Source: Parietichytrium sp. I65-24A
Lineage: Eukaryota > Sar > Bigyra > Thraustochytrida > Thraustochytriidae
Assembly (NCBI GenBank): GCA_012862575.1
Contig: BLSF01000019.1
Span: forward strand, 248,001 to 312,000
DNA length: 64,000 nucleotides
Direction of reading: 5' to 3'
The notes under the pieces were generated by a model that ran no database searches, was not told where the DNA came from, and was given only the letters and a program-made list of their open reading frames with translations. The position numbers and the translations under genes are program-made. Positions 1-64,000 of the stretch are shown here, one piece after another; position 1 is the first letter of the stretch, and each line of letters starts with the position of its first letter.

Positions 1-39
<39 letters not shown>

Positions 40-399
40 CTCCCGCCCGCGCGCCAGAACCCACCCGAGAACCCACCCGAGAACCACGAGAACCCACCCG
101 AGAACCCACGCCACCCGGTTCTTCCCCTCACCCCACTGCCCCAGTCACTCACTCACTATCGCTCACTACCCGTACCCACTAGCCCGGCCCATCCGAACGT
201 GAACGTATCTTGGTCCACTTGGTCCTCGCCGCGTACTGCCGGGAGAGCGAGAGAGAGAGCGAGAGAGAGAGAAAGTGTGTGTGTGTGTGAGAGAGAGAGA
301 GAGGGAGCCTGCGGAGTCCTCGGCGGAACGCGGAGTCCTTCCTATGCGTTCCGGGGACCGCGCAGTCAGGTGTCCATCCAAACGTGCCATCGCGCGAGT
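1..399. repeat. Repeat-rich 5' flank of RCC1-TBC gene
   Basis: A (CT)n tract fills about 1-36. A short direct repeat built on ACCCACCCGAGA follows at about 58-110, then CACT/CTCA runs near 140-170. A GA/GT-rich purine tract lies at about 241-305. The reading frame of the downstream gene stays open through this stretch but encodes only low-complexity Arg/Glu sequence, so I treat it as promoter and 5' UTR. No other gene is seen. Confidence 0.6.
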
Positions 400-3300
400 A
401 TGCGCGGGCACGATATCTCCCTCGCGCGAGGGAACGGTAACGGAAACGTTAACGGTAACGGTAACAGAAACGCCCGAAGACGCACAGAGCCGAGCTCAGA
501 GCTGGAAGGAGCTGGAGACTTGGGAGACTTGGGAGACTTGGGAGAGGCGGGATCGGGGGCGTCGTCAGGCGCGGCGAGGGCGTACTTTCTGAGCGTGGTG
601 GAATGGAGCGCGCGGCTGGCAGCGACGGGGAGCGCGGACCTGACGCTGTGCGAGGCCGCGGCCGAGGACGCTCGCGCGGCGCTGGCGAACTCGCGGTCGA
701 GCGCGGCAGCGCGGGTGTGCCGGCAGCTGGAGGCGATGGCGCAGCACGTGCGCGCGCTGGCGGCCTCCGCGGCGGAGAAGGCGGACGCGAGCGGAATGGA
801 GGACGAGGACGAGGACGCGGACGCAGCGGACGAGCTGGTGGGATGGGGAGAGCAGGTGGCCGCGGCAGGGGTGCTGGAGGCGAGGCACCGGATCAAGAGC
901 GTGGCGTGCAACGGGCAGCGCGGACTGTACGTGACGGAGGCGGGGGATGTGTTCAGCATCGGCGATGACGGAACTGGCGGGCCGGGCGGCGCCGGCCTGG
1001 GCAGCGAGGCGCCAAAGGTGGTGGGCGAGCTTGTGCTGGAGAGGGTGCTGCTGGGGCGCAGAGTGGTGTTTGTGGCGTGTGGCCACTTGCACAGCTGCGC
1101 GTTAACACAGGGAGGGAGGTTGTGGTCGTGGTAAGTTTTGAGAGGTTGCTCTGCAGCTTGCTTTCCGGCTTGATATGCTGCGCACTGCGCACTGGTGCTG
1201 GCGCCTGCAGAACGAGGTCCTGGTTTGCATAGTGTTGCTAAATTACTTTGGTGTCGAATACGTGTTTCGCAGGGGATGTGGGCAATATGGCCGCCTTGGT
1301 CATGGAGATGAAACCGACCAGCCCTCACCGAGACTCTGCGAGAGTTTGTTGCAGTGGCATGTTCGAGCAGTGGCATGTGGGGGTGCGCATACCGTTGCAG
1401 TCGTGTCCCCATCCAGAGTATTCTGCTGGGGGCTTGGAAGGCACGGAAGACTTGGGCTTGGTGACAAGAAAGGCGTCTCGCACGTTAGTCCACAGCTGAT
1501 TGAAGTTGATAGTCATATGCACACTGCAACAGAGGCGTATCACGCATTCTTTGGTGCAAAGCTTCCCCAGCGTGTCCAGTCTTTGGTTGACGAGCCTATA
1601 GTGAGCGTAGCGTGTGGTTGGGCATTCACCCTTCTGCTTGGAGCAAACGGGACCGTCCGCGCGTTCGGGGCTGGCGAGGACGGACAGTGTGGTGTTGAGC
1701 CACCCCAGAACCAGCTATATACGGCAGTGATTCCAAGCCTCTCCTCCAAAGGCGTAATCCAGGTGTCTTGTGGGTATCATCACTCTGTAGCGATCACGCT
1801 TGATGGACGGGTATACACCTGGGGAATGGGTGAAGAAGGGCAGCTGGGTCTCGGGCCACTTATCCGGTCGTGCAATAAGCCGCAGCAGGTTCTTTTCCCT
1901 CCCGCGTCTACAACGGCTGCTCAAACCTCTTCTTCCAACTGTGAGCTTGTGGGGGGGTGCAACGCGATTTTTGCAGTGGCAGGACAGTTTCATACTATTT
2001 GTGCAGCGGAAGGCGGGGGAATGTGGGGTTGGGGAAGCAATCTTCACCTAGCCATCGACTCCTCCTTGGAGCGAGGCATAATATGGTCTCCGAAAGAGAT
2101 CCGTCTCGCGTCCGTGGCTGGCAAAGAAATCAAGAGTCCTTCCTCTGGAAGGCCGCTGCGTAGAGCAAGAAGATCTCGAGTTCCACAAGTCATCAAACAC
2201 TTGGGAGCAGGCGATCATTTCACCGTCGCAGTGAGGGGTCAGCGAGACAGCCGCGCTGCTGCGCAAGAACTCTCCGTGTCGAAATTTACCCAGACAAGAA
2301 CGGAGCAAGACCGTTTTAACGCATTTTTGCAGATGGAAAGCCCTATCGCCTCATCTGTGGGGCTTCAAAGAGCCCTTCAGTTAGATTCGGAGACTGTGGA
2401 GCTTCGGGCCGCGGCGGCTCTGGTACCTCAAATGGGCACCGGGTCCTTCTGTGGGGGTAGAGTGGGTTTATACGAAAACGGCCGCTTCAAATATCGCATC
2501 GGTGTACTCACTAGCACGGGAGAGCTTGAGCTTTATAAGGAGCTGACCTCCTCAGAAGCCGACCAGGTCATCGAGATCAAGGGGCATGACGTCGAAGTAG
2601 TGAACAAAGGCTGTCTTATGGAAGCCTGGAGGGCGAGGCCTGGCCAGGAGTACACTTTGCTGCTCCGCCTTCGAATGAACTCTGCCGTGGAAGCTGCGGT
2701 GTGGGCGCAACATTTATCCAACCATACCTCCCCCGATCAAAACTTGAAAATAAATAAAGAAGGCTCTGCAAGCCCCAAAACGTCAGAAGTGATCAATGGG
2801 CGGAAAGCAGCTTGGAGAAATGCTATCGGGAACAAGCTCCGAATTACCCCCGAGCTCTACACCATATACAAAGAGAGAGCGACTCGGCAAGATTTTATCG
2901 GGATCGATGTCAGACGCACTCTGCCCACCCTCGCGCTGTTCGGCAAGTCAGGAGAGCCATTGTATGATCAGCTGCGTGAAGTCTTGGAAGTGTATAGATG
3001 TTTCCGCCCGGATGTCGGATATGTTCAAGGGATGTCTTACATCGCGGCTATGCTTTGTTTGCACATGCCAAACGACCCGTACGAATGCTTCGTGAGTCTC
3101 GCAAACATTCTGGCTTCGTTCCATCTATTTGATTTCTTCAGGCTTGGCCTAGCCTACAACAAAATACAACTCTACTACAATGTACTTGACGAGAGCATTG
3201 CAAAGACCTCCCCTCGTTTGTGGCGCCACATAAACAATTTGGACGTCTTGAATGAGGTCCACCTTGCTTGCTTCCAGTGGCTGCAAACCCTGTTCGTCCG

Positions 3301-3559
3301 TCGTCTGCCTCTTGAGCAAGTCACGCAGCTCTGGGACTTGCTCCTTTGCAATGGTGACTCGTCCATCATGATTCGGGCGTGCGTAGCATTGCTTGTGTGC
3401 ATGGAGCGCAGCTTTCTCTCCGTCTCGCAGCCAGAAGATGTCATGCTCTTACTCCGCTCTTTCCATCATCCCAAAGACGTGTTGAAAAAAACCTTCACGG
3501 TTGTGCAAGTGCCCTATTCGGCCATGGAGCAGCTCATGGTGCTCATGTCCCCGAATTGA
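400..3559 (+). CDS. RCC1-repeat and TBC-domain protein (candidate Rab GTPase-activating protein), two exons
   Basis: The gene reads as two exons, 400-1130 and 1273-3559. The 142-nt intron has a GTAAGT donor and a TTTCGCAG acceptor. Joining restores an RCC1 repeat (WSWGCGQYGRLGHGDE) and gives 1005 residues with no frame break. The ATG at 400 is chosen because the frame upstream is only low-complexity sequence. Order: an Ala/Glu-rich N-terminus; RCC1-type beta-propeller repeats at about 195-570 (VACGxxHS and WGxGxxGxLGxG signatures); a PH-like stretch at about 670-770; a TBC domain to the C-terminus. Both catalytic fingers of TBC Rab-GAPs are visible: the IxxDxxR arginine (Arg792) and the YVQ glutamine (Gln829). 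TBC proteins speed GTP hydrolysis by Rab proteins in membrane traffic; the RCC1 part may bind membranes or GTPases (inference). In-frame LRR-like sequence follows the stop and is listed separately. Confidence 0.88.
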
Positions 3560-3823
3560 TGCCTCCTCCGACGAGTTCGTATTTTGAAGCTCGCGAGGAA
3601 TAAACTGCAGAGCGCAAACGAGCTCTTGCCAATTTTAAAGGCAAGCTCCTCGCTGGAATTCGTTGATCTTTCAGGAAACCTCCTGAGAGGAACAATTGTT
3701 CTCAGCCATCTCCCGTGCGACTTATCCAGGGTTTGTTTAAAGCACGACTTTATGCGGACGCATCTTCGCGCAATTCGCGATAGGGAGGCGCAGGAAGCGA
3801 TTGCGACCTGGCAAGCCACCTGA
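3560..3823 (+). other. In-frame LRR-like extension after the TBC stop codon
   Basis: Directly after the TGA at 3557-3559 the same frame stays open for 87 codons to a TGA at 3821-3823. The translation looks like leucine-rich repeats (LKLARNKLQ... LEFVDLSGNLL). It could be reached by stop readthrough, or by a 51-nt phase-0 intron at 3539-3589 (GTGCTC donor, TTTTGAAG acceptor) that would remove the stop and fuse the segments. It could also be a relic of a longer ancestral protein. There is no good ATG for an independent gene. The downstream part to 3961 is a convergent 3' region with nothing further recognised. Confidence 0.45.
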
Positions 3824-3961
3824 GAGTTGAACGCCTGTCTCTGCATCACATGTGTCGTCCATCGTTCAAGACATGAGGGAAAACGACTTGCTGATAATGT
3901 AATTTATACTTTAGAGATTATTACGTTTGTACAAAAGGTTGAGAATGTAAAAAGCTAATGA

Positions 3962-5506
3962 TCATTTCGTGGACCTGCGTCGATGGCTCCGATTGTAGTT
4001 GGGAAGTTTCTCAGAATCACCTTCGTCGCCTTCCTCGATAGACTCGTTCTCCAATGACAAGCTACGATTTGAGTTTTGTTCTGTCATGTACGTCCGAACG
4101 CGCAACAATGACCTCTTCGCAAGCCAAACAGTTGCGCCGACGGCCTCAAAAGTTTTCAAAGAAAGCGGAGAGACGGCCTGTGCAATTTCAGCCTCGGACA
4201 CCTCGATTTGCTCGATAATGTCTGGAAGAATGAACTCCTCGGAACCCTCGTTGGTGCACCATGGGTGCGCCGCTATGTCTTCCAGGCCAATCCTTTCTTT
4301 GACGGACCTGCGAAGCATTTTTTTGAGCAAATCGACGAGCGCGCATGACATGGTGGCGTCATCATAGTTTACTTTCGCTGACGCTATCTTGTCCACGAGT
4401 TCCTGAGCACTGCATGCGATGAATGGAGGCTCTCCGGAGACGATCATGTACAGAGTTGCTGCTGCAGCCCACACGTCAGCCTTTTTGCCGTCGAATTCGC
4501 TTCCTTCACACATTTCCGGAGCGATGAATGCCATGGTCCCTTCGGTGCTATTTATCATACACATCTCGTCTTCCTTGAAGACCTGTGCAACCCCAAAGTC
4601 AGCGAGATAAAGTCTGTCAGTGTGGTTTTCGACGAGCAAGTTACTAGGTTTCACGTCTTTGTGTATGATGTTCAGTCCGTGCAGATAATGCAAGGCTGAC
4701 ACAAGTTGCACGAAAAGAAACCGCGCCCGACTCTCGGAGATGGGTTCCCACTTTGTTGTATCCGGCATTAGTGCGCCACCATCTATAAGCTTGGTGACAA
4801 AATAAGTTTTCGGATGATCCCCTCCGTCTATCACTTCAATCAGGGGCAGGATATTCGGGTGCTTGAGCCTTTTCTGAATTGCAATCTCGCGCTTGATTCC
4901 CTCGTAGACCCCGCTCCCAAAGCCGAACTGTTTGCGTTTCAGCCGCTGACGATCTATCACTTTTATCGCGTACCATTTTCCATTTTCCACGTCTTGAGCC
5001 TTCACCACCACTCCGAACGAGCCAACTCCGAGAACGTTTCCCAGTTGATAGTTGTTAATTTGCATCTCATTTCCCTCCAGGTCGTTCTGTATGATGTGGG
5101 GTTTGGACTCTTTAAAGGTGTAGAATGATTTGCCGCTCTGCAACTGGCCAAGATTGAGAACTCGGGGTTGCTGTGGCTCTGTACTTGTTCCGATGCGGTC
5201 AGAGAGATTTCTTATAAGAGCGCGGTACCTTGCGATCTCTGCTCTCCCCGCGTCAAGATCGGTGATATCATTGCAATCCGGGCTGCGCGTTGACTCTGTG
5301 CGTAAAAACTCAGAAATCTGTTGAACCAGCTCAGCCGACTCATCGTCCGAGTCGTTAGAGTTCGCCAACTCGAGGGCCGAGTCTGTGCCTCTCGAGGTAT
5401 CGCACACCGGTGACTTGCTCCTTGCATCCGCTTTGGACGGACACCGCACCAGGCTCTCGAGATTGACGGGTTGCCCCGAATTAACCACGGAGTGCGACGA
5501 CCCCAT
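3962..5506 (-). CDS. CaMKK/GRIK-like serine/threonine protein kinase with a predicted myristoylated N-terminus
   Basis: This is a 514-residue kinase. The frame is open upstream to 5650, but the first ATG is at 5506, giving an N-terminus of MGSSHS, which matches the N-myristoylation pattern (Gly2, Ser6). The kinase domain spans about 153-418 and has the glycine loop GVGSFG (160-165), the AIK lysine (182), the catalytic loop HKDVKPSN (Asp284, HKD in place of HRD) and DFG at 303-305. The activation segment STEGTMAFIAPEM is typical of CaMKK, plant GRIK/SnAK and yeast Sak1/Tos3 kinases, which phosphorylate the T-loop of AMPK/SnRK1. The position of the motifs fits that family; the actual substrate is inference. 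The C-terminal tail is acidic then basic (HRRRSTK). No Ca/calmodulin-binding helix is obvious by eye. The gene lies downstream of the HECT gene on the same strand and converges on the TBC gene. Confidence 0.88.
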   Translation of the reverse strand: MGSSHSVVNSGQPVNLESLVRCPSKADARSKSPVCDTSRGTDSALELANSNDSDDESAELVQQISEFLRTESTRSPDCNDITDLDAGRAEIARYRALIRNLSDRIGTSTEPQQPRVLNLGQLQSGKSFYTFKESKPHIIQNDLEGNEMQINNYQLGNVLGVGSFGVVVKAQDVENGKWYAIKVIDRQRLKRKQFGFGSGVYEGIKREIAIQKRLKHPNILPLIEVIDGGDHPKTYFVTKLIDGGALMPDTTKWEPISESRARFLFVQLVSALHYLHGLNIIHKDVKPSNLLVENHTDRLYLADFGVAQVFKEDEMCMINSTEGTMAFIAPEMCEGSEFDGKKADVWAAAATLYMIVSGEPPFIACSAQELVDKIASAKVNYDDATMSCALVDLLKKMLRRSVKERIGLEDIAAHPWCTNEGSEEFILPDIIEQIEVSEAEIAQAVSPLSLKTFEAVGATVWLAKRSLLRVRTYMTEQNSNRSLSLENESIEEGDEGDSEKLPNYNRSHRRRSTK

Positions 5507-6483
5507 TTCCGCTTGCACTCTCTCCGATGAGCAGGGGCACAAGCGCGCTCGTGCGCCACCAGACAGTGTTGTGACCCGTCGTTCCGGTATCAATACTGGC
5601 TCATAGCGTGTTTGCACGGCGAGCCCACGCGTCCTCACCTTGCGGGCCAAGCTTGCGAATTGGAGAAGCTGAAGGAGGTTGATGAGAGTAGCTTGCGCTT
5701 AATTAGAACAAGCAAACACCCCAGAAAAGAGAATGCAGGTTCGCGGCTCTTTACATTAGAAGCTGTTTCAAGTCGCCGTGAAACAAACATACTTGTTTGT
5801 GCCAGAGGCCTCAAGCCTGAAAAAGTGGATTCACACGGTTAGGTAGGCACGCTCTCAATTGGCATGGTAGGCTTGGCCGCGTCGGAGATCGTGTGCCGAG
5901 GCATGAGAGTTTGAAGCGGCGTGGGAATTTTCCCTCTCGACCATCCCACCACATGGCGGCCATCGACAACTAACTACACGCGACTCGAATAATCTCACTC
6001 CATCCTCTTGCGCGGGCCTACGCTTGCCTCTGGCGACACCCCCGACCTGCGACGCAGGAAATGAATGCTTCGAATGTAGAAGATGCGTTTTAAATCTTTA
6101 AACCTTCAAATCTTGTCATCTTGTATGGTTTTCTTTCCTGGCAAATTTTCGAGTCTCTCTCTGCTCTCTGCTCTCGCTTCTTTTAATTAAATAGAGTCAC
6201 TGCAACAGCTGTCGTGGATGTTCCAACTTGCCTTGTAATCTTCACAGTCGGCAATTCGCTGTTAAGGTTTTACTATTCTATACTTTCAAGTTACACTGGT
6301 ACTTGCACTCAGGCTCACGCTCAGCTCAGTAGGCTAGGCTAGGCTCAGGCTACTTTTCCGTTCAACGGATCAATTCTCGTTAGGCGTGGCAATAATAGGT
6401 GGAAGTGTATCCGTCTTGGAAGAAGAGAGCTGGTACGATATTTCCCGCGGCTGTCGAGCAAGGTTGTGGTCTCGGAGCCAGCC
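5507..6483. other. Spacer: kinase 5' region and HECT gene 3' region
   Basis: No convincing gene is seen. The part nearest the kinase is probably its promoter and 5' UTR. It contains CT-rich stretches (around 6154-6180) and a short GGCTAGGCTAGGCTCAGGCTA repeat near 6331-6352. Nothing else is recognised. Confidence 0.5.
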
Positions 6484-9400
6484 TCAGAGGGCTACATCGT
6501 CGCCGTCCAAACCAGTAAAGTCGAGACTAATGGCGGTGTGCAACCTCTGCTGCGCAATGTGATAGGTGGAGTATCGGGGAAGAAGTACATTGAAGAAACA
6601 AGTATCTGACCGCGGCAGCATCTCATCCTGTCCCGGCGCGGATGGTATTGGAGATTTGAGGAGCATACGAACCCTCCTACGTTTGAATTCATCATCAGTC
6701 GCCGGAAGTCGCTCCTGACCCCAGGCGAAACGAACAAAGCGAACGCGGTTTTCATTCGTCGTTTCCTCCATAAACTTCCAGAAAAAAGAAATGTGATTCT
6801 CGTCGCCTTCGAGACCTCCGTATATAGTGTTCCTTCGCAACAATTGAATGTCAATAACCGGATTCCCACAGAGCATTTCCTCTAGAACATCCCATCTTAG
6901 AAGACCGAGGACATTGCTTGGGATTATCTCCACCATTCCCTCCCTAATGGCTGCCACTTGAGCGTCACACTCTCCCAGCCTGACTTGTTCCAAGGCGCTC
7001 GCTTTCGCCAAAAGGGGGATGTGTACCTGCACACGATCGCTGAGCGCAAAACTTTCGTGATTGCTGACGTCAGGGAGAACGCCGTTCACAAAGGTCACAT
7101 CTACGTCCTCCAAATCCGTGCGCCCCACAGGAATATAACACAATTTCTTCCACACGAGAGGCGCCAGGCGGATTGGAAACAGAATTCCCGTCTGCAATGC
7201 ACAACCAATTAAGCGCCCGAGAAATTTGTAGCGCTGAATTCCTTGCCAGGTGACGTTGCTCGGTCTTGGAAGGAACCGATCACGATACTCACCGCAGCCT
7301 ATTTGCTGATTCGGAGACATGATCAAAAGGCTGCAGGAACAAGAATCGCACGACGCGCTCACATCTTGGAGTTCGTGGCAAATGTGAGTGAAAAACTCTC
7401 GCCATGGACCTGCTTCGCCTGCCACAAACTCGGAAGTGAATCTGACCTCAAAGGCAATGTGAGGAGTTGAGAACTGTTGACGAAATCGGGACGCTTTGAG
7501 ATGAGCAAGCTGCTCAAAAGCTTGCTCAAAGAGAGGTATTCCGCGGTGACTGGCCTGCTCAAAGTAAGACTGAGGGCCGCGACTCGAGGAGGACGAGTTA
7601 CTTGGGTAAGAACAGACTCCTTTTGAGACGAGAACGGAGGTTCTCGTATTGGAATCGTAGTTCTGAAAAGCTTGATAATACTCCTCAAGTTTGCCATGTG
7701 CTGGAGCGGACCAGCGATCTACGGAAACCTGTGGCCTCTTTTCTAGCGTGGAAGAGAGCATCCGGCGCATGGCAGAATAAGCTGCGTCTCGCTGAATTGT
7801 CGCAAAGAGGGTTCCCCTCGCGCGACTTATACAGGCTGCCAGACACCACCCATCCGTAATGCGGCTTGGGCGTAAATCCAGCAAACCAGAGAACTTTCTA
7901 AACAAATAATTCCACTTTAAAAGCCTGACGAGCCGAGACCCGAGTTGCTCTTTCGAACCGATAGCCCTTAGCCTGCGGTATTTTTGCTCAAGCTTCCCAA
8001 GCATCTCATCAGATGGAGAGGAAATTTGTTCTGGATCTCCTGCAAGAAAGATCGCCAGAGTCTCTGAGAAGTCTTGCTCGATTGCTAGTCGCAATTCCAC
8101 ATCGGTCTTAAGCTCTGCACTCGTGGCATAAGAGCGAGCCATCGCGACAAATTCCAAAACGCTATCCGACGCCATCCCACCTAATTCCATGCGCCGGCCA
8201 GCATGGGTTTCAAAAAGAAGCGCACAACGAAGACTATAGACCATGTCTGGCCTCGTTGTAAATGCTTCCAAGCTCTGTACTCCCAGGTTCCTGCATAGCT
8301 GTTCCTCTATATGAGTCATTTCGATCGTCTCCCCGTAAAAAGACGTTGAGTTTGATATGAATCCAAAGCATTGCGCGAATACATTTTGAATGGCGCCCGC
8401 GATGTTTTCATTGCGTGACCCGTCCATCAAGGCGGATGCTAGACTCTGAACGCAAGCTTCATGTGAAGAGAATTCCGAAAATTGAATAGCGCGTGTCATG
8501 TGCAACGCCAACATAAGACCCGAGTCAATCGCTGCGACTTCCACCTCTGTCGGGAAAAGAGATATTTTGGTCACCACTTTTCGTCGCTTAAACCCAACAA
8601 ATTTCACCCACACTGAGCCTCCCGGTGCGACGAACGGGGAGCGCTCCATCTGCGCCTTTTGCCATTGCGCGACCCTCAAGGCTCTGGCGTGCTCCCCCCA
8701 AGAGTGCCTCACTGGTTCGGATCCGGTCTCCAAGTCAGACGGAGAGCCTTCATCCGGGTGGCTTGCCCACCTTGTGACACTCCTCAGGAGCTGTGTACAC
8801 TCTGCATCGCTGTAAAAGTCGATTCGCGGCGTTTCCGAATTAGCATCGATGTATTCCAGAATATCATCTTCTGCAGAAATATCAGGAATTTGACTTGTCC
8901 AAGAGTCCACCATGGTGCGTAATGGTCGAAGAGCGCTCGTGCCAGACGATTGTACATTGCGCACCGGCCGTGGAGACGCGAGTTTCGGAGCTTCTTGCCC
9001 AAAGATCGACTCTTCAACTCCGAAAGAAATTAACACCGGCCCACCATGTCCGTCGCAACAGCTCAGCTCAACCACTTGTACGCTTGATTCGGTCGCATAT
9101 GAGAAGATATTGTGCCTCGCTCCACTGTATACGCTTGAATCTGAGGATGCCTTGTTGATATACTCCGCCACGACCTCGTGGATCTCACCGCACAGGTCGC
9201 GGCTAAGCCCGGAGCTACTAATCTCACTGCGCAATCTTGTGAGTTCAGCTGCTTCGCGCTTGAGACTGGGTTCAGAAGAGAGTATTGAACCAACGCTCTG
9301 CAGCCCTTGAGACAATATTGCCTGGAGAACCTTTGGGTGACGAAATGCATCACGAAGTGAAGTTTTGAACATGGGTCTTAAGATACCCCCTCCAGCTTCA

Positions 9401-12400
9401 GGCTTTAACATGCAAGATATCGCTTGCCTCGCGGTGTACGCTTCCGCCACCCGCACAGCATCTTGGAAAACCTCGGAAAACCTACGACTCCTTCCAATGA
9501 GCGATGACTGACAGCTTGACACAATCAATAGGTCGCAGGGAATCCACCAGGACTCTTGGGTTCCCAGGTCTGCACGCTCAAAGCACACGAGGGCCATGTT
9601 ACGTTCGGTATTTACGTCCGAGACGATACCAAAGACGTGAGAGGCAGCATTTTCTTGCGAACAAAGCAATCCATTCATTTCGGGAATCCAACAAGAGAGT
9701 ATCGTGTGGGGATGGACATTTCCTGAACGCTTCCTCTTGGCTCTTGAAATAGAAGAAAACAAGCCATTGGACTCTATCGCACCTTGTAACAATGCCCGCC
9801 AGCGCAGTTGCCGGGGGACGTTCTCAGCCTGGGAGTTGGACTCCTTCTCATCGCTCTGACCGTTGTTCAGCCATCTGAGTCTTAAAACGTCCAGCAAAGT
9901 AGCGTAGGTAACGTTCAGCTGCACCCTGACCCCCACGGGGTCTTCGAGTTGTCGGAGCGCGTATGGCGCTGGTAGACGACTTTCAAGAGGCATTTTGCGC
10001 TGCTCTGGCGCCACTTGACTTGACCCAGGAAAGGCTGGGAGACTCACACCGTATTGGTCTTCGATAGCATTCACACCTATCGCTTGAGCGCGAAGCAAGG
10101 CGACATCAATGTCATCGTCTCCAAGGCTCGCTTCACTCCTCAATATTTGCCGAACTCGCTGTCTCCACTCTTCGTGTACACTCGCAGCAGAAAAAGCAGC
10201 ATGAGCGCGGCCTTGAAATCGCCGAGCCGTGGGCTGAGTTTGCTCCGTCGTCACTAACGGAGCCGATTCAGAATTCTGAGATGGTCGAAGCGATTGGGCG
10301 CCATCTAGAAGCTCTTGCAGATTAGTTGCGCTCATTGCAGGGGGCTTGCGCTCGGTCGGCTCCCAGGATTGGCATGTTTCAAGAAACATCGGATGCACTT
10401 CGAGTCTTTCCTTGCGGCCAGATGGTGGCATGCCATGTGCAGCAGGAAGCGAAGGTGCTGCAGACAATCTTGAGGCTGCTTTTGGTGCGTCGGCATTGAA
10501 ACCGATGAATATCTCAACATCAGCAGGTTCCTCCTTTGCTGCCTCCGAGAGGAGCACAATTCCGTCGGAGCTGGGAACAAGCAGCGCGAGAATATCGTTT
10601 GCTTCCGTGACTCCAGCGCATAGTTCTTTGAACTGTGCAATGTCCAAAAGCTCCGAGTTTGCTATGAAGGCAACCGCCTTGAACCCCTTATCCTTCATTG
10701 TGAGCATAAGATTGCAGAACTCAGTACTGTCCGATATAAATTGGCAGACAAAAATGAAATTTTTTCCTCGCAGGGCTTCCAGCTGCGTAGTGACTTTTGC
10801 TTTAAAAGGCACTTGATCCGTAACGTGTTTCCAGCTGCAAACAACGTGTTGTATGTATCTGTTCAAATAGACAATCTTCAGATGGGTCTTTCCCGAGCAC
10901 ATTCGCTCGAGCTCCGAGAGATGCTCAGGAGGTAAAGGTTCTGCGAATCTATTCTCATTCTGCAGTAGTTCGGACAAAATTTTATGGACTTCCCCACCGT
11001 TCCGCTCCAGTGCATACAACAATGCATCTTCTCGAGCCTGCTTGGATACGCCGCGAAGACTCGATACGGAGTTACGCTTTGCACAGCATGAGCAGCACAT
11101 CCTCACAAACCCAAAATATCGGCTGTGTGGGATAGATTTGGCGAGTTGCTGAAACGCGTAGCCATTAATTTCACGAACGCACGCATCAACTTCAAGTGTT
11201 TCTAAGTCAATGGAAATCTGAACGGGGCCGTCCGAACTGCGACGAAGCGAGAAAGCAGGATGGAAGCGGCCAAACACTCCACGCTTCAGGATCGCCAAGT
11301 CCAAAGTTTGGTCTCGCCCTTGCCCATACCGGAGATCACCGGATCTAGCATTCCACTCAAGTACCCAGGACTGCTCCGCAGAAGTATGGTCTGCAGACTG
11401 AATGGAATCGACCTGAGTTTTCTCGCTCCTCATATGTCCCTCAAAGTTGGAGGCTTCCCCTCCGGACAGCTCTGATACACCTCGGCAGACAAAAGTGTTT
11501 CTTGTCTTGGACTGAAATGGTGCGAGCCGCGAGCTGCGAATCTCGAGCCACTCCTGAGCCGTTCCCGAAGTGCTCATGTCTGGAAGAAGCCTGAAAACAT
11601 CGTCCTCAACTTCATCTCCAACAAAATCGGGAGGCTGACCGTACGCTACGCAGACTCTCTTTGCGTCACTCCCAACAATGACTCCATTTGTCCAACCATC
11701 TTGAACGAGTATGTCTACAGAGTCACCGACTTGAGGAACTACACCACTCTCCCAGCTAACTGGAGATGAACGTTTGCAGCTGAATCCTTCGCAGCCTTCA
11801 CACCAGCCCTGCCAAGCAACTCTGTCCTGCGAGCCAGCAGAGTGTTGTTCGCGTAAGTTTTTCAAGGCTGGAGACCACAGACCAAAAATCAGATCGCAAT
11901 CTCGCAGATTTCCTTGTGCAGTGATGCGGATTCGAGCTAAGGAAGTGTCCACGGGTAACGTATCCACCGTAGTCAAAAAGACGAAGTCATCTTGGACTGA
12001 TGCATTTGCAGCGATTTCCACACAAGTATTTTCGGAGGAAGTGAACGAAATCCCACTAGAAGCAAGTGGATCCAACTTCATCAGACTCGAGTGTTCTTTT
12101 TCTGACTGGCCGCGGGGATCGATGAGACATTTCGAATAGTTCTCTTGGCCAGCTTTGATGTCCTCCTCCAGGAGCCGAGCATCTTCAATGACGCCGTTGA
12201 GTAAAGAAGGCTCGCTGTTCAATGCGAGAGTAGGGAGTGAGGACTCTGATAACTCGCAGAGCATTTCCCACACTCCATACTTACAGAGTCCACTTTGGTC
12301 CACGACTCGGTTCTCCGCAAGCTTGAGTATTGCATACAGCACAACTGTACGAGCCCGTCCCTGCACAGACTTTAGAACGAAGAGTGCAGCGCAAAGTCGC

Positions 12401-15400
12401 TCCGTCGATTCTCCATGCATGCATTCGAGAACGTTCTGGTCAGGGGTGATATCAACCGCATGTACAAAATTACTCCCCACATTTGTTCGTTCCATTGTCT
12501 CCCTCTCTTCGCCGTGCTTTTTAAAAGCCTGTGCAGCTCTGACCTCTACGACGCACTTTTGCTCTACGACGGATCTAATCACGCCAACTACTTCCGCAAC
12601 TTGTTGGGGTGGGCAGTTGTTTAGTCCCGTCGATACCTTGGCAATATCTTCCGGCCTTGGCGATCCTGGCAGACGTCCAACTAAAACGCGAAGGAAACCC
12701 AAGAATCTCAACCGCACCTTAGATTGTGCGTTCTGCACAGCCATGGCTGCGTCAACCACCAGAACTCTCACGGTGTCGCGGTGACTTGAATCTGAAATAC
12801 TTTTGCGGCCTAAGCGCACCAAAGCCTCTTCAACGTTTCTTCGCATGCTTGCAGACCCGGACTTACAAACACGTTTGGCGTACAGATCACGTTGAACACA
12901 AGCAGAATTTTTGGCTCGTGCCGTGTTTTGCATCTCCATTACAGCTGTGGAGAAACCCAGTTCCGCGAGCAAACGAGCCACATCCCTGCATGACCCTTCT
13001 CCTCCCTTGCATACAATCGTATCGGTGCGTTTTGAAGCTGATGTTGAGGCGATGGATTTTCTGATGACTTCATTTCTCACGCGGAGAACTCCAAGCTGCG
13101 GCGCAAGCACTTTGTCCAATGCAGCCTCAAGCTCAACTAGAAAGGGCGAAAAGTCATTTTCGGAGAAGTAAACTATAACTGCGTGCTTGGATTCCAGTGC
13201 GCTTTGCTTGGGGTTCAAATTGGCACGCAGGGCCCACTTGTCGCGGACAGAGTATTCGGCCCAGATCTCTTCGCTAAGTAGAGTGTTTTGTTGCCATTTC
13301 ACGGTGAGAGGGTTGCTCGACTTGCCCCAAATAGGATCGATTTGAATGCAGTCTAATGCGTTCTCAGGAGGGTGATCAATAGGTATGACTTGTACTCTGC
13401 CTGGCTCAAGAATGAAGCCTAATTGCTTGGAGTGGATAGTTAGAGCCACCGTTCGCTGCGAATCTACATTCTGGGCTCTGAGAAAGCTCTGGGAATTGGC
13501 TTTATTGTGCTTCGAGAGACGGCTTTCCCAACGAATAGAGAGGCTCACTCGACCTGGAGTTTCAGCCATCTCGAGCTGCTCTGCCGGTGAGTCCTGGACT
13601 CCAGAACTTTGGAACGATTTGGAGCCAACAAAAGTCCACATCCAGGGCACACGGCTCCCGTTGCAAATGAGAGATGCAACGGTTTGCGCCTCGACGCTTC
13701 CAAGGGTGTGAAAGCACTGTTTGACTTGGGAAACTACCTTGGCCAGCGGCTTTCGAGATGGAAAGCCAGAAAGTCCGCAGGCCGCAATGGAGATGATCCG
13801 GTCGTCCAAAGTACTGTCAACGAGCTCAACAACGTGAGAAATCTCCTCGAGCGGCATTGTTTGGGTAAAAATCACCTCCATTGTGTGAGGTTCAAAGGCA
13901 ACAACTTTTATCCTGTTCATTTCCATCTTGCGGTTGTTGAGCTCAGCCCCGCAAACGCGGACAGACATCTTGAAGTTGGAAGCTGAGAAGATGCCTTCGT
14001 TTGCTAAATGACTCGTGGCATCGTAGGAAGTCTCACCCTGCACAGACTCGGGAATTTGCTCCGATGCAGACCGCCATCGAGCCCGACCGCCTTCGGGAGT
14101 CGTCTGCTGCTGAGCGACAGCTCTTCGCCTTTCTCCGCTAAAATCGATACCGTGCCCTAAGAGAATAATCCGCTGATCTCGAGGGAGAGTTCCACTTGCA
14201 GGAACGCGTTGATTGCCACTGTGGCGGCTGGCAACGTGAATGTTCACGCTAAGGTCAACACGAATGTCTTTGTCCAAATGCCCGTCAGCTTTGAGCTGGC
14301 AAAACTCAACACCTCCGATGGTTTGAACAGCTTTGTTGTGCGAAAGAACCGATATTTGTTTCCGTCTGATCATTGGACTAGTCGCGTACAAAGTCAGTTC
14401 ACACGTTGCTTTCCTTCTTTTTGTCTCTATACCAGCCTCTATGGAGCCCTCTCCAACACTTATCGATACATTTGGAGGCGGTTTGCCGAGTTCAGAGCCC
14501 AATCTTTCGAAAAGCATGAGAAGCTGGGGCTTTGAAAGCCGAATTGCGCCACGCTCCGCACCAGTTTCGAGGATTTTTAGGAGAGCAAGTTCAATTCGAG
14601 CGGTTTTCAGCGCATTGCTCGCGAAAACCCATTCGGCTGCAACGCCAGCCAGTACGGCATGGACGGACTGCGCGATGCCTTTCCTCATCATAGCTCCCAT
14701 CACCACGAGGAACTGAAAGCAAGTCTCCTCCACTTCCGCATCAACTCGGTGCTCACTGTGACCGGACCAATTTGATGACCAGAGTTCTCTGGTCAAATCG
14801 AAAACCGTGGTAAAGATAGTTTCTTGTAAAAGTGAGTCTTCCCCGATGCAGTCCGAAGCCTTTGTGCAGAGATGCATTAGACCTTGTCGAGCAATCAGCG
14901 ACAAGTGGCGATGATCTCTTCCACAAGGTTGTCTCGGAAAGAATGCAAACTCTGACTTTTCCTGCCCAAATTCAGTCCGTTCGTTCGGCTCTTCCGTGTA
15001 CTGTTCTTTTGGCTTCTCTTTCCGCATACTCTCCAAAAGAACCATTTTGAGACACCGGATGAGCTGAACTTCTCGTAAAATTTCGCCGTCATTGTATACC
15101 TGGCGATAGTCGAGCATCAGAGCTCGAATACAGAGAGGTCTCACAAATGGAGTTCGGCAGGATTCGTCCAGTGCCTGGCTTACCAGCTCCTTGGCGATGG
15201 AAATAAAAACGTTTCGGATTTTGGCCCCTAGGTATACCCCACACCCTTCCAAGCCTGCAAGATAATGTCTGTCCGTCGAAAAAGCTTCTGCAAGATACTG
15301 TACGATGTGGAAACGGTACCACTTCCCTCGGCTCAACTTCAACATCCTCAGGGAAACTAGCATCGCTCGGTACTTGCCCAGCGCCATCGTTTCTCGACGA

Positions 15401-18400
15401 CGGAGCTCAGAGCGGATGCTCTCTACTTCTAAATGAATGCTACTTAGGAAGTCGAGTACAAGGGAGCCTTGTACTTCTACAGTCGACAGAAGAGATGACG
15501 TCTTCTGTGGAGAAGATGAGCTGTGAGCTCTTCCACGAATCCAATCCTTGTACTGTTGCCCTGCAACGCGTTCCGCGACCTGCTTCGCTTTTGGCGTTCC
15601 TGCTGGAGTCACTGGAAATGGCATCTCTGAAGCACTCAGCTCGGATCCATCTTCCCTCGTGACGAATGCTTCGTCCAAATTGACTTGCAGAGCCAGAGAA
15701 GATTTTAAGCGGCGATATAAGGGCCCCGTGGTACCGGAAGCATTTGCCAAATTCGAGGCGCCGCTGTTTACGGGGGTCGCTTGCTCCACACCTGGAGAAA
15801 GTGAAGCATCGCTTTGGGAGGTGCGTATGTCGGGCATTGAGTTGGACCTCGATCGGAACCCACTGGGTGCTTCAAAAAAGTCCGCCTCAGCTATACCTTC
15901 AGATGTGTGAGGTGCAGGTGGAAAATATGTCTTATCCTTTCTGCCGTTTCGAGGTGTCAGGCAGAGCAGGAAGGAGACTCGCGACTCAAATTGATCAGCC
16001 ACAAAGTCGTAGCATGAGGTGATCTTGCCCAGCGAATGAAGAACAGCATTGCTGGCGGACTTGCGAAGTAAGACCTGAATTCTGTCAAGCATCTGCGCTT
16101 GCGAAAAAGAGGGGTCAAGAGATTCTATTGCGCCCAGTAAAGATTCGTATTGACTCGGTTGTAGTTCTGTGCACAGTTGATCCACAGCTTTATCAAACTC
16201 CGTATCCTCCACAACGCCGCTCAAGTCAAGTAAAGCGCTTTTCCACCACTTGAGCTGCTGTGCGTGTTGCATCGCAACCCTAACACAGGCGTAGGCAAGA
16301 CTCATGAGTTGTGACACGACAACTTCCTCTGTGCCTAATAGGGAGTGGAGATTCTCAATTCCACAGTGGAAGCAGAGCGCTTGTATTGCCCCACGCTCCA
16401 CGCGTTCCATGGCTTGGCAAATATTGCTCCGCGGTGGCAAATGAACTTTCCCAGGCACTAGCTTATGCAATTCGTCCAGGGCTCCTCCAAGCACTTCAAC
16501 TCGAGTCGAACCCTGGGACTCCAACGAAGGTACCTCTCCACCCCAAAGTAGCGGATTTTCCAAAGCCGGAAACGAAGGACCGCAGGGGTCTCGCAGGGAG
16601 GAGCTGCATGCGATGGAGCGCGAGCAGCATGCTTTAAATAGATGCAACGCTGCCTCTTCGATGTTTTGCAAGATCTCTATTGTGCAATACAGCGTGCGAG
16701 GCTCATCTATAGCTTTGAGAAGCTCTTCCAGGCTCCCTACCAACCCATACAAGCTCCCATACGTGAAAGGGGCAGCGAATAGCGAGCGAATGAGGGACTG
16801 TGCAGCGATCAAAATCGGGTGGCATCCAAAGACGCTCGAGTCCAGCGTTCCTCGCTCGAGTGCCTCGCAGGAGTACTTCAACACCAAAAGAGCATACTCG
16901 TGCATTACCTTTGATGCTACGGGGCTGGCGGACAATGCGCCCACCAAGGCATCTTGAAAATCCCGTAACAATACTGTCATTGACACCCTCCTCGATTTGG
17001 TTTCAGCCAGCTGTGCAGAAGTCAACAACGCATTTAAAAACTCCATCGCGCTGGAAACGCCTGCGTGAAGAACGACTTCGCTCATCCCAAACTTAAAGAC
17101 GATATCTTTTGTACTCGCGTCATGCACCTTGGACGCTAGATTTCCAAGCAAGTTGACTGGCGAGCCCGTCTCAAGCGCCTGACCAACGATGCGACGGTAG
17201 TGAGAAGGCCGGTCGCACAAAATCCCGAGCGCACTCACCAATACTGTGGCAGCAATATTTGCCGTGCTGGTGTCTTTCATCGCCTCGAAGAGTAGGTGGA
17301 GAATACTTTCCCGATACGCTACGAAAACAGACCTCACTGTACTCGCAGATACCAGCTCCTGTATCACTGCGAGCAGAAATCTGTTTACACTTTCGAAAGA
17401 CCCTGATTCGCTCGAAACCTTTAGGTGTGATAGATTGGAGTGTATTTCGAGAATGCTCTCAACACACCGAACCACGTTGTCGCTTTCGAGGCTCAATTTC
17501 CACCTACAGTTTGGCGACTGCGGATCGTCTTTGCAGGGTGATGTGTCCTCCCCGATATCATTGTCTTCGGAATACAGTGGGTCTAAGTAAATGTTGGAAT
17601 CTGAATCGAACATGCTCGATCTCTCGGAAATCCAACAAAGAGTTGGTGTATCTGGGGGAGTTGATCGTTGCTTGGACACTTTTGGTTGCTCTGGAACCCG
17701 AACAACAGTGCTTGATCTCTGCGATATTGCGGAGATCGATACCCCACGGACCGTAAGGTCCAAAAAGGTGCCATTTCCTTGCACTGAGCTGTCTTCTTCT
17801 TCGCTTCCTTCATCAGAACAGGTTTTTGTTATCTGTACACGGAGCCATCGAGACCTCCGCCCGAGAACGAGAACCGTATCTTCCGATTCAAGATGAAATA
17901 GTATACGTGCATTAAAATCTGGCTCTTCAAAGCATGCAATTTGAGCTCGCCGGGTAGGCTTGATACTTGCCACTTTTAAAGCGTACGTGGTTAGCGGAAG
18001 CGCAGGCTTGTAGTTTAGGAGAGTAAATGTCGTCGCGTGTTGATAGAGTTCCTGATCCTCGGCTGCGCCGAGCGCCTTAACAAGCTTCCAATCCACTTCA
18101 CGGCTGCCGCGGACCAGACCTATCTCTTCTATCTCGGTCTGCGTCTTGCTCAAATCCTCCCCAGACAAGCTGGTAGCGTTCCACGGACCAGAGTCGCAGA
18201 ATATTTCACCTGGAGAAATCTTTCTCGACAATTCTGTGCACAGATCACGCAGCTCTGCGCGGGTCACGGGGGATGCTTCGCGTCTTGCAAAACCAAGCAA
18301 AATCCGAATTCCGTCAAGGATTCCGGAAACTGAACGCTGAGACTCCAACACCTTAAGAAGGAGTGAAAGGCACTTTCGAAAGGATACCTCGTTCGTTTGT

Positions 18401-19143
18401 ACACTCGACATGGCCGTGGCCAGCGCGGCTCGCAACATCACAAACTCGCCCTCTCTAGTACATGTAAGTGCCTCTTCGTCATTCAAAATCGTCAAAAATT
18501 CTTCCTGGAGCAAATCATGCTCTAACAAGTAGGAACTCGAGCAGATCTGTATCGCCAGTCTCCTGAGCACATCAAATGTCTCATTCTGTTGTGGAAGGTC
18601 GTTTTGTCCTGTGGCCCCATTGGTGTTTGCGCTGATCTGGCATCCGCTTCCCAAATTTTGCACTGTGCTCCATGCAAGTTTTCGCTTTCCTCTGCGCTCA
18701 TCAAGGTCCGACGAAGAAGACGGGGTGTCCGAGTCGTGTGCGTATGTGGTTGCCGCTGCAGCCTCTCGCCACATCTCTCCAAGTTCTTTCTCCAGAACAA
18801 CTTGAACTCGCTCGATTGTCTCGTCCAAAGACAAGCCTTGATATCTCGGCCCATCCGCGACTTTGTCAGTGCCCTCTTCCGACTGATGGTGTGATTGTTC
18901 AGAGAGCTCGAGAGTGGGATCCGTTTGTGTCGGAATCGCGTCCTCCACCCAGCCCGTAGTCCGCTGGGATGCGCGGGACTGAGTCATTTCATCAAGCACA
19001 AAGCTTGTGAGCCATTCTTGCTCTTCTTCTTCGCTCCTCCCCGCGAGGTCTAGTGTGTCCGTGCCAACTTCATTCTCCGCCGAGGAGAACATAGAAAACG
19101 ACGACTCCGACGACGAAATCGACACTGCCGACAGCCGCGACAT
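6484..19143 (-). CDS. Giant HECT-type E3 ubiquitin-protein ligase, single exon
   Basis: One frame of 12.66 kb encodes 4219 residues. Upstream codons to 19245 are open but lack an ATG, so the start is set at the ATG at 19143 (MSRLSAVS). The last 320 residues (about 3898-4219) are a HECT domain, with an N-lobe FxxEFVAGEAGPWREFF, the E2-binding region, and the C-lobe catalytic motif LPRSDTCFF with the thioester cysteine at about 4182. The C-terminal tail after the LLPRYST motif is complete. HECT ligases form a ubiquitin thioester on this cysteine and pass it to substrates. The long N-terminal part (about 3900 residues) is mostly alpha-helical and armadillo-like in look, with an acidic Ser-rich start. 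It also holds a Cys-rich plus Tudor/MBT-like patch at about 2450-2540 and a UBA-like helix set at about 2690-2720. Size and layout recall the HERC1/HECTD4 class, but I cannot assign an orthologue. No RCC1 repeats were noticed. Confidence 0.9.
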   Translation of the reverse strand: MSRLSAVSISSSESSFSMFSSAENEVGTDTLDLAGRSEEEEQEWLTSFVLDEMTQSRASQRTTGWVEDAIPTQTDPTLELSEQSHHQSEEGTDKVADGPRYQGLSLDETIERVQVVLEKELGEMWREAAAATTYAHDSDTPSSSSDLDERRGKRKLAWSTVQNLGSGCQISANTNGATGQNDLPQQNETFDVLRRLAIQICSSSYLLEHDLLQEEFLTILNDEEALTCTREGEFVMLRAALATAMSSVQTNEVSFRKCLSLLLKVLESQRSVSGILDGIRILLGFARREASPVTRAELRDLCTELSRKISPGEIFCDSGPWNATSLSGEDLSKTQTEIEEIGLVRGSREVDWKLVKALGAAEDQELYQHATTFTLLNYKPALPLTTYALKVASIKPTRRAQIACFEEPDFNARILFHLESEDTVLVLGRRSRWLRVQITKTCSDEGSEEEDSSVQGNGTFLDLTVRGVSISAISQRSSTVVRVPEQPKVSKQRSTPPDTPTLCWISERSSMFDSDSNIYLDPLYSEDNDIGEDTSPCKDDPQSPNCRWKLSLESDNVVRCVESILEIHSNLSHLKVSSESGSFESVNRFLLAVIQELVSASTVRSVFVAYRESILHLLFEAMKDTSTANIAATVLVSALGILCDRPSHYRRIVGQALETGSPVNLLGNLASKVHDASTKDIVFKFGMSEVVLHAGVSSAMEFLNALLTSAQLAETKSRRVSMTVLLRDFQDALVGALSASPVASKVMHEYALLVLKYSCEALERGTLDSSVFGCHPILIAAQSLIRSLFAAPFTYGSLYGLVGSLEELLKAIDEPRTLYCTIEILQNIEEAALHLFKACCSRSIACSSSLRDPCGPSFPALENPLLWGGEVPSLESQGSTRVEVLGGALDELHKLVPGKVHLPPRSNICQAMERVERGAIQALCFHCGIENLHSLLGTEEVVVSQLMSLAYACVRVAMQHAQQLKWWKSALLDLSGVVEDTEFDKAVDQLCTELQPSQYESLLGAIESLDPSFSQAQMLDRIQVLLRKSASNAVLHSLGKITSCYDFVADQFESRVSFLLCLTPRNGRKDKTYFPPAPHTSEGIAEADFFEAPSGFRSRSNSMPDIRTSQSDASLSPGVEQATPVNSGASNLANASGTTGPLYRRLKSSLALQVNLDEAFVTREDGSELSASEMPFPVTPAGTPKAKQVAERVAGQQYKDWIRGRAHSSSSPQKTSSLLSTVEVQGSLVLDFLSSIHLEVESIRSELRRRETMALGKYRAMLVSLRMLKLSRGKWYRFHIVQYLAEAFSTDRHYLAGLEGCGVYLGAKIRNVFISIAKELVSQALDESCRTPFVRPLCIRALMLDYRQVYNDGEILREVQLIRCLKMVLLESMRKEKPKEQYTEEPNERTEFGQEKSEFAFFPRQPCGRDHRHLSLIARQGLMHLCTKASDCIGEDSLLQETIFTTVFDLTRELWSSNWSGHSEHRVDAEVEETCFQFLVVMGAMMRKGIAQSVHAVLAGVAAEWVFASNALKTARIELALLKILETGAERGAIRLSKPQLLMLFERLGSELGKPPPNVSISVGEGSIEAGIETKRRKATCELTLYATSPMIRRKQISVLSHNKAVQTIGGVEFCQLKADGHLDKDIRVDLSVNIHVASRHSGNQRVPASGTLPRDQRIILLGHGIDFSGERRRAVAQQQTTPEGGRARWRSASEQIPESVQGETSYDATSHLANEGIFSASNFKMSVRVCGAELNNRKMEMNRIKVVAFEPHTMEVIFTQTMPLEEISHVVELVDSTLDDRIISIAACGLSGFPSRKPLAKVVSQVKQCFHTLGSVEAQTVASLICNGSRVPWMWTFVGSKSFQSSGVQDSPAEQLEMAETPGRVSLSIRWESRLSKHNKANSQSFLRAQNVDSQRTVALTIHSKQLGFILEPGRVQVIPIDHPPENALDCIQIDPIWGKSSNPLTVKWQQNTLLSEEIWAEYSVRDKWALRANLNPKQSALESKHAVIVYFSENDFSPFLVELEAALDKVLAPQLGVLRVRNEVIRKSIASTSASKRTDTIVCKGGEGSCRDVARLLAELGFSTAVMEMQNTARAKNSACVQRDLYAKRVCKSGSASMRRNVEEALVRLGRKSISDSSHRDTVRVLVVDAAMAVQNAQSKVRLRFLGFLRVLVGRLPGSPRPEDIAKVSTGLNNCPPQQVAEVVGVIRSVVEQKCVVEVRAAQAFKKHGEERETMERTNVGSNFVHAVDITPDQNVLECMHGESTERLCAALFVLKSVQGRARTVVLYAILKLAENRVVDQSGLCKYGVWEMLCELSESSLPTLALNSEPSLLNGVIEDARLLEEDIKAGQENYSKCLIDPRGQSEKEHSSLMKLDPLASSGISFTSSENTCVEIAANASVQDDFVFLTTVDTLPVDTSLARIRITAQGNLRDCDLIFGLWSPALKNLREQHSAGSQDRVAWQGWCEGCEGFSCKRSSPVSWESGVVPQVGDSVDILVQDGWTNGVIVGSDAKRVCVAYGQPPDFVGDEVEDDVFRLLPDMSTSGTAQEWLEIRSSRLAPFQSKTRNTFVCRGVSELSGGEASNFEGHMRSEKTQVDSIQSADHTSAEQSWVLEWNARSGDLRYGQGRDQTLDLAILKRGVFGRFHPAFSLRRSSDGPVQISIDLETLEVDACVREINGYAFQQLAKSIPHSRYFGFVRMCCSCCAKRNSVSSLRGVSKQAREDALLYALERNGGEVHKILSELLQNENRFAEPLPPEHLSELERMCSGKTHLKIVYLNRYIQHVVCSWKHVTDQVPFKAKVTTQLEALRGKNFIFVCQFISDSTEFCNLMLTMKDKGFKAVAFIANSELLDIAQFKELCAGVTEANDILALLVPSSDGIVLLSEAAKEEPADVEIFIGFNADAPKAASRLSAAPSLPAAHGMPPSGRKERLEVHPMFLETCQSWEPTERKPPAMSATNLQELLDGAQSLRPSQNSESAPLVTTEQTQPTARRFQGRAHAAFSAASVHEEWRQRVRQILRSEASLGDDDIDVALLRAQAIGVNAIEDQYGVSLPAFPGSSQVAPEQRKMPLESRLPAPYALRQLEDPVGVRVQLNVTYATLLDVLRLRWLNNGQSDEKESNSQAENVPRQLRWRALLQGAIESNGLFSSISRAKRKRSGNVHPHTILSCWIPEMNGLLCSQENAASHVFGIVSDVNTERNMALVCFERADLGTQESWWIPCDLLIVSSCQSSLIGRSRRFSEVFQDAVRVAEAYTARQAISCMLKPEAGGGILRPMFKTSLRDAFRHPKVLQAILSQGLQSVGSILSSEPSLKREAAELTRLRSEISSSGLSRDLCGEIHEVVAEYINKASSDSSVYSGARHNIFSYATESSVQVVELSCCDGHGGPVLISFGVEESIFGQEAPKLASPRPVRNVQSSGTSALRPLRTMVDSWTSQIPDISAEDDILEYIDANSETPRIDFYSDAECTQLLRSVTRWASHPDEGSPSDLETGSEPVRHSWGEHARALRVAQWQKAQMERSPFVAPGGSVWVKFVGFKRRKVVTKISLFPTEVEVAAIDSGLMLALHMTRAIQFSEFSSHEACVQSLASALMDGSRNENIAGAIQNVFAQCFGFISNSTSFYGETIEMTHIEEQLCRNLGVQSLEAFTTRPDMVYSLRCALLFETHAGRRMELGGMASDSVLEFVAMARSYATSAELKTDVELRLAIEQDFSETLAIFLAGDPEQISSPSDEMLGKLEQKYRRLRAIGSKEQLGSRLVRLLKWNYLFRKFSGLLDLRPSRITDGWCLAACISRARGTLFATIQRDAAYSAMRRMLSSTLEKRPQVSVDRWSAPAHGKLEEYYQAFQNYDSNTRTSVLVSKGVCSYPSNSSSSSRGPQSYFEQASHRGIPLFEQAFEQLAHLKASRFRQQFSTPHIAFEVRFTSEFVAGEAGPWREFFTHICHELQDVSASCDSCSCSLLIMSPNQQIGCGEYRDRFLPRPSNVTWQGIQRYKFLGRLIGCALQTGILFPIRLAPLVWKKLCYIPVGRTDLEDVDVTFVNGVLPDVSNHESFALSDRVQVHIPLLAKASALEQVRLGECDAQVAAIREGMVEIIPSNVLGLLRWDVLEEMLCGNPVIDIQLLRRNTIYGGLEGDENHISFFWKFMEETTNENRVRFVRFAWGQERLPATDDEFKRRRVRMLLKSPIPSAPGQDEMLPRSDTCFFNVLLPRYSTYHIAQQRLHTAISLDFTGLDGDDVAL

Positions 19144-20685
19144 CCCGTTTATCCTGGTGCGTCCAATAGCAGTATCCCGCTCCAGTGTTTGTCCAGACTG
19201 CCCACCAGTGTCGCCAGTGCTCTTCTCACCTTGTATGTAGTACAATGGGGGGTATTTTCACTTTGAATGGCCAGAACTCAGATCTTGAGAGTTTCAGAGT
19301 CCAGGTTCCGCATCGCCCAGTTCGCGAAAAAATTAGGTACTTTCACGATCCGGTGGTCTATAGTTGCGTGGCGCAGTTGATAGGTGCGGTTTTTCGCCGG
19401 TTCTCTCCCGGTTCTCGAGGGTCTGCGCCACTCTCTCTTCTCTGCAACTCTTTGAGGTGAACCCACGTCTCGTTTTCGGCGGTTGCCTCATGGTCATGTC
19501 ATAGTGTGGTGCTGATTGGTAAGCTTACTGTTACACAGTGTAACACAGTACCGGTACCGGTACTGATACTAGTACCGTGACCATGGTGCAGAAAGAGAAC
19601 AATTCTTTGCTCTCTGAGAGATCACCGTGAAAAGTCATTAAAACCTTCCTTTTTTGAAAAAGACCGCCACTTGGAACTTATTTGCGCACGAATGAGGCAG
19701 GTCTTGTTTAAGATTTGTTTAAAATTTGAGTTGTTTGAAAACGATACAACCACAGACGCTTCTGTGTTTCATGGATAATTATGGATGGACGGATGGATCG
19801 ATCGATTGATTTGATTTGGATTGCGGAGCTACGAAGGGCAAGAAGAACAACCTCTATAGCAGCTCTACTAGCTAGCGCTACACTCTAAAGATCGACCATT
19901 TTCATTGGCGCCATAGCAGTCGCCCATGGAAATCTTACTAAATGGTAGAGTCGAGTCAGTCGGACAAGTCAGACCACTCTTACAGCGGACACTATCGCCA
20001 CTACCGCAATGACATAATGACACAATGTCGTCCCACATGCAATGTTAATAATGTATTGTACCTGGTAGTATGCAAATGCCACCCACACAAGTGAAAAATC
20101 GAGGAAAAAAAGCCGAGAAAACTTTGAAAAAAGGCGCGAAAATCCGATCGACCAAGAAAACTAAGCGAGGAAGGAGAAATAAGGAGAAGGAGAACTTGGA
20201 AGGTGGCAACGTGCAAAAGCGCGAGGCAACGTCCGCACGAAACGCACTGTGTGGCACCGGTGAAGAGCTCGCTCGCGCATCATTCACAAGCGCCCTCAGT
20301 CCCGCAGTCCCCCGGTCCCCTGCTCTGTTGTCTCTGCGCGTTGAACGCTGGGGCGAATCGAGAGAGGACTGATTGATTGTGTGGCGAGGGGCTCGGACCG
20401 TGAATATCGAGTATCTACTGGCGAACCATCCGTTGATCTGTTCATCTGTTCATCCATTCATCCATCTATACTGCCATCCGTCCAGTCAGCCAGCCTGACT
20501 CGTCGAGTTGGACAGCTTGTGGTGCACGTGAAGCTGGCAGATTGTGGGCTTACTCGTGGTTAGGCCGAGTTGGATCGCTGAGAAGGTGGTTGGTTGGTTA
20601 GTTGGTTGGTTGGTTGGGACAAGCGTCAAAGGTTAAGAGCGGTGCAAAGTGTCTCGCCTGGTGGGCGCAGTCGGAGACTGAGAAA
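19144..20685. promoter_or_regulatory. Divergent intergenic region between HECT and KDM5-like genes
   Basis: This 1.5 kb spacer separates two genes read away from each other, so it should hold both promoters. It contains a GTAC-rich cluster at about 19545-19580 (GGTACCGGTACCGGTACTGATACTAGTACCG), ATGGATGG/GATC runs near 19780-19815, an A-rich Lys-coding stretch at 20090-20200, TCCATTCATCCATC runs near 20450-20475 and a (GGTT)n run at about 20587-20615 just before the KDM5 start. An open frame at 20070-20372 is lysine-rich and low complexity and is not called a gene. Confidence 0.5.
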
Positions 20686-23600
20686 ATGGAGCTCGTGCGG
20701 GAAGCGCCGACGTTTCACCCGTCGCCGGAAGAGTTTGCCGACCCGATGGGATATATTGAGAAGATCCGCAAGAAGGCTGAGAGCGCGGGGATCTGCAAGA
20801 TTGTGCCGCCCAAGGGCTGGCAGTGTCCGTTTGCAGTGGATACAGACAAGTTCAGGTTCAGGACGCGAGTGCAGAACGTTTGCAAGGTGGACGGCGTGGC
20901 AAGGGTTGAAAGAGAGTTTCTCCTTGACGTGAGAAAGTTCCTGTTCCAACGCGGCGCTGCCATGGGCGAGGAGCCGCTTCCGCTGGTACCAGGTGGCGGC
21001 GGTCGAGCTGGCAAACCGCAAGAGTCCCTTCGCCTGTACCGTCTTTTCGTGGCCGTGCAGCAAAACGGAGGAGGGATTAAGGTAATTTCAGATTGCCTGT
21101 GGCACGAGATTGCAAAGGAGATGTTCCCCCGGATCAAATCAGAGGCTAAATTGGAAGCTCTGACGGCGCTACTCGAGAAGGCTTACGAGAGGTACCTTCT
21201 CTCTTACGAAACAGAGTTCTTGTCGCATGAATCCATCCCTTGGAAAGCGGAAAGAGCGTCGAAGGCTGCTTCAAACACGGTCGAAAACCATCGTTATCTC
21301 GACCTCAAGTGCCCACCTGCTGACGCTGATTTCAAGGAGATATTAGCTCTTGCTGCAGACGGACTTGGAGAAGCAATCGTATGCCAGGTAGTCGGAGAAC
21401 AGGCAGACGCCAGCGCAAAGCTGTCCTTGCAAGAGGGCTTGCAGGAAGCACGGCTTGCTCTCGACCCTGGATTCTCCTACCTGGAAGGGAATGACGTCCC
21501 ATCGAGTATGGACGTGGACGTAAAGCAGGAGAGCGAAGCAGCCGAGAAAACAAAAACAGTTTGGCGCGGGGGACCTCGAAAGAAGCGACGAGGAGGCAGG
21601 GGAGAGAGCGTTGATGTGAAACCGGTTGAGGAGCAGAAAAGAAAACGTTGGCCACGCCTCTGTCCAAGGCTAGGAAAACCTCCGAAACCAAGCGTTTTTA
21701 TTGGGGCGACTTTTTATAAATATTACCAAGATATCGATTCTTGTTACCTTGGGAAAGTGGTCTCAATCGACGAAGACAGCGATGAATACATGATCGAATT
21801 CAAGCATCCGACTGGTTCTAGTCATCAGGAGACAATTACCAGGGAAGACCTGCTCATGTTGCTGGCGTCTGGCGAAACTAAGCAGCTCGCACACGACGCG
21901 TTGGTGGAAGGGATCTGTCAGGAGTGTCTGCGAGCGGACAATGGCGATCGACTGCTGTTGTGCGATGGGTGCAACTTTGCGTACCATTCCACGTGTTTGG
22001 ATCCGCCGATGCGCGAGATTCCTGCTGGAGACTGGTTTTGTGCGGTGTGCCTCGCCTCTGACGATGAAAGTGAAGGAGAAGCCGCAGATGGCGATCCCGA
22101 TGCTGACCTGGAGAGTGCAAACGGAAGTGGTAGGCTCTCCCCGCACTCTGAAACAAGCGCGCAGCAAGATGTGGGCCCGGCGAGCAGGGTCAATCTTCCC
22201 CAGAGGCTTCGCAAGGTTCTCTCAACGTTCGGATATGGTGATGGAGAGCAGTATAGTATCGACGAATACAAAGTCATGGCGAACAAATTTAAGGAGAGAT
22301 ATTTCGACAAAGCATTAAGAGGCTTCAACCAAAATATTGTTGAGATCTCAGAAAACCCCGGCACGGAGGCCGCTGATCTCGCACTTGAACGGGAGTATTG
22401 GCGACTAGTCTCTGACGCAGCAAGAGGGGACATGGAGCTTGTCGACTTGAAGGTCTCGTATGGAAGTGACCTTGACACTGGAGAGCTTGGGTCAGGGTTC
22501 CCCACTGCTCGTGACATTGAGGCGCTGTCTGAAGAGCTTGCCGTCTTAAAGTCAAAAATCGACAATGGCACCGCCAGCACAGCACCTGCTGGGACAAAGC
22601 GAAAATTCGGGTCTAGCAACGCGTCACCGACTTCGCCTGACACCGTGAGGTTTGAGGAGCTGAAGAAAAAGCTAAAGATTTTTAGCAAATACTCGAAGGA
22701 CGGCTGGAACCTGAACATTTTCCCGAAGTTGCAGGGTTCCTTGCTACAACATGTGGACGAGGACATTACAGGTGTAATTGTTCCATGGTTGTACATGGGA
22801 ATGTGTTTTAGCTCATTTGCCTGGCACACGGAAGATCATTACTTTGCATCTATCAACTACCACCACTTTGGTGAGCCCAAGACTTGGTATGGCGTGCCTT
22901 CCGCTGGGGCATTCAAGTTCGAGCAGGCTGCGCGTGAGCTCACTCCGGAACTCTTTAGCGCGAGGAAAGACATTTTGACGGGCATCGTGACGCAGTTCAA
23001 TCCTACTGAGCTTGCTAGGAGAGGGGTTCCGGTATACCATATCATCCAGCGGCCAGGCGACTTTGTGCTGACGTTTCCACAAGCTTACCACGGCGGTTTC
23101 AACCACGGATTGAACTGCGCTGAGGCCGTGAATTTTGCGACGCGACAGTGGATTCCGTACGGAGAGGATTGCGTGGCCCGGTATGCCGAATTACGCAAGA
23201 ATCCAGTTATTTCGCATGAGGCCTTGATCGCTTCGCTCGCTGAGTTCGCGTCAGGGTCAGACAACGAAACGTCCATACTTGCACAATACATTTATTCCAA
23301 AGTTCAAGCGCTGCAGAGTGGGGAATTGGAGGCCCGAGCGAAGTGCATGAGTGAAATCACCGGGATCCAATCCATCGCTTATTCGGATGCTATTAAGGAG
23401 GACGAAGCCACCGCTGATGCCTCAAATCCTCATGCAGTAAAGAAGTCTCGCATGGGCGGGAACGCGTATGGGCGCGAGCGCTCTCATATGAGTCGCATGG
23501 GTCGAATGGGCAAGATGGGCGGTGGCGGCCAGGCCAAGCCTGGGGAAACCGGTTGGTTAGTCCAAGCGCAATGCCGGGATTGCAAGAAGTTCTGCTCGCT

Positions 23601-26454
23601 GTCGTTTGTACACGTAATCTGTCCTCAGCAAGACGACAAGCCATCGTTACAGCTCTTCTACTGCACCCAGCACGCTCTCGTAAGATCTAGTCGGGGTGAG
23701 TTTCCCGATGCCACTCGCGACAAGCGAGCTGTCGTCGAGTTAGTGTTGGTTTGGAGTGAGGAAAGACTTAAGGCACTTGTCGAACAACTTGGTCAAGCAG
23801 CGCTTGGACTTTTGGGGTGGAGACATTTGGTCTGGAAAACGCTGTGTGGCCACATCAAAGATGTCCAAGTTGATCAGCCTTCCGTGGATATGTTGCAGTC
23901 TGTGCACAAGGTATCTGCATCGAGTAGTGGCACAAATGGCAGTCCACCAGGTGTTCTCTTCACACTTAGCAAGTTAACAGAGAGCGGGGCCGAGACACTG
24001 GAGTACTCGAAGCTGAAGCATTTGGTGGATCAGGCCGCGTTCTACCGAGTGGAGGATAAAAACAGTGAGGTCTCGGCATTGAGATCTTTGCTTGGTTTGC
24101 TGAAGCAAAAGTTTTCCAACGTCGAAGTTCTCATTAAACGCCGCAAAGGCTCTCCGAGCTCGTGGCCCACACTTTCGGAGTGCGAGGAGACATTGGCACT
24201 TTACGAGTCTGGGGATGTGGACGTGGAGCTGCAAAGCTCGAAAGAGGTTCTCAAGAATGTCGCTCTGCTTCGCGTACCCGATTATCCTGCCATTGCGGAG
24301 CTGAAGGAGATTGTGGAACGTGCAAAAGCATGGGATCTCCGAGCTCAGCGCGCTTTGGAAGATGGCTTGGGGGAGGACGTCGCAGCTCATCTAGGTGAGA
24401 TCCTGAGCGAGGCAAAAGGGGAGGACTTGTGTGTGAGGGTACTTCCAACGTTTCCGCTTCTTGAATCTAGATTGGAGTCGTTTGTCTGGCATGAAGATGC
24501 AACCAAGCTCTTGTCAAACGAGTGGGCCTCGCTTGCAGACGCACAAAAATTATTGCATCGGTTTGAGAGCCTCGAGACGAATGCAATGCCAGCCCACAAG
24601 TTGTGCGCAGACGAAATCAAGTCTTTCGTCAAGGAGAGCGAAGAATGGGTCGAGCAGCTTGAGCCTTGCCTTGACGGCTCAAATCCTGATGAGCTGGTGC
24701 GTTTGATGTCTCAGAGCAATTCACTCAAGTTCAAGCCCACGATTCTTCTAAGCCACATCCAAGGGAGATCTTCTGGGGTCACTGCATGGGTGTCTAAAGC
24801 AGCTGAGCTTGTGAATCGAGTGAATGGTGTAATCGCAGCGAAGGAGAAGGCAGACTCAGAGGAAGGAGAGGACTCAGAGTCGCCACCAATTGCCCGCGTT
24901 CCAGAAGAAGACCTAATTAAGATTTACAGGGAAGGGGAGGAGTTTGGGTTTACAGCGGCGATGTGCAAGTCGCTCAAGATTCTCGCTCCTTATATCGAAA
25001 GTATCGCCACTTGGCGAAAGAATGTGGAAGATTGCATGATCGACTTTGAAACTCTTGTAAACGCCAAAGGCGCCAGATACCTAAAACAGGTGTCCAGGGA
25101 GGAAGTTTTGACCGAAACTCTCAAGTCCGCAGTAAGCAATATCGATTCAGATCTTGTCAGCAACGATGGGGGGGACGAGGAAGGTGAAGATCAGGAAGCC
25201 TCTGCGTCGCCAAAAGAGAAACTTCCGCTAGCAGAGCCTCCCTCCACCACGTCGGATGCTCCCATCCAGGACAAGCGTGGAAGAAAACTGCATTGCGTTT
25301 GCCGAAAGCCTTACGTGAAAGGCGCGGCGATGGTTGAGTGCGCTACCTGTTCCGAGAAATACCACCCTCATTGCCTAGCTGCCACAACGGAACATTTGAA
25401 AGAGATCAAGGAGTACATTTGTCCCACCTGTGTGCATGATGGTAAGCTAGCTGACCGCGAGCGAGAGAAAGGATCACTTTGCTATTGTGGGCACGAGTTT
25501 TCCTCCGGCGGAACTATAGTCCAGTGTGATGACTGCAAGGATTGGTTCCATCCTCTCTGCGTGGGGGTGTCTGCCCACGACGTAGAAGAGCTACAGGACT
25601 ACAAATGCCCGGGATGCTGCGCGGCCGCAGGGGTCAAGCCCATGGTTGAGCTATTTTGCATCTGCCGCAAACCAGAGTTTGGCACAAGTGACTTTGACCA
25701 ACAGATGATTAGTTGCGACAATTGCAAAGACTGGTTCCATCCAATGTGCGTCGGGCTCTCTGAAGACGCACTGGAGCGAATGTTGGAGGACAAGACCAAG
25801 TATTTTTGCACCAGGTGTTGCGACAGCAACGACATTCCATACGACCTGGAGGTGGGTCAGAGCGGTTTCGTTGTCGCCAAAGAGCTTTACTGTTCCAGAT
25901 ACCAGCGCACAATGGAGCTGACTCAGTTTCGAATTCGCAAAACCAAGCAGCTTGCTTCGCTTCGCTCGGACGCCTCCTTTGAGCAGCTCGAGTCTGCCTG
26001 GGAAGAGCTCGACGGAATCCCTTTTGCTCTTCCCGAAGAGCAGTTTATCGCCGATATTGTCGGTGCATACAAGAAATGGGAGGATTCCATCGCGCGGGCA
26101 GATGTTAAAAAGTCGAGCACGAGAGCGATATGGCATGTACTATACCAAGAGGCCACAATTCCTCTTCTCTCGCGCCCGACCATGTTGAACCTACTCCAGG
26201 AGGAGCTGTGGATGAGATACCTCATGCACTGCTGGTTCAGGCGCAACGGGGCCATGGAGGCTTATCCCGTGGAACCCAAAGCGTCGGTTCCAACAAATCG
26301 CATCCCGCAACACATTTCCAAGTCTACGCTGGCCACCTTGCGCGGGGCGCTAAGAATCCCAGAGTTTCGAAAGCAAGCCGAGGAGGAAAGCGAGTCCCCT
26401 GGCGTCCGCGGTGAAATCGCTCAGACCTTTCTGCAGAAGTATGCCCCCTCTTAA
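20686..26454 (+). CDS. KDM5: KDM5/JARID1-type JmjC histone H3K4 demethylase
   Basis: The protein has 1922 residues in one exon. The ATG at 20686 puts a JmjN domain at the very N-terminus (FHPSPEEFADPMGYI), as in the family; upstream open codons have no ATG. Order: JmjN (about 8-50), ARID (about 65-180), a Tudor-like segment (about 340-390), PHD1 (411-457), JmjC (about 680-840), a C5HC2-like zinc finger (about 960-1000), a PLU-1-like helical region, then three more PHD fingers near the C-terminus (starting about 1537, 1599 and 1658). The JmjC iron ligands are present: His714-x-Glu716 (HTED) and His802 (YHGGFNH). KDM5 enzymes remove methyl groups from H3K4me3/2 using Fe(II) and 2-oxoglutarate, and the first PHD reads the H3 tail. 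The JmjN-ARID-PHD-JmjC-C5HC2 order makes the assignment secure. Four PHD fingers and the Tudor-like segment go beyond the simplest family layout. Confidence 0.95.
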   Translation: MELVREAPTFHPSPEEFADPMGYIEKIRKKAESAGICKIVPPKGWQCPFAVDTDKFRFRTRVQNVCKVDGVARVEREFLLDVRKFLFQRGAAMGEEPLPLVPGGGGRAGKPQESLRLYRLFVAVQQNGGGIKVISDCLWHEIAKEMFPRIKSEAKLEALTALLEKAYERYLLSYETEFLSHESIPWKAERASKAASNTVENHRYLDLKCPPADADFKEILALAADGLGEAIVCQVVGEQADASAKLSLQEGLQEARLALDPGFSYLEGNDVPSSMDVDVKQESEAAEKTKTVWRGGPRKKRRGGRGESVDVKPVEEQKRKRWPRLCPRLGKPPKPSVFIGATFYKYYQDIDSCYLGKVVSIDEDSDEYMIEFKHPTGSSHQETITREDLLMLLASGETKQLAHDALVEGICQECLRADNGDRLLLCDGCNFAYHSTCLDPPMREIPAGDWFCAVCLASDDESEGEAADGDPDADLESANGSGRLSPHSETSAQQDVGPASRVNLPQRLRKVLSTFGYGDGEQYSIDEYKVMANKFKERYFDKALRGFNQNIVEISENPGTEAADLALEREYWRLVSDAARGDMELVDLKVSYGSDLDTGELGSGFPTARDIEALSEELAVLKSKIDNGTASTAPAGTKRKFGSSNASPTSPDTVRFEELKKKLKIFSKYSKDGWNLNIFPKLQGSLLQHVDEDITGVIVPWLYMGMCFSSFAWHTEDHYFASINYHHFGEPKTWYGVPSAGAFKFEQAARELTPELFSARKDILTGIVTQFNPTELARRGVPVYHIIQRPGDFVLTFPQAYHGGFNHGLNCAEAVNFATRQWIPYGEDCVARYAELRKNPVISHEALIASLAEFASGSDNETSILAQYIYSKVQALQSGELEARAKCMSEITGIQSIAYSDAIKEDEATADASNPHAVKKSRMGGNAYGRERSHMSRMGRMGKMGGGGQAKPGETGWLVQAQCRDCKKFCSLSFVHVICPQQDDKPSLQLFYCTQHALVRSSRGEFPDATRDKRAVVELVLVWSEERLKALVEQLGQAALGLLGWRHLVWKTLCGHIKDVQVDQPSVDMLQSVHKVSASSSGTNGSPPGVLFTLSKLTESGAETLEYSKLKHLVDQAAFYRVEDKNSEVSALRSLLGLLKQKFSNVEVLIKRRKGSPSSWPTLSECEETLALYESGDVDVELQSSKEVLKNVALLRVPDYPAIAELKEIVERAKAWDLRAQRALEDGLGEDVAAHLGEILSEAKGEDLCVRVLPTFPLLESRLESFVWHEDATKLLSNEWASLADAQKLLHRFESLETNAMPAHKLCADEIKSFVKESEEWVEQLEPCLDGSNPDELVRLMSQSNSLKFKPTILLSHIQGRSSGVTAWVSKAAELVNRVNGVIAAKEKADSEEGEDSESPPIARVPEEDLIKIYREGEEFGFTAAMCKSLKILAPYIESIATWRKNVEDCMIDFETLVNAKGARYLKQVSREEVLTETLKSAVSNIDSDLVSNDGGDEEGEDQEASASPKEKLPLAEPPSTTSDAPIQDKRGRKLHCVCRKPYVKGAAMVECATCSEKYHPHCLAATTEHLKEIKEYICPTCVHDGKLADREREKGSLCYCGHEFSSGGTIVQCDDCKDWFHPLCVGVSAHDVEELQDYKCPGCCAAAGVKPMVELFCICRKPEFGTSDFDQQMISCDNCKDWFHPMCVGLSEDALERMLEDKTKYFCTRCCDSNDIPYDLEVGQSGFVVAKELYCSRYQRTMELTQFRIRKTKQLASLRSDASFEQLESAWEELDGIPFALPEEQFIADIVGAYKKWEDSIARADVKKSSTRAIWHVLYQEATIPLLSRPTMLNLLQEELWMRYLMHCWFRRNGAMEAYPVEPKASVPTNRIPQHISKSTLATLRGALRIPEFRKQAEEESESPGVRGEIAQTFLQKYAPS

Positions 26455-26872
26455 AGTTTTTATTTCGCGCGAGACGCAGCTCGTACAATTCACATCTTGA
26501 CACTCATGTTCAGCACACTTACGTTGCTTGTACTTTTCACCCTCTGCATTCTTGTTTCTAATTTTAGATAACGTTGGTTGACAATTTGCTTTCATCATGG
26601 TGACCCCAATTCCAATCCATCGCATGACTCATACTCGTACGGGAACTGTTGGCAAACTCTAGTGCCAGGTGCCTTTGAACCAATCAATCAAATCAGACGA
26701 CACCTCTCAAAAGCGATACTCTACTCGCGGCCGAGTGTACAGCTAGCTCGTGGGAGCCACAGTTGTCCAGTTGTGGTGGCCGAGCGCCTATGTACTTGGG
26801 GCTTTCTGAATTCTGCATTCCTGCACTTGTGCGTCACCGAGACTCGCCGCGTGGAGTGTCTCTTGTTGCGGC
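26455..26872. other. Spacer between KDM5-like and SLC35F-like genes
   Basis: The 418 bases hold the 3' UTR of the upstream gene and the promoter of the downstream gene. Both genes read on the plus strand. No RNA gene, repeat or further reading frame is supported here. Confidence 0.5.
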
Positions 26873-28066
26873 ATGTTAGAAGGGTCCTCGCCCCACCGTC
26901 CGCGACTGTGCTCGCTTGATGGCGTGGAGAGAGCGGAGGGGGGCAGCGGGGCAGAGAGTTCACCTAGAGACAGCTCGGGGGCGGAGGGCCGAGATGGCAC
27001 CGAGCTGGAGAATAATGGCTCTGCCGAGCTGAGCAGCGATGACACGGACCGAAAAGCCTATGTCGGAGTGGTGGCCGGGCAAGCGCTGTCAGTGTTGCTG
27101 GCAGGGACAGGAGTGTTCTCGCAGCTTTTGGCGAGGGGCAGCGCTGGATTGTCCGTTCCGGCGTTCCAAAATTGGCTGGTGTACCTCGTGTTGACCACTA
27201 CTTTCGGGTGGAGATGGAGGCAGAATCGGAATCGCAGGCGGAGCAATTCGTGGCATGAAGATGCTGGGGGCGTGCGCGCCAACGACGGACAGGGAACGTG
27301 CTGGGGTTTACGGGTGCCGATGTATTGCTATGCACTCATTTCTTTGTGCGATGTTCTCGGTAATTTCATCGCAGTAACAGCATTCCGATTCACGAATGTG
27401 ACGAGCATCACTCTACTAGACTGCTTTGCGATTCCTGTGGTCATGCTGCTCAGCAAGATATTCCTGCGCGTTGACTATCTCCGCTCCAATTTAATTGGTG
27501 TGGCAATCTGTCTTGTTGGGTTGGTGCTGGTTGTGCTCTCCGATTTGTCTTCGAAGGGTGGGCCCGGCGATGCACCTGATCCACTCATCGGCGATTTACT
27601 TGCAATCCTTGCGGCTTGCTTCTACGGTACCGCAAATGTTGCACAGGAAGGCATGGTGAAGGCGTTTGATCGTGTGGAGTTTCTCTTCATGATGGGGCTC
27701 TGGGGCATGATCTATAGCTCTGTCCTAATCCTTGCGACCGAGGTTGACGACCTCTTTCATTCGGACAGCTTGTTAAGGGCTGACACCTTTCTTTATCTTG
27801 CAGGCTATACCGCTTGCTTGACTGGTATGTCTGTCGGCATCTCTGAGTTCTTGCAGCATTTCGACGCCGCTCTGTTGAATTTGTCACTGTTGAGCTCTGA
27901 CGTCTGGGCGGTATTTGCTGGTATACTTATCTTTCGCGAGGACCTGAATCCGCTGTACTTTGTCGCTCTAGGTATGATATTTGTTGGGGTCTACGTGTAT
28001 AATAAAGAGCCGCCGGTACACACAAGTGGCCATCAAAAGTTGAGCGAGTTGTCAGAAAATAGTTAG
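26873..28066 (+). CDS. SLC35F1/F2-like multispan transporter (drug/metabolite transporter superfamily)
   Basis: The protein has 397 residues and starts at the ATG at 26873. A polar, acidic N-terminal tail of about 55 residues precedes roughly ten hydrophobic segments. Family-typical stretches include CDVLGNF, TSITLLDCFAIPVVMLLSKIF and GDLLAILAACFYGTANVAQE, with the paired helical repeat of DMT/EamA carriers. The fit is best to the SLC35F (DUF914) group; the substrate is not known for most members. It would sit in the plasma membrane or an endomembrane. An AATAAA-like signal lies just after the stop (about 28080). It converges on the IAH1-like gene with only 100 bases between the stops. Confidence 0.85.
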   Translation: MLEGSSPHRPRLCSLDGVERAEGGSGAESSPRDSSGAEGRDGTELENNGSAELSSDDTDRKAYVGVVAGQALSVLLAGTGVFSQLLARGSAGLSVPAFQNWLVYLVLTTTFGWRWRQNRNRRRSNSWHEDAGGVRANDGQGTCWGLRVPMYCYALISLCDVLGNFIAVTAFRFTNVTSITLLDCFAIPVVMLLSKIFLRVDYLRSNLIGVAICLVGLVLVVLSDLSSKGGPGDAPDPLIGDLLAILAACFYGTANVAQEGMVKAFDRVEFLFMMGLWGMIYSSVLILATEVDDLFHSDSLLRADTFLYLAGYTACLTGMSVGISEFLQHFDAALLNLSLLSSDVWAVFAGILIFREDLNPLYFVALGMIFVGVYVYNKEPPVHTSGHQKLSELSENS

Positions 28067-28166
28067 CCCAAGCATTTTGTAATAAAAAGAGAGAACTAGA
28101 GATCATAGCACAAAATAGTATGAGGACTGGACGCAACAAAGCTCAAAAGCTGGACAATCTTTGATT

Positions 28167-29232
28167 TTATACCTTTTGCTTTTTCGGTGCGGATGTGCTC
28201 TCGGCGCTGTCTTTCGCTGGGCTCTCTTCTGTTAAGGACCTCTTCGCACTAAAGAACTTCTTTACGAACTCAAGGGGGTCCTCACTAGCGTCCACTTCAT
28301 TCCACCAAGGTCCATGTTGCTTGAGCGCAGAACACTCAGAGCCAGTATTTGCGGGGTTGCCAGTGAATGGACATGGCTTGACGAGCAGGTCCGGGACTGC
28401 GGTCTCGATGCAATTCAGAATGCCTTCGAAAACAAGCTTGTTACCAGCTGGATTGAAGTGCAGTCCATCGCAGAAGAAGTCGTAGGAATCTCTGCCCTTC
28501 CCTTGCATGACGAAATCTTGGAATGCATTGTAAAACAAGGTATTCTCGCTCTGCGAAACCTTATGGCAGGCCTCGGCGTAAGGTTCCACCCTATCCGTGG
28601 TTCGATCGGAAACTAGATTTTCTGTGGACTCTCCGCATCTCTTTGCCTTGGGAATCAAGAACTCGTTCATGTACTGCTCTGCGTCAACCGGTGGGGGGGC
28701 GATGATGACGACAGTGTTGCACTTGAGCTTGTTCTTGAAATGGGAGACAATTTTTTTCAGATTCTCTTCATATTCTTCAACGGGAACGTTTTGGCTTCCC
28801 GATGAGGCATCGTCTAAGCATCCCGCGAATAGTGTGCGCATAACACAAAGTCAGCAGGAACCATCCGACCAAACCGTCTCAAGCTCATAGCTCATAGCTC
28901 ATCCGCCCGTGCCAAGACTTACTCGCCCCAAAGAAAACTACCCCAAATGCGACCTGCCCTTCTGACCCTACCTCCAGCTCGTCCAAAAGCCCCAGCGCCC
29001 ACCTGGTATTGTACCCCGAGTACCCTCTGTTCAGCACATCAGCTCTACGTATGTACCCTGTCCACAGCGGCGCAGACATTCACGGCCAGGTTTCCGCATT
29101 GTTAGAGTCTTCGAGCCCTGCTTTCAAAGCCGATTGATACAACCTACTATTGGACAGCAACTGGCACCAGCCTCCTGCCTCGTACCCTTGCTGCGTCAGC
29201 GAGTCTCCAAACACTACGATCTTTGCTGGCAT
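28167..29232 (-). CDS. IAH1: IAH1-like SGNH/GDSL esterase, three exons
   Basis: Splicing gives 288 residues from exons 29232-29148, 29057-28923 and 28813-28167. Intron 1 (90 nt) has a GTAGGT donor and a GGACAG acceptor. Intron 2 (109 nt) has a GTAAGT donor and a GCTTAG acceptor. The joins recreate family blocks that no single frame contains: exon 1 gives the nucleophile block I of SGNH hydrolases (VVFGDSLTQQG), the first join gives RYIRRADVLNRGYSGYNTRW with the block II glycine, and the second gives FFGANDAS with the block III asparagine. Block V, DGLHFNPAGN, carries the catalytic Asp/His. This is the layout of isoamyl acetate-hydrolysing esterase (IAH1), which cleaves short-chain esters. A Lys/Glu-rich C-terminus (about 250-288) looks lineage-specific. 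The predicted protein is soluble, with no signal peptide. (CT)n and (CTAT)n tracts lie directly upstream of the start. Confidence 0.9.
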
Positions 29233-29238
29233 TTTGCT

Positions 29239-29270
<32 letters not shown>

Positions 29271-30042
29271 TTCTTTCTTTTTCTCTCGCTCAGTTTCGCT
29301 CTTCCTCTTCCTCTTGCTCCCTCTCCCTCATGCTCCGACACTTCCAACACTTCCGACACAAGTACGTACTGGTACTCGAGTACCGTCTTGTATGCATTAA
29401 CGCCAGTCTTTTAGTAAGCCCTTCCATAGGAAACTCTTAGGCGTGGCTCTTGAAATCTCTTGAATCGAGTGACAGTGAATGAGTTGAGGAACCCAAGCAG
29501 TTTGCGGGATTGGGCATAAGCTTATCTGATCTTATCTGATTCATCTGACGTGTTTGACTATGTTTGACTCGTAAATACTTGTAAATGACTTGTATGACTT
29601 GCATTGACATGGAAGTTATGGAGGGAAAGCAGGGAAAGTGAGGAAGGGAGGGAAGGAGGAAAGCAGAATTCAGAAGAGGGGAGCGCGGGCGAGAGAGAGT
29701 GTGCGCAGAGTGGGCACATTAGCGCGAGGTATTGGCTGTTGCTGGTGATTAGTGCGTTGGCACTGTTGGCACTGTTGATACTGTTGGCACTGTTGTGGCT
29801 CTGTTGGCACTGTTGGCTCTGTTGACACTGTTGGCTCTGTTGGCGCTGTTGATACTGTTGGCACTGTTGATACTTTTGGGCTCTGTTGGCACTGTTGGCT
29901 CTGTTGGCACTGTTGATACTGTTAGCACTATTGGCACGGGGAACGAAGGGATCCATCTCTCCAACCAACCAACCATCCATCCATCCATCAAAGGGAGCAG
30001 CAATAGGAACGAAGGGAAGAGAGGGTTGGCCCTGGTCTACGG
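29233..30042. repeat. Spacer with CT/CTAT microsatellite and TTGGCACTG minisatellite
   Basis: The region separates the divergent IAH1-like and SMG8 genes. A pyrimidine tract of (CT)n, (CTAT)n and (CTTT)n runs from about 29238 to 29285. A GTAC palindrome (GGTACTCGAGTACC) lies near 29370. A tandem array from about 29750 to 29940 is built from 12- and 18-nt units of the type TTGGCACTG/TTGATACTG/TTGGCTCTG. AACC and ATCC runs lie at 29961-29990. Long open frames through the array (for example 29558-30232, minus) are only Gln/Asn/Ser repeats and are not called genes. Confidence 0.7.
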
Positions 30043-32644
30043 ATGCGTTTCCGTCGCGTGGTGGGCGTGGTGTCAGCGTCCTTCGCGGGTGGCGCGCAGG
30101 TAGGTTTGTGTTTTCGTTGGTTGCGTCTGGCGCTGTGCCTGGGTGCCTCTGTGGGGCGAGCTCTGACCCGCTTTTCGTTGTTGGCCGTTGATGGTCGTTG
30201 ATTTGCTGGTGGTGGCGGTGCACAGGCGGCAAACGCGGTGGCCGGCAGGACGCTGTTTATTGGCACGGAGGACGCGGACGGTGTGCAGAGACAGGTCTGC
30301 GATGACGTGCTGTACTTGTTGGTGGCGACGCAGAGCGGCGGGGCGACGGGCGGCGGGTTTGCAGACAAGGTGCGAAGGGAGACGCAAGTACTGCGGAGAT
30401 TGATGTTTGTGTTCTTGAGGTAAGTTGCTATGTATAGGCGCGCGCGGGTTGGGGGTGGGGCTCGTACTGAGATTATTTGTGACCTCATTCATCAGTTCGC
30501 ACACGGTAGTATGGGTGAACAGCACGAATGCTATCTCGATGCATCCCTTCCGGCTGCTGACCGCTTTGCACGCGTCGAGGCCAAAAATTATAGCTGCTTT
30601 AGCGCAGGGGAAACATTCTGCAGCAAAACATTTAAAAAAGGGATGGCCGGGAAAGTGCCAGCCTTACTTGATTTGGGGCTTTCTTGAGGACGGGGATATG
30701 GATCAGCGCGAGATGTTAATTAGCGAAATAGCACAGTCGACGGGTCTCTCGAACGCCGCCGGACGGAGCGGAAACCTATGCCGACTTCGCGCGAAGGAAT
30801 TTTGTTTTGATCTTGGCGGCGAATCCCCTATTCCTTTGTTAGAGCGCATTTTTAGCTTCAATGCGCAGGTAGAGCAGTTCACAACGTCTGAGTGGATTGG
30901 TTCAGCCCAAGCCTTGGCAACGCTCTTAAAGCTTTCCGACACCAGCGGACTTATTAAGAGCTTGGGAGGCGGAACTCTTGCTTGGCAAACAGAGAGTTCT
31001 TCAAAGTCTAAATCTGGTCAACCCAGTGCAAACGAAGGAGCTGGCGCAGTTAAGGCCGGTGGCAAGGGCCAGGTCAGCGGAGCATCCGCGCTTCAGAAGC
31101 TTGAGAGTTTCGCGAAGATAGAGGAGCTGTTCTGCAAGAAGCTCTGCGAAAAGGGCGTGCCGCACGCTTTAGAAGTGTACGCGCGAAATCTGCCGCCGGC
31201 TTACAACACTTCAGTTCACGAGGAACATGTTCAGCAAGCACTTGCAGAATTTCGGAGGTTTACGGGTCTCAAGGGAGTATTTAGCAGAGTGCAGGAGAGG
31301 AGGTTAGCTGATCAATGCAGGCGGTTATGGAGAGGAACAGCAGCGCTTAGTGCTCCTCCGAAAACTAGCCGTGACAACACTTCCGTCATATTCGTGCCTG
31401 CAGAAAAGGGCAAGCGGAAGCTTCCCGATCGAAGGTTGTGTGACTCCGTCTCGTTCTCGGGCAGACCTTGCATGTTGTTATTCAAGGCATGCCTTGTTCC
31501 CAAGACCACCGCCCAAGTTGATGAGCGCAAGTGCTCCAGCGGATTTACACAAACGCTTGCATGTTCATGTGGACGCTCCATTATTGAGCGAGATGACCCC
31601 TTTGAGGCATTCACAGCAAACGTTGCGTCTGTTGCGAAAGCATGCTGCGCCGCGTTGCCAAGCTCTGACCTTAGCTTTGAGGTTGAGCGCGGGTTTCAAG
31701 CGACGCAGGAGCCTTCCGTGTCCAACGAGCCCGCGAGACTACGCAACAGCCGAAGGAGGGGCGGGCGACGGGCCAAGAGAACGCAGGATGTAACTTCTTC
31801 ACGGCCTGGAAGCTACAGTGGCGCAATAGACCGAATTTCAAAGGAGCTGCTGTTTCTTGCGCGGCCATCCGACTCCATAGCACTCACCAAGGAGGTGGCA
31901 CTTTCGATACCTCGGGAGCAGCAAGACACGGAGCCAAACTCTGCGGGGGCATTGACCAGCCCTTCTTCTTCTGGAAACAAGAACAAGCGTCGCCGTGGAG
32001 GGGCGTGGATGGTTCACAAGATTGGGTCCGCGGCTGACTACGATCCTTCCGTCGGCCTGCCGCTTGAGCGTTTCGCCCCTGGCTATAATAGACTCGAAGC
32101 GTGGGAAGGCAAGCCCGTGCATGTTGGGCTGGAGTATCAGTGTCTGGCGACTGGGAGCCGCCATTTTTTCGCAGTCTCCAGCTTGAGCGCTCCTCCGCTC
32201 CTGTATCCAGACGGTGTGGAATCGCTGGATAGGGTCGGCGCGGTACAGGCAGGCGAGGGTAACATTTGGCCGGAATTTGATGTCGATCTATATTTGTCTT
32301 CTGATCAGGCGGTTTCTCAGCTGCAGCGAATTTTTGTTTGCGTTGGCCAGCTTTCAGTCAATACTAGGGTCAGATTACAGGCAGAAATTCACTTTGACGG
32401 TTTGCAGCAGGACCATGCAAGCCACTCAGAGCTCTCCGACAGGGACAAATTTCCTGCAAGGACGCCTATTTTTACGCATCGGCCAATTGATTTGCCTGGC
32501 AACTCTCTTGTATGTCTCTGTTTGCCTCATGTGTACGTAGATGGCAAGCACAAGAAGCCTTTGATTCAGCCAATGCCTCTCCCTGGCCATCGCTTCCGTT
32601 CCGTGGGAAGGCTTCGAGCAGGCCTTTTGCAAACCCTCTCGTAA
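30043..32644 (+). CDS. SMG8: SMG8, nonsense-mediated mRNA decay factor, three exons
   Basis: Splicing of 30043-30099, 30226-30419 and 30496-32644 gives 799 residues with phases 0 and 2 matched exactly. Intron 1 (126 nt) has a GTAGGT donor and a GCACAG acceptor; intron 2 (76 nt) has a GTAAGT donor and an ATCAG acceptor. The start fits SMG8 proteins, which open with a short hydrophobic VVGV strand. Further family blocks are the FLSSHTVVWV join followed by FRLLTAL, the LPPAYNTSVHEEHVQQAL segment, the C-rich C-terminal part (EYQCLATGSRHFF) and LPHVYVDG near the end. SMG8 with SMG9 binds and restrains the SMG1 kinase that phosphorylates UPF1. Its presence suggests an animal-type SMG1 branch of NMD in this organism. 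The middle (about 420-620) is Lys/Arg/Ser-rich and poorly conserved. Confidence 0.88.
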
Positions 32645-33015
32645 ATCGAGGTGAGGGCCTTTAGATCCCTTTATTCTATGGTAAATAACATTTCAAGGGG
32701 AGGTTGCCGTGTGGATTTTTTTCTCTTCAAGCTATATTTACTTTACTATGCATGGCATAAAAGGGCACTAAATAATGGACGAATTATTAAAAGTGTCAAG
32801 TAAAAATGGGTGCAATAGCACTGGAGAGAAGCAGCGTCGTTGATCGATGAGGTGAGCCAAACTCGCTGTCGATGGGAAATCTAAATAAAATGCTTTGAGT
32901 GCAAGAGGCAAGGAGTGTTGGTGAGCAGAGAGATAAATACAGTACTCGAGCACTAGCCGGAAGCCAATGTGGTAGGCGCAAGTTGTCCCCGCGAGTGACT
33001 AACTAGCCAACAACC
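32645..33015. other. Convergent 3' spacer between SMG8 and the zinc transporter
   Basis: This is an A/T-richer stretch with the 3' UTRs of two converging genes. Several AATAA-type sequences are present (for example near 32763 and 32885) that could serve as polyadenylation signals on either strand. No gene is seen. Confidence 0.5.
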
Positions 33016-34500
33016 TTACGAGTGGCTGTGACCATGATTTTTGGGCTTTTGACTATGCGAGTGCCCATGCGCACTTCCCGACTTATCTTCATGAGAGTGG
33101 CCGTGCTGGCTCTTGGACCCATGACTGTGCCCATGGCCGTTGTCTTTTCCGCTCTTGCTCGTCTTCTTGGTATGTCGCGCGCTTTCAGTTTGTGTCCCGT
33201 TCTCGATCCTAAAATCGTCAAAACAAGTGCCATTGTCGTGGCACTTGATTGCATAGGCGGTGCACGGGGTCCCTTCGCAGTCGCCGTCAGAGCAAACCTC
33301 CTTGTTGCTCGACTCGCACTGCACAGTGGAGTGGTGAATGTTCCGTTCACGAAGGATGTGTTGTGCACGGCGGAGTGTCTCCTCCATGTCTGCCCCGCGG
33401 CGAACCTCCAAGTGCACCGACAAGCTTGGTGACCCGACAGTGATTGCCCAAATATGGAGGTGATGGACATTGGCCACGTTTGGTATCTCAGAGAGAGCAA
33501 GGGCAATTTCACGAGGGTTGATACCAGCTGGCACTCCTTCCATCAGTACGTTCAAGGAGGTACTTAGGATCTCGTACGTCGAATACAGTACAAGAATGGA
33601 GAACATAAATGTTGCGATGGGATCTGCAAGCTGTATCAGACGATGCTCGCGTCCGGGCAAGGCCCAGATTAGCGCTCCTGCAATGCAGACGCCTGCACTC
33701 TGAATCAAGTCTCCAATAGCGTGGACATAAGCCGCTGACACGTTAATGTTGTGCGACGCAGCGACAGGTTTCTTGCTTTTCTGTGGATGCTGGTTCTGAT
33801 AAGACTCAGTCTGGCCGTGTGCGTGCGCCGATTCGTCGGAGTGGCCATTTGATTCGATGTCAATATGGGCGCTCCCGCCGTGGCTATGGTCGTGTCCTTC
33901 GTCGTGGCTATGACCGTGGCCGCCTTCCCCGCCATGCGAATGGTTGTGCCCAAGCACGAACAGTAGCGTCATATTTGCCAAGAGGCCAAACAGAGCCACA
34001 ATGAACATGATTTTGCCGTCAACGACGGAGTCCCTGGTGTCATTAACGATACCTTGCGTTCGAATGATGGCCTCCCAAATAAGGATTCCGGTCAGAAACC
34101 AAATTAGCATTACAGAGAGAATGGCGCCGATAATCTCAGCCCTTTTGAAACCGAAGGTGAGCTTGGACGTTGCCTTGCGCTCGCCAAGATAGAGGGCAAA
34201 CAAGCTGACGCAGAATCCAGCAACATCAGACAAGAGGTGGGCCGCGTCGGTCATGATAGCCAAACTACCGGCAAAATAACCTCCTACGATCTCAATGAGC
34301 ATAAACAGAAAGCAAATGATTAGTGCTCTCACCAGCTTCTTGCGAGCCTCCTTGGATTGAGCCCTCTCCTTCATAAGCGGATCGTGCGCATTTACCGTTC
34401 CATGCTCCACATAGTCCACGAAGTTCGAGAACGACGGCAACTGGTCGTTGTCGTCCAGCAGCGGTCGCTCCTCCATGCTCTTCCTCCCCTGAGCCAGCAT
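33016..34500 (-). CDS. CDF/SLC30 (ZnT)-type zinc transporter
   Basis: The protein has 494 residues; the first ATG in the frame is at 34500. It has six predicted membrane segments. The metal-binding HxxxD pairs of ZnT proteins are in TM2 (DAAHLLSD) and TM5 (HAIGD). Between TM4 and TM5 lies a His-rich cytosolic loop (HNHSHGGEGGHGHSHDEGHDH), and a second His/Ser/Lys-rich tail forms the C-terminus, ending HGHSHS. The cytoplasmic C-terminal domain contains VHHLHIWAI, as in the family. Such carriers export Zn2+ from the cytosol into vesicles or out of the cell in exchange for H+. The long C-terminal His tail is unusual next to ZnT2/3/8-like members and could be a second metal-sensing segment (inference). 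Confidence 0.93.
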   Translation of the reverse strand: MLAQGRKSMEERPLLDDNDQLPSFSNFVDYVEHGTVNAHDPLMKERAQSKEARKKLVRALIICFLFMLIEIVGGYFAGSLAIMTDAAHLLSDVAGFCVSLFALYLGERKATSKLTFGFKRAEIIGAILSVMLIWFLTGILIWEAIIRTQGIVNDTRDSVVDGKIMFIVALFGLLANMTLLFVLGHNHSHGGEGGHGHSHDEGHDHSHGGSAHIDIESNGHSDESAHAHGQTESYQNQHPQKSKKPVAASHNINVSAAYVHAIGDLIQSAGVCIAGALIWALPGREHRLIQLADPIATFMFSILVLYSTYEILSTSLNVLMEGVPAGINPREIALALSEIPNVANVHHLHIWAITVGSPSLSVHLEVRRGADMEETLRRAQHILRERNIHHSTVQCESSNKEVCSDGDCEGTPCTAYAIKCHDNGTCFDDFRIENGTQTESARHTKKTSKSGKDNGHGHSHGSKSQHGHSHEDKSGSAHGHSHSQKPKNHGHSHS

Positions 34501-35780
34501 CCTTTTGATCCTTTCTTGCCCTCCAACGCCCGGCGTCCACACTTGTGCGCGTGTGCTGCAATTGAAGCTCCTCCAACTTGCTTTAGCTTCTTCGCCGCTC
34601 TCTGCGCCTCTGTTCGCCTTCCTTCGCCTTCTGGCAGTTTACCTCTCACTGATGTCACAACCAAGTCGCGCCGCCCTTTCTATCCATCTATCACCTATCC
34701 ATCTAATCTATTTCCATTTATCGTAGCTCTCATTCTGTCACTAAACATGCTATACCTTACTCACTGGCGCACAGTGGTAGCGGTTTGCTACCACTTCACC
34801 GTCGTTCCCAGCCCGCACTGTGTTAGTTCGTCTTTGTGCGTCGGAATTCACAGTGTTGATTGAGTATTGATTGAGAGCGCATCGCAGTACTGACAGCGAG
34901 TATTGTTACTCAATCTCACTGTCAATTTGAAGTTATTCACAAGTCAATGTTTTCAGAAAGTTCAGAATGCCATCGGAATTCAGAAGCGCTTGGTACTCGG
35001 TACTAGAGTACTCATCCGCGAGCCACTCAATTCCATTGACAGTGAGGATCAGTGAGGACAGTGATTTTCTCAGTGAGCAGCTGGTAACGTTACTCCTGCA
35101 GTACGACAGTAGTCGCCCCACTATGGCAATGGCAGAGGTCACAGCTGCTCACTATCGTTTGCCTCATTTCGCTGGACAGTAACTTAGTGTGGACTCCATT
35201 GACTCAATAACGAGTTCAATCGTGGCACTGTAAACTATTAGTGCATGACGCTATTGACGCAGTTTTAACCTATTTGTCCTATTGACGGAGTCGGGGGAAC
35301 TTTGCTGGCAGGATGCGCCAGATACGCCGATGAGCTTGACAAGGACGGGTAACCCCCAACTAAGAGTAGGGAAAGAGTTTCCCCATGGCGGGTTTGAAAC
35401 ATTAAATTTTGTGCTGTTTTCGAAACCGAAAGAAATAATCTTCCGAATTGACCGTGACAGTGTGTTCTGCTCCTTTTCAAGCCGAGCAAGCCAATTGCTC
35501 AGAGATATAGTACCACTTCTGATTGTGCGTACTACCGTCATCTCGCCATTTCTTGTCAGCAAATGAAGAAATAAGCATGAAAAATGCCTGCAAGGTGCCC
35601 AAGAAGATGAGTTTGCTGGCTTTCGAGGTCGGGACAATGGTCTTATAGTTTACGATAACCTTGGCGTACCTTGTCAACCGTTGGAGCCTCCAATTGCCAA
35701 TAGTGACAGTCGCAAAGGAACACTCGTGTGAGGACCGACGGACCTAGGGAGCTGTCGTTTCTGTGCGGGATCGCCGCGGG
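34501..35780. other. Divergent spacer between zinc transporter and first MFS gene
   Basis: The spacer contains CTATCCATCTA runs (34680-34715), repeated CAGTGA/ACTCAAT-type words around 34850-35130 and a GTAC-rich motif at 34990-35010 (GGTACTCGGTACTAGAGTACTC). A 78-codon open frame beginning at the ATG at 35330 (plus) is weakly protein-like but has no recognisable relatives by eye, so it is not called. Promoters for both flanking genes should lie here. Confidence 0.45.
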
Positions 35781-37361
35781 ATGGATCATTTAGCAGTGGA
35801 GGACGAAGATGGCGTAGGGACGGACAAGGTGAATGCAGGAAGCTCAGTGGAAATGGGCGGCGTGGAGGGTCGGGCACCATCGTCAGTGGAAGAAGCTCCT
35901 GGGTCGACGAAGCACGTCCCGCTGGAAGGGAAAGCTTACTTTCGCCGACACCTGGTGCTTGCAGCGTACTCTCTCAGCATGCTGGGCTGGAATTTGTCTG
36001 GGCAGAGGATGACCGCAATCGTTCCTTCGTACGCGTTCTATCACAACACCACAAATGAGATAAACCTGCCGCCGGAATACGGCATTGACTCTTGGAGCAT
36101 CGTGACGAATTTCATTTTGCTAATTACTTACTTTTTTGGTGCTTACGGGGTGGACAACTGGGGCTTGCGGGTGATTATCATCGGGAGTTTCGGAATTTGC
36201 CTGAGCAGCTGGCTATGGTATGCTGCAGGAACCAACACTCTCTACGTCCTTCTGGCTCGATGTTTTGCGGCGATAGCAGGACCTTTCGTCTCGGCATCTT
36301 TGCTTGCTATCTCTAATCGCTGGTACCCAGAGAATGAGCGCGCAAAGGCCACTGCCGTGGGGAGCCTCGTTAATTTGCTAGGCGCTGGGCTTGCACTCAT
36401 AGTAGGTCCAATGTTCGCGACAGATTCCGAGGAAGTCGTAGAGCTTGCTTTGAAGTCTTGCCGTGTGGATTCATTGCCCGACTTTGTGGTTCAAGAGTTT
36501 AATGCGGCTAGCCAGAACGGGACGACATTGTACTGTGTTGACGACATCAGAGTTGCCAAAGATCAATTTTGTTGTTACTTGCCAGTGGATATCAAAAGCT
36601 TGAACCTTTGCATGGCAATCATTCCGACAGTTGTTTTTGCCTTTTCGTTAGTGGCCGTGCGTGACTTACCTCCGACGCCACCATCAGCCAGTGCAGAAGA
36701 CAAGGTGAGCCAGCACCTCTTACGCGGTGCGTTCGGCTTGTTTACCAATCAGAGATTCGCCAAGTTGTCTCTATCCGACTTCATTGTTTCGGGACCACCG
36801 TTGGTTCTTTTCTCGACGCTGTCACGAGTCTTTCCAAGCTCGGTGTCAGAATACAGCTTTCTTGCAAGCGCCGGTGGTTTGGCCATCTCTGTTCCGGTGG
36901 CTCTAGTCGTCGCCCACTATCTGGGGAAAACCAAGCGGTACTGGCTCTTTACGTTCGCCGGATACAGTTCTGGAACCGTTTGTTGGATTCTGGGAACAAT
37001 TTGCTTTGCGTCAGGGTCCCTGGCGGGAGCCTATGCATTCGTCTTCATGATTGTCCTGGCTGTTGCACTCTTTGTGGCATGGCAGACGTCAGTGTACGAG
37101 TGTAAACTGGAGTATGTTTTTTCTCCGAAATATAATCTTGAAGGCGCAATTGTTGCTACGGACAGGATTATTATAAACTTGAGCTCGCTTATCTTCCTTG
37201 CGACAATACCTCCTGAGCGCGTCGGTGGCGCTCTCAACACGTTCTGGATTGGGGCCGTTGTAATGGTCATTGGCTGCATTCCGGTCGCAATAATTAAGGA
37301 CCGGCACCGCTATATGCGAGTCGAATTCGAGCAATCGAGACTTTCTGAAAGAGTGCCGTAA
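35781..37361 (+). CDS. SLC49/FLVCR-like major facilitator transporter, copy 1
   Basis: The protein has 526 residues; the ATG at 35781 is the first in the frame. A polar N-terminus of about 50 residues is followed by about 12 membrane segments. Blocks such as VDNWGLRVIIIGS and AISNRWYPENERAKATAVGSLVNLLGAGLAL match the SLC49 (FLVCR/DIRC2-like) branch of MFS carriers, with the motif-A-like region between TM2 and TM3. SLC49 members move heme, choline or related solutes, so the cargo here is open. An extracellular loop with several cysteines (about residues 225-270) is conserved with the second copy. Copy 2, about 60% identical by eye, lies 1.9 kb downstream on the same strand, which shows a tandem duplication. 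Confidence 0.85.
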   Translation: MDHLAVEDEDGVGTDKVNAGSSVEMGGVEGRAPSSVEEAPGSTKHVPLEGKAYFRRHLVLAAYSLSMLGWNLSGQRMTAIVPSYAFYHNTTNEINLPPEYGIDSWSIVTNFILLITYFFGAYGVDNWGLRVIIIGSFGICLSSWLWYAAGTNTLYVLLARCFAAIAGPFVSASLLAISNRWYPENERAKATAVGSLVNLLGAGLALIVGPMFATDSEEVVELALKSCRVDSLPDFVVQEFNAASQNGTTLYCVDDIRVAKDQFCCYLPVDIKSLNLCMAIIPTVVFAFSLVAVRDLPPTPPSASAEDKVSQHLLRGAFGLFTNQRFAKLSLSDFIVSGPPLVLFSTLSRVFPSSVSEYSFLASAGGLAISVPVALVVAHYLGKTKRYWLFTFAGYSSGTVCWILGTICFASGSLAGAYAFVFMIVLAVALFVAWQTSVYECKLEYVFSPKYNLEGAIVATDRIIINLSSLIFLATIPPERVGGALNTFWIGAVVMVIGCIPVAIIKDRHRYMRVEFEQSRLSERVP

Positions 37362-37998
37362 CGTATGCATCCCTTGCATTGACTCTGTATACAACGTAAA
37401 TTATTACACAGTGAAAAATTGCTTCTTCCTCACTTTCTTCGTCTGGAAAATACCGTCTTAATCGTCAGAGCTCAAGCACTCAACACTCTTTTCTACCTGG
37501 TGAAGTCTGATGCCCTAGGCCCCGAAGTCGGCTTTTGGGAATACTTTGAGCACGTGCAAACTACGCTTTCACCGCAATATATATAGGCAACGTTCAAACA
37601 AATTGACTCATGAATGGTGCCACATCGGGGAAAATTCATGTGGTCTAGGCTCATTTAAAGAGAAGGAACCGGACAAGTTCAGCACCGGCGATCTTAATTA
37701 AAGTTCGAGTTTTCGTGGCTTCCCTCCAAGTCTCTCAACAATAATCTGTTGCGGCAGCCTTTGGGAGCTATACTGTACGTCCGGAAACAAACCACAATTT
37801 TTTCTTGTAGAGTCGCTCATGGAGCCATTTCCAGATAAATAAAAGGGTCTTCCACTGCGATTGATTCAAGAGAATATGGTATGGAATTCGGCATTCTGAG
37901 CTTCTCCACCAAACATTTACCAACTCATTTCTTCTTCAAATCTCTGGAGAAAGGAGGTCTCTCGAACCCTGCTCATTCCTTCCTTTTCTGAGATGACA

Positions 37999-38200
37999 AG
38001 CCAAAGTGCGCCCGCCTTCGGCGGTCTTCTTCGTGCTTGCGAGTTGCGCCTGCCGGAGCCAGGCTTACTCGGTGCATAGGCTCTTGAGTAGCGCCATGCC
38101 TTCGGCAGGCGTACTCAATCGCCTAACGGGAGGATCGGATAGAACTGCCTTACGGCAGCTCTATTCCTCTCCGTAGAATGCGACGTGCAAAGCAGCAGAA
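37999..38200 (+). repeat. Inverted-repeat arm A (partner at 47169-47346)
   Basis: The reverse complement of this stretch matches 47169-47346 over nearly its full length, with scattered substitutions and a gap of about 20 nt. Shared words include TTCTACGGAGAGG, AGTTCTATCCGATCCTCCCGTTA and CTACTCAAGAGCCTAT. The arm holds short internal hairpins (GCCTTACGGC, GCCTTCGGCGG). It is likely a dispersed repeat or non-autonomous mobile-element relic. Confidence 0.8.
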
Positions 38201-38219
38201 CGAAACGTGCATTCGCTAC

Positions 38220-38319
38220 GCAGCTACCGCTGCCTTTTCGCCGTACAGTTTCCACTTGCTGGGGGATTAGGCAGCTACCGCTGCCTTCACCGTACAGTTT
38301 CCACTTGCTGGGGGATTAG
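38220..38319 (+). repeat. Tandem duplication of a 49-51 nt unit
   Basis: Unit 1 is 38220-38270 (51 nt) and unit 2 is 38271-38319 (49 nt). Both begin GCAGCTACCGCTGCC and end CACTTGCTGGGGGATTAG. They differ only at a short internal TTTTCG/TCA spot. The start of each unit can form a small GGCAGC/GCTGCC hairpin. It lies beside inverted-repeat arm A. Confidence 0.9.
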
Positions 38320-39265
38320 CAAATCAGGTCCGATTTTTTTAGATGTAGAAATATGAGCCTTACGGGGCCCTAAGAATTATTACCGGTAGAGTAGGGCCAG
38401 TGCTAGTGTTCGTTAGGTGTGCACCTGGCTGGTTGTCAAGGAAACCGGTCTCGGGTAAGACTACTTATGGTTAAAGACAGTGATGGACTGCACCACGAAG
38501 GGGACAATACTTTTGGACCCGCTGCTATTACTCGTACGGTAGCCATACAGCAGACATATCAGCAGCACGCAGTCAGTCCCACTGCTGCTGCACTCACAGT
38601 TTTCAATCAAGTGCAATCATCAGGTGCATCGTCAAAAAGTTACCACTTTGACGTTAGCGCAGAGGTGACTTACTTGCTAACTTACTCACGATGAGTATAC
38701 CTGCTTCATTCATATTTGAGAATCTGATAGCTAGACTGTAGTAGCTATTAATACCTCCGCTGAACACTGATGTTCACATTTTCACAGTCAGTTTCAATCT
38801 CAGTGTATGTTGATTGTTGAAAATGTTCAACGAATGAAGGATGAATGAACGTAGTCCCAGGGAGGGATCCAACACAGCGGAAGGAGAGCTGGGATGGGTG
38901 GGGATCAATGGCCAGTCTATTGCAGTTTGATGAGGGAGTCAGCATGTCGTAGAGCGGCGGGGCATGTCAGATGCACTCTGTGATTCTGAACGCTCTGAAC
39001 GCCTGCTAAAACTCATCTCTTTTCTTCTTCGCATCTTTCGCACACTGGTTTTATGATTTAGCAGCGGTCTAGGCTACAGTGGCAGGGAGCTGCGGAGATC
39101 TCGGGAAACCGTGGGATAAATGTTAGACCTCTTACGGCTCAAAATATTGCGACATTTGGGCAGTGTCCCTAAACTGCAAATTCCTCGTGCGAGCTGTGCG
39201 AGCAAAGGCCAGACAGAGTGGTTGCGAGAGGTCGCGGCGCAATTCGGCAGCTATTCTAAGACACA

Positions 39266-40801
39266 ATGGCAGATGATGGCAGGGTGGTGCAGGAGGAGTC
39301 GGACATGTCGGTCGTCGGCAGAGCGGCAGCAGCGACAACAGTGTCGGGGGCAAGTGAAGGGGCCAAGGTTTATACGCGGCGACATTTTGTACTCGCGTCG
39401 TACGCGTTATCGATGTGCGCGTGGAACCTGAGCGGCGCCAGAATGACCGCCATCACGCCGACATATGCGCTCTATTTCAACACCACCAACGAGCTCAACG
39501 TGCCACCAGAGTATGGGATCGACAGCTGGAGCATTGTAGATTCGTTTGTTTTGCTCTTCACTTATTTTTTTGGCGCATACGCTGTGGACCGCTGGGGTCT
39601 AAAGTGCATGATCCTGGGCAGCCTGTCCATCGCAGTGAGTTCTTGGCTGTGGATTCTGTCGGGAACGAGCATGATTGGAGTGATTCTCTCGAGGGTTCTT
39701 GGAGATATTTTTGGTCCTATGGTCTCTGCAGCACTTCTTGCGATCTCAAACCGGTGGTATCCTGCAAACGAGAGGGCGAAGGCGACAGCCATAGGAAGTT
39801 TAGTCAACGTTCTTGGCGCAGGCCTCGCTCTCATCGTGAGCCCTATGTTCGCCACAGCCGACAACGAGGTTGTCGATTTTAGCCTCAAATCCTGTGACCT
39901 AAGCAGCGTCTCTCAAGATATCCAGGAAGCCTACGCTCTTACGGCCGCCAACGGAACTACCTTGGACTGTGTCGGGTATTATTTGTCCGCAAAAGACGCG
40001 TTCTGCTGTTATCTGCCTGTGGACATTAAATCATTAGACTTGGTCATGGCAATTGTGCCGACTGTGGTCTTCCTATTCACAGCCATCTCCGTGCGCGACC
40101 TGCCTCCTACGCCTCCATCGCACAGCGCCGAACCAAAAGATTATGTCGGCTTGATCACCGGTCTAAAAATGCTTTTCAGTAACGAGCGATTCGCAAAACT
40201 TGCAGTCTCGGACTTTATAGTGTCCGGACCTCCTTTGACTCTGTTCGCGACCCTGGCTCGGGTTTTCCCCAGCGAGGTGTCCGAGTACAGCTTCTTGACA
40301 AGTGCCGCCGGTCTGGCTGTAGCCGTTCCAGTGGCGATCGTTGTTGCCCACTACCTGGACAAAAGCAGGGCGTACTGGACGTTTACGTTTGCAGGTTACG
40401 CTGCGGGAACGATTTGCTGGATCATCGGAACCATATGCTTTGCCGCAGACACTCTTGCCGGGGCTTATACTTTTCTCGCCATGATTGTTCTGGCGATCAA
40501 CTCGTACGTGGCATGGCAAGTCTCAGTGTATGAGTGTAAGCTGGAGTACGTCTTCTCTGAGCGCATCAATTTGGAAGGGTGGATCACTGGTTCCGATCGA
40601 ATTGTGATCAACCTCAGCTCCTTGGTGTTCATCGCGGCCATTCCACCCGAGCGAGTTGGGGGAGCAATAAACACTTTTTGGATTGGTTGTGGAATTATGG
40701 TCTTTGGGCTTTTGCCAGTGGGTCTGATACGAAACAAATATACTTACTTGCGCGAAGCCTACGAAAAGGAAGTGGAGCTTGGCAACGTCGCGAAGGCCTA
40801 A
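39266..40801 (+). CDS. SLC49/FLVCR-like major facilitator transporter, copy 2
   Basis: The protein has 511 residues and starts at the ATG at 39266. It is a tandem paralogue of the gene at 35781: about 12 membrane segments, the shared NTTNE(I/L)N.PPEYGIDSWSIV loop, VDRWGLK, and AISNRWYPANERAKATAIGSLVNVLGAGLAL. The middle cysteine-bearing loop and the C-terminal IPPERVGGA.NTFWIG block are also kept. The N-terminal tails differ in sequence and length, which may give different targeting or regulation (inference). The last 19 codons plus the 3' flank and hexamer array recur, truncated, at 47715-48112. Confidence 0.86.
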   Translation: MADDGRVVQEESDMSVVGRAAAATTVSGASEGAKVYTRRHFVLASYALSMCAWNLSGARMTAITPTYALYFNTTNELNVPPEYGIDSWSIVDSFVLLFTYFFGAYAVDRWGLKCMILGSLSIAVSSWLWILSGTSMIGVILSRVLGDIFGPMVSAALLAISNRWYPANERAKATAIGSLVNVLGAGLALIVSPMFATADNEVVDFSLKSCDLSSVSQDIQEAYALTAANGTTLDCVGYYLSAKDAFCCYLPVDIKSLDLVMAIVPTVVFLFTAISVRDLPPTPPSHSAEPKDYVGLITGLKMLFSNERFAKLAVSDFIVSGPPLTLFATLARVFPSEVSEYSFLTSAAGLAVAVPVAIVVAHYLDKSRAYWTFTFAGYAAGTICWIIGTICFAADTLAGAYTFLAMIVLAINSYVAWQVSVYECKLEYVFSERINLEGWITGSDRIVINLSSLVFIAAIPPERVGGAINTFWIGCGIMVFGLLPVGLIRNKYTYLREAYEKEVELGNVAKA

Positions 40802-41881
40802 AGCCCCTTGCCAAAGGCGAGGAAATGTAAAAAGTAACGTTAAAGTCCGCAAAACACACACTCACAAAGCAATGTATTTTTCAAGGAATCAAAGTGACCA
40901 AATTCAATGCCACTACAGCCGCCTTCCATATACGACATCCCATTCTCCCTTCCTTCTTCGTCCTCTGAACATTTCGTCCATAAAATTATGCCTTCTTTAT
41001 CTCAATAATTCACCCAACTTTACATTCATTCTTCATGTTCATGTTCATGTTCATGTTCATGTTCATGTTCATGTTCATGTTCATGTTCATGTTCATGTTC
41101 ATGTTCATGTTCATGTTCATGTTCATGTTCATGTTCATGTTCATGTTCATGTTCATGTTCATGTTCATGTTCATGTTCATGTTCATGTTCATGTTCATGT
41201 TCATGTTCATGTTCATGTTCATGTTCATGTTCATTGTTGGAAAAGCAAAACAAATTGGCCATTGCACTTAGCGTCCTCTTCTATGCCCGCGAACCCAACC
41301 CCAAAACCTAAACACCACAACACCAGGTTTCTATTACATAGCCAGGTGAAAAAAATGTGGTAACCATGGGAAGCAAACGTTTGTGTGGTAAGCGTTCAAC
41401 AGCGGTTCTCAGCGCTGGGCGGTGGTAAATGAAACCAACATCTTGGACGGCGTGATTGCAAAACCACGCGACGAAGCTGTTCTCGTGATGCCCACCCGCA
41501 CTTGAACACTCACAATACCTCGAGCTGCTGAAGATATGTCGCCTGGACGAGGAAAAGTTTGAGAAATTCAGCCTGCGCAACATTTGCCAAGTTGCTTCAA
41601 GCAGAGGTTACTCAATGCTGGGCTTACGGCGGATGAGGTCAAACAAGTCGGTGAAGCGATCACCGGTCCCAAGCACCTCCACCGCGAGCATCAACAGGAA
41701 CTCCCGAGGAGTGATCTAACGAAGGAAAAGAATTTTTTGATGGATGAATTCCATGGTTTAACAACATCGTGGGGAGAGAGAGTGGGTTCGAAGACGAGCA
41801 TTGAATTGGGACTTTAGGAATCTGTCCTTCTGTGAGCAAGCTACTGGATAGGTGCTTATGGTGAGGCAAGGTCGATTGCCA
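40802..41881. other. Spacer with hexamer array and weak protein-like remnant
   Basis: The first part is the 3' UTR of MFS copy 2 and the (ATGTTC)n array. Beyond it, at about 41490-41817, pieces of protein-like sequence occur on the plus strand in two frames (YLELLKICRLDEEKFEKF, then KQRLLNAGLTADEVKQVGEAI, ending in a TAG at 41815). They may be a decayed gene end. No start or family was found. Confidence 0.4.
41032..41234 (+). repeat. (ATGTTC)n hexamer microsatellite, about 34 copies
   Basis: A near-perfect array of the 6-mer ATGTTC runs for about 200 nt. It starts about 230 bases after the MFS copy 2 stop. It is open in all three plus frames (Met-Phe, Cys-Ser, Val-His) and two minus frames, so the open frames here carry no coding information. 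A shorter, interrupted copy of the same array is at 47970-48056. Confidence 0.97.
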
Positions 41882-43642
41882 TTATGGAAGTGCAGCAACG
41901 TGTGCTTTGTTGAAATCGATAAGCTCTTGCACGAGATTGCTGTCATAGAGACCGGCGAAATCGGTAGAAACGTAGTTTGGGGCGTGCCTCTTGCCGATCA
42001 AGCCAACCAAGAGTCCGTTGGGCTTGTCAAAGAGCGATCTCGCTGTCGCAGCATTGGTACCCCCTTCATCGGCAAGTTTCCGTGGATCATTGAGGGTGAC
42101 GGTGAGTACGGGATCGATATCAGGTGAGCTGGAAAAGGGATTGAAACCACTTTTGATGAGCTCTTTGCTCGGAGACAATACCCAATTGATCTCCGTTGGT
42201 CTGCCATCTGGACTGTTGACGAAGTCTGGAGATGCGATGAAGTCTCTTTCGCGTTTGATGAGATCCGGCACAGTCTGGACACCTTCTCCAGCGAAAGAAT
42301 TTCTTCTCACATTTGTGTGGACGATAGAATTGAGATAAGCGTTCTTCAGGTCTTGTTTGCATCGGATGACAAGACGCTTGTTTGATGACACCATAGCTGC
42401 GTACGATGGGAATCCGCTCGCAACGTCCGCGCGTTTCAAGAGCAGTTCGTCATATTTGCGAAGGCGACTTTCCAATGCCTTGGAGCAAGTTCCGTCGAAA
42501 TCCTTAAGGTTGGTGAACTCAATCACCACTGACTCAGTTCTTTGAGATTTCAGAAAATCTCCAATAGCATCGATCTCTTTCATGCCTTGGTCGAAGAAGC
42601 AGCCACCAACCGGGGATGCATGTTGGTTCCACACCTCAGTTTCACGAATCAGACTGAGGAATGGGTTTTTCTCTACGAGGTCGGCGCGAATAGTGCCCAG
42701 CAAGCAAGCTGGGCGCAGGTCGAAAGCCCGCATACCAACGTCCAACTGCGTCTTGACGCTAAGCTTTTGAGTTTCAGCAAGGTTTTTCACAACGCCGGCT
42801 CCAACGAAATTTCCTACGTCCTCGAAGAACTTGTCTCCTCCAACAAAACACAGAGTCGCAAGCATCGATGGGTCATTTGCCCCGGCATCGTGGGACATGG
42901 GCAGGACCAAGTCGTTGATGGTGATCTTCTCGTTACTCTTGTACGCTCCCATCCAGCTTCGCTCCGGGAAGCAGCACGTTTCTTCGTTGCCCGCCCCCAG
43001 GCAGAGGCCCCTTCTGTTGCTACTGTCCGTCTCAATGAATCCGTTTGGACAACCTCCAAGCGAGCAACCAGTCTCAAAGCAGCGGCGTGGCTTTTGTGGA
43101 CAGCAAACTTCGTTGTTGCCTCTGAAGAGACCGCAGTCGTGCGAGCTGATTTCCTTCAAGCCGCTTGGGCATCCTCCAGGTTTGCACCCAGTCTCGAAGC
43201 ACCCAGCTGGTACATTGATGACTGGTGCTGGTGTTGGTTTTGGTGTTGGGACCGGACAGCAAACTTCGTTGTTGCCCTTGAAGAGGCCGCAGTCGTGCGA
43301 GCTGATTTCTTTCGAGCCGCTTGGGCATCCTCCAGATTTGCACCCAGTCTGGAAGCACCCAGCTGGTACATTGATGACTGGTGCTCGTGTTGGTTTCGGT
43401 GTTGGAACCGGACAGCATGTCTCTCGTCTCGGCTTGAGGAATCCGCAACTCTTGCTCGCGATTTCTTTCGTATTCTTTGGGCACCCACCAATCTTGCAAC
43501 CGGTATCAAAGCATCCGCCAGCGTCCAGCTCAAGGTCTGATTCAGCCATAAGTTCGTTCCGGATCGAGGCACGAAGCTCCACGCCATTCACGCCCAGCAA
43601 TGCCAGCACGCTGAGCGCGGCTGTCCCCACCGCGAGCCGCAT
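41882..43642 (-). CDS. Secreted PI-PLC-X-like protein with four cysteine-rich repeats
   Basis: The protein has 586 residues and starts at the ATG at 43642 with a hydrophobic signal peptide (MRLAVGTAALSVLALLG). Four cysteine-rich modules follow at about 44-77, 96-129, 148-181 and 188-224. The pattern is C-x4-C-x4-C-x11-C-x9-CC (CFETGCKPGGCP... CGLF... EVCCP). Modules 1-3 are joined by Pro/Thr linkers (PVPTPKPTPAPVINVPAG). The C-terminal part (about 235-586) is a PI-PLC X-like barrel: LPMSHDAG gives the first catalytic His (251), GMRAFDLRP the substrate-binding strand, and NQHASP the second His (341). Eukaryotic secreted proteins of this kind may cleave phosphoinositides or GPI anchors; substrate unknown. 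No Y or C2 domain follows, so it is not a classical signalling PLC. Modules 2 and 3 are nearly identical in DNA, a sign of recent duplication. Confidence 0.82.
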   Translation of the reverse strand: MRLAVGTAALSVLALLGVNGVELRASIRNELMAESDLELDAGGCFDTGCKIGGCPKNTKEIASKSCGFLKPRRETCCPVPTPKPTRAPVINVPAGCFQTGCKSGGCPSGSKEISSHDCGLFKGNNEVCCPVPTPKPTPAPVINVPAGCFETGCKPGGCPSGLKEISSHDCGLFRGNNEVCCPQKPRRCFETGCSLGGCPNGFIETDSSNRRGLCLGAGNEETCCFPERSWMGAYKSNEKITINDLVLPMSHDAGANDPSMLATLCFVGGDKFFEDVGNFVGAGVVKNLAETQKLSVKTQLDVGMRAFDLRPACLLGTIRADLVEKNPFLSLIRETEVWNQHASPVGGCFFDQGMKEIDAIGDFLKSQRTESVVIEFTNLKDFDGTCSKALESRLRKYDELLLKRADVASGFPSYAAMVSSNKRLVIRCKQDLKNAYLNSIVHTNVRRNSFAGEGVQTVPDLIKRERDFIASPDFVNSPDGRPTEINWVLSPSKELIKSGFNPFSSSPDIDPVLTVTLNDPRKLADEGGTNAATARSLFDKPNGLLVGLIGKRHAPNYVSTDFAGLYDSNLVQELIDFNKAHVAALP

Positions 43643-45690
43643 AGTTCTCTTCTCTCTTGCTGTGGCTTTCTCTTTGTTACTTTGTTATGTTTTTGTTGTT
43701 GCTCTCTCGCGTTTGGGGTCTGCTCAATCGAAATCAGCCAAATGAGCCAACCTGTTCAATGTTCTCTTGTGAATGAAGAGAGATCAACAAGCTAGGCTAA
43801 CAATAGACAATAGTACTTGTAAGGGTCGGTAAAGAGTTTTGGGGGTAGACTAACCTCATATGGCGAAAATAATAGACATTTTTGAAGTGCACTTGCGCAG
43901 CAGGGTCATCATGTCACCATACTCATCTTTACTGGCAACAAGCAGACTCTCCATGCTTCCCGATCTTTGAAAGATCCAAGTGAGATGTAGGAAATAAATA
44001 GTCTTAACGACAAGCTGAAGGGGATTCGGACTTGATCGGACGATCCGTCTCGCATTGGGGAAGAACATTGCGCTGACTGAGTTGGAGTACTACCATACCG
44101 GTACGGTATCGGTATGTGTGACTTTTCACAAGCTTGGTGAAATTATTCCCCCTGCAGTTTCAATTATTCATCTTTGGGTTTCGATTTTTTTTTTCTTTTT
44201 CTTTTTTTCTTCTTCTTATTATTATTATTTTGGGGTCCTCACCAGAGTCTTCCTATTCTCTTTCTCTGCACTCACAGGTCAACATATTCCCCCTGCAGTT
44301 TCAATTATTTTTTACTCTCACTTCGCTTACTTGAAGTTCGCAATCGCTTATCCGGAGTACTGAATTACCGCAAAGTACACGTGAACGCGAACTAAGATAC
44401 TTATCGCTCAATTCTTAGGTAGCCAAAGGCAATCGCTCCCTCTTCCAAACTCTTAGGACTCTTTGGCTTTAGCCGTGCAGATCTTGGCTGTCGGCTCGTT
44501 TTGACCTAGAGAATTTCTTCGTCAGTACCTATTGACAAGCAGGGGTCTGTTTTCTTTTCTTCTTTTTTTGGGGGTTCTTCACCAGAGTCTTCTTCTTTTC
44601 TCTTTATCTGCGCTCACAGTTCAACATTTCTTGTTCTTTGTATGTGTATATTTTTCTTTGCTTGCCTTCTCTTTCCCGTTTCGAATTCAAATTTTAAAAT
44701 CAAAAGTTTAAATTCTAATTAGCTCAGCTCCGTTCCCATTCTCCACAAATCCGCTTTTGTACCGGTACGGGAAATCAACGAGAGCGACTTGCTCTTCAAG
44801 TTCAAAATACTGGTCCAATCTGCATCTCGAACGCCTCCTTTGAGTTTTGCGCATGCCTTCCTTCATCTCTCCCTGTGCACACTGTGCACACTCTTTGCGA
44901 TCTTCGAAGAGGAGGACGTGTATGTTACAGTTGCAATAGCACGGAATAGAATTAAGCGTAGAGTGGGCTGAAAGGAAATAGCAACTTATTCATCGCGTCA
45001 CTCGCCTAAGACTTTTCGGGATTCTATTTGCAGAAGTTCAGAACAGAAAAAGATTCTCGAGCTCGGCGCTAGGTCTAGCTAGATACTGTTTTGCCCTGCA
45101 CGTGGTCGCAGGTGCGCGGATCTTTTAGCGGAATTTGGCTCTTTTGCGATCCGCATCTATCCTGTCTGTGAGTCTGGACCACTGATTCTTTTGTCTTCAT
45201 GCCAAGTGGCAGTGCTAGTTGATTATGATACCGGCACTGAACTCCCACTTTTAATTTTAGCCTCGTCATTCTACTGGTACAGCATTTTGAGGGCGAGTAC
45301 TGATGAACGCATGGCGACAACTGCGACAACATGCTCCGAACAATTCTTTTTTCTTTCTTACCTTTAACACCCGGTTTCTGAATTCTGTAAAAACAGTGTG
45401 GGATTTACCACGTGGGATTTACCCGGGATTTTTTTAAAACCGAAGAATTTGGGAACCTTGAAAATCTATAGTCTGAGAATTTTGGCAGATTCCGCTCAGC
45501 GAGAAACCTCCAAAACCGGTGTCGGGCAGTGTTTCTCGTTCGCGCACGCCGAGAAATGTGGCTACAGACGCTGGAACTAGTCAAACGCAATAGAAATTTT
45601 TACTGTTTAGATGCTGAAATGCTTTTTTTCTGGTCTTTTGCAGAGCCTGTTTCATGTTGTCGAACTTCAAGACGAGTTTTCCTTGAGACG
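43643..45690. other. Gene-free A/T-rich region with short direct repeats
   Basis: No gene is supported. The promoter of the PLC-like gene should lie at the left end. The word ATTCCCCCTGCAGTTTCAATTATT occurs at about 44146 and 44287. A longer unit (GGGGTCCTCACCAGAGTCTTC... to TCAACAT) at about 44233-44290 recurs, diverged, at 44572-44628. GTAC palindromes occur near 44095-44116 and 44760. GTGGGATTTACC is repeated at about 45401 and 45413. Confidence 0.55.
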
Positions 45691-45776
45691 GTCACTTCCT
45701 CTTCACTTTCGCCCAATGACAACTGAAAGCGACAAGTAAAGAGTTCAAGAGCAGGTTACGAGGTGATCGTGGTTTT

Positions 45777-46600
45777 CTATGCGCCGGCAACCTCGAGTTC
45801 CTTGTGCTCGTCGATGAGATCTTGCAATGCCTGCATGGTTTGTCCCCGAATGTCATTATCCCGGCAACTGTACCGACCAGGATATCTCTCTCAAAGATTC
45901 TGGAGCAATTTTTACGGCCCCATCTTGAAGGTCTTGTCCGCCACGCCGACCCCAAAGAGTTTCTGGATGTCCTTCGTGTATGCACTTCTGTAACGAGATC
46001 AGTTTTGAGCAGCATCTGTCGCGAACGCCTTCGAAGCCTTCTTCGTAAGCCCTCTCCACGTCCAATCTGAATCGGTTCTTTTCGATAGCTGCTGTGCTCA
46101 GCAGTTTAGCTTCTCGAGCTTTGGCACGTTTCTCGTCGACAGTCTCCTTGTTTTTGCTTTCTTTGGGCCTGCCGTGCTTCCGTGTGGCTTTGCGCGAAAT
46201 TGCAACACCATCACATTCACACTCATGAATAGGGCAGGCGCCACAATCGCATCGCTTCCGCTTGCAACAACGCCCAGGGTCAAGTTGTGTTGTCTGTAAG
46301 CCAATCCCACCATCCTCGCTCCCTTCCGTTGTCTTTACAAACCTTGGCAGGCTCCTGGCGTTCACGCTCGAGCTCTTGGCGCCCAATGCGCCACATCACA
46401 AAAACCTCTGTATCTTCTCTCAGATGCAAGGAAATTCATCAAAAAAAGCTTCGTTTCATTCCCGTCCAAGTCCTCTACAAAGGAAGTCGTCTTGGAGTGA
46501 CTTTCCCTTCGTACCCAAATTGGTGTACGCCTCAATTTTCCGGGTGGTAAGGAGGAAGGTCATGTATGTTTTTACAGAAACTGGGTGTTTTTAAAAAAAT
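45777..46600 (-). pseudogene. Broken protein-like stretch with AT-hook-like and Cys-rich pieces
   Basis: On the minus strand several frames in sequence read as plausible protein but are separated by stops or frame changes. The first has EVFVMWRIGRQELERERQEPAKV. The next has a Cys/His cluster (CCKRKRCDCGACPIHEC) and a basic KHGRPKESKNK resembling an AT-hook, then a charged helical part. The last ends QALQDLIDEHKELEVAGA before a stop at about 45777. There is no start codon and no complete frame. This could be a decayed mobile-element gene or, less likely, a gene with several introns. The plus strand also gives an open frame here (to 46070), so the coding strand is not certain. Confidence 0.3.
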
Positions 46601-47168
46601 TGAGTCCACATGTGGGCGAAAATTCCCCATGCTCTCTTGGTTCCTATGGTGAGATATGTCCATGGAGGTTTTGGCCCTGAAGCTGAACGCTTCTTTGACT
46701 TTGCGTGTTGGTTGAGCCAGCGAGTAGTCTACGGAAGTGCTTTTCGTAGGAGGCTTGTCTCGGTGGAGACGAAGCAAATTGACTTGTGTATCATTGGTGA
46801 TCAGGTCCGTGAGTCGTGGTGACTCACTTGCGTTATTCATTAACTGGTAGCGGCGTCAAAGATGAACTCAAGCATCACGGTCGCGTAAATCCCTCCTTAG
46901 AAATCTCCTATATGAAACAAACCGTTGCATGTGTTCACATCAAGGCTTCCATTGACGGTATCATCAAAAGCGCTAAAAAGAAGTCACTGCGGTGCAATGG
47001 CTCCATGTGGGCTACTCCCGTAGATGGTTATACTCGCGCGATGGATGTTTCACTGACATCCATCATTTGCCTACAGGCTTGCACATGGCGGCTGCGCCAC
47101 TTGTGCTTGCTTGACGGGCTCTTAGAGCAGTCTCTCTATCGATAAATTTTCAAGCCAATTTTTTCATT
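46601..47168. other. Unassigned stretch with short open frames
   Basis: A 102-codon frame on the minus strand (46840-46532, real ATG) and a 109-codon frame on the plus strand (46816-47145) overlap. Neither has a recognisable family, signal or motif. They may continue the broken element to the left, but nothing proves it. Confidence 0.3.
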
Positions 47169-47346
47169 CTACTGCTTTGCACATCGCGTTCTACGGAGAG
47201 GTATAGAGCTGCCCTAAGGCAGTTCTATCCGATCCTCCCGTTATGCGATTGATTACGCCTGCTGAAGTCATGGGGCTACTCAAGAGCCTATTCAGACGCA
47301 ACTCTCACGGACGAAGAAGACCGCCAAAGGCTGGCGCACTTTGGCT
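47169..47346 (-). repeat. Inverted-repeat arm B (partner at 37999-38200)
   Basis: Read on the plus strand this arm matches the reverse complement of 37999-38200 from TTCTACTGCTTTGCAC through CACTTTGGCT. It is about 20 nt shorter. The two arms are 9 kb apart in opposite orientation and bracket MFS copy 2, the PLC-like gene and the broken element. Confidence 0.8.
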
Positions 47347-47714
47347 ATCTTTGGCTTCTTTGGCATGTGAAAAACCAAAGAAACAAACTTCCATGCTGGT
47401 CCCCCGAGCATTGCTAGATAACATAGGTTAGATGCTGGCCATACCCTTGTTCAAGTTTTTCGTACAACTGGTCTCGTGTTTGGCATGGCAAGTTTTTCCA
47501 CGAGTTGCCAGATCATCTGGTAAAGGCTTCTTATCGATTTTCATCGTCCATTCAACTCAGCAGTTCGTCAAGCTCATCGAGCTTATGCTCGAAGCCCAAA
47601 TCGAAAATTTCCATCGCTTCTTCTCTTTGTTTTTCACTTTCTACGTTGAGAGTCTACCGTACAGTATGTTCTCCGCATTAAATTTTTAATTTTCTACAAA
47701 TAAAAAATTGCCGG
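47347..47714. other. Short gene-free spacer
   Basis: No supported gene. An 85-codon open frame (47432-47689, plus) is Phe/Ser-rich and looks like chance. The right end is the sharp breakpoint of the MFS 3' duplication. Confidence 0.4.
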
Positions 47715-47771
47715 TACTTGCGCGAAGCCTACGAAAAGGAAGTGGAGCTTGGCAAGGTCGCCAAGGCCTAA
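47715..47771 (+). pseudogene. Truncated 3' end of an SLC49-like MFS gene (third copy remnant)
   Basis: These bases encode the last 18 residues of MFS copy 2 with one change (YLREAYEKEVELGKVAKA, then TAA). The match to 40741-40801 starts abruptly at the TACTTGCG word, and nothing to the left resembles the rest of the gene. It is a duplicated gene end without a promoter or start, hence non-functional. Confidence 0.92.
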
Positions 47772-48112
47772 AGCCCCTTGCTAAAGGCGAGAATTTGTAA
47801 AAATTAACGTTAAAGTCCGCAACACACATATTCACGGGAAGTATCGATGCCCCCACAGCCGCCTTCCATTCGCCCTTCCTTCTTAGTCGTCTTCTGAGCA
47901 ATCCGTCCACCAAATCATCCCTGACATGCCTTCTTTATCTCAATAAATCACTCAGCTTTTCACTCATTCTTCATGTTCATGTTCATGTTCATGTGTTCGT
48001 GTTCGTGTTCATGTTCATGTTCATGTGTTCGTGTTCATGTTCGTGTTCATGTTCATTGTTGGAAAAGCAAAACGAATTGGCCATTGCACTTAGCGTCCTC
48101 TCCTATGCCCGC
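47772..48112 (+). repeat. Duplicated MFS copy 2 3' flank with a degenerate hexamer array
   Basis: The sequence follows the 3' flank of MFS copy 2 (40802-41290) almost base for base at both ends, including CTAAAGCCCCTTGC, TAACGTTAAAGTCCGC, ATGCCTTCTTTATCTCAATAA and, after the array, TTGGAAAAGCAAAAC to CCTATGCCCGC. A piece of about 30-50 nt is missing in the middle. The array here is short and interrupted (ATGTTC mixed with GTGTTCGTGTTC, about 47970-48056). The block ends about 220 bases before the start of the next gene. Confidence 0.93.
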
Positions 48113-48329
48113 CTACTCTCTCATCCATCTCCCGGATCCACCCCTTCAACTTCCGCTCTGATATAATAGTCCTCGCAGATCCTCTCCTCCACCCACAGCA
48201 TCCCACAGCGTGAACCTCAAAACACGGCGCACCGCGAGTACCCCATCGCGTACGTATTATATATTTATCTCTATCACTCTCACCCAGCCAGCGTCCTCGC
48301 GGACCGCGCTCCACCGAGGCTTGGGAGGA
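48113..48329 (+). promoter_or_regulatory. Probable promoter and 5' UTR of the module-repeat gene
   Basis: This 217-base stretch lies between the duplicated MFS flank and the ATG at 48330. It contains the A/T-rich word GTATTATATATTTATC at about 48253-48268, a possible TATA-like element 60-75 bases before the start. The frame is open upstream to a GTG at 48210, but there is no ATG. Confidence 0.4.
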
Positions 48330-51300
48330 ATGCGCGAGCGCGGGGAGGTGTGCGCGGCGCGGCTGGCGCGACAACACGACGGCTCGGAAGGTGTCCGCGC
48401 GACCGCGCCCAATGCGCCGAGCGTGCAAAGGGTCCAAAGGGTCCGCGGGGACCGTCTGCTGGATGCGGTGGCGCTGGAAGCCATGCACGCGGGTGGCGCA
48501 GTGTCGGCGCTGGAAGCCGTGGCCGCGCTCCCCGCCCACGTGCGAGCCCTCCTCCCGCCGAGCCGCGCTCTGCGCGCGGAGGTAGAGCGCGCAGGGCGGC
48601 AGAGCGGGCTGCTGATCGTGCAGCACTTGGTTGTTCACGCGCGTACCGCGCGGCGCGAGCGCGGACACGGTACAGCGGACGCTGCTCTGCAGCGCGACGT
48701 GGAGCTCGCCATCGCAAGGGACTTTGGCGTACGCACTGTGCAACGGACGAAGGTGGTTGAGAAAGTGGTGGCGGAGCTGGTGAAGGCGGGAGGCGTGCTG
48801 CCGTCGCTGAATGTGGCAAACAAGCTGACGGAGGAAGACCGCGCGGGGCTGACGGGGAACAAGCCGGTGAGGGCGGTGGTGGCGGCTGCCGGCGGGGAGC
48901 TACTGTGCGTGGAGCACTTGCTCGTGCACGCGCCAACGGTGCGCGAGAAAGGGGCAGCGGTAAAGCTGGCGCCGGCGCTGCAGAATAACGGAGAACTGGC
49001 ACAGGCGGTGATCAACGCAGTGAAGGCGGCGGCACCCTCCGCCGCCCGTGTCGCCGCGGCCGCCGAAGGTGAGAGGTTTGTGGGTGTTTTGATCAGGCTG
49101 AATAGTTACAATTGGCTGATAGAGCTTGCGCAGGACACCCCGGCCTTTCCGGCAAAAACGGTTTTCGCGGCACAGGCGTTGCTAAGACACTTTGAGTCCA
49201 CGAATTATGCCAAGGTAGGCGACTTGGTGGAGTTTACTGTCCTGCCTTCGAGCACTGCTGAAAACGCCTCCACACGCTGGGCTACGGACGTGACGCTTAT
49301 CAAATCACAGCGCTCGAGCGTGACGGGCCTTTCTGCCCAAGATTGGAAGAGTCTTATGGTCGCAGTGATTCAAATCGTAAAGGGTGCTTACGGGGCCATT
49401 CCCTCATCTACATTGCTGGATCGACTGAGCCCAGAGTTGAGATCTTTGCTTCCTCCGGTGAAACCGATTAAATCTCTTGCGGCTCATTCAAACGGCAAAC
49501 TTATCTGCGTCAAGCATATGATCGTTCATGTAGGACGATTTCAAAACTCTCTGAGGCGCAATATTGACCTCTTCAATGGCAATAAGGAGCTTGAGAATGC
49601 TGTACTGGAAGCAATTCGAGTTGCCGCTGCACCTTCACCTTCCAAGCTGTTTGGAACGCTGTGTACTATCACAGCAACAGGCAAATGCTTCATTCGAGAA
49701 GATTCGCAGCCAGAGGACTGCCCGCGAACTGAGTTATATTTCGTTGGTGCCAACGCCACGCACTTTTTCGAAGCGCATTTGGCAAAGGTAGGCGACCGAG
49801 TAAGTTTTGAGCATGCCGCTAATATACCTCGCAACCCAAACCCCGTTGCTACAAACGTAGTCATTCACCACCAGCCTCATCTACCCCCGTCGTCATCTAC
49901 CATGGGCTTGGATCAGGGAGTGGTGCCGCAAGAGGGGTCCAGCAAGAGAAGTGAGCTGGTGTCTACGATCATACAATTGGCCAAGGAAGCGGATGGAATG
50001 CTCGTATCTGGGTCAGTGTACTCCATGCTTTCGCCAAGCCTGCAGGTCCAGCTTCCGTCCGTTAAACCGATGAAAACCGTTGCAGACGCCTCCGGTGGCG
50101 AGCTTGTTTGCGTGCAGCATCTCATAGTTCACATACCGACAACAACTCGGACGCTGGCGAACAGCGGCGGTCTTGCGTACTTAAAAGAAAAGCTGGGTAG
50201 AGATAACCTTGCACTGATTTTCCGCGAAATCAAGAAAAGCGACCAGCTCTCATCACAGCCCTTGCAAGGGACTATTTGGCATATAAAACGGGGCAAATGC
50301 CTGATCAAGGAGGACTCACAGCCGGAAAATTGTCCTGAGACGGAGTTGTACTATTCGTCGATGAAGTCGACGCATTTCGTAGGGGGAGATCGAGCAAAAG
50401 TTGGAGATCGTGTAGAGTTTAGATTTGCCCCGAATGTGCCTCGGAGCCCGAATCCCGTCGCAACCGAGGTGGTCCTGCAAGGTTTACAAGAAAAGAATGT
50501 AGGGTCCTCAGCAGTACCAATGGCGGTCACATCGGCTGTTATTGAGTTAGTAAAATCAGCGGGTGGTGTCATCCCGTCAGGGTCTGTGCCTCCACTACTC
50601 GCTCCCGAGTTACGATCGATGCTTCCTGCGATGAAGCCCATGAAAGCGGTTGCAAGCTGTTCAAACGGGGAACTCGTCTGCGTTAGGCATCTCATGGTTC
50701 ATGTTGGAACGTTTCCAGTGGCAGCCGCCGGTCATAGCGTTGGCGAATCAGAAATTATCGCCAGCATATACGGCAGTGGCGGCGTTTCTGACCAAGTGTC
50801 TGAAACGTCGCAGGGTGTTTCCCAAAGCGGACGACGAAGGCTGATGGGTACTGTTTGTATTGTGAATGGCAAAAAGTGCTTCATTCGGGAAGACTCGCAG
50901 GCTGAAGACTGTCCAACGGTGGAACTTTACTTCGCGACCATGTCGAAGAACTTTGTTAATTCAGTCTTCCCAAGGGTTGGGGATCGCGTGGAATTTGAAC
51001 ATTTGGACTTCTTGCAAAACTCACCAAATCCTCATGCAACAAATATCGTGATTTGCAATCATCCTTCGAATCATTCGGCGGCGTCTCTTGCCCCTTTCGA
51101 GACGCTTCGCGTGCCTGACAACGTTGTATCTGCTGTTATCGACTTGGTTCGTTCGGCTGGAGGCATGATGCCATCTGGTGTAGTCATTCACAACCTTGCC
51201 CCAGATCTTAGGAACGAGGTTCCGGATTGGAAACCGGTCAAGTCCATCGTGAGCAGCTCAGATGGACAGCTTTTCTGTGTACAGCATTTGATACTACATC

Positions 51301-52118
51301 GTGACGAAATAGCTCGACGTTCCAAAAACGACGTGCATGTGTTGTGCAGAATTCTAGAGGGTCGACTTGATCTTGCAGAGGAAATTATGGTTATGTTGAG
51401 CGAAGACGGCGATGTAAAGGAAAATGAGAATGCGTGTAAAAGGGCGAGTGCAGACACGTTGCAAGATCCCCTGGGAGTTGCTTCTGATGATGGTGACGGA
51501 CCTTTTACATCATCGGCACTCGATCCGGTTATTCTTGAGGTCGTAGAAATCGTCAGGTCAGCAGGAGGAGCACTGCCCTCCAGGTGTGTTCCTACTCAGC
51601 TCACAGCTAGCTCGCGTGCTCTCTTGCCCCAGGAAAACCCTATGGAATTTATCGCAAACGAGTCGCAGGGTGAACTCTTATGTGTAGAGTATCTCCTCGT
51701 TCACCCAGTAACGTTCTTGTCAAAGCTTGGGCAGAGTCGAATGGATCTGCCGCAAGATGGTATTGTAGCGAATATTATGGCAGCGATAGAAAATTCCAAC
51801 ATGGAAAGGCTTCACGGCACTCTCTCCATGATATACGGCGGAAGGTGTTTCATCAGAGAAGACTCACAACCACAAGATTGTGATCAGAGAGATATGTATT
51901 ACGTTCCGGCTGAATCGAGTCAATTTCGCGATTCGGATATCGCCAAGGTCGGCGATCGGGTGGAGTTTGAACATGCAAGCCACATTCCGCGGAACCCGAA
52001 CCCTGTTGCGATGAATGTTGTTCTCGTAAAAGATGCGATGTCAATGTCATCATCTGCATCTACTGCGTCAAGTAATTCCTTCCGAAGTCGTTATACAAAC
52101 AATACATTTGCGCATTAA
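48330..52118 (+). CDS. Large protein of two interspersed module types (7 A modules, 5 B modules); family not recognised
   Basis: The protein has 1262 residues, single exon; the ATG at 48330 is the first in the frame. Module A (about 60 residues) follows a pattern like VIxLVKSAGGxIPSGSV.. LxPELRSxLPxxKPxKxV..SxGELxCVxHLxVH. Copies lie at about 41-103, 143-201, 343-402, 544-603, 733-793, 932-991 and 1067-1126. Module B (about 75 residues) follows GTxxxIxxGKCFIREDSQPEDCP..ELYF and AKVGDRVEFEHA..IPRNPNPVATNVV. Copies lie at about 248-326 (divergent), 440-516, 645-719, 838-913 and 1160-1236. The order is A A B A B A B A B A A B. B looks like an OB/cold-shock-type fold (GxCFIREDS; VGDRVEF), and A like a small winged-helix or LOTUS-like fold; both are inference from pattern only. 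If right, it would bind RNA or DNA. There is no signal peptide, TM segment or known catalytic motif. The N-terminal 230 residues are very GC-rich and Ala/Arg/Val-rich. Confidence 0.85.
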   Translation: MRERGEVCAARLARQHDGSEGVRATAPNAPSVQRVQRVRGDRLLDAVALEAMHAGGAVSALEAVAALPAHVRALLPPSRALRAEVERAGRQSGLLIVQHLVVHARTARRERGHGTADAALQRDVELAIARDFGVRTVQRTKVVEKVVAELVKAGGVLPSLNVANKLTEEDRAGLTGNKPVRAVVAAAGGELLCVEHLLVHAPTVREKGAAVKLAPALQNNGELAQAVINAVKAAAPSAARVAAAAEGERFVGVLIRLNSYNWLIELAQDTPAFPAKTVFAAQALLRHFESTNYAKVGDLVEFTVLPSSTAENASTRWATDVTLIKSQRSSVTGLSAQDWKSLMVAVIQIVKGAYGAIPSSTLLDRLSPELRSLLPPVKPIKSLAAHSNGKLICVKHMIVHVGRFQNSLRRNIDLFNGNKELENAVLEAIRVAAAPSPSKLFGTLCTITATGKCFIREDSQPEDCPRTELYFVGANATHFFEAHLAKVGDRVSFEHAANIPRNPNPVATNVVIHHQPHLPPSSSTMGLDQGVVPQEGSSKRSELVSTIIQLAKEADGMLVSGSVYSMLSPSLQVQLPSVKPMKTVADASGGELVCVQHLIVHIPTTTRTLANSGGLAYLKEKLGRDNLALIFREIKKSDQLSSQPLQGTIWHIKRGKCLIKEDSQPENCPETELYYSSMKSTHFVGGDRAKVGDRVEFRFAPNVPRSPNPVATEVVLQGLQEKNVGSSAVPMAVTSAVIELVKSAGGVIPSGSVPPLLAPELRSMLPAMKPMKAVASCSNGELVCVRHLMVHVGTFPVAAAGHSVGESEIIASIYGSGGVSDQVSETSQGVSQSGRRRLMGTVCIVNGKKCFIREDSQAEDCPTVELYFATMSKNFVNSVFPRVGDRVEFEHLDFLQNSPNPHATNIVICNHPSNHSAASLAPFETLRVPDNVVSAVIDLVRSAGGMMPSGVVIHNLAPDLRNEVPDWKPVKSIVSSSDGQLFCVQHLILHRDEIARRSKNDVHVLCRILEGRLDLAEEIMVMLSEDGDVKENENACKRASADTLQDPLGVASDDGDGPFTSSALDPVILEVVEIVRSAGGALPSRCVPTQLTASSRALLPQENPMEFIANESQGELLCVEYLLVHPVTFLSKLGQSRMDLPQDGIVANIMAAIENSNMERLHGTLSMIYGGRCFIREDSQPQDCDQRDMYYVPAESSQFRDSDIAKVGDRVEFEHASHIPRNPNPVAMNVVLVKDAMSMSSSASTASSNSFRSRYTNNTFAH

Positions 52119-52748
52119 TGCAGACTGGCGGCAGCAAGTGATGAATCCACCACAAAATTCTTCTGAGTTTTTAAAGCTCTGCTGCTGAGCTCGCTGGGTC
52201 GAGACCTGTTCACTGATTGATGAACGGACAGATTCATTTGCTTGAGTCTCCCACTGCCACATATAGTCGTAATGGTCCAGTAGTATGCTTGGTTAGCTAC
52301 TGCTAGATCTGGATATGAAGTTTCTTCATCTGACAGTGAATCCTGAACTCGTGAAATGATAATATCTATGTACTGGCACGATCGTTCCGTTCCAAATCGA
52401 AACTTGCAGAGCTCAGAATTTCGCTGTCGGAATGGCTCCTGGCGAGATTCATTGCGCACTCCCAGCACAACCCAGAAATTTCACCACAAAGCCTAGCTAG
52501 CTTTAAGATACTCTACCCATTCTCTATCTATCTATCTATGGGTATCTATGGTGCAATTTCGTGAAGATCCAAGAGTCTCGCATAGTCTCACTAGTCTCAC
52601 ACTGCAGAAGAGTAGAACACTTGAAGATCACAAAAGATACGAAAGACACTGCGAGACCATCACCATCACCATCACCGTGCCAATCTCAGCGCTGCGGCAC
52701 GGCTGGAAAGGAGGAAGGCAAGAAAGAGAAAGGAAGAAAAGAAGAAAG
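52119..52748. other. Spacer and 5' region of the reductase gene
   Basis: No gene is seen. A (CTAT)n run lies at about 52522-52540 and a CATCAC trinucleotide-type run at 52660-52678, just before a purine-rich leader (AAGGAAGAAAAGAAGAAAG) that ends at the start codon of the next gene. Confidence 0.5.
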
Positions 52749-53816
52749 ATGGCGACCAAGGTTTGCGTGACAGGAGGAAGCGGGTTTCTGGGGTCGTGGT
52801 GCGTCAAGGAGGCTCTGGACCAAGGATTCTCGGTGACGACGACGACGAGGGACCCGGCCAAGGCAGAGTTCTTGAAGAAGATTGAAGGAGCCGACGAGAG
52901 GCTCAAGATTGTGCCGGACTGCGACCTGCTCAAGCCCGGAACGTTCGACGAGGCCATCGAGGGCTGCGAAGTGGTCATTCACACTGCGTCGCCATTCTTC
53001 AGGTGCGATGACTCGGATCAAGGGATGGACAAGCTTGTGCACCCAGCCGTAAAGGGCACTGAAAATGTACTTGCGGCTTGCAAAAAGTTTGGCGTCAAGA
53101 AGGTCATCCTCACCTCGAGCACTGCAGCTATCTTTGTTGTGTACGGTGCCAAGGACGCCGACTATATTTTTTCAGAGGCAGACTGGTCCGACGAGCAGCT
53201 TCTAGAGGAGAAGAAAAACTTTTATTGCCTTTCCAAGGTCCGGGCAGAGAAGAGAGCCTGGGAGCTGGCCAAGGAAGAGGGCTGCCCATTCAAATTGGCC
53301 GTGATGAATCCAACGCTGATTGCAGGGCCAATGTTGGAGGGGCAATCACACTTCAACACCAGCTGCAGCAACATCCTCAACTTTTTCTTCCAGGAAAAGA
53401 TCCAGCAATCGAGTGTTCATCTTGTCGATGTCCGCGACTGCGCGAGGGCGCACGTGTATGCAGCGAAAATGCCCGAAGAGTGGAACGGTTGGGGCGAACG
53501 CTTTCAGCTCATTGGGGCTTCCATCTCTCAAAAGGAGGCAATCGAATCTCTGCGAGAGTCAGAAAAAATTCCTGAGGAGTGGAAGTCCAAGCTGCCTACA
53601 GAGCTCTCAGATAGCTTGCCACCAGCAGTCATCGGCGCTCCGCCACCGAACGTTACAAAATTCGACACAAGCCGCTCCACCCAGGAGCCTTCCAAGGACA
53701 AGATTGGGCTCGGGCTGCTCTCCTACATCCCCTTGCAGGATATGCTCGTGAGTACCGTGGAATCCTCACTCAAAAATGGCTTTGACTCCATGGAGCACTA
53801 CACGTTGGATAAATAA
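52749..53816 (+). CDS. NAD(P)-dependent short-chain reductase, dihydroflavonol-reductase-like (extended SDR)
   Basis: The protein has 355 residues; the frame opens at 52548, but the ATG at 52749 puts the Rossmann motif TGGSGFLGS at residues 8-16, where it belongs. The SDR catalytic Tyr and Lys are in YCLSK, preceded by the LTSSTAA serine strand. The layout fits DFR/cinnamoyl-CoA reductase/Gre2-type extended SDRs, which reduce carbonyls with NADPH. The precise substrate cannot be read from sequence. A C-terminal extension of about 45 residues rich in Pro/Ser follows the core fold. It is soluble and cytosolic by look. Confidence 0.9.
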   Translation: MATKVCVTGGSGFLGSWCVKEALDQGFSVTTTTRDPAKAEFLKKIEGADERLKIVPDCDLLKPGTFDEAIEGCEVVIHTASPFFRCDDSDQGMDKLVHPAVKGTENVLAACKKFGVKKVILTSSTAAIFVVYGAKDADYIFSEADWSDEQLLEEKKNFYCLSKVRAEKRAWELAKEEGCPFKLAVMNPTLIAGPMLEGQSHFNTSCSNILNFFFQEKIQQSSVHLVDVRDCARAHVYAAKMPEEWNGWGERFQLIGASISQKEAIESLRESEKIPEEWKSKLPTELSDSLPPAVIGAPPPNVTKFDTSRSTQEPSKDKIGLGLLSYIPLQDMLVSTVESSLKNGFDSMEHYTLDK

Positions 53817-54450
53817 GAAACTTGGCCTCGATATTATTTATGTGCACTCACGCGTAATTAAGTTTAACCTTTTTCTCACAGTCTCACCAATTGCTTGTCC
53901 GTGCGTGCGATGACTGATGACTCTGCTGCCTTTGCTCCTCTCCTCTCTTTTCTCTAGACTGGAGCTAGAGACCGTCCAATCGGCCTCCTTCGTCATCGGT
54001 CTCTTTGCGTTGCATCCCATCCACTCAGAGGCTCATCGAAACTGTTCGCCATGAACCAGACATAACTTGCTGACAGCTCTGTCAGCGTCGATCTCTGTCT
54101 CCTGTAACTCACAGTCAGGTCAATGTCTTTGAGTCATGTGGGTACTAGAGTAGGTAGCGTATTAATGTATTTGTCCATCTGTGGTGATGCGATCCATTCG
54201 GGCGCATCACATACAAACCATAAGCCTCGTGGCAGCATGACTTACGCAATCGCTGAGCGAGAGTACTATTTTGGACTGACGAAAGAAGAGCGAATGCAAA
54301 CATAGGGCAACCAACATAGGGCAACCAAAGAAACTGAAGCAAGAGAAAGAAGAGGGCCCAAGTTGGCGCAGAGAGAGGGTGGTGAAGTGATAGACTGATA
54401 GAGTGATATATTGGCACAGTGCGCGAGCGGGAAGACACGTTGCAGGCGAG
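53817..54450. other. Spacer between reductase and two-TM coiled-coil protein
   Basis: No gene is supported. The reading frames here are short, low in protein character and overlap on both strands. The right half should contain the promoter of the next gene. Confidence 0.45.
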
Positions 54451-55239
54451 ATGCGGCTGCGGACGGTGACGCGGCGAGACCTGGAGGAGTTCAAATGGAA
54501 GTGGAGCCGGCCTGACCTGCTGGTGCTGTCGGTGAACGGTGCACTGCTGGGGTTTATTCTCGTGCTGTTCAGGGAGCCGCTCGACACGGAGGCGTATCAC
54601 CGGCTGCTGGTGTTGGCGATCATTGCGGTTCTGTATAGCCACTCGCCGCACCAGGAGGCAAGGGTCGCAGCTGTGAGGCAGATTAAGGACGCCTTGGTTC
54701 AGTTCGTGGAGGTGGAGCAGAAGACATACGACAGAGCGAGAAGGTACCGCAATCAGCTTGCCCAGGAAATCAATGACTTGCAGCAGGAGATTGACGCACA
54801 CCGGGGATTCATTTACAGATGGACCACCTTCTTGAGAAGGGAAAAGATCGTCAGGGATATATCATCGCTAGAGGCGTTCGCGATCCGGACCTCGAGCGTG
54901 CTCGGCGATGTTTTGAGCCCCAATCTGGCCGACCATATCATTCGAACGCGAGGTTTTGGGCCAGTGGTCTTTGTCTGTCTGCCTCGCAACGCGGTGACCG
55001 CATATGATTTCTTGTACCCAAAGGACCATGTTGTGTATGGCGTTTACGTCTTTGGGCACCTGCTCACTAGGTTTCATGCAGCCACCACGTTACTCAAAGT
55101 ATTCCCACAGGTCCTTGAGTCTGACCGCGTGGCTTCCATGCGCCAAGATGCCTATCGCCTTCGAACCATGGTCAATCAGAAGGAGCATGAGCTTCACCAC
55201 TGTATCAAGTTGAAGTACGGTCTCGTCCTGAATACTTGA
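54451..55239 (+). CDS. Unknown protein with two N-terminal membrane segments and a coiled coil
   Basis: The protein has 262 residues, starting at the ATG at 54451 (MRLRTVTRRDL). Two hydrophobic stretches at about 28-47 (LLVLSVNGALLGFILVLF) and 54-69 (RLLVLAIIAVLYSHS) form a probable hairpin in a membrane. A charged helical region at about 70-125 (QKTYDRARRYRNQLAQEINDLQQEI) looks like a coiled coil. The C-terminal half contains the aromatic-rich patch YDFLYPKDHVVYGVYVFGHLL and ends in another helical stretch. I do not recognise a family. Codon use and the long clean frame argue that it is a real gene. Confidence 0.7.
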   Translation: MRLRTVTRRDLEEFKWKWSRPDLLVLSVNGALLGFILVLFREPLDTEAYHRLLVLAIIAVLYSHSPHQEARVAAVRQIKDALVQFVEVEQKTYDRARRYRNQLAQEINDLQQEIDAHRGFIYRWTTFLRREKIVRDISSLEAFAIRTSSVLGDVLSPNLADHIIRTRGFGPVVFVCLPRNAVTAYDFLYPKDHVVYGVYVFGHLLTRFHAATTLLKVFPQVLESDRVASMRQDAYRLRTMVNQKEHELHHCIKLKYGLVLNT

Positions 55240-55625
55240 ACTCTCTTCGCGCACAACAACTTACGATGTTCCATAGATACACACAAAAACTCATTTGTTC
55301 ATTTTATATCATTTTTGTTAACAAAATGAAAGGGCCGATGGTCAGGTTGCGCATGGGAACAATGAAATAAAGGATTTAACGGTGTTCTCGAGAGGACTCT
55401 GTTTCCAGGTTGCAGTACAGATGAGAGACGTTCGAGGGCTCAGACACGTGAAAAGAAAGGGCGGCAACGCAGGTTTCCAAGAACGCCATTCGAACAAGCG
55501 GCGACTGCTGCTTTATGTAAAGAAGCGCGCTGGGGTCATAGGAACTGATGATCCCGATGCCTCCTCACCCAAGCCCTCGATTCGTCCTCGAATGGAGTGG
55601 CAGCAAAGTGAAACACGGCCGGAGC
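55240..55625. other. Short convergent spacer
   Basis: The 386 bases contain an ACAAAAAC/AAATGAAA A/T-rich stretch with an AATAAA at about 55365, a likely polyadenylation signal for the plus-strand gene. No gene seen. Confidence 0.5.
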
Positions 55626-56210
55626 TTAGCCGCTTTGCGCGCTCTGTTGCCTTCTTAACAACAGGCTCCTTGGCGGAAGCAGCACAACTTCTTTGCCCAG
55701 TTCATGGAGCTTTCTGGCAAGCTTTTTATTCGCGGTTAGGGTGAATTGAACGGCTTGAAGACCAGCCGCGCGAGTAACAGCGTCGTCCAGCGCTTCATCT
55801 GCGGCGCGCTGCACTGCAGGCTCTTCCACCATCAATTTAGTCGCCATTGCGCGCTCGCACTCAGTTCTGGATCCCGTTTTGAGCACAATCTCCCTCGCGC
55901 GAGCCACCACTATCTGCGCGGCAAACAGCGAATCCACTCTCTGCAACGCCGCTCTCACAATCTCCCCAGTCCTCTCACTCGCGCGCACCTCCGCGCACAC
56001 TTGCTGCCTCAGTGCAGAGTGCAACTGCATCGTCTCGCCGTCCCCATCGCGGTCCCCATCGTCTCCCAGCCGCTCCAGCTCCTCCCGCGGCGCGTGCGAC
56101 GTGTCGCTAACGATTGCCACCAACGCTGACACATCCGCGTTCGCGAGAGCCTGCGCCTGTGCTTCAAACGCGCATTCTCCCCGTGGGAACAGCTCTTCTT
56201 CGCGCGCCAT
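55626..56210 (-). CDS. Unknown 194-residue soluble protein
   Basis: The frame is open from 56438, but its upstream part is Pro/Ser repeats on the opposite strand of a simple repeat. The ATG at 56210 (MAREEELFPRGE) is therefore preferred, giving 194 residues. The sequence is helical, Ala/Glu/Arg-rich with few aromatic residues, and shows no signal peptide or TM segment. The C-terminus is basic (LLLRRQQSAQSG). No family is recognised. It is divergent from the glutaminyl cyclotransferase gene, with 191 bases between the two starts, so the promoter region may be shared. Confidence 0.6.
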   Translation of the reverse strand: MAREEELFPRGECAFEAQAQALANADVSALVAIVSDTSHAPREELERLGDDGDRDGDGETMQLHSALRQQVCAEVRASERTGEIVRAALQRVDSLFAAQIVVARAREIVLKTGSRTECERAMATKLMVEEPAVQRAADEALDDAVTRAAGLQAVQFTLTANKKLARKLHELGKEVVLLPPRSLLLRRQQSAQSG

Positions 56211-56328
56211 TCCCCATTCCCCATCCCCCATTTCCCCATTTCCCCATTCCCAGATTCTCTCTAGCTCTACTTTGCGTGGGTCTGGTCTGCGCTCCGGCGT
56301 CGGAAGGTTCGGGAGCTTCGGATGCGCG

Positions 56329-56370
56329 CATGGAGAGGATGGAGAGGATGGAGAGGATGGAGAGGATGGA
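56329..56370 (+). repeat. GATGGAGAG nonamer repeat at the cyclotransferase start
   Basis: About five copies of the 9-nt unit GATGGAGAG are in tandem. The unit is a multiple of three, so changes in copy number would alter a possible N-terminal MER repeat, or only the 5' UTR if translation starts at 56402. Confidence 0.85.
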
Positions 56371-56401
56371 GAGGACGGAATCAGGGCGCGGTTTTGGCGC
56401 G

Positions 56402-57412
56402 ATGAGGGGTCCGTGGGTGAGGTTGGTGTGCGCGGCACTGGCGGTGCGACTGGTGTGCGCGACGGGCAAGAGCAAGGTGCTGCGCGCGAAAGTGAAAGGC
56501 ACGCTGGAGCACTCGGCGCAGGCGTTCACGGAAGGGCTGGTGTTCAGGGAGGCGGACGGCGTGATGCTGGAGAGCACGGGGCTGAACGGCAAGTCCGTGA
56601 TAGCGGAGAAGGTGGTGGACGTGGAAGCTGGCACAGTGACGAGCGGCAGGTCGTTCACAATGCCAAAGGAGCACTTTGGGGAGGGGATCACCGTGTTTGA
56701 CAACGCGCTGCTGTCGCTCACGTGGAAGTCGGGAAAGGTGTACTTGCTTGACCCGGAGACGCTCGAGCTGCGCGAGAATATTGACCTGGACGAGGGCATG
56801 AAGGAAGGCTGGGGTTTGACCGCATCCAACCAAAGGAAATCGCTCGTGGCAAGCGACGGGTCGGCCGTGCTGCATTTCCTGCAGCGGAATTCTGATCGTC
56901 TGGAGATATTCGACCACGTCTCGGTTCGAGACTGCCAGCGCGGCATGCCGTACGTGGTTGGCATGAACGAGCTGGAGCTTGTCCCACGACATCTCACAAA
57001 CCCTGAGCAGGTCAAAATGCACAGCTTTCGTGGTGCGCCTGGTGCAGAGGAAGTTGAGAGGAGAAACCCTTCGGCGCGGAATGGCTCCGACGATCTGGTA
57101 TGGGCCAATATTATCACGACAACTTGCGTGGCAGCAATTGATCCCGGCACAGGCGAGGTGCAAGCGTGGGTCCTTATGGATGGGATATACGACAATTGGG
57201 ACAGGTACAACAAGGTACCGAACGGAATAGCTTTCCGCGCGAGCGACGAAACTCTCTGGCTCACCGGCAAAGACTGGACCAAGCTTTTCTTGGTCGAGCT
57301 CGTTGAACATGAAGACCCTGATGTGAATATTGCCCAACACTGTAAATCCAGCTGGCACTTGTCTTATAATTCAGACAAGGTGGTTGGCAGGGATCCGAAC
57401 CCATGTACTTAG
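56402..57412 (+). CDS. Secreted glutaminyl-peptide cyclotransferase, plant/bacterial type (five-bladed beta-propeller)
   Basis: The protein has 336 residues. The ATG at 56402 gives an N-terminal signal peptide (RLVCAALAVRLVCA). In-frame upstream ATGs come from the GATGGAGAG repeat at about 56329-56370 and would add a MERMERMER stretch, so the start is not fully settled. Family blocks are clear: QAFTEGLVF, LESTGLNGKS, EGWGLT...SDGS, GMNELEL, VWANI and VPNGIAF followed by LTGKDW. This type turns N-terminal Gln of proteins into pyroglutamate in the secretory path. It is unrelated in fold to the animal zinc enzyme QPCT. Confidence 0.9.
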   Translation: MRGPWVRLVCAALAVRLVCATGKSKVLRAKVKGTLEHSAQAFTEGLVFREADGVMLESTGLNGKSVIAEKVVDVEAGTVTSGRSFTMPKEHFGEGITVFDNALLSLTWKSGKVYLLDPETLELRENIDLDEGMKEGWGLTASNQRKSLVASDGSAVLHFLQRNSDRLEIFDHVSVRDCQRGMPYVVGMNELELVPRHLTNPEQVKMHSFRGAPGAEEVERRNPSARNGSDDLVWANIITTTCVAAIDPGTGEVQAWVLMDGIYDNWDRYNKVPNGIAFRASDETLWLTGKDWTKLFLVELVEHEDPDVNIAQHCKSSWHLSYNSDKVVGRDPNPCT

Positions 57413-57622
57413 CCAAGTTCCAGCGGGGGTCCGATTTCGCGTCGTTGCATGATTGCAGCGATCCTTTCGTGTGGCCCCGTTTTAGAAGGGCAAAAATTTA
57501 GTATAGATTTCAAACTCGAGGAGAAGGAAAAAATTGTCTTATTAGTCCGATCAGTAAATTAAAAGAGCGCAAAAACATGCAAGAGCGAAGGAGGCAATTC
57601 ACAAACGATAGATGAGGGCCGA

Positions 57623-59092
57623 CTACTTTGTAAAGCTACCCCATCCACCGCCACCGCCACCGCCACTGCCACTGCCACTGCCAGACCCACTCGCAGGTTT
57701 GTTGGCGCTTTCATTCGTTGCCGCGGAAGCGAAACTGCCCCACCCACTTGACTTTGCTTGCTGAGGCTGGGGCGGTTGAGGAGCAGATGGCTGAGGCGGC
57801 ATTGGAGGCGCTGGCGCACCAGGCGCAAAGGAGTCGTTCGGTCTCGGAGGAAATGACGGGGGTGGTCCACGGGGTTGAAAGTTGCTTCCGCGAGGCACGC
57901 CTCGCATCGGCGCCGGTGGAGGACCTGGAGGACCAGGTGGCGCTGCCGGTGGCGGAGGCATTGGTGGTCGCGGTGGATATTGCGGTCCGTCGTGAGGACG
58001 CGGTGGCATTGGCGGCATACCATGTGGAGGTGGCCCGCCCATGGGAGGGGGCCCGCCGAGTGGAGGTGGTCCAGCTCCAGTGGGTGGCATTCCAAATGGC
58101 GGCGGTCCGCTGCCAACAGGAGGTTGCAGCCTCGGCTGCTTTGAATCCGCCCCGTTGTTCAAAGAGTCCAGTGGCCTCTTCCTGTCATTGTTGTTACTTC
58201 CCAAGTTGACGATGTCTTCAGGAGGGCCGCCTCCACGGCCAGGTTTAAAAATCGTCCGGAAGAGCTCTTTCACATCCGGCTCGCCAGGTCGGCCCCCGTG
58301 GCTTTCCCTACCCCCAGCGCCGTTGCCGCGGTCCCAGCGTCCGCCAGCGTCTCTGCTGTCACGTCCGCCAGGCCCTCTTGTGTCGCGATCGCGGTATCTG
58401 TCACGATCAAAGTCCCGATCCTGGTCACGACGGTCGCGGTCGCGGTCACGGCCGCGATGAGTATCTCTGTCTCTGTCTCTGTCCCTGTCTCTGCGGTCGC
58501 GGTCCCGAGGGTCCCAATCGCGGTCTCGCTGCCTGTCCCTCTCCCTGTCTCTGTCTCTGTCCCTGTCGGCCAAGCGGTGATCGTCCCTGGCGTCCCCATC
58601 ATGCGCTCTCGCCATGCCGGGTGGCGGCGGTTTAGCCACGGCCGCGGCCACAGCTGCTGCAGTCTGCTGCTGAGCGCAATTTGCAGCTCGCGTCCACTCA
58701 TCGATCTTGGCCTCCTCGAAGATCCTGTGCTTGCGCCACCGCGCCAGCACCTTGACGACCTGCTCCTTCTCCTTGCTCGACGCCACGTAAAACCTCTCCA
58801 TCACGCCGCGCATCTTGGCCGCCAGCATCTCTGCCAAGTACCTCCGTCCGCCCTTGCGCTCCTTGCGCTCGAGGTCCAGCACCGCGCCCAGCACGTACAG
58901 CGCGGTCAGCTTGCCGTCCTCGCCCATTTCCCCAACAAAGTCCGCCAGCCGCTGCGCCACGTCCTCGCAGTGCCCACCAGAAAGCTTCACCGCGGCCGCG
59001 GCCGCAGCCTCCACCTTGGACTTGCTCGCCGCGCTTGCCCCGGACCGCAGCAGCTTGGCCAGCGCCAGGTCCAGCTTCTCCAGCCGCGCCAT
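57623..59092 (-). CDS. CID (RNA polymerase II CTD-interacting) domain protein with RD-repeat and Pro-rich regions
   Basis: The protein has 489 residues; the first ATG is at 59092. The N-terminal 140 residues resemble a CID/RPR domain (GKLTALYVLGAVLDLERK... VVKVLARWRKHRIF), as in SCAF4/8, Nrd1 and Pcf11. Residues about 170-250 are a long Arg-Asp repeat (RDRDRDRERDRQRDRD), typical of splicing and 3'-end processing factors. The C-terminal half is proline-rich with PPMG/PPPAAPPGPP runs, ending in a Gly-rich tail (SGSGSGGGGGGGWGSF). CID proteins bind the phosphorylated CTD of RNA polymerase II to couple transcription with RNA processing; the RD region should bring RNA or protein contacts. Low-complexity DNA makes the matching plus frames open too; these are shadows. 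Confidence 0.82.
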   Translation of the reverse strand: MARLEKLDLALAKLLRSGASAASKSKVEAAAAAAVKLSGGHCEDVAQRLADFVGEMGEDGKLTALYVLGAVLDLERKERKGGRRYLAEMLAAKMRGVMERFYVASSKEKEQVVKVLARWRKHRIFEEAKIDEWTRAANCAQQQTAAAVAAAVAKPPPPGMARAHDGDARDDHRLADRDRDRDRERDRQRDRDWDPRDRDRRDRDRDRDRDTHRGRDRDRDRRDQDRDFDRDRYRDRDTRGPGGRDSRDAGGRWDRGNGAGGRESHGGRPGEPDVKELFRTIFKPGRGGGPPEDIVNLGSNNNDRKRPLDSLNNGADSKQPRLQPPVGSGPPPFGMPPTGAGPPPLGGPPPMGGPPPHGMPPMPPRPHDGPQYPPRPPMPPPPAAPPGPPGPPPAPMRGVPRGSNFQPRGPPPSFPPRPNDSFAPGAPAPPMPPQPSAPQPPQPQQAKSSGWGSFASAATNESANKPASGSGSGSGSGGGGGGGWGSFTK

Positions 59093-59660
59093 CTCGCTGC
59101 GTCCACTCACTCACTCACTCACGCACGCACTCACTCACGCACTCACGCACTCTCTCAGCCGCGCACTCGGCCGCCGACCTTCTCTCCCGCAACGTGCGCA
59201 AAACAAGGAGCGTCGCCTAACGCCAAGATGTGCGTCTGCAGCTACGACAATTGACAACTGACGACTGACAACTGACAACTGACAACTGACAACGCGAGCG
59301 AATTCCTTCCTGCTCGCCGGTGCGCGCACGTTCCAAGGCTCCAAAATACCCCTCTGCCCGTCGCGGCTTCCTGCGCTGTTCTTAGTCTCGCTGTTCCGCG
59401 GACTGAGAAGGGGGGTACTCAGCACGCAAGGTCAGTCAGTATCTTCGCAGTCAGCGGAGCTGTTGTTGGAACAAAGTCCGCGGACGGAGAGGACTTTTAA
59501 AGAATGCAGAGGGGTAGAGAAAGGGAAGGAACAACGGCACTTGGTGCGCGGGCGGCCAAGTGTGGCTCGGGTCGCGGGGGAAGGTGCGCACTTTGATATG
59601 GAGAGAGATGGGTCGAGAGTATGGAAAAATGTTTATTGGTCAGGGGGGGAATGCGCACTG
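59093..59660. repeat. Repeat-bearing spacer upstream of the CID gene
   Basis: An ACTC/ACGC tandem tract lies at about 59104-59157, and a TGACAACTGACAAC array (7-10 nt units) at about 59247-59291. The rest up to 59660 is the 3' end of the LIM gene. No gene is seen. Confidence 0.7.
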
Positions 59661-62090
59661 TCAAGGGCGGGCGCAGGTGGAGCACGTGAGCTCCTCGTTG
59701 AAGACCGGGTGCTCCATTTCGCGCTCGCCGCAAACAACGCACTTGAAACAGGCCTTGTGAAACTTCTTGTTCTGACTGATGACGTACATCTCGCCATGGA
59801 TGAGCGGGGCGTCACACGCTGCGCAGAATAGGTCCATGACCTTGTTGTAGTCCTCCACGCAGTAGATTTTATCTTCGTGCACGAGAAACTGGCCGCCAAG
59901 GCTAGCGATGGTCCGCTCGCACACCTGGCAAGTGAAACAGTCTCGATGAAAAATGGCGTTGTCTCCTGGCTCACCCATGTTGACTTGCACCGCCTCGTTA
60001 ACGGCAACTTTATCGTGGCAGCGAACGCACTCGTGCTTGGTGCCATGCCGGGCGCAGTACAAGGCACCGTCCTCTCCTCGGACAAAGTCAGAGCTGACGA
60101 TTTCGCTCATTGATTCGTCGAGCTCCGCTAGACTCTTGTCGCACGTTGTGCACTTGAAGCAATCCAAATGGATGACTTCCGAGTTTGTCTTTATCAGGTG
60201 ATCGTACTTGTCGGCTGTTTCTCCACACACGGCGCACTTTCTGTGAAAGAGTTTCTCGTAAGACTTTTGGCACAACATCTTGTCGTTCACCATGAAAATT
60301 TGCGAGGTAATAAGGTCTCCACAATCGCTACAGCGAGTACAGTCTTTGTGGTAAAGGTCGTCCACAGCCTGGAAGGCATCGGCTTCCCGGAGGATGTCCC
60401 TCTTACAAGCCTTGCAAACTCCGTATGCATTGTGGACGACTGGGGCAGGAGGGGCCTCTCGAGCCATCGCACTGAGCGCACCTTTGAGAGACTGCAGCGC
60501 CCTGCGAAGCAGACCGTCTTCTCCCTCGGGCACATCACTGCTTGGGTTCTCTGTCGAGGGTGAACGTGTTTTGGTCTCTGCTTCAGACCCGTCTGCGCTC
60601 GATCGGCTGCTCTGAGAGGTGCCAGAGTCGCGCTTCTTTCTTTCTATTGACTTGCGCGAAATGGAAAACCTGCTTGACAGACGTTTTGCACTGGCGCGCT
60701 TTTCCGGAGACGCGCCTTGCTGCGTGCTCTTTTCCTCAACATCCTCAGAGTCGCTTTCTCGTGGCTGTAGTCGGTCAGAGTCTGCGGCACTCTGGGTCGA
60801 TTCTCTGCGAGGGCCTGGCGGTGGGAGCGGCTCAGTTTGACTCACGATTGATGCAGACCGGCTATCCGGTGGGGGTGGGATCGCGCTGAACGTGCTCATT
60901 GCAGAGTAACGGCTCGTGTCGGATGGTGGGGGAGGAGGAATTGCGCTAAACGTACTCATCCCAGAATACCGGCTCGAGTCTGGGGGCGGCGGGATCGCGC
61001 TGAAGGTGCTCATGGTAGAGTATCGGCCGCTGTCTGGTGGTGGAGGAACCCAGGAATCTCGAAGGTCATCGGGAGGCGGAGGGATGTCGCTCATGTGAGA
61101 CACCTCGCCAGTCCATCTCGCACTGACGGAAGGAGGATTTACGCTATTGATGGCTCCGCCACCATGTGTGCTTGTCCCGCCATGCATTCTGAATGTAGAA
61201 AACGCAGCAACCGTCACCTTTGGAAGGAGGTCATAATGACCGTGAACATTTGCCTTGAGGTGCTTTTTCAGCTGCCTGTTCCTCGATCGTGTCACGATCA
61301 TTGAGCGCGAATTTTGAAACTGGCCAGGGATTTGATTGAAATCCTCCAGAAATAATCGCTGATCGAGCTCTACGGTATTCTCAATGACATCTTCACCAAA
61401 ATCCCCAAACATAAATACGTGCGGGTGCTTTTCTGGCTCGACCCTCGCGAGAATCTCGTTTAGCTCCCCGATGCAATTCATCTTGACACATATTAATAAG
61501 AAGTGAGACTCGTAAAACGAAAATCGCATTGACACCGCGCCACCGTTGGCGTCCATTGGTTTGAGAGTCTTTTGATTCTCTGCAGTGCTCAGGGTGATCG
61601 AATCTGAATGCATGAGATATGGGAGCGCAGAGAGTCTCCTGTCCCTCACACAGTCTACCCTTGTCATGCTCAAGTTTCCCTCTGACACAAGATGCTCTCT
61701 TGCAAGGACCACCAAGGCTAGGCAGGTTTTGAGTGAAACCTCTCCCGTCATCAGGTGGGAAAACTCCTTGTACTTGCCAAAGTCTTGCAGAAAATCCTGG
61801 CACATCTCTGTAACCTCCGTCACGGAGGTGCAGTTCTGCAAGCCGATTACATAGACGTCAAATCCTCGCGGCAGGAGGCTATTCGCATCCTTGAGTTCCG
61901 AGAGCGTCTTGCCCCGCAGGTCCCATGAACACACAAAGAACGAAGCATCCATTTCCTTGCTCGCCAGCGAGCTCTTTAACGGCGGAGGCACGGTCACATT
62001 CTGCACCTTTGTCTTGAGCACTTGCCCCGTCGTGCCATTGAAAACATTTTTCGTCCGCTGACTCAGCGACGTTCGACGTATATTAAACAT
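59661..62090 (-). CDS. Degenerate inositol-polyphosphate-5-phosphatase-like domain fused to four LIM domains
   Basis: The protein has 809 residues and starts at the ATG at 62090. Residues about 45-310 follow the IPPc endonuclease/phosphatase fold in order: FFVCSWDLRG (usual TWN), FDVYVIGLQN (usual GxQE, catalytic Glu replaced), GGAVSMRF...HFLLICVKMN and VFMFGDFGEDV (usual GDLNYR). Key metal and phosphate ligands are lost, so it is probably inactive. A Pro-rich linker (about 330-430) repeats SAIPPPPDSSRYSxMSTF. A Ser/Arg-rich stretch follows. Four LIM zinc-finger modules fill 559-806 (CKAC, CAVC, CVRC and CAAC starts, each with the second zinc site). LIM domains bind proteins, often at actin sites; PPPP repeats could bind profilin/EVH1. 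A cytoskeletal phosphoinositide scaffold is a reasonable inference. Confidence 0.88.
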   Translation of the reverse strand: MFNIRRTSLSQRTKNVFNGTTGQVLKTKVQNVTVPPPLKSSLASKEMDASFFVCSWDLRGKTLSELKDANSLLPRGFDVYVIGLQNCTSVTEVTEMCQDFLQDFGKYKEFSHLMTGEVSLKTCLALVVLAREHLVSEGNLSMTRVDCVRDRRLSALPYLMHSDSITLSTAENQKTLKPMDANGGAVSMRFSFYESHFLLICVKMNCIGELNEILARVEPEKHPHVFMFGDFGEDVIENTVELDQRLFLEDFNQIPGQFQNSRSMIVTRSRNRQLKKHLKANVHGHYDLLPKVTVAAFSTFRMHGGTSTHGGGAINSVNPPSVSARWTGEVSHMSDIPPPPDDLRDSWVPPPPDSGRYSTMSTFSAIPPPPDSSRYSGMSTFSAIPPPPPSDTSRYSAMSTFSAIPPPPDSRSASIVSQTEPLPPPGPRRESTQSAADSDRLQPRESDSEDVEEKSTQQGASPEKRASAKRLSSRFSISRKSIERKKRDSGTSQSSRSSADGSEAETKTRSPSTENPSSDVPEGEDGLLRRALQSLKGALSAMAREAPPAPVVHNAYGVCKACKRDILREADAFQAVDDLYHKDCTRCSDCGDLITSQIFMVNDKMLCQKSYEKLFHRKCAVCGETADKYDHLIKTNSEVIHLDCFKCTTCDKSLAELDESMSEIVSSDFVRGEDGALYCARHGTKHECVRCHDKVAVNEAVQVNMGEPGDNAIFHRDCFTCQVCERTIASLGGQFLVHEDKIYCVEDYNKVMDLFCAACDAPLIHGEMYVISQNKKFHKACFKCVVCGEREMEHPVFNEELTCSTCARP

Positions 62091-63267
62091 CCCGCTTCAC
62101 CGATTGCCCACTCCAGGACGGACGCCGAAGCTGCCTCGAATCGTGCGCCTCGCTAACTGCGCCGGATCCAATCCCCTCCGCGCCTCCAATCTCCACAGTC
62201 CTTGCGTTCGCGCTCGCTCGCTCGCCAAAGTGCTTCGCTTCCGACAACAGCGGTCACTCGCGCACTCGCAGTCCGTCAGATACACTATTTCGGACCAAGC
62301 TGACCAGACCAACTACCCCTCCCTGCAACGAACAATGCTCTCCTACGAAACACCAATTTTCAACTATCATGTAAATAGTCTCTCTTTCGCGCTCTCTCTT
62401 TCGCTCTCTCTTTCGCTCGCACAGCTCCAAAACTCACAGTCAGTTTTTCAGTTTTCACTGTTTTTGTAGTTTTTGTACTGATCGAAATTGAATGAGTGAG
62501 CGAGCACTGTAGAGTTCTCTCCTAGCAGCGCTAGCCCCAAGGGCGAAAGAGTGCTTCGCTAGTTCGATTATGTATAAAAGTTAGAGCGAGAGAGAGAAAG
62601 AGGGTCTCAGCGTTAGTGTTTGGAATAGTCAAGGTTAGGATCACAAGGTGTGCAGTAAGCAAGTTGGTTGGAGCAATGTAGAAGAAAAATGCGACGAGAT
62701 GAGCGCGCAAGCTGAAATTGGGATATATATTCGACTCAGGAGCCTGGGCTGGCGTTGATGGCTCTGACAGTGAGCCACGTACAGTGTGCGCACAGTATCA
62801 TGCCGCTCTTTCCGTTGACCTCGAATGGAGCGGGCGGTTTCGCCAACTCAAAAATCGTAGGCACGGGGCTTGCAATGAACATAAGCACCCTGCTAAGATG
62901 CGGCGAAATGAGCGAGGGATGGCGGTGCACACCTGAGTAACGTAAGCAGTATTAGTAAATTCGGTAAGCGTGGAGTAAGGAAGGAATTTGGAAGGCGTTG
63001 AAACTCAAAAAGTGCGAGCTGATTGAGACAGGGGAATCGATCTTCAGAAGATTGGCTCGCCCAACACCCGCTTTACCGGGAGAGGGCGTTTCACCCTCGG
63101 TAGCGCCTACACACCGGTGTTTCCAAGTAGAGCATTTCTAGATTGGCCCAGAAGGAGCCATTTTGGTGTTGATTCGTCACCGGTATCCTTTGCGAGCCAA
63201 GCTGAAGAGGCTTCGTGCTAGATTTTTGAGGGGGGGATTCATCATGTTCTTGAGAGCTGTTTTTTAA
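62091..63267. other. Spacer between LIM and TTL-like genes
   Basis: No confident gene. A (CTCTTTCG)n run lies at about 62385-62418. GAGCGAGAGAGAGA purine runs are near 62584. Small open frames at about 62758-62940 overlap on both strands. Around 63064-63125 the sequence has hairpin-forming words (GGCG/CGCC, ACACCGGTGT) with no known RNA family recognised. Confidence 0.4.
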
Positions 63268-64000
63268 TTAACTGTGAAGCGAATCGATCTGCTGGACAAA
63301 TTCCCTGAACCCATTCGAAAGAAAAGCGCCGTCGTGCTTCACAAGAGCTAGTTCGTAGTCGGTCCCTCTCGAGATCTCCGTCCAGTTGAAAGCGCTTGGC
63401 GGAGGTTTAAGAGTTCCAAACTCGCTCACCCACCCGGACAACACTATGTGCAAGGTGTCAGAGACGGTTCGTTGGCAGACAGAGTGCTCCATCTTTTGGT
63501 GACCTTCCAGAGCGGGCCCGGAATTTATCTCTAAGAGCTTTAGAGAAAAGTCTTCTAACACGATAAAGTCAAACCCGAAAACTTCAAAGGAATCTAAAGT
63601 TGGAAAGAAGTCCTTCTTCTCACCGTGCTCCAACACTGTATCAAAGACCGTCTTCACGCCAAGTACGAGATTTTCAAAAATCTTTTTCGCGGCATCCGTT
63701 CTCTTTGCCATTGCGGCATCCAGAAACTCCTCCAAGTCTTCTAGAGTTCGTTGATTTAATTTTGAGTCAAATCGTGGGTGAGTGCTTTGCTGGACGTGGT
63801 TGGAAATGTGAACATATCGATTGCTCCAATCGTCTTCTACAAACGGCTCACAACACACATGGAGCACACACGCGCGGTGTACGAACACAGCCAGCCTTCC
63901 GACGCAAAGAACATTGCAGCGAACATGAAATTTGCGTCCCTCAAAGAGCAAAAGTGGACGGGCGTAAGCTTGCAATAGCCATTTCTCTCCGCGCTCGAGA
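63268..64000 (-). CDS. Tubulin-tyrosine-ligase-like (TTL) domain protein, C-terminal part, truncated by the window edge
   Basis: The frame is open from the stop at 63268 to the window end, about 243 residues, and the N-terminal part lies outside. The opening WLLQAYARPLLLFEGRKFHVR matches the TTL block W(I/V)xQKYxxRPLLxxGRKFDIR. Later blocks are the HISNHVQQ strand and FDFIVLEDFSLKLLEINSGPAL, the ATP-grasp metal site (ExN). TTL-family enzymes ligate amino acids (Tyr, Glu or Gly) to tubulin tails or other proteins. Which reaction this one catalyses cannot be told from this part. Confidence 0.85.
   Translation of the reverse strand, partial: LERGEKWLLQAYARPLLLFEGRKFHVRCNVLCVGRLAVFVHRACVLHVCCEPFVEDDWSNRYVHISNHVQQSTHPRFDSKLNQRTLEDLEEFLDAAMAKRTDAAKKIFENLVLGVKTVFDTVLEHGEKKDFFPTLDSFEVFGFDFIVLEDFSLKLLEINSGPALEGHQKMEHSVCQRTVSDTLHIVLSGWVSEFGTLKPPPSAFNWTEISRGTDYELALVKHDGAFLSNGFREFVQQIDSLHS

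Follow-up and report, generated by a model that had tools for sequence, protein, structure and literature searches.

The closest described counterparts of the protein analyzed here are the LOTUS/OST-HTH proteins, Egalitarian and Unr/CSDE1. LOTUS/OST-HTH proteins (MARF1, TDRD5/7) contain a small winged helix in several copies, which has an extra helix or insert ahead of its recognition helix, and LOTUS domains dock Vasa. DNA binding is also known for winged helices. Egalitarian carries repeated winged helices joined by linkers, i.e. three LOTUS-like Egl domains followed by an exonuclease domain, and these winged helices insert helix 2 in the minor grooves of RNA (excerpt of PMC13186709). In Unr, canonical and non-canonical cold-shock domains (CSDs) alternate; in the non-canonical ones, strands 1 and 2 are connected by a long loop (excerpt of PMC7383231). 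Fusions of OST-HTH/LOTUS domains to OB folds of S1/cold-shock type were reported in 2010 (excerpt of PMC2848206).

The present analysis concerns one open reading frame of the window (the whole stretch of 64,000 nucleotides that was analyzed). Its putative start codon is the ATG at 48330; a GTG is also in frame at 48210 and an in-frame stop is found upstream at 48159. No other gene was matched when the 42.5 Mb genome was searched, and the gene was found in a single copy. The initial annotation had recognized seven modules of type A and five of type B in the 1262 residues, in the order A A B A B A B A B A A B, and this array was confirmed (Table 1). When each module was scored with the profile of the remaining copies, every one of the 12 outscored all of its 2000 shuffles (maxima: at most 11.2 bits for A, at most 14.3 for B and 11.2 for B1), with 67.5–90.5 bits for A2–A7 and 85.8–109.0 bits for B2–B5. 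In a scan of the whole protein with profiles built without A1 and B1, the best stretch in B1 reached only 11.0 bits and, therefore, B1 is the weakest call. A pair of A modules devoid of any intervening B had been assigned to A5–A6; besides A1–A2, this pair is actually A6–A7. The B profile scored −2.1 and −2.3 bits on the A1–A2 and A6–A7 linkers and thus detected no B module in them. The linkers that follow A modules have a summed similarity of 418, reached by one of 500 shuffles (using the first 45 residues of the A6 linker). The net charges of the modules range from −4 to +6, without trend.

Table 1. Features of the array gene (positions in the window).
Feature	Position	Residues	Strand	Remark
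Open reading frame	48330..52118	1262 aa	+	Counted from ATG, then stop; no internal stop
Module A1	48450..48647	41-106	+	26.8 bits left out; most divergent A
Module A2	48747..48938	140-203	+	Leave-one-out profile
Module B1	49071..49304	248-325	+	18.0 bits left out; core motif lost
Module A3	49350..49538	341-403	+	With extension, query of the winged-helix model
Module B2	49644..49874	439-515	+	Query of the cold-shock-like model
Module A4	49950..50141	541-604	+	Leave-one-out profile
Module B3	50256..50483	643-718	+	Leave-one-out profile
Module A5	50523..50711	732-794	+	Leave-one-out profile
Module B4	50835..51062	836-911	+	Leave-one-out profile
Module A6	51120..51308	931-993	+	Leave-one-out profile
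Linker A6-A7	51309..51524	72 residues	+	Net charge -8; B module not detected
Module A7	51525..51713	1066-1128	+	Leave-one-out profile
Module B5	51804..52034	1159-1235	+	Leave-one-out profile

The core of the A modules, initially described as invariant, is not: it reads SGLLIVQHLVVH in A1 and GKLICV in A3, its first H is replaced by Y in A7, and only six columns (A, G, L, L, V, H) are the same in all copies. The B core GKCFIREDSQPEDCP is present in B2–B5, where it is approximate rather than invariant, and its reported loss in B1 was found again. The most conserved stretch of B includes the acidic-Cys loop. Zinc binding by the A stretch C-V-x-H-x-x-x-H was considered and dropped, since the C is missing in A1 and the first H in A7. 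Comparison of the copies with one another within A2–A7 and B2–B5 (A1 and B1 being left out) gave pS values of 0.68–0.93 and pN values of 0.27–0.51, so that the view of an old repeat under selection holds for these copies. Since synonymous sites are near saturation and protein sites are not, the array is old, coding and constrained.

As initially reported, the protein belongs to no recognized family: no Pfam or NCBIfam model reached its own cut-off on the whole protein, and single modules gave weak matches. The matches below cut-off, i.e. Cys_rich_VLP (20.7 of 27 bits), RsgA_N (17.6 of 27 bits), TraI_N (6.9 of 26.4 bits) and B_ant_repeat (14.2 of 24 bits), were attributed to chance, as was the single match of the whole protein to PDB sequences (E 1.2). 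PF12872 (LOTUS/OST-HTH) was found in none of the seven A modules and PF00313 (cold-shock) in none of the five B modules at E ≤ 10 in Pfam. TarS_linker (E 0.062) and DUF7940 (E 0.063) each match one of the seven A modules weakly; the same is true of EcpB_C (E 0.038) and CSDE1 (E 0.1) for one of the five B modules each. For the same genome, the Pfam search lists no OST-HTH, and a PF00313 search matched four places, none of them inside the array gene. Family libraries thus give nothing above cut-off; fold prediction gives two well-known folds.

For the B module, the AlphaFold model was obtained for one copy, B2, with five paralogous rows as input alignment; it has five strands, a pLDDT of 81.4 and a pTM of 0.71 (weakest of five models: pLDDT 66.1). 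Foldseek matched it to CspA (E 2.6e-4), with four Unr entries among the best 27 rows. The head of the VIA-align ranking consists of 28 CSD chains (Z 9.2–8.0), with Unr CSD456 at Z 9.2 (70 aligned residues, 2.3 Å) and CspA at Z 9.1 (67 aligned, 2.3 Å). B2 is therefore predicted to be a five-stranded barrel of CSD type, the fold of PF00313. The B2 model agrees with the initial proposal of a cold-shock/OB strand pattern into which an acidic-Cys loop is inserted: the long loop (residues 24–35) lies between strands 2 and 3, and the loop between strands 1 and 2 comprises residues 14–18. The long loop is thus placed elsewhere than in the non-canonical CSDs of Unr and, furthermore, RNP residues are partly kept, so that B2 differs from this type on both counts.

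Comparison of profiles lends weak support to the cold-shock assignment. The B2–B5 profile (B1 was excluded from the global cold-shock test, from the global and local S1 tests and from the second run of the cross-controls described below) was aligned with 84 cold-shock domains, i.e. 80 loci plus four of the six domains from the same genome (U2 and U4, of irregular length, were omitted). The global score is 17.5 over 67 columns; two runs of 100 shuffles each stayed below it, their highest scores being 8.5 and 10.7, in contrast to a score of 3.1 for the same profile with S1 domains (17 of 30 loci, the 13 others having an incomplete stretch). The HHalign probability for cold-shock domains is low (9–12%); when B1 is kept, four of 200 shuffles reach the score in local mode, with a probability of 2.6%. 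Because IF1 barrels are near in VIA-align (Z 7.7) and the local score with the S1 profile (19.2) was reached by only one of 100 shuffles, the OB family of B is less sure than the barrel itself. Searched against PDB, the B profile gave three matches, Unr being first (E 0.089, no single stretch passing by itself) and third (E 1.5), and a neurotoxin chain second (E 0.28).

The RNA-binding motifs of cold-shock domains are [YF]-G-F-I for RNP1 and [YF]-[YF]-H for RNP2 (excerpt of PMC7825780). At the RNP1 site, B2–B5 read KCFI, KCLI, KCFI and RCFI and B1 reads NWLI; at the RNP2 site, they read YFV, YYS, YFA and YYV, and FAA in B1. These sites were placed by the U1 and U3 alignment rows, the Csp and W33 rows being shifted by two residues at RNP1. 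Neither motif is complete in any copy: RNP1 lacks its [YF]-G half and RNP2 its H; the F-I of RNP1 is kept in three of the five copies and the two RNP2 aromatics in four of the five.

The A model was also built for one copy, A3 with its extension, from seven paralogous rows (pLDDT 89.8, pTM 0.79; weakest of five models: pLDDT 68.3). The order of its elements is H-E-H-H-H-E-E, followed by three helices, which corresponds to a predicted winged helix with a helical extension and includes the winged helix-turn-helix of LOTUS/OST-HTH. In Foldseek, Egalitarian-BicD-RNA complexes occupy rows 1–3 and five more of the best 27 rows; the best E value is 0.17 (probability 0.84), 9rvy_C has a probability of 0.91 at E 0.37, and the top Egalitarian rows have query-normalized TM-scores of 0.42–0.49, with all E values >0.1. 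In VIA-align, ranks 1–8 are all Egalitarian (Z 7.2–7.4; for 9rvy_C, 66 aligned residues within 10–82, rmsd 2.5 Å) and the LOTUS domain of Tejas is near (Z 6.9, 62 aligned, 2.3 Å). Winged helices that do not bind RNA are within 1 Z unit of the top matches, several DNA-binding ones are within 1–2 Z units of the top match, and cullin WHB domains match at Z 6.3 and below. Of the winged-helix/LOTUS-like character previously attributed to A, the winged helix is therefore retained, with Egalitarian as best match and Tejas close to it, but LOTUS is not singled out, given the ties within 1 Z unit, the Foldseek E values and the profile comparison described below. Where LOTUS/OST-HTH has its extra helix or insert, the A3 model has a four-residue helix (30–33) and a loop (34–40).

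The local score of A with a LOTUS profile (49 of 51 loci; L115 and L129 were omitted as too short) was reached by six of 200, three of 100 and four of 100 shuffles; the global score is what chance would give, 39 and 34 of 100 shuffles reaching it, and the HHalign probabilities are 0.9% and 0.0%. Cross-controls gave no score above chance. For A with cold-shock domains, 115 of 200 shuffles reached the score, as did 72 and 97 of 100 in a second run; for B with LOTUS, the corresponding numbers are 198 of 200, then 88 and 40 of 100. The two matches of the A profile to PDB sequences (E 1.3 and 5.3) were considered as chance, and no match of the A model to a viral fold library was found at E ≤ 0.001.

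Since the folds of A and B resemble those of an RNA-localizing winged helix and of a cold-shock domain, the protein is, on balance, probably a soluble multivalent scaffold that would bind RNA at multiple points through winged-helix and cold-shock-type modules. The odds of this reading stand despite the low HHalign probability for B, because they are carried by the fold evidence. The incomplete RNP motifs of B, the net charges of the modules, the tied winged-helix matches of A and its chance-level global score with LOTUS speak against it. RNA as ligand, the division of labor between modules and the role of scaffold are suggested by analogy with like-folded proteins. The protein would be made up of some five composite units, each with a winged helix (A), a short helical extension and a cold-shock-type barrel (B) in this order; A1 and A6 have no B and lie outside these units. 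The A modules would probably touch structured or double-stranded RNA, like Egalitarian domains or, alternatively, could dock a partner protein as LOTUS docks Vasa. For the B modules, weak binding of single-stranded RNA by the F-I and Y-[FY] residues that are left is probable; alternatively, these modules may mainly fix the spacing and orientation of the A modules. Their conserved acidic-Cys loop may be a contact surface. That the alternation is a code, A reading helical stretches and B the single strands between them, is unlikely; with such an RNA structure ruler, one polypeptide would measure a specific succession of paired and unpaired segments over a long RNA.

A rather unlikely alternative is a protein-protein scaffold in which A and B are pseudo-RNA-binding domains, A docking partners, as LOTUS does with Vasa or as cullin WHB domains do, and B being a spacer comparable to the non-canonical CSDs of Unr. 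Half of each RNP motif is gone in B, the acidic-Cys loop belongs to its most conserved stretch, cullin WHB domains are among the matches of A, and the non-canonical CSDs of Unr alone do not bind RNA (excerpt of PMC7383231). However, the RNP1 and RNP2 residues that B keeps seem to be more than a spacer needs, and the best matches of A are RNA-bound Egalitarian domains. Less likely again is a DNA-binding or chromatin protein, in which the array might cover an extended site on DNA: DNA-binding winged helices are close to the top match of A and cold-shock domains bind both DNA and RNA (excerpt of PMC7825780), but the score of A with a MarR profile (27 of 30 loci, three having an incomplete stretch) does not stand out clearly from chance (reached by 17 and nine of 100 shuffles), and RNA-regulatory proteins are the top match of A and several top matches of B. 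A chance or decaying repeat without folded product is very improbable: A1 and B1 are strongly diverged and no orthologue was found in the viral contigs or prokaryote genomes searched, but there are 1262 open codons, synonymous sites are near saturation while protein sites are conserved, and the models, one copy per module kind, are fairly confident.

Compared with Egalitarian, the array protein, here read as an RNA-binding scaffold, has seven winged helices instead of three, with B modules interspersed, and no exonuclease domain was found by Pfam. Likewise, the Pfam scan revealed none of the NYN, RRM or Tudor domains of LOTUS/OST-HTH proteins. The array is comparable to the alternating binding and non-binding domains of Unr, with a predicted cold-shock fold, weak profile similarity and partly lost RNP motifs in B; however, the partner of B is a winged helix here and another cold-shock domain in Unr. 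Neither the B alignment nor the whole protein gave a confirmed relative in viral contigs, nor did the B alignment in prokaryote genomes, and no further member of the A/B pair was found in the same genome. The initial claim of novelty may hold for the alternating array, none being recognized among the papers listed in the literature searches, but not for the combination of domains, considering the fusions known since 2010. If so, this would be an independent regular array in which winged helices and cold-shock barrels alternate, and it would show how far both folds can depart from their family models in an array of twelve modules that remains constrained. Besides the array gene, the same genome has a separate multi-CSD, Unr-like gene (L016).

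The order of modules proposed by the initial annotation, A A B A B A B A B A A B, was reproduced by the coordinates of the 12 modules of the array protein. All of them outscored the best of 2000 shuffles of themselves when each was omitted from the profile of its own type: 26.8 bits for A1 and 67.5-90.5 for the remaining A modules (best shuffle at most 11.2), 18.0 bits for B1 and 85.8-109.0 for the remaining B modules (best shuffle at most 14.3). The twelve modules are real repeats. Scans of the whole protein found seven places with the A2-A7 profile and five with the B2-B5 profile, the best stretch of B1 reaching only 11.0 bits. The linkers of A1-A2 and A6-A7 do not score as B modules with the B profile. 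Besides A1-A2, the pair devoid of an intervening B is A6-A7 and not, as annotated, A5-A6. Among A2-A7 and B2-B5 (A1 and B1 being left out), synonymous differences (pS 0.68-0.93) compared to protein-changing ones (pN 0.27-0.51) indicate old, coding and constrained duplications, so that the proposed age and selection of the repeat are upheld for these copies. The mean hydropathy over 19 residues does not exceed 1.45 anywhere in the protein; this lack of strongly hydrophobic segments would fit a soluble product. GC3 is 0.79 in the first 247 codons, which contain A2 and the most divergent A module, A1, versus 0.54 and 0.47 later in the frame. On visual inspection, the frames around the gene look eukaryotic.

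Positions of the array gene and of other features of the window and of the same genome
Sequence	Positions	Strand	Feature
Window	48330-52118	+	Array reading frame, 1262 codons then stop
Window	48159	+	Upstream in-frame stop
Window	48330-49070	+	First 247 codons of the array frame
Window	35763-37361		Transporter-like frame
Window	39266-40801		Transporter-like frame, similar to the preceding one
Window	about 47720-47771		Encodes REAYEKEVELGKVAKA then stop, similar to the C-terminus of the 39266-40801 frame
Window	47970-48060		Degenerate simple repeat, CATGTT type, upstream of the array gene
Window	41882-43642	-	Frame whose N-terminal part has four Cys-rich repeats, CFxTGCxxGGCP type
L016 (G000:C8:485500-493500)	1480-2715 and 2645-6883		Overlapping frames with two PF00313 matches
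L017 (G000:C44:12500-17500)	2220-4799	-	WD40-repeat protein, cold-shock domain in the C-terminal third

Module B is best read as a relative of cold-shock domains, on the basis of both its fold matches and its profile scores against cold-shock and S1 domains. The model of B2, built from the five copies, has five strands (mean pLDDT 81.4, pTM 0.71; weak spot at residues 41-50, block value 54). With Foldseek, CspA (E 2.6e-4) was the sole row at E <= 0.001, and the following rows include CRHSP-24, IF1, Unr domains and S1 folds. VIA-align gave Z 9.2 for Unr CSD456 and 9.1 for CspA, with Z >= 8 in 32 of 997 chains and a first IF1 row at 7.7. The global score of B2-B5 against 84 cold-shock domains (17.5 over 67 columns) was reached by 0/100 shuffles in each of two runs, compared to 20/100 for the one against 17 S1 domains (3.1); the local S1 score (19.2) was reached by just 1/100. 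HHalign gave the cold-shock comparison a probability of only 9-12%, and 4/200 shuffles matched the local cold-shock score of a profile that included B1. In B2-B5, RNP1 has the form [KR]-C-[FL]-I, and RNP2 is Y-[FY]-x with no H. The B2 model bears out the annotated cold-shock/OB pattern with an inserted acidic-Cys loop. This long conserved loop lies between strands 2 and 3, whereas PMC7383231 places that of the non-canonical Unr domains between strands 1 and 2.

For module A, annotated as a small winged-helix/LOTUS-like unit, the model of an extended A3 built from the seven paralogous copies (mean pLDDT 89.8, pTM 0.79) predicts a helix, a strand, a helix, a short helix, a helix, two strands and then three helices. 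A Foldseek search of the PDB gave no match at E <= 0.001; rows 1-3 were Egalitarian chains (best E 0.17, probability 0.84), row 6 was 9rvy_C, also Egalitarian (probability 0.91), and the query-normalised TM-scores of these Egalitarian rows were 0.42-0.49. The top eight VIA-align matches, all Egalitarian, cover residues 10-82 at Z 7.2-7.4 (65-67 aligned, rmsd 2.2-2.5 A). Next come ZAP at Z 7.0, with an rmsd as poor as 5.4 A, then the LOTUS domain of Tejas (6.9), a tRNA 2'-phosphotransferase (6.8) and further winged helices from 6.6 downwards. Since these matches tie within one Z unit and Z < 8 may reflect a common arrangement, the winged helix is well supported by the model and the LOTUS type is likely, not proven. 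Sequence profiles gave HHalign probabilities below 1% against 49 LOTUS domains from prokaryote genomes, with local scores reached by 6/200, 3/100 and 4/100 shuffles and global ones by 39/100 and 34/100; scores against MarR were reached by 17/100 and 9/100. The stretch following A shows weak similarity among copies (summed score reached by 1/500 shuffles) and is helical in the model, with lower confidence (block means 75-87 from residue 71 onward).

In the genome carrying the window (42.5 Mb in 172 contigs), the whole protein matched one place, A5 six and B2 four, all inside the array frame. Within these searches, no second gene with the A/B pair turned up. The most divergent copies, A1 and B1, were missed by the module searches, so that these could also overlook remote relatives at other places of the genome. 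The matches listed for this genome include no OST-HTH family match, which does not prove its absence. Viral contigs (queried with the B alignment and the whole protein) and prokaryote genomes (B alignment) yielded no confirmed relatives. Cold-shock domains also occur at the loci L016 and L017 of the genome. The frames of L016, where further cold-shock-like domains are visible by eye, belong to an Unr/CSDE1-like gene, apparently split by an intron or a frame change. The WD40-repeat protein of L017 resembles WDR33.

In 2010, PMC2848206 already described eukaryotic fusions of OST-HTH to S1/cold-shock-type OB folds, as well as giant proteins with OST-HTH domains in one stramenopile. Among the papers listed for LOTUS, cold-shock, winged-helix and Egalitarian domains, none was found to describe a regular winged-helix/cold-shock alternation; within these papers, the regular alternation is apparently new. 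Helix 2 of Egalitarian domains enters RNA minor grooves, two domains lying side by side (PMC13186709), LOTUS domains reportedly recruit Vasa (PMC5458760) and are cited as binding G-rich RNA, and RNA-binding cold-shock domains of Unr alternate with spacer ones (PMC7383231). By analogy, the array protein would probably be a multivalent scaffold for RNA, in which A and B modules would divide the work. B may be mostly spacer. The net charges of the modules are mixed.

Just upstream of the array gene, the short stretch that encodes nearly the C-terminus of the second transporter-like frame is perhaps the remnant of a third copy.
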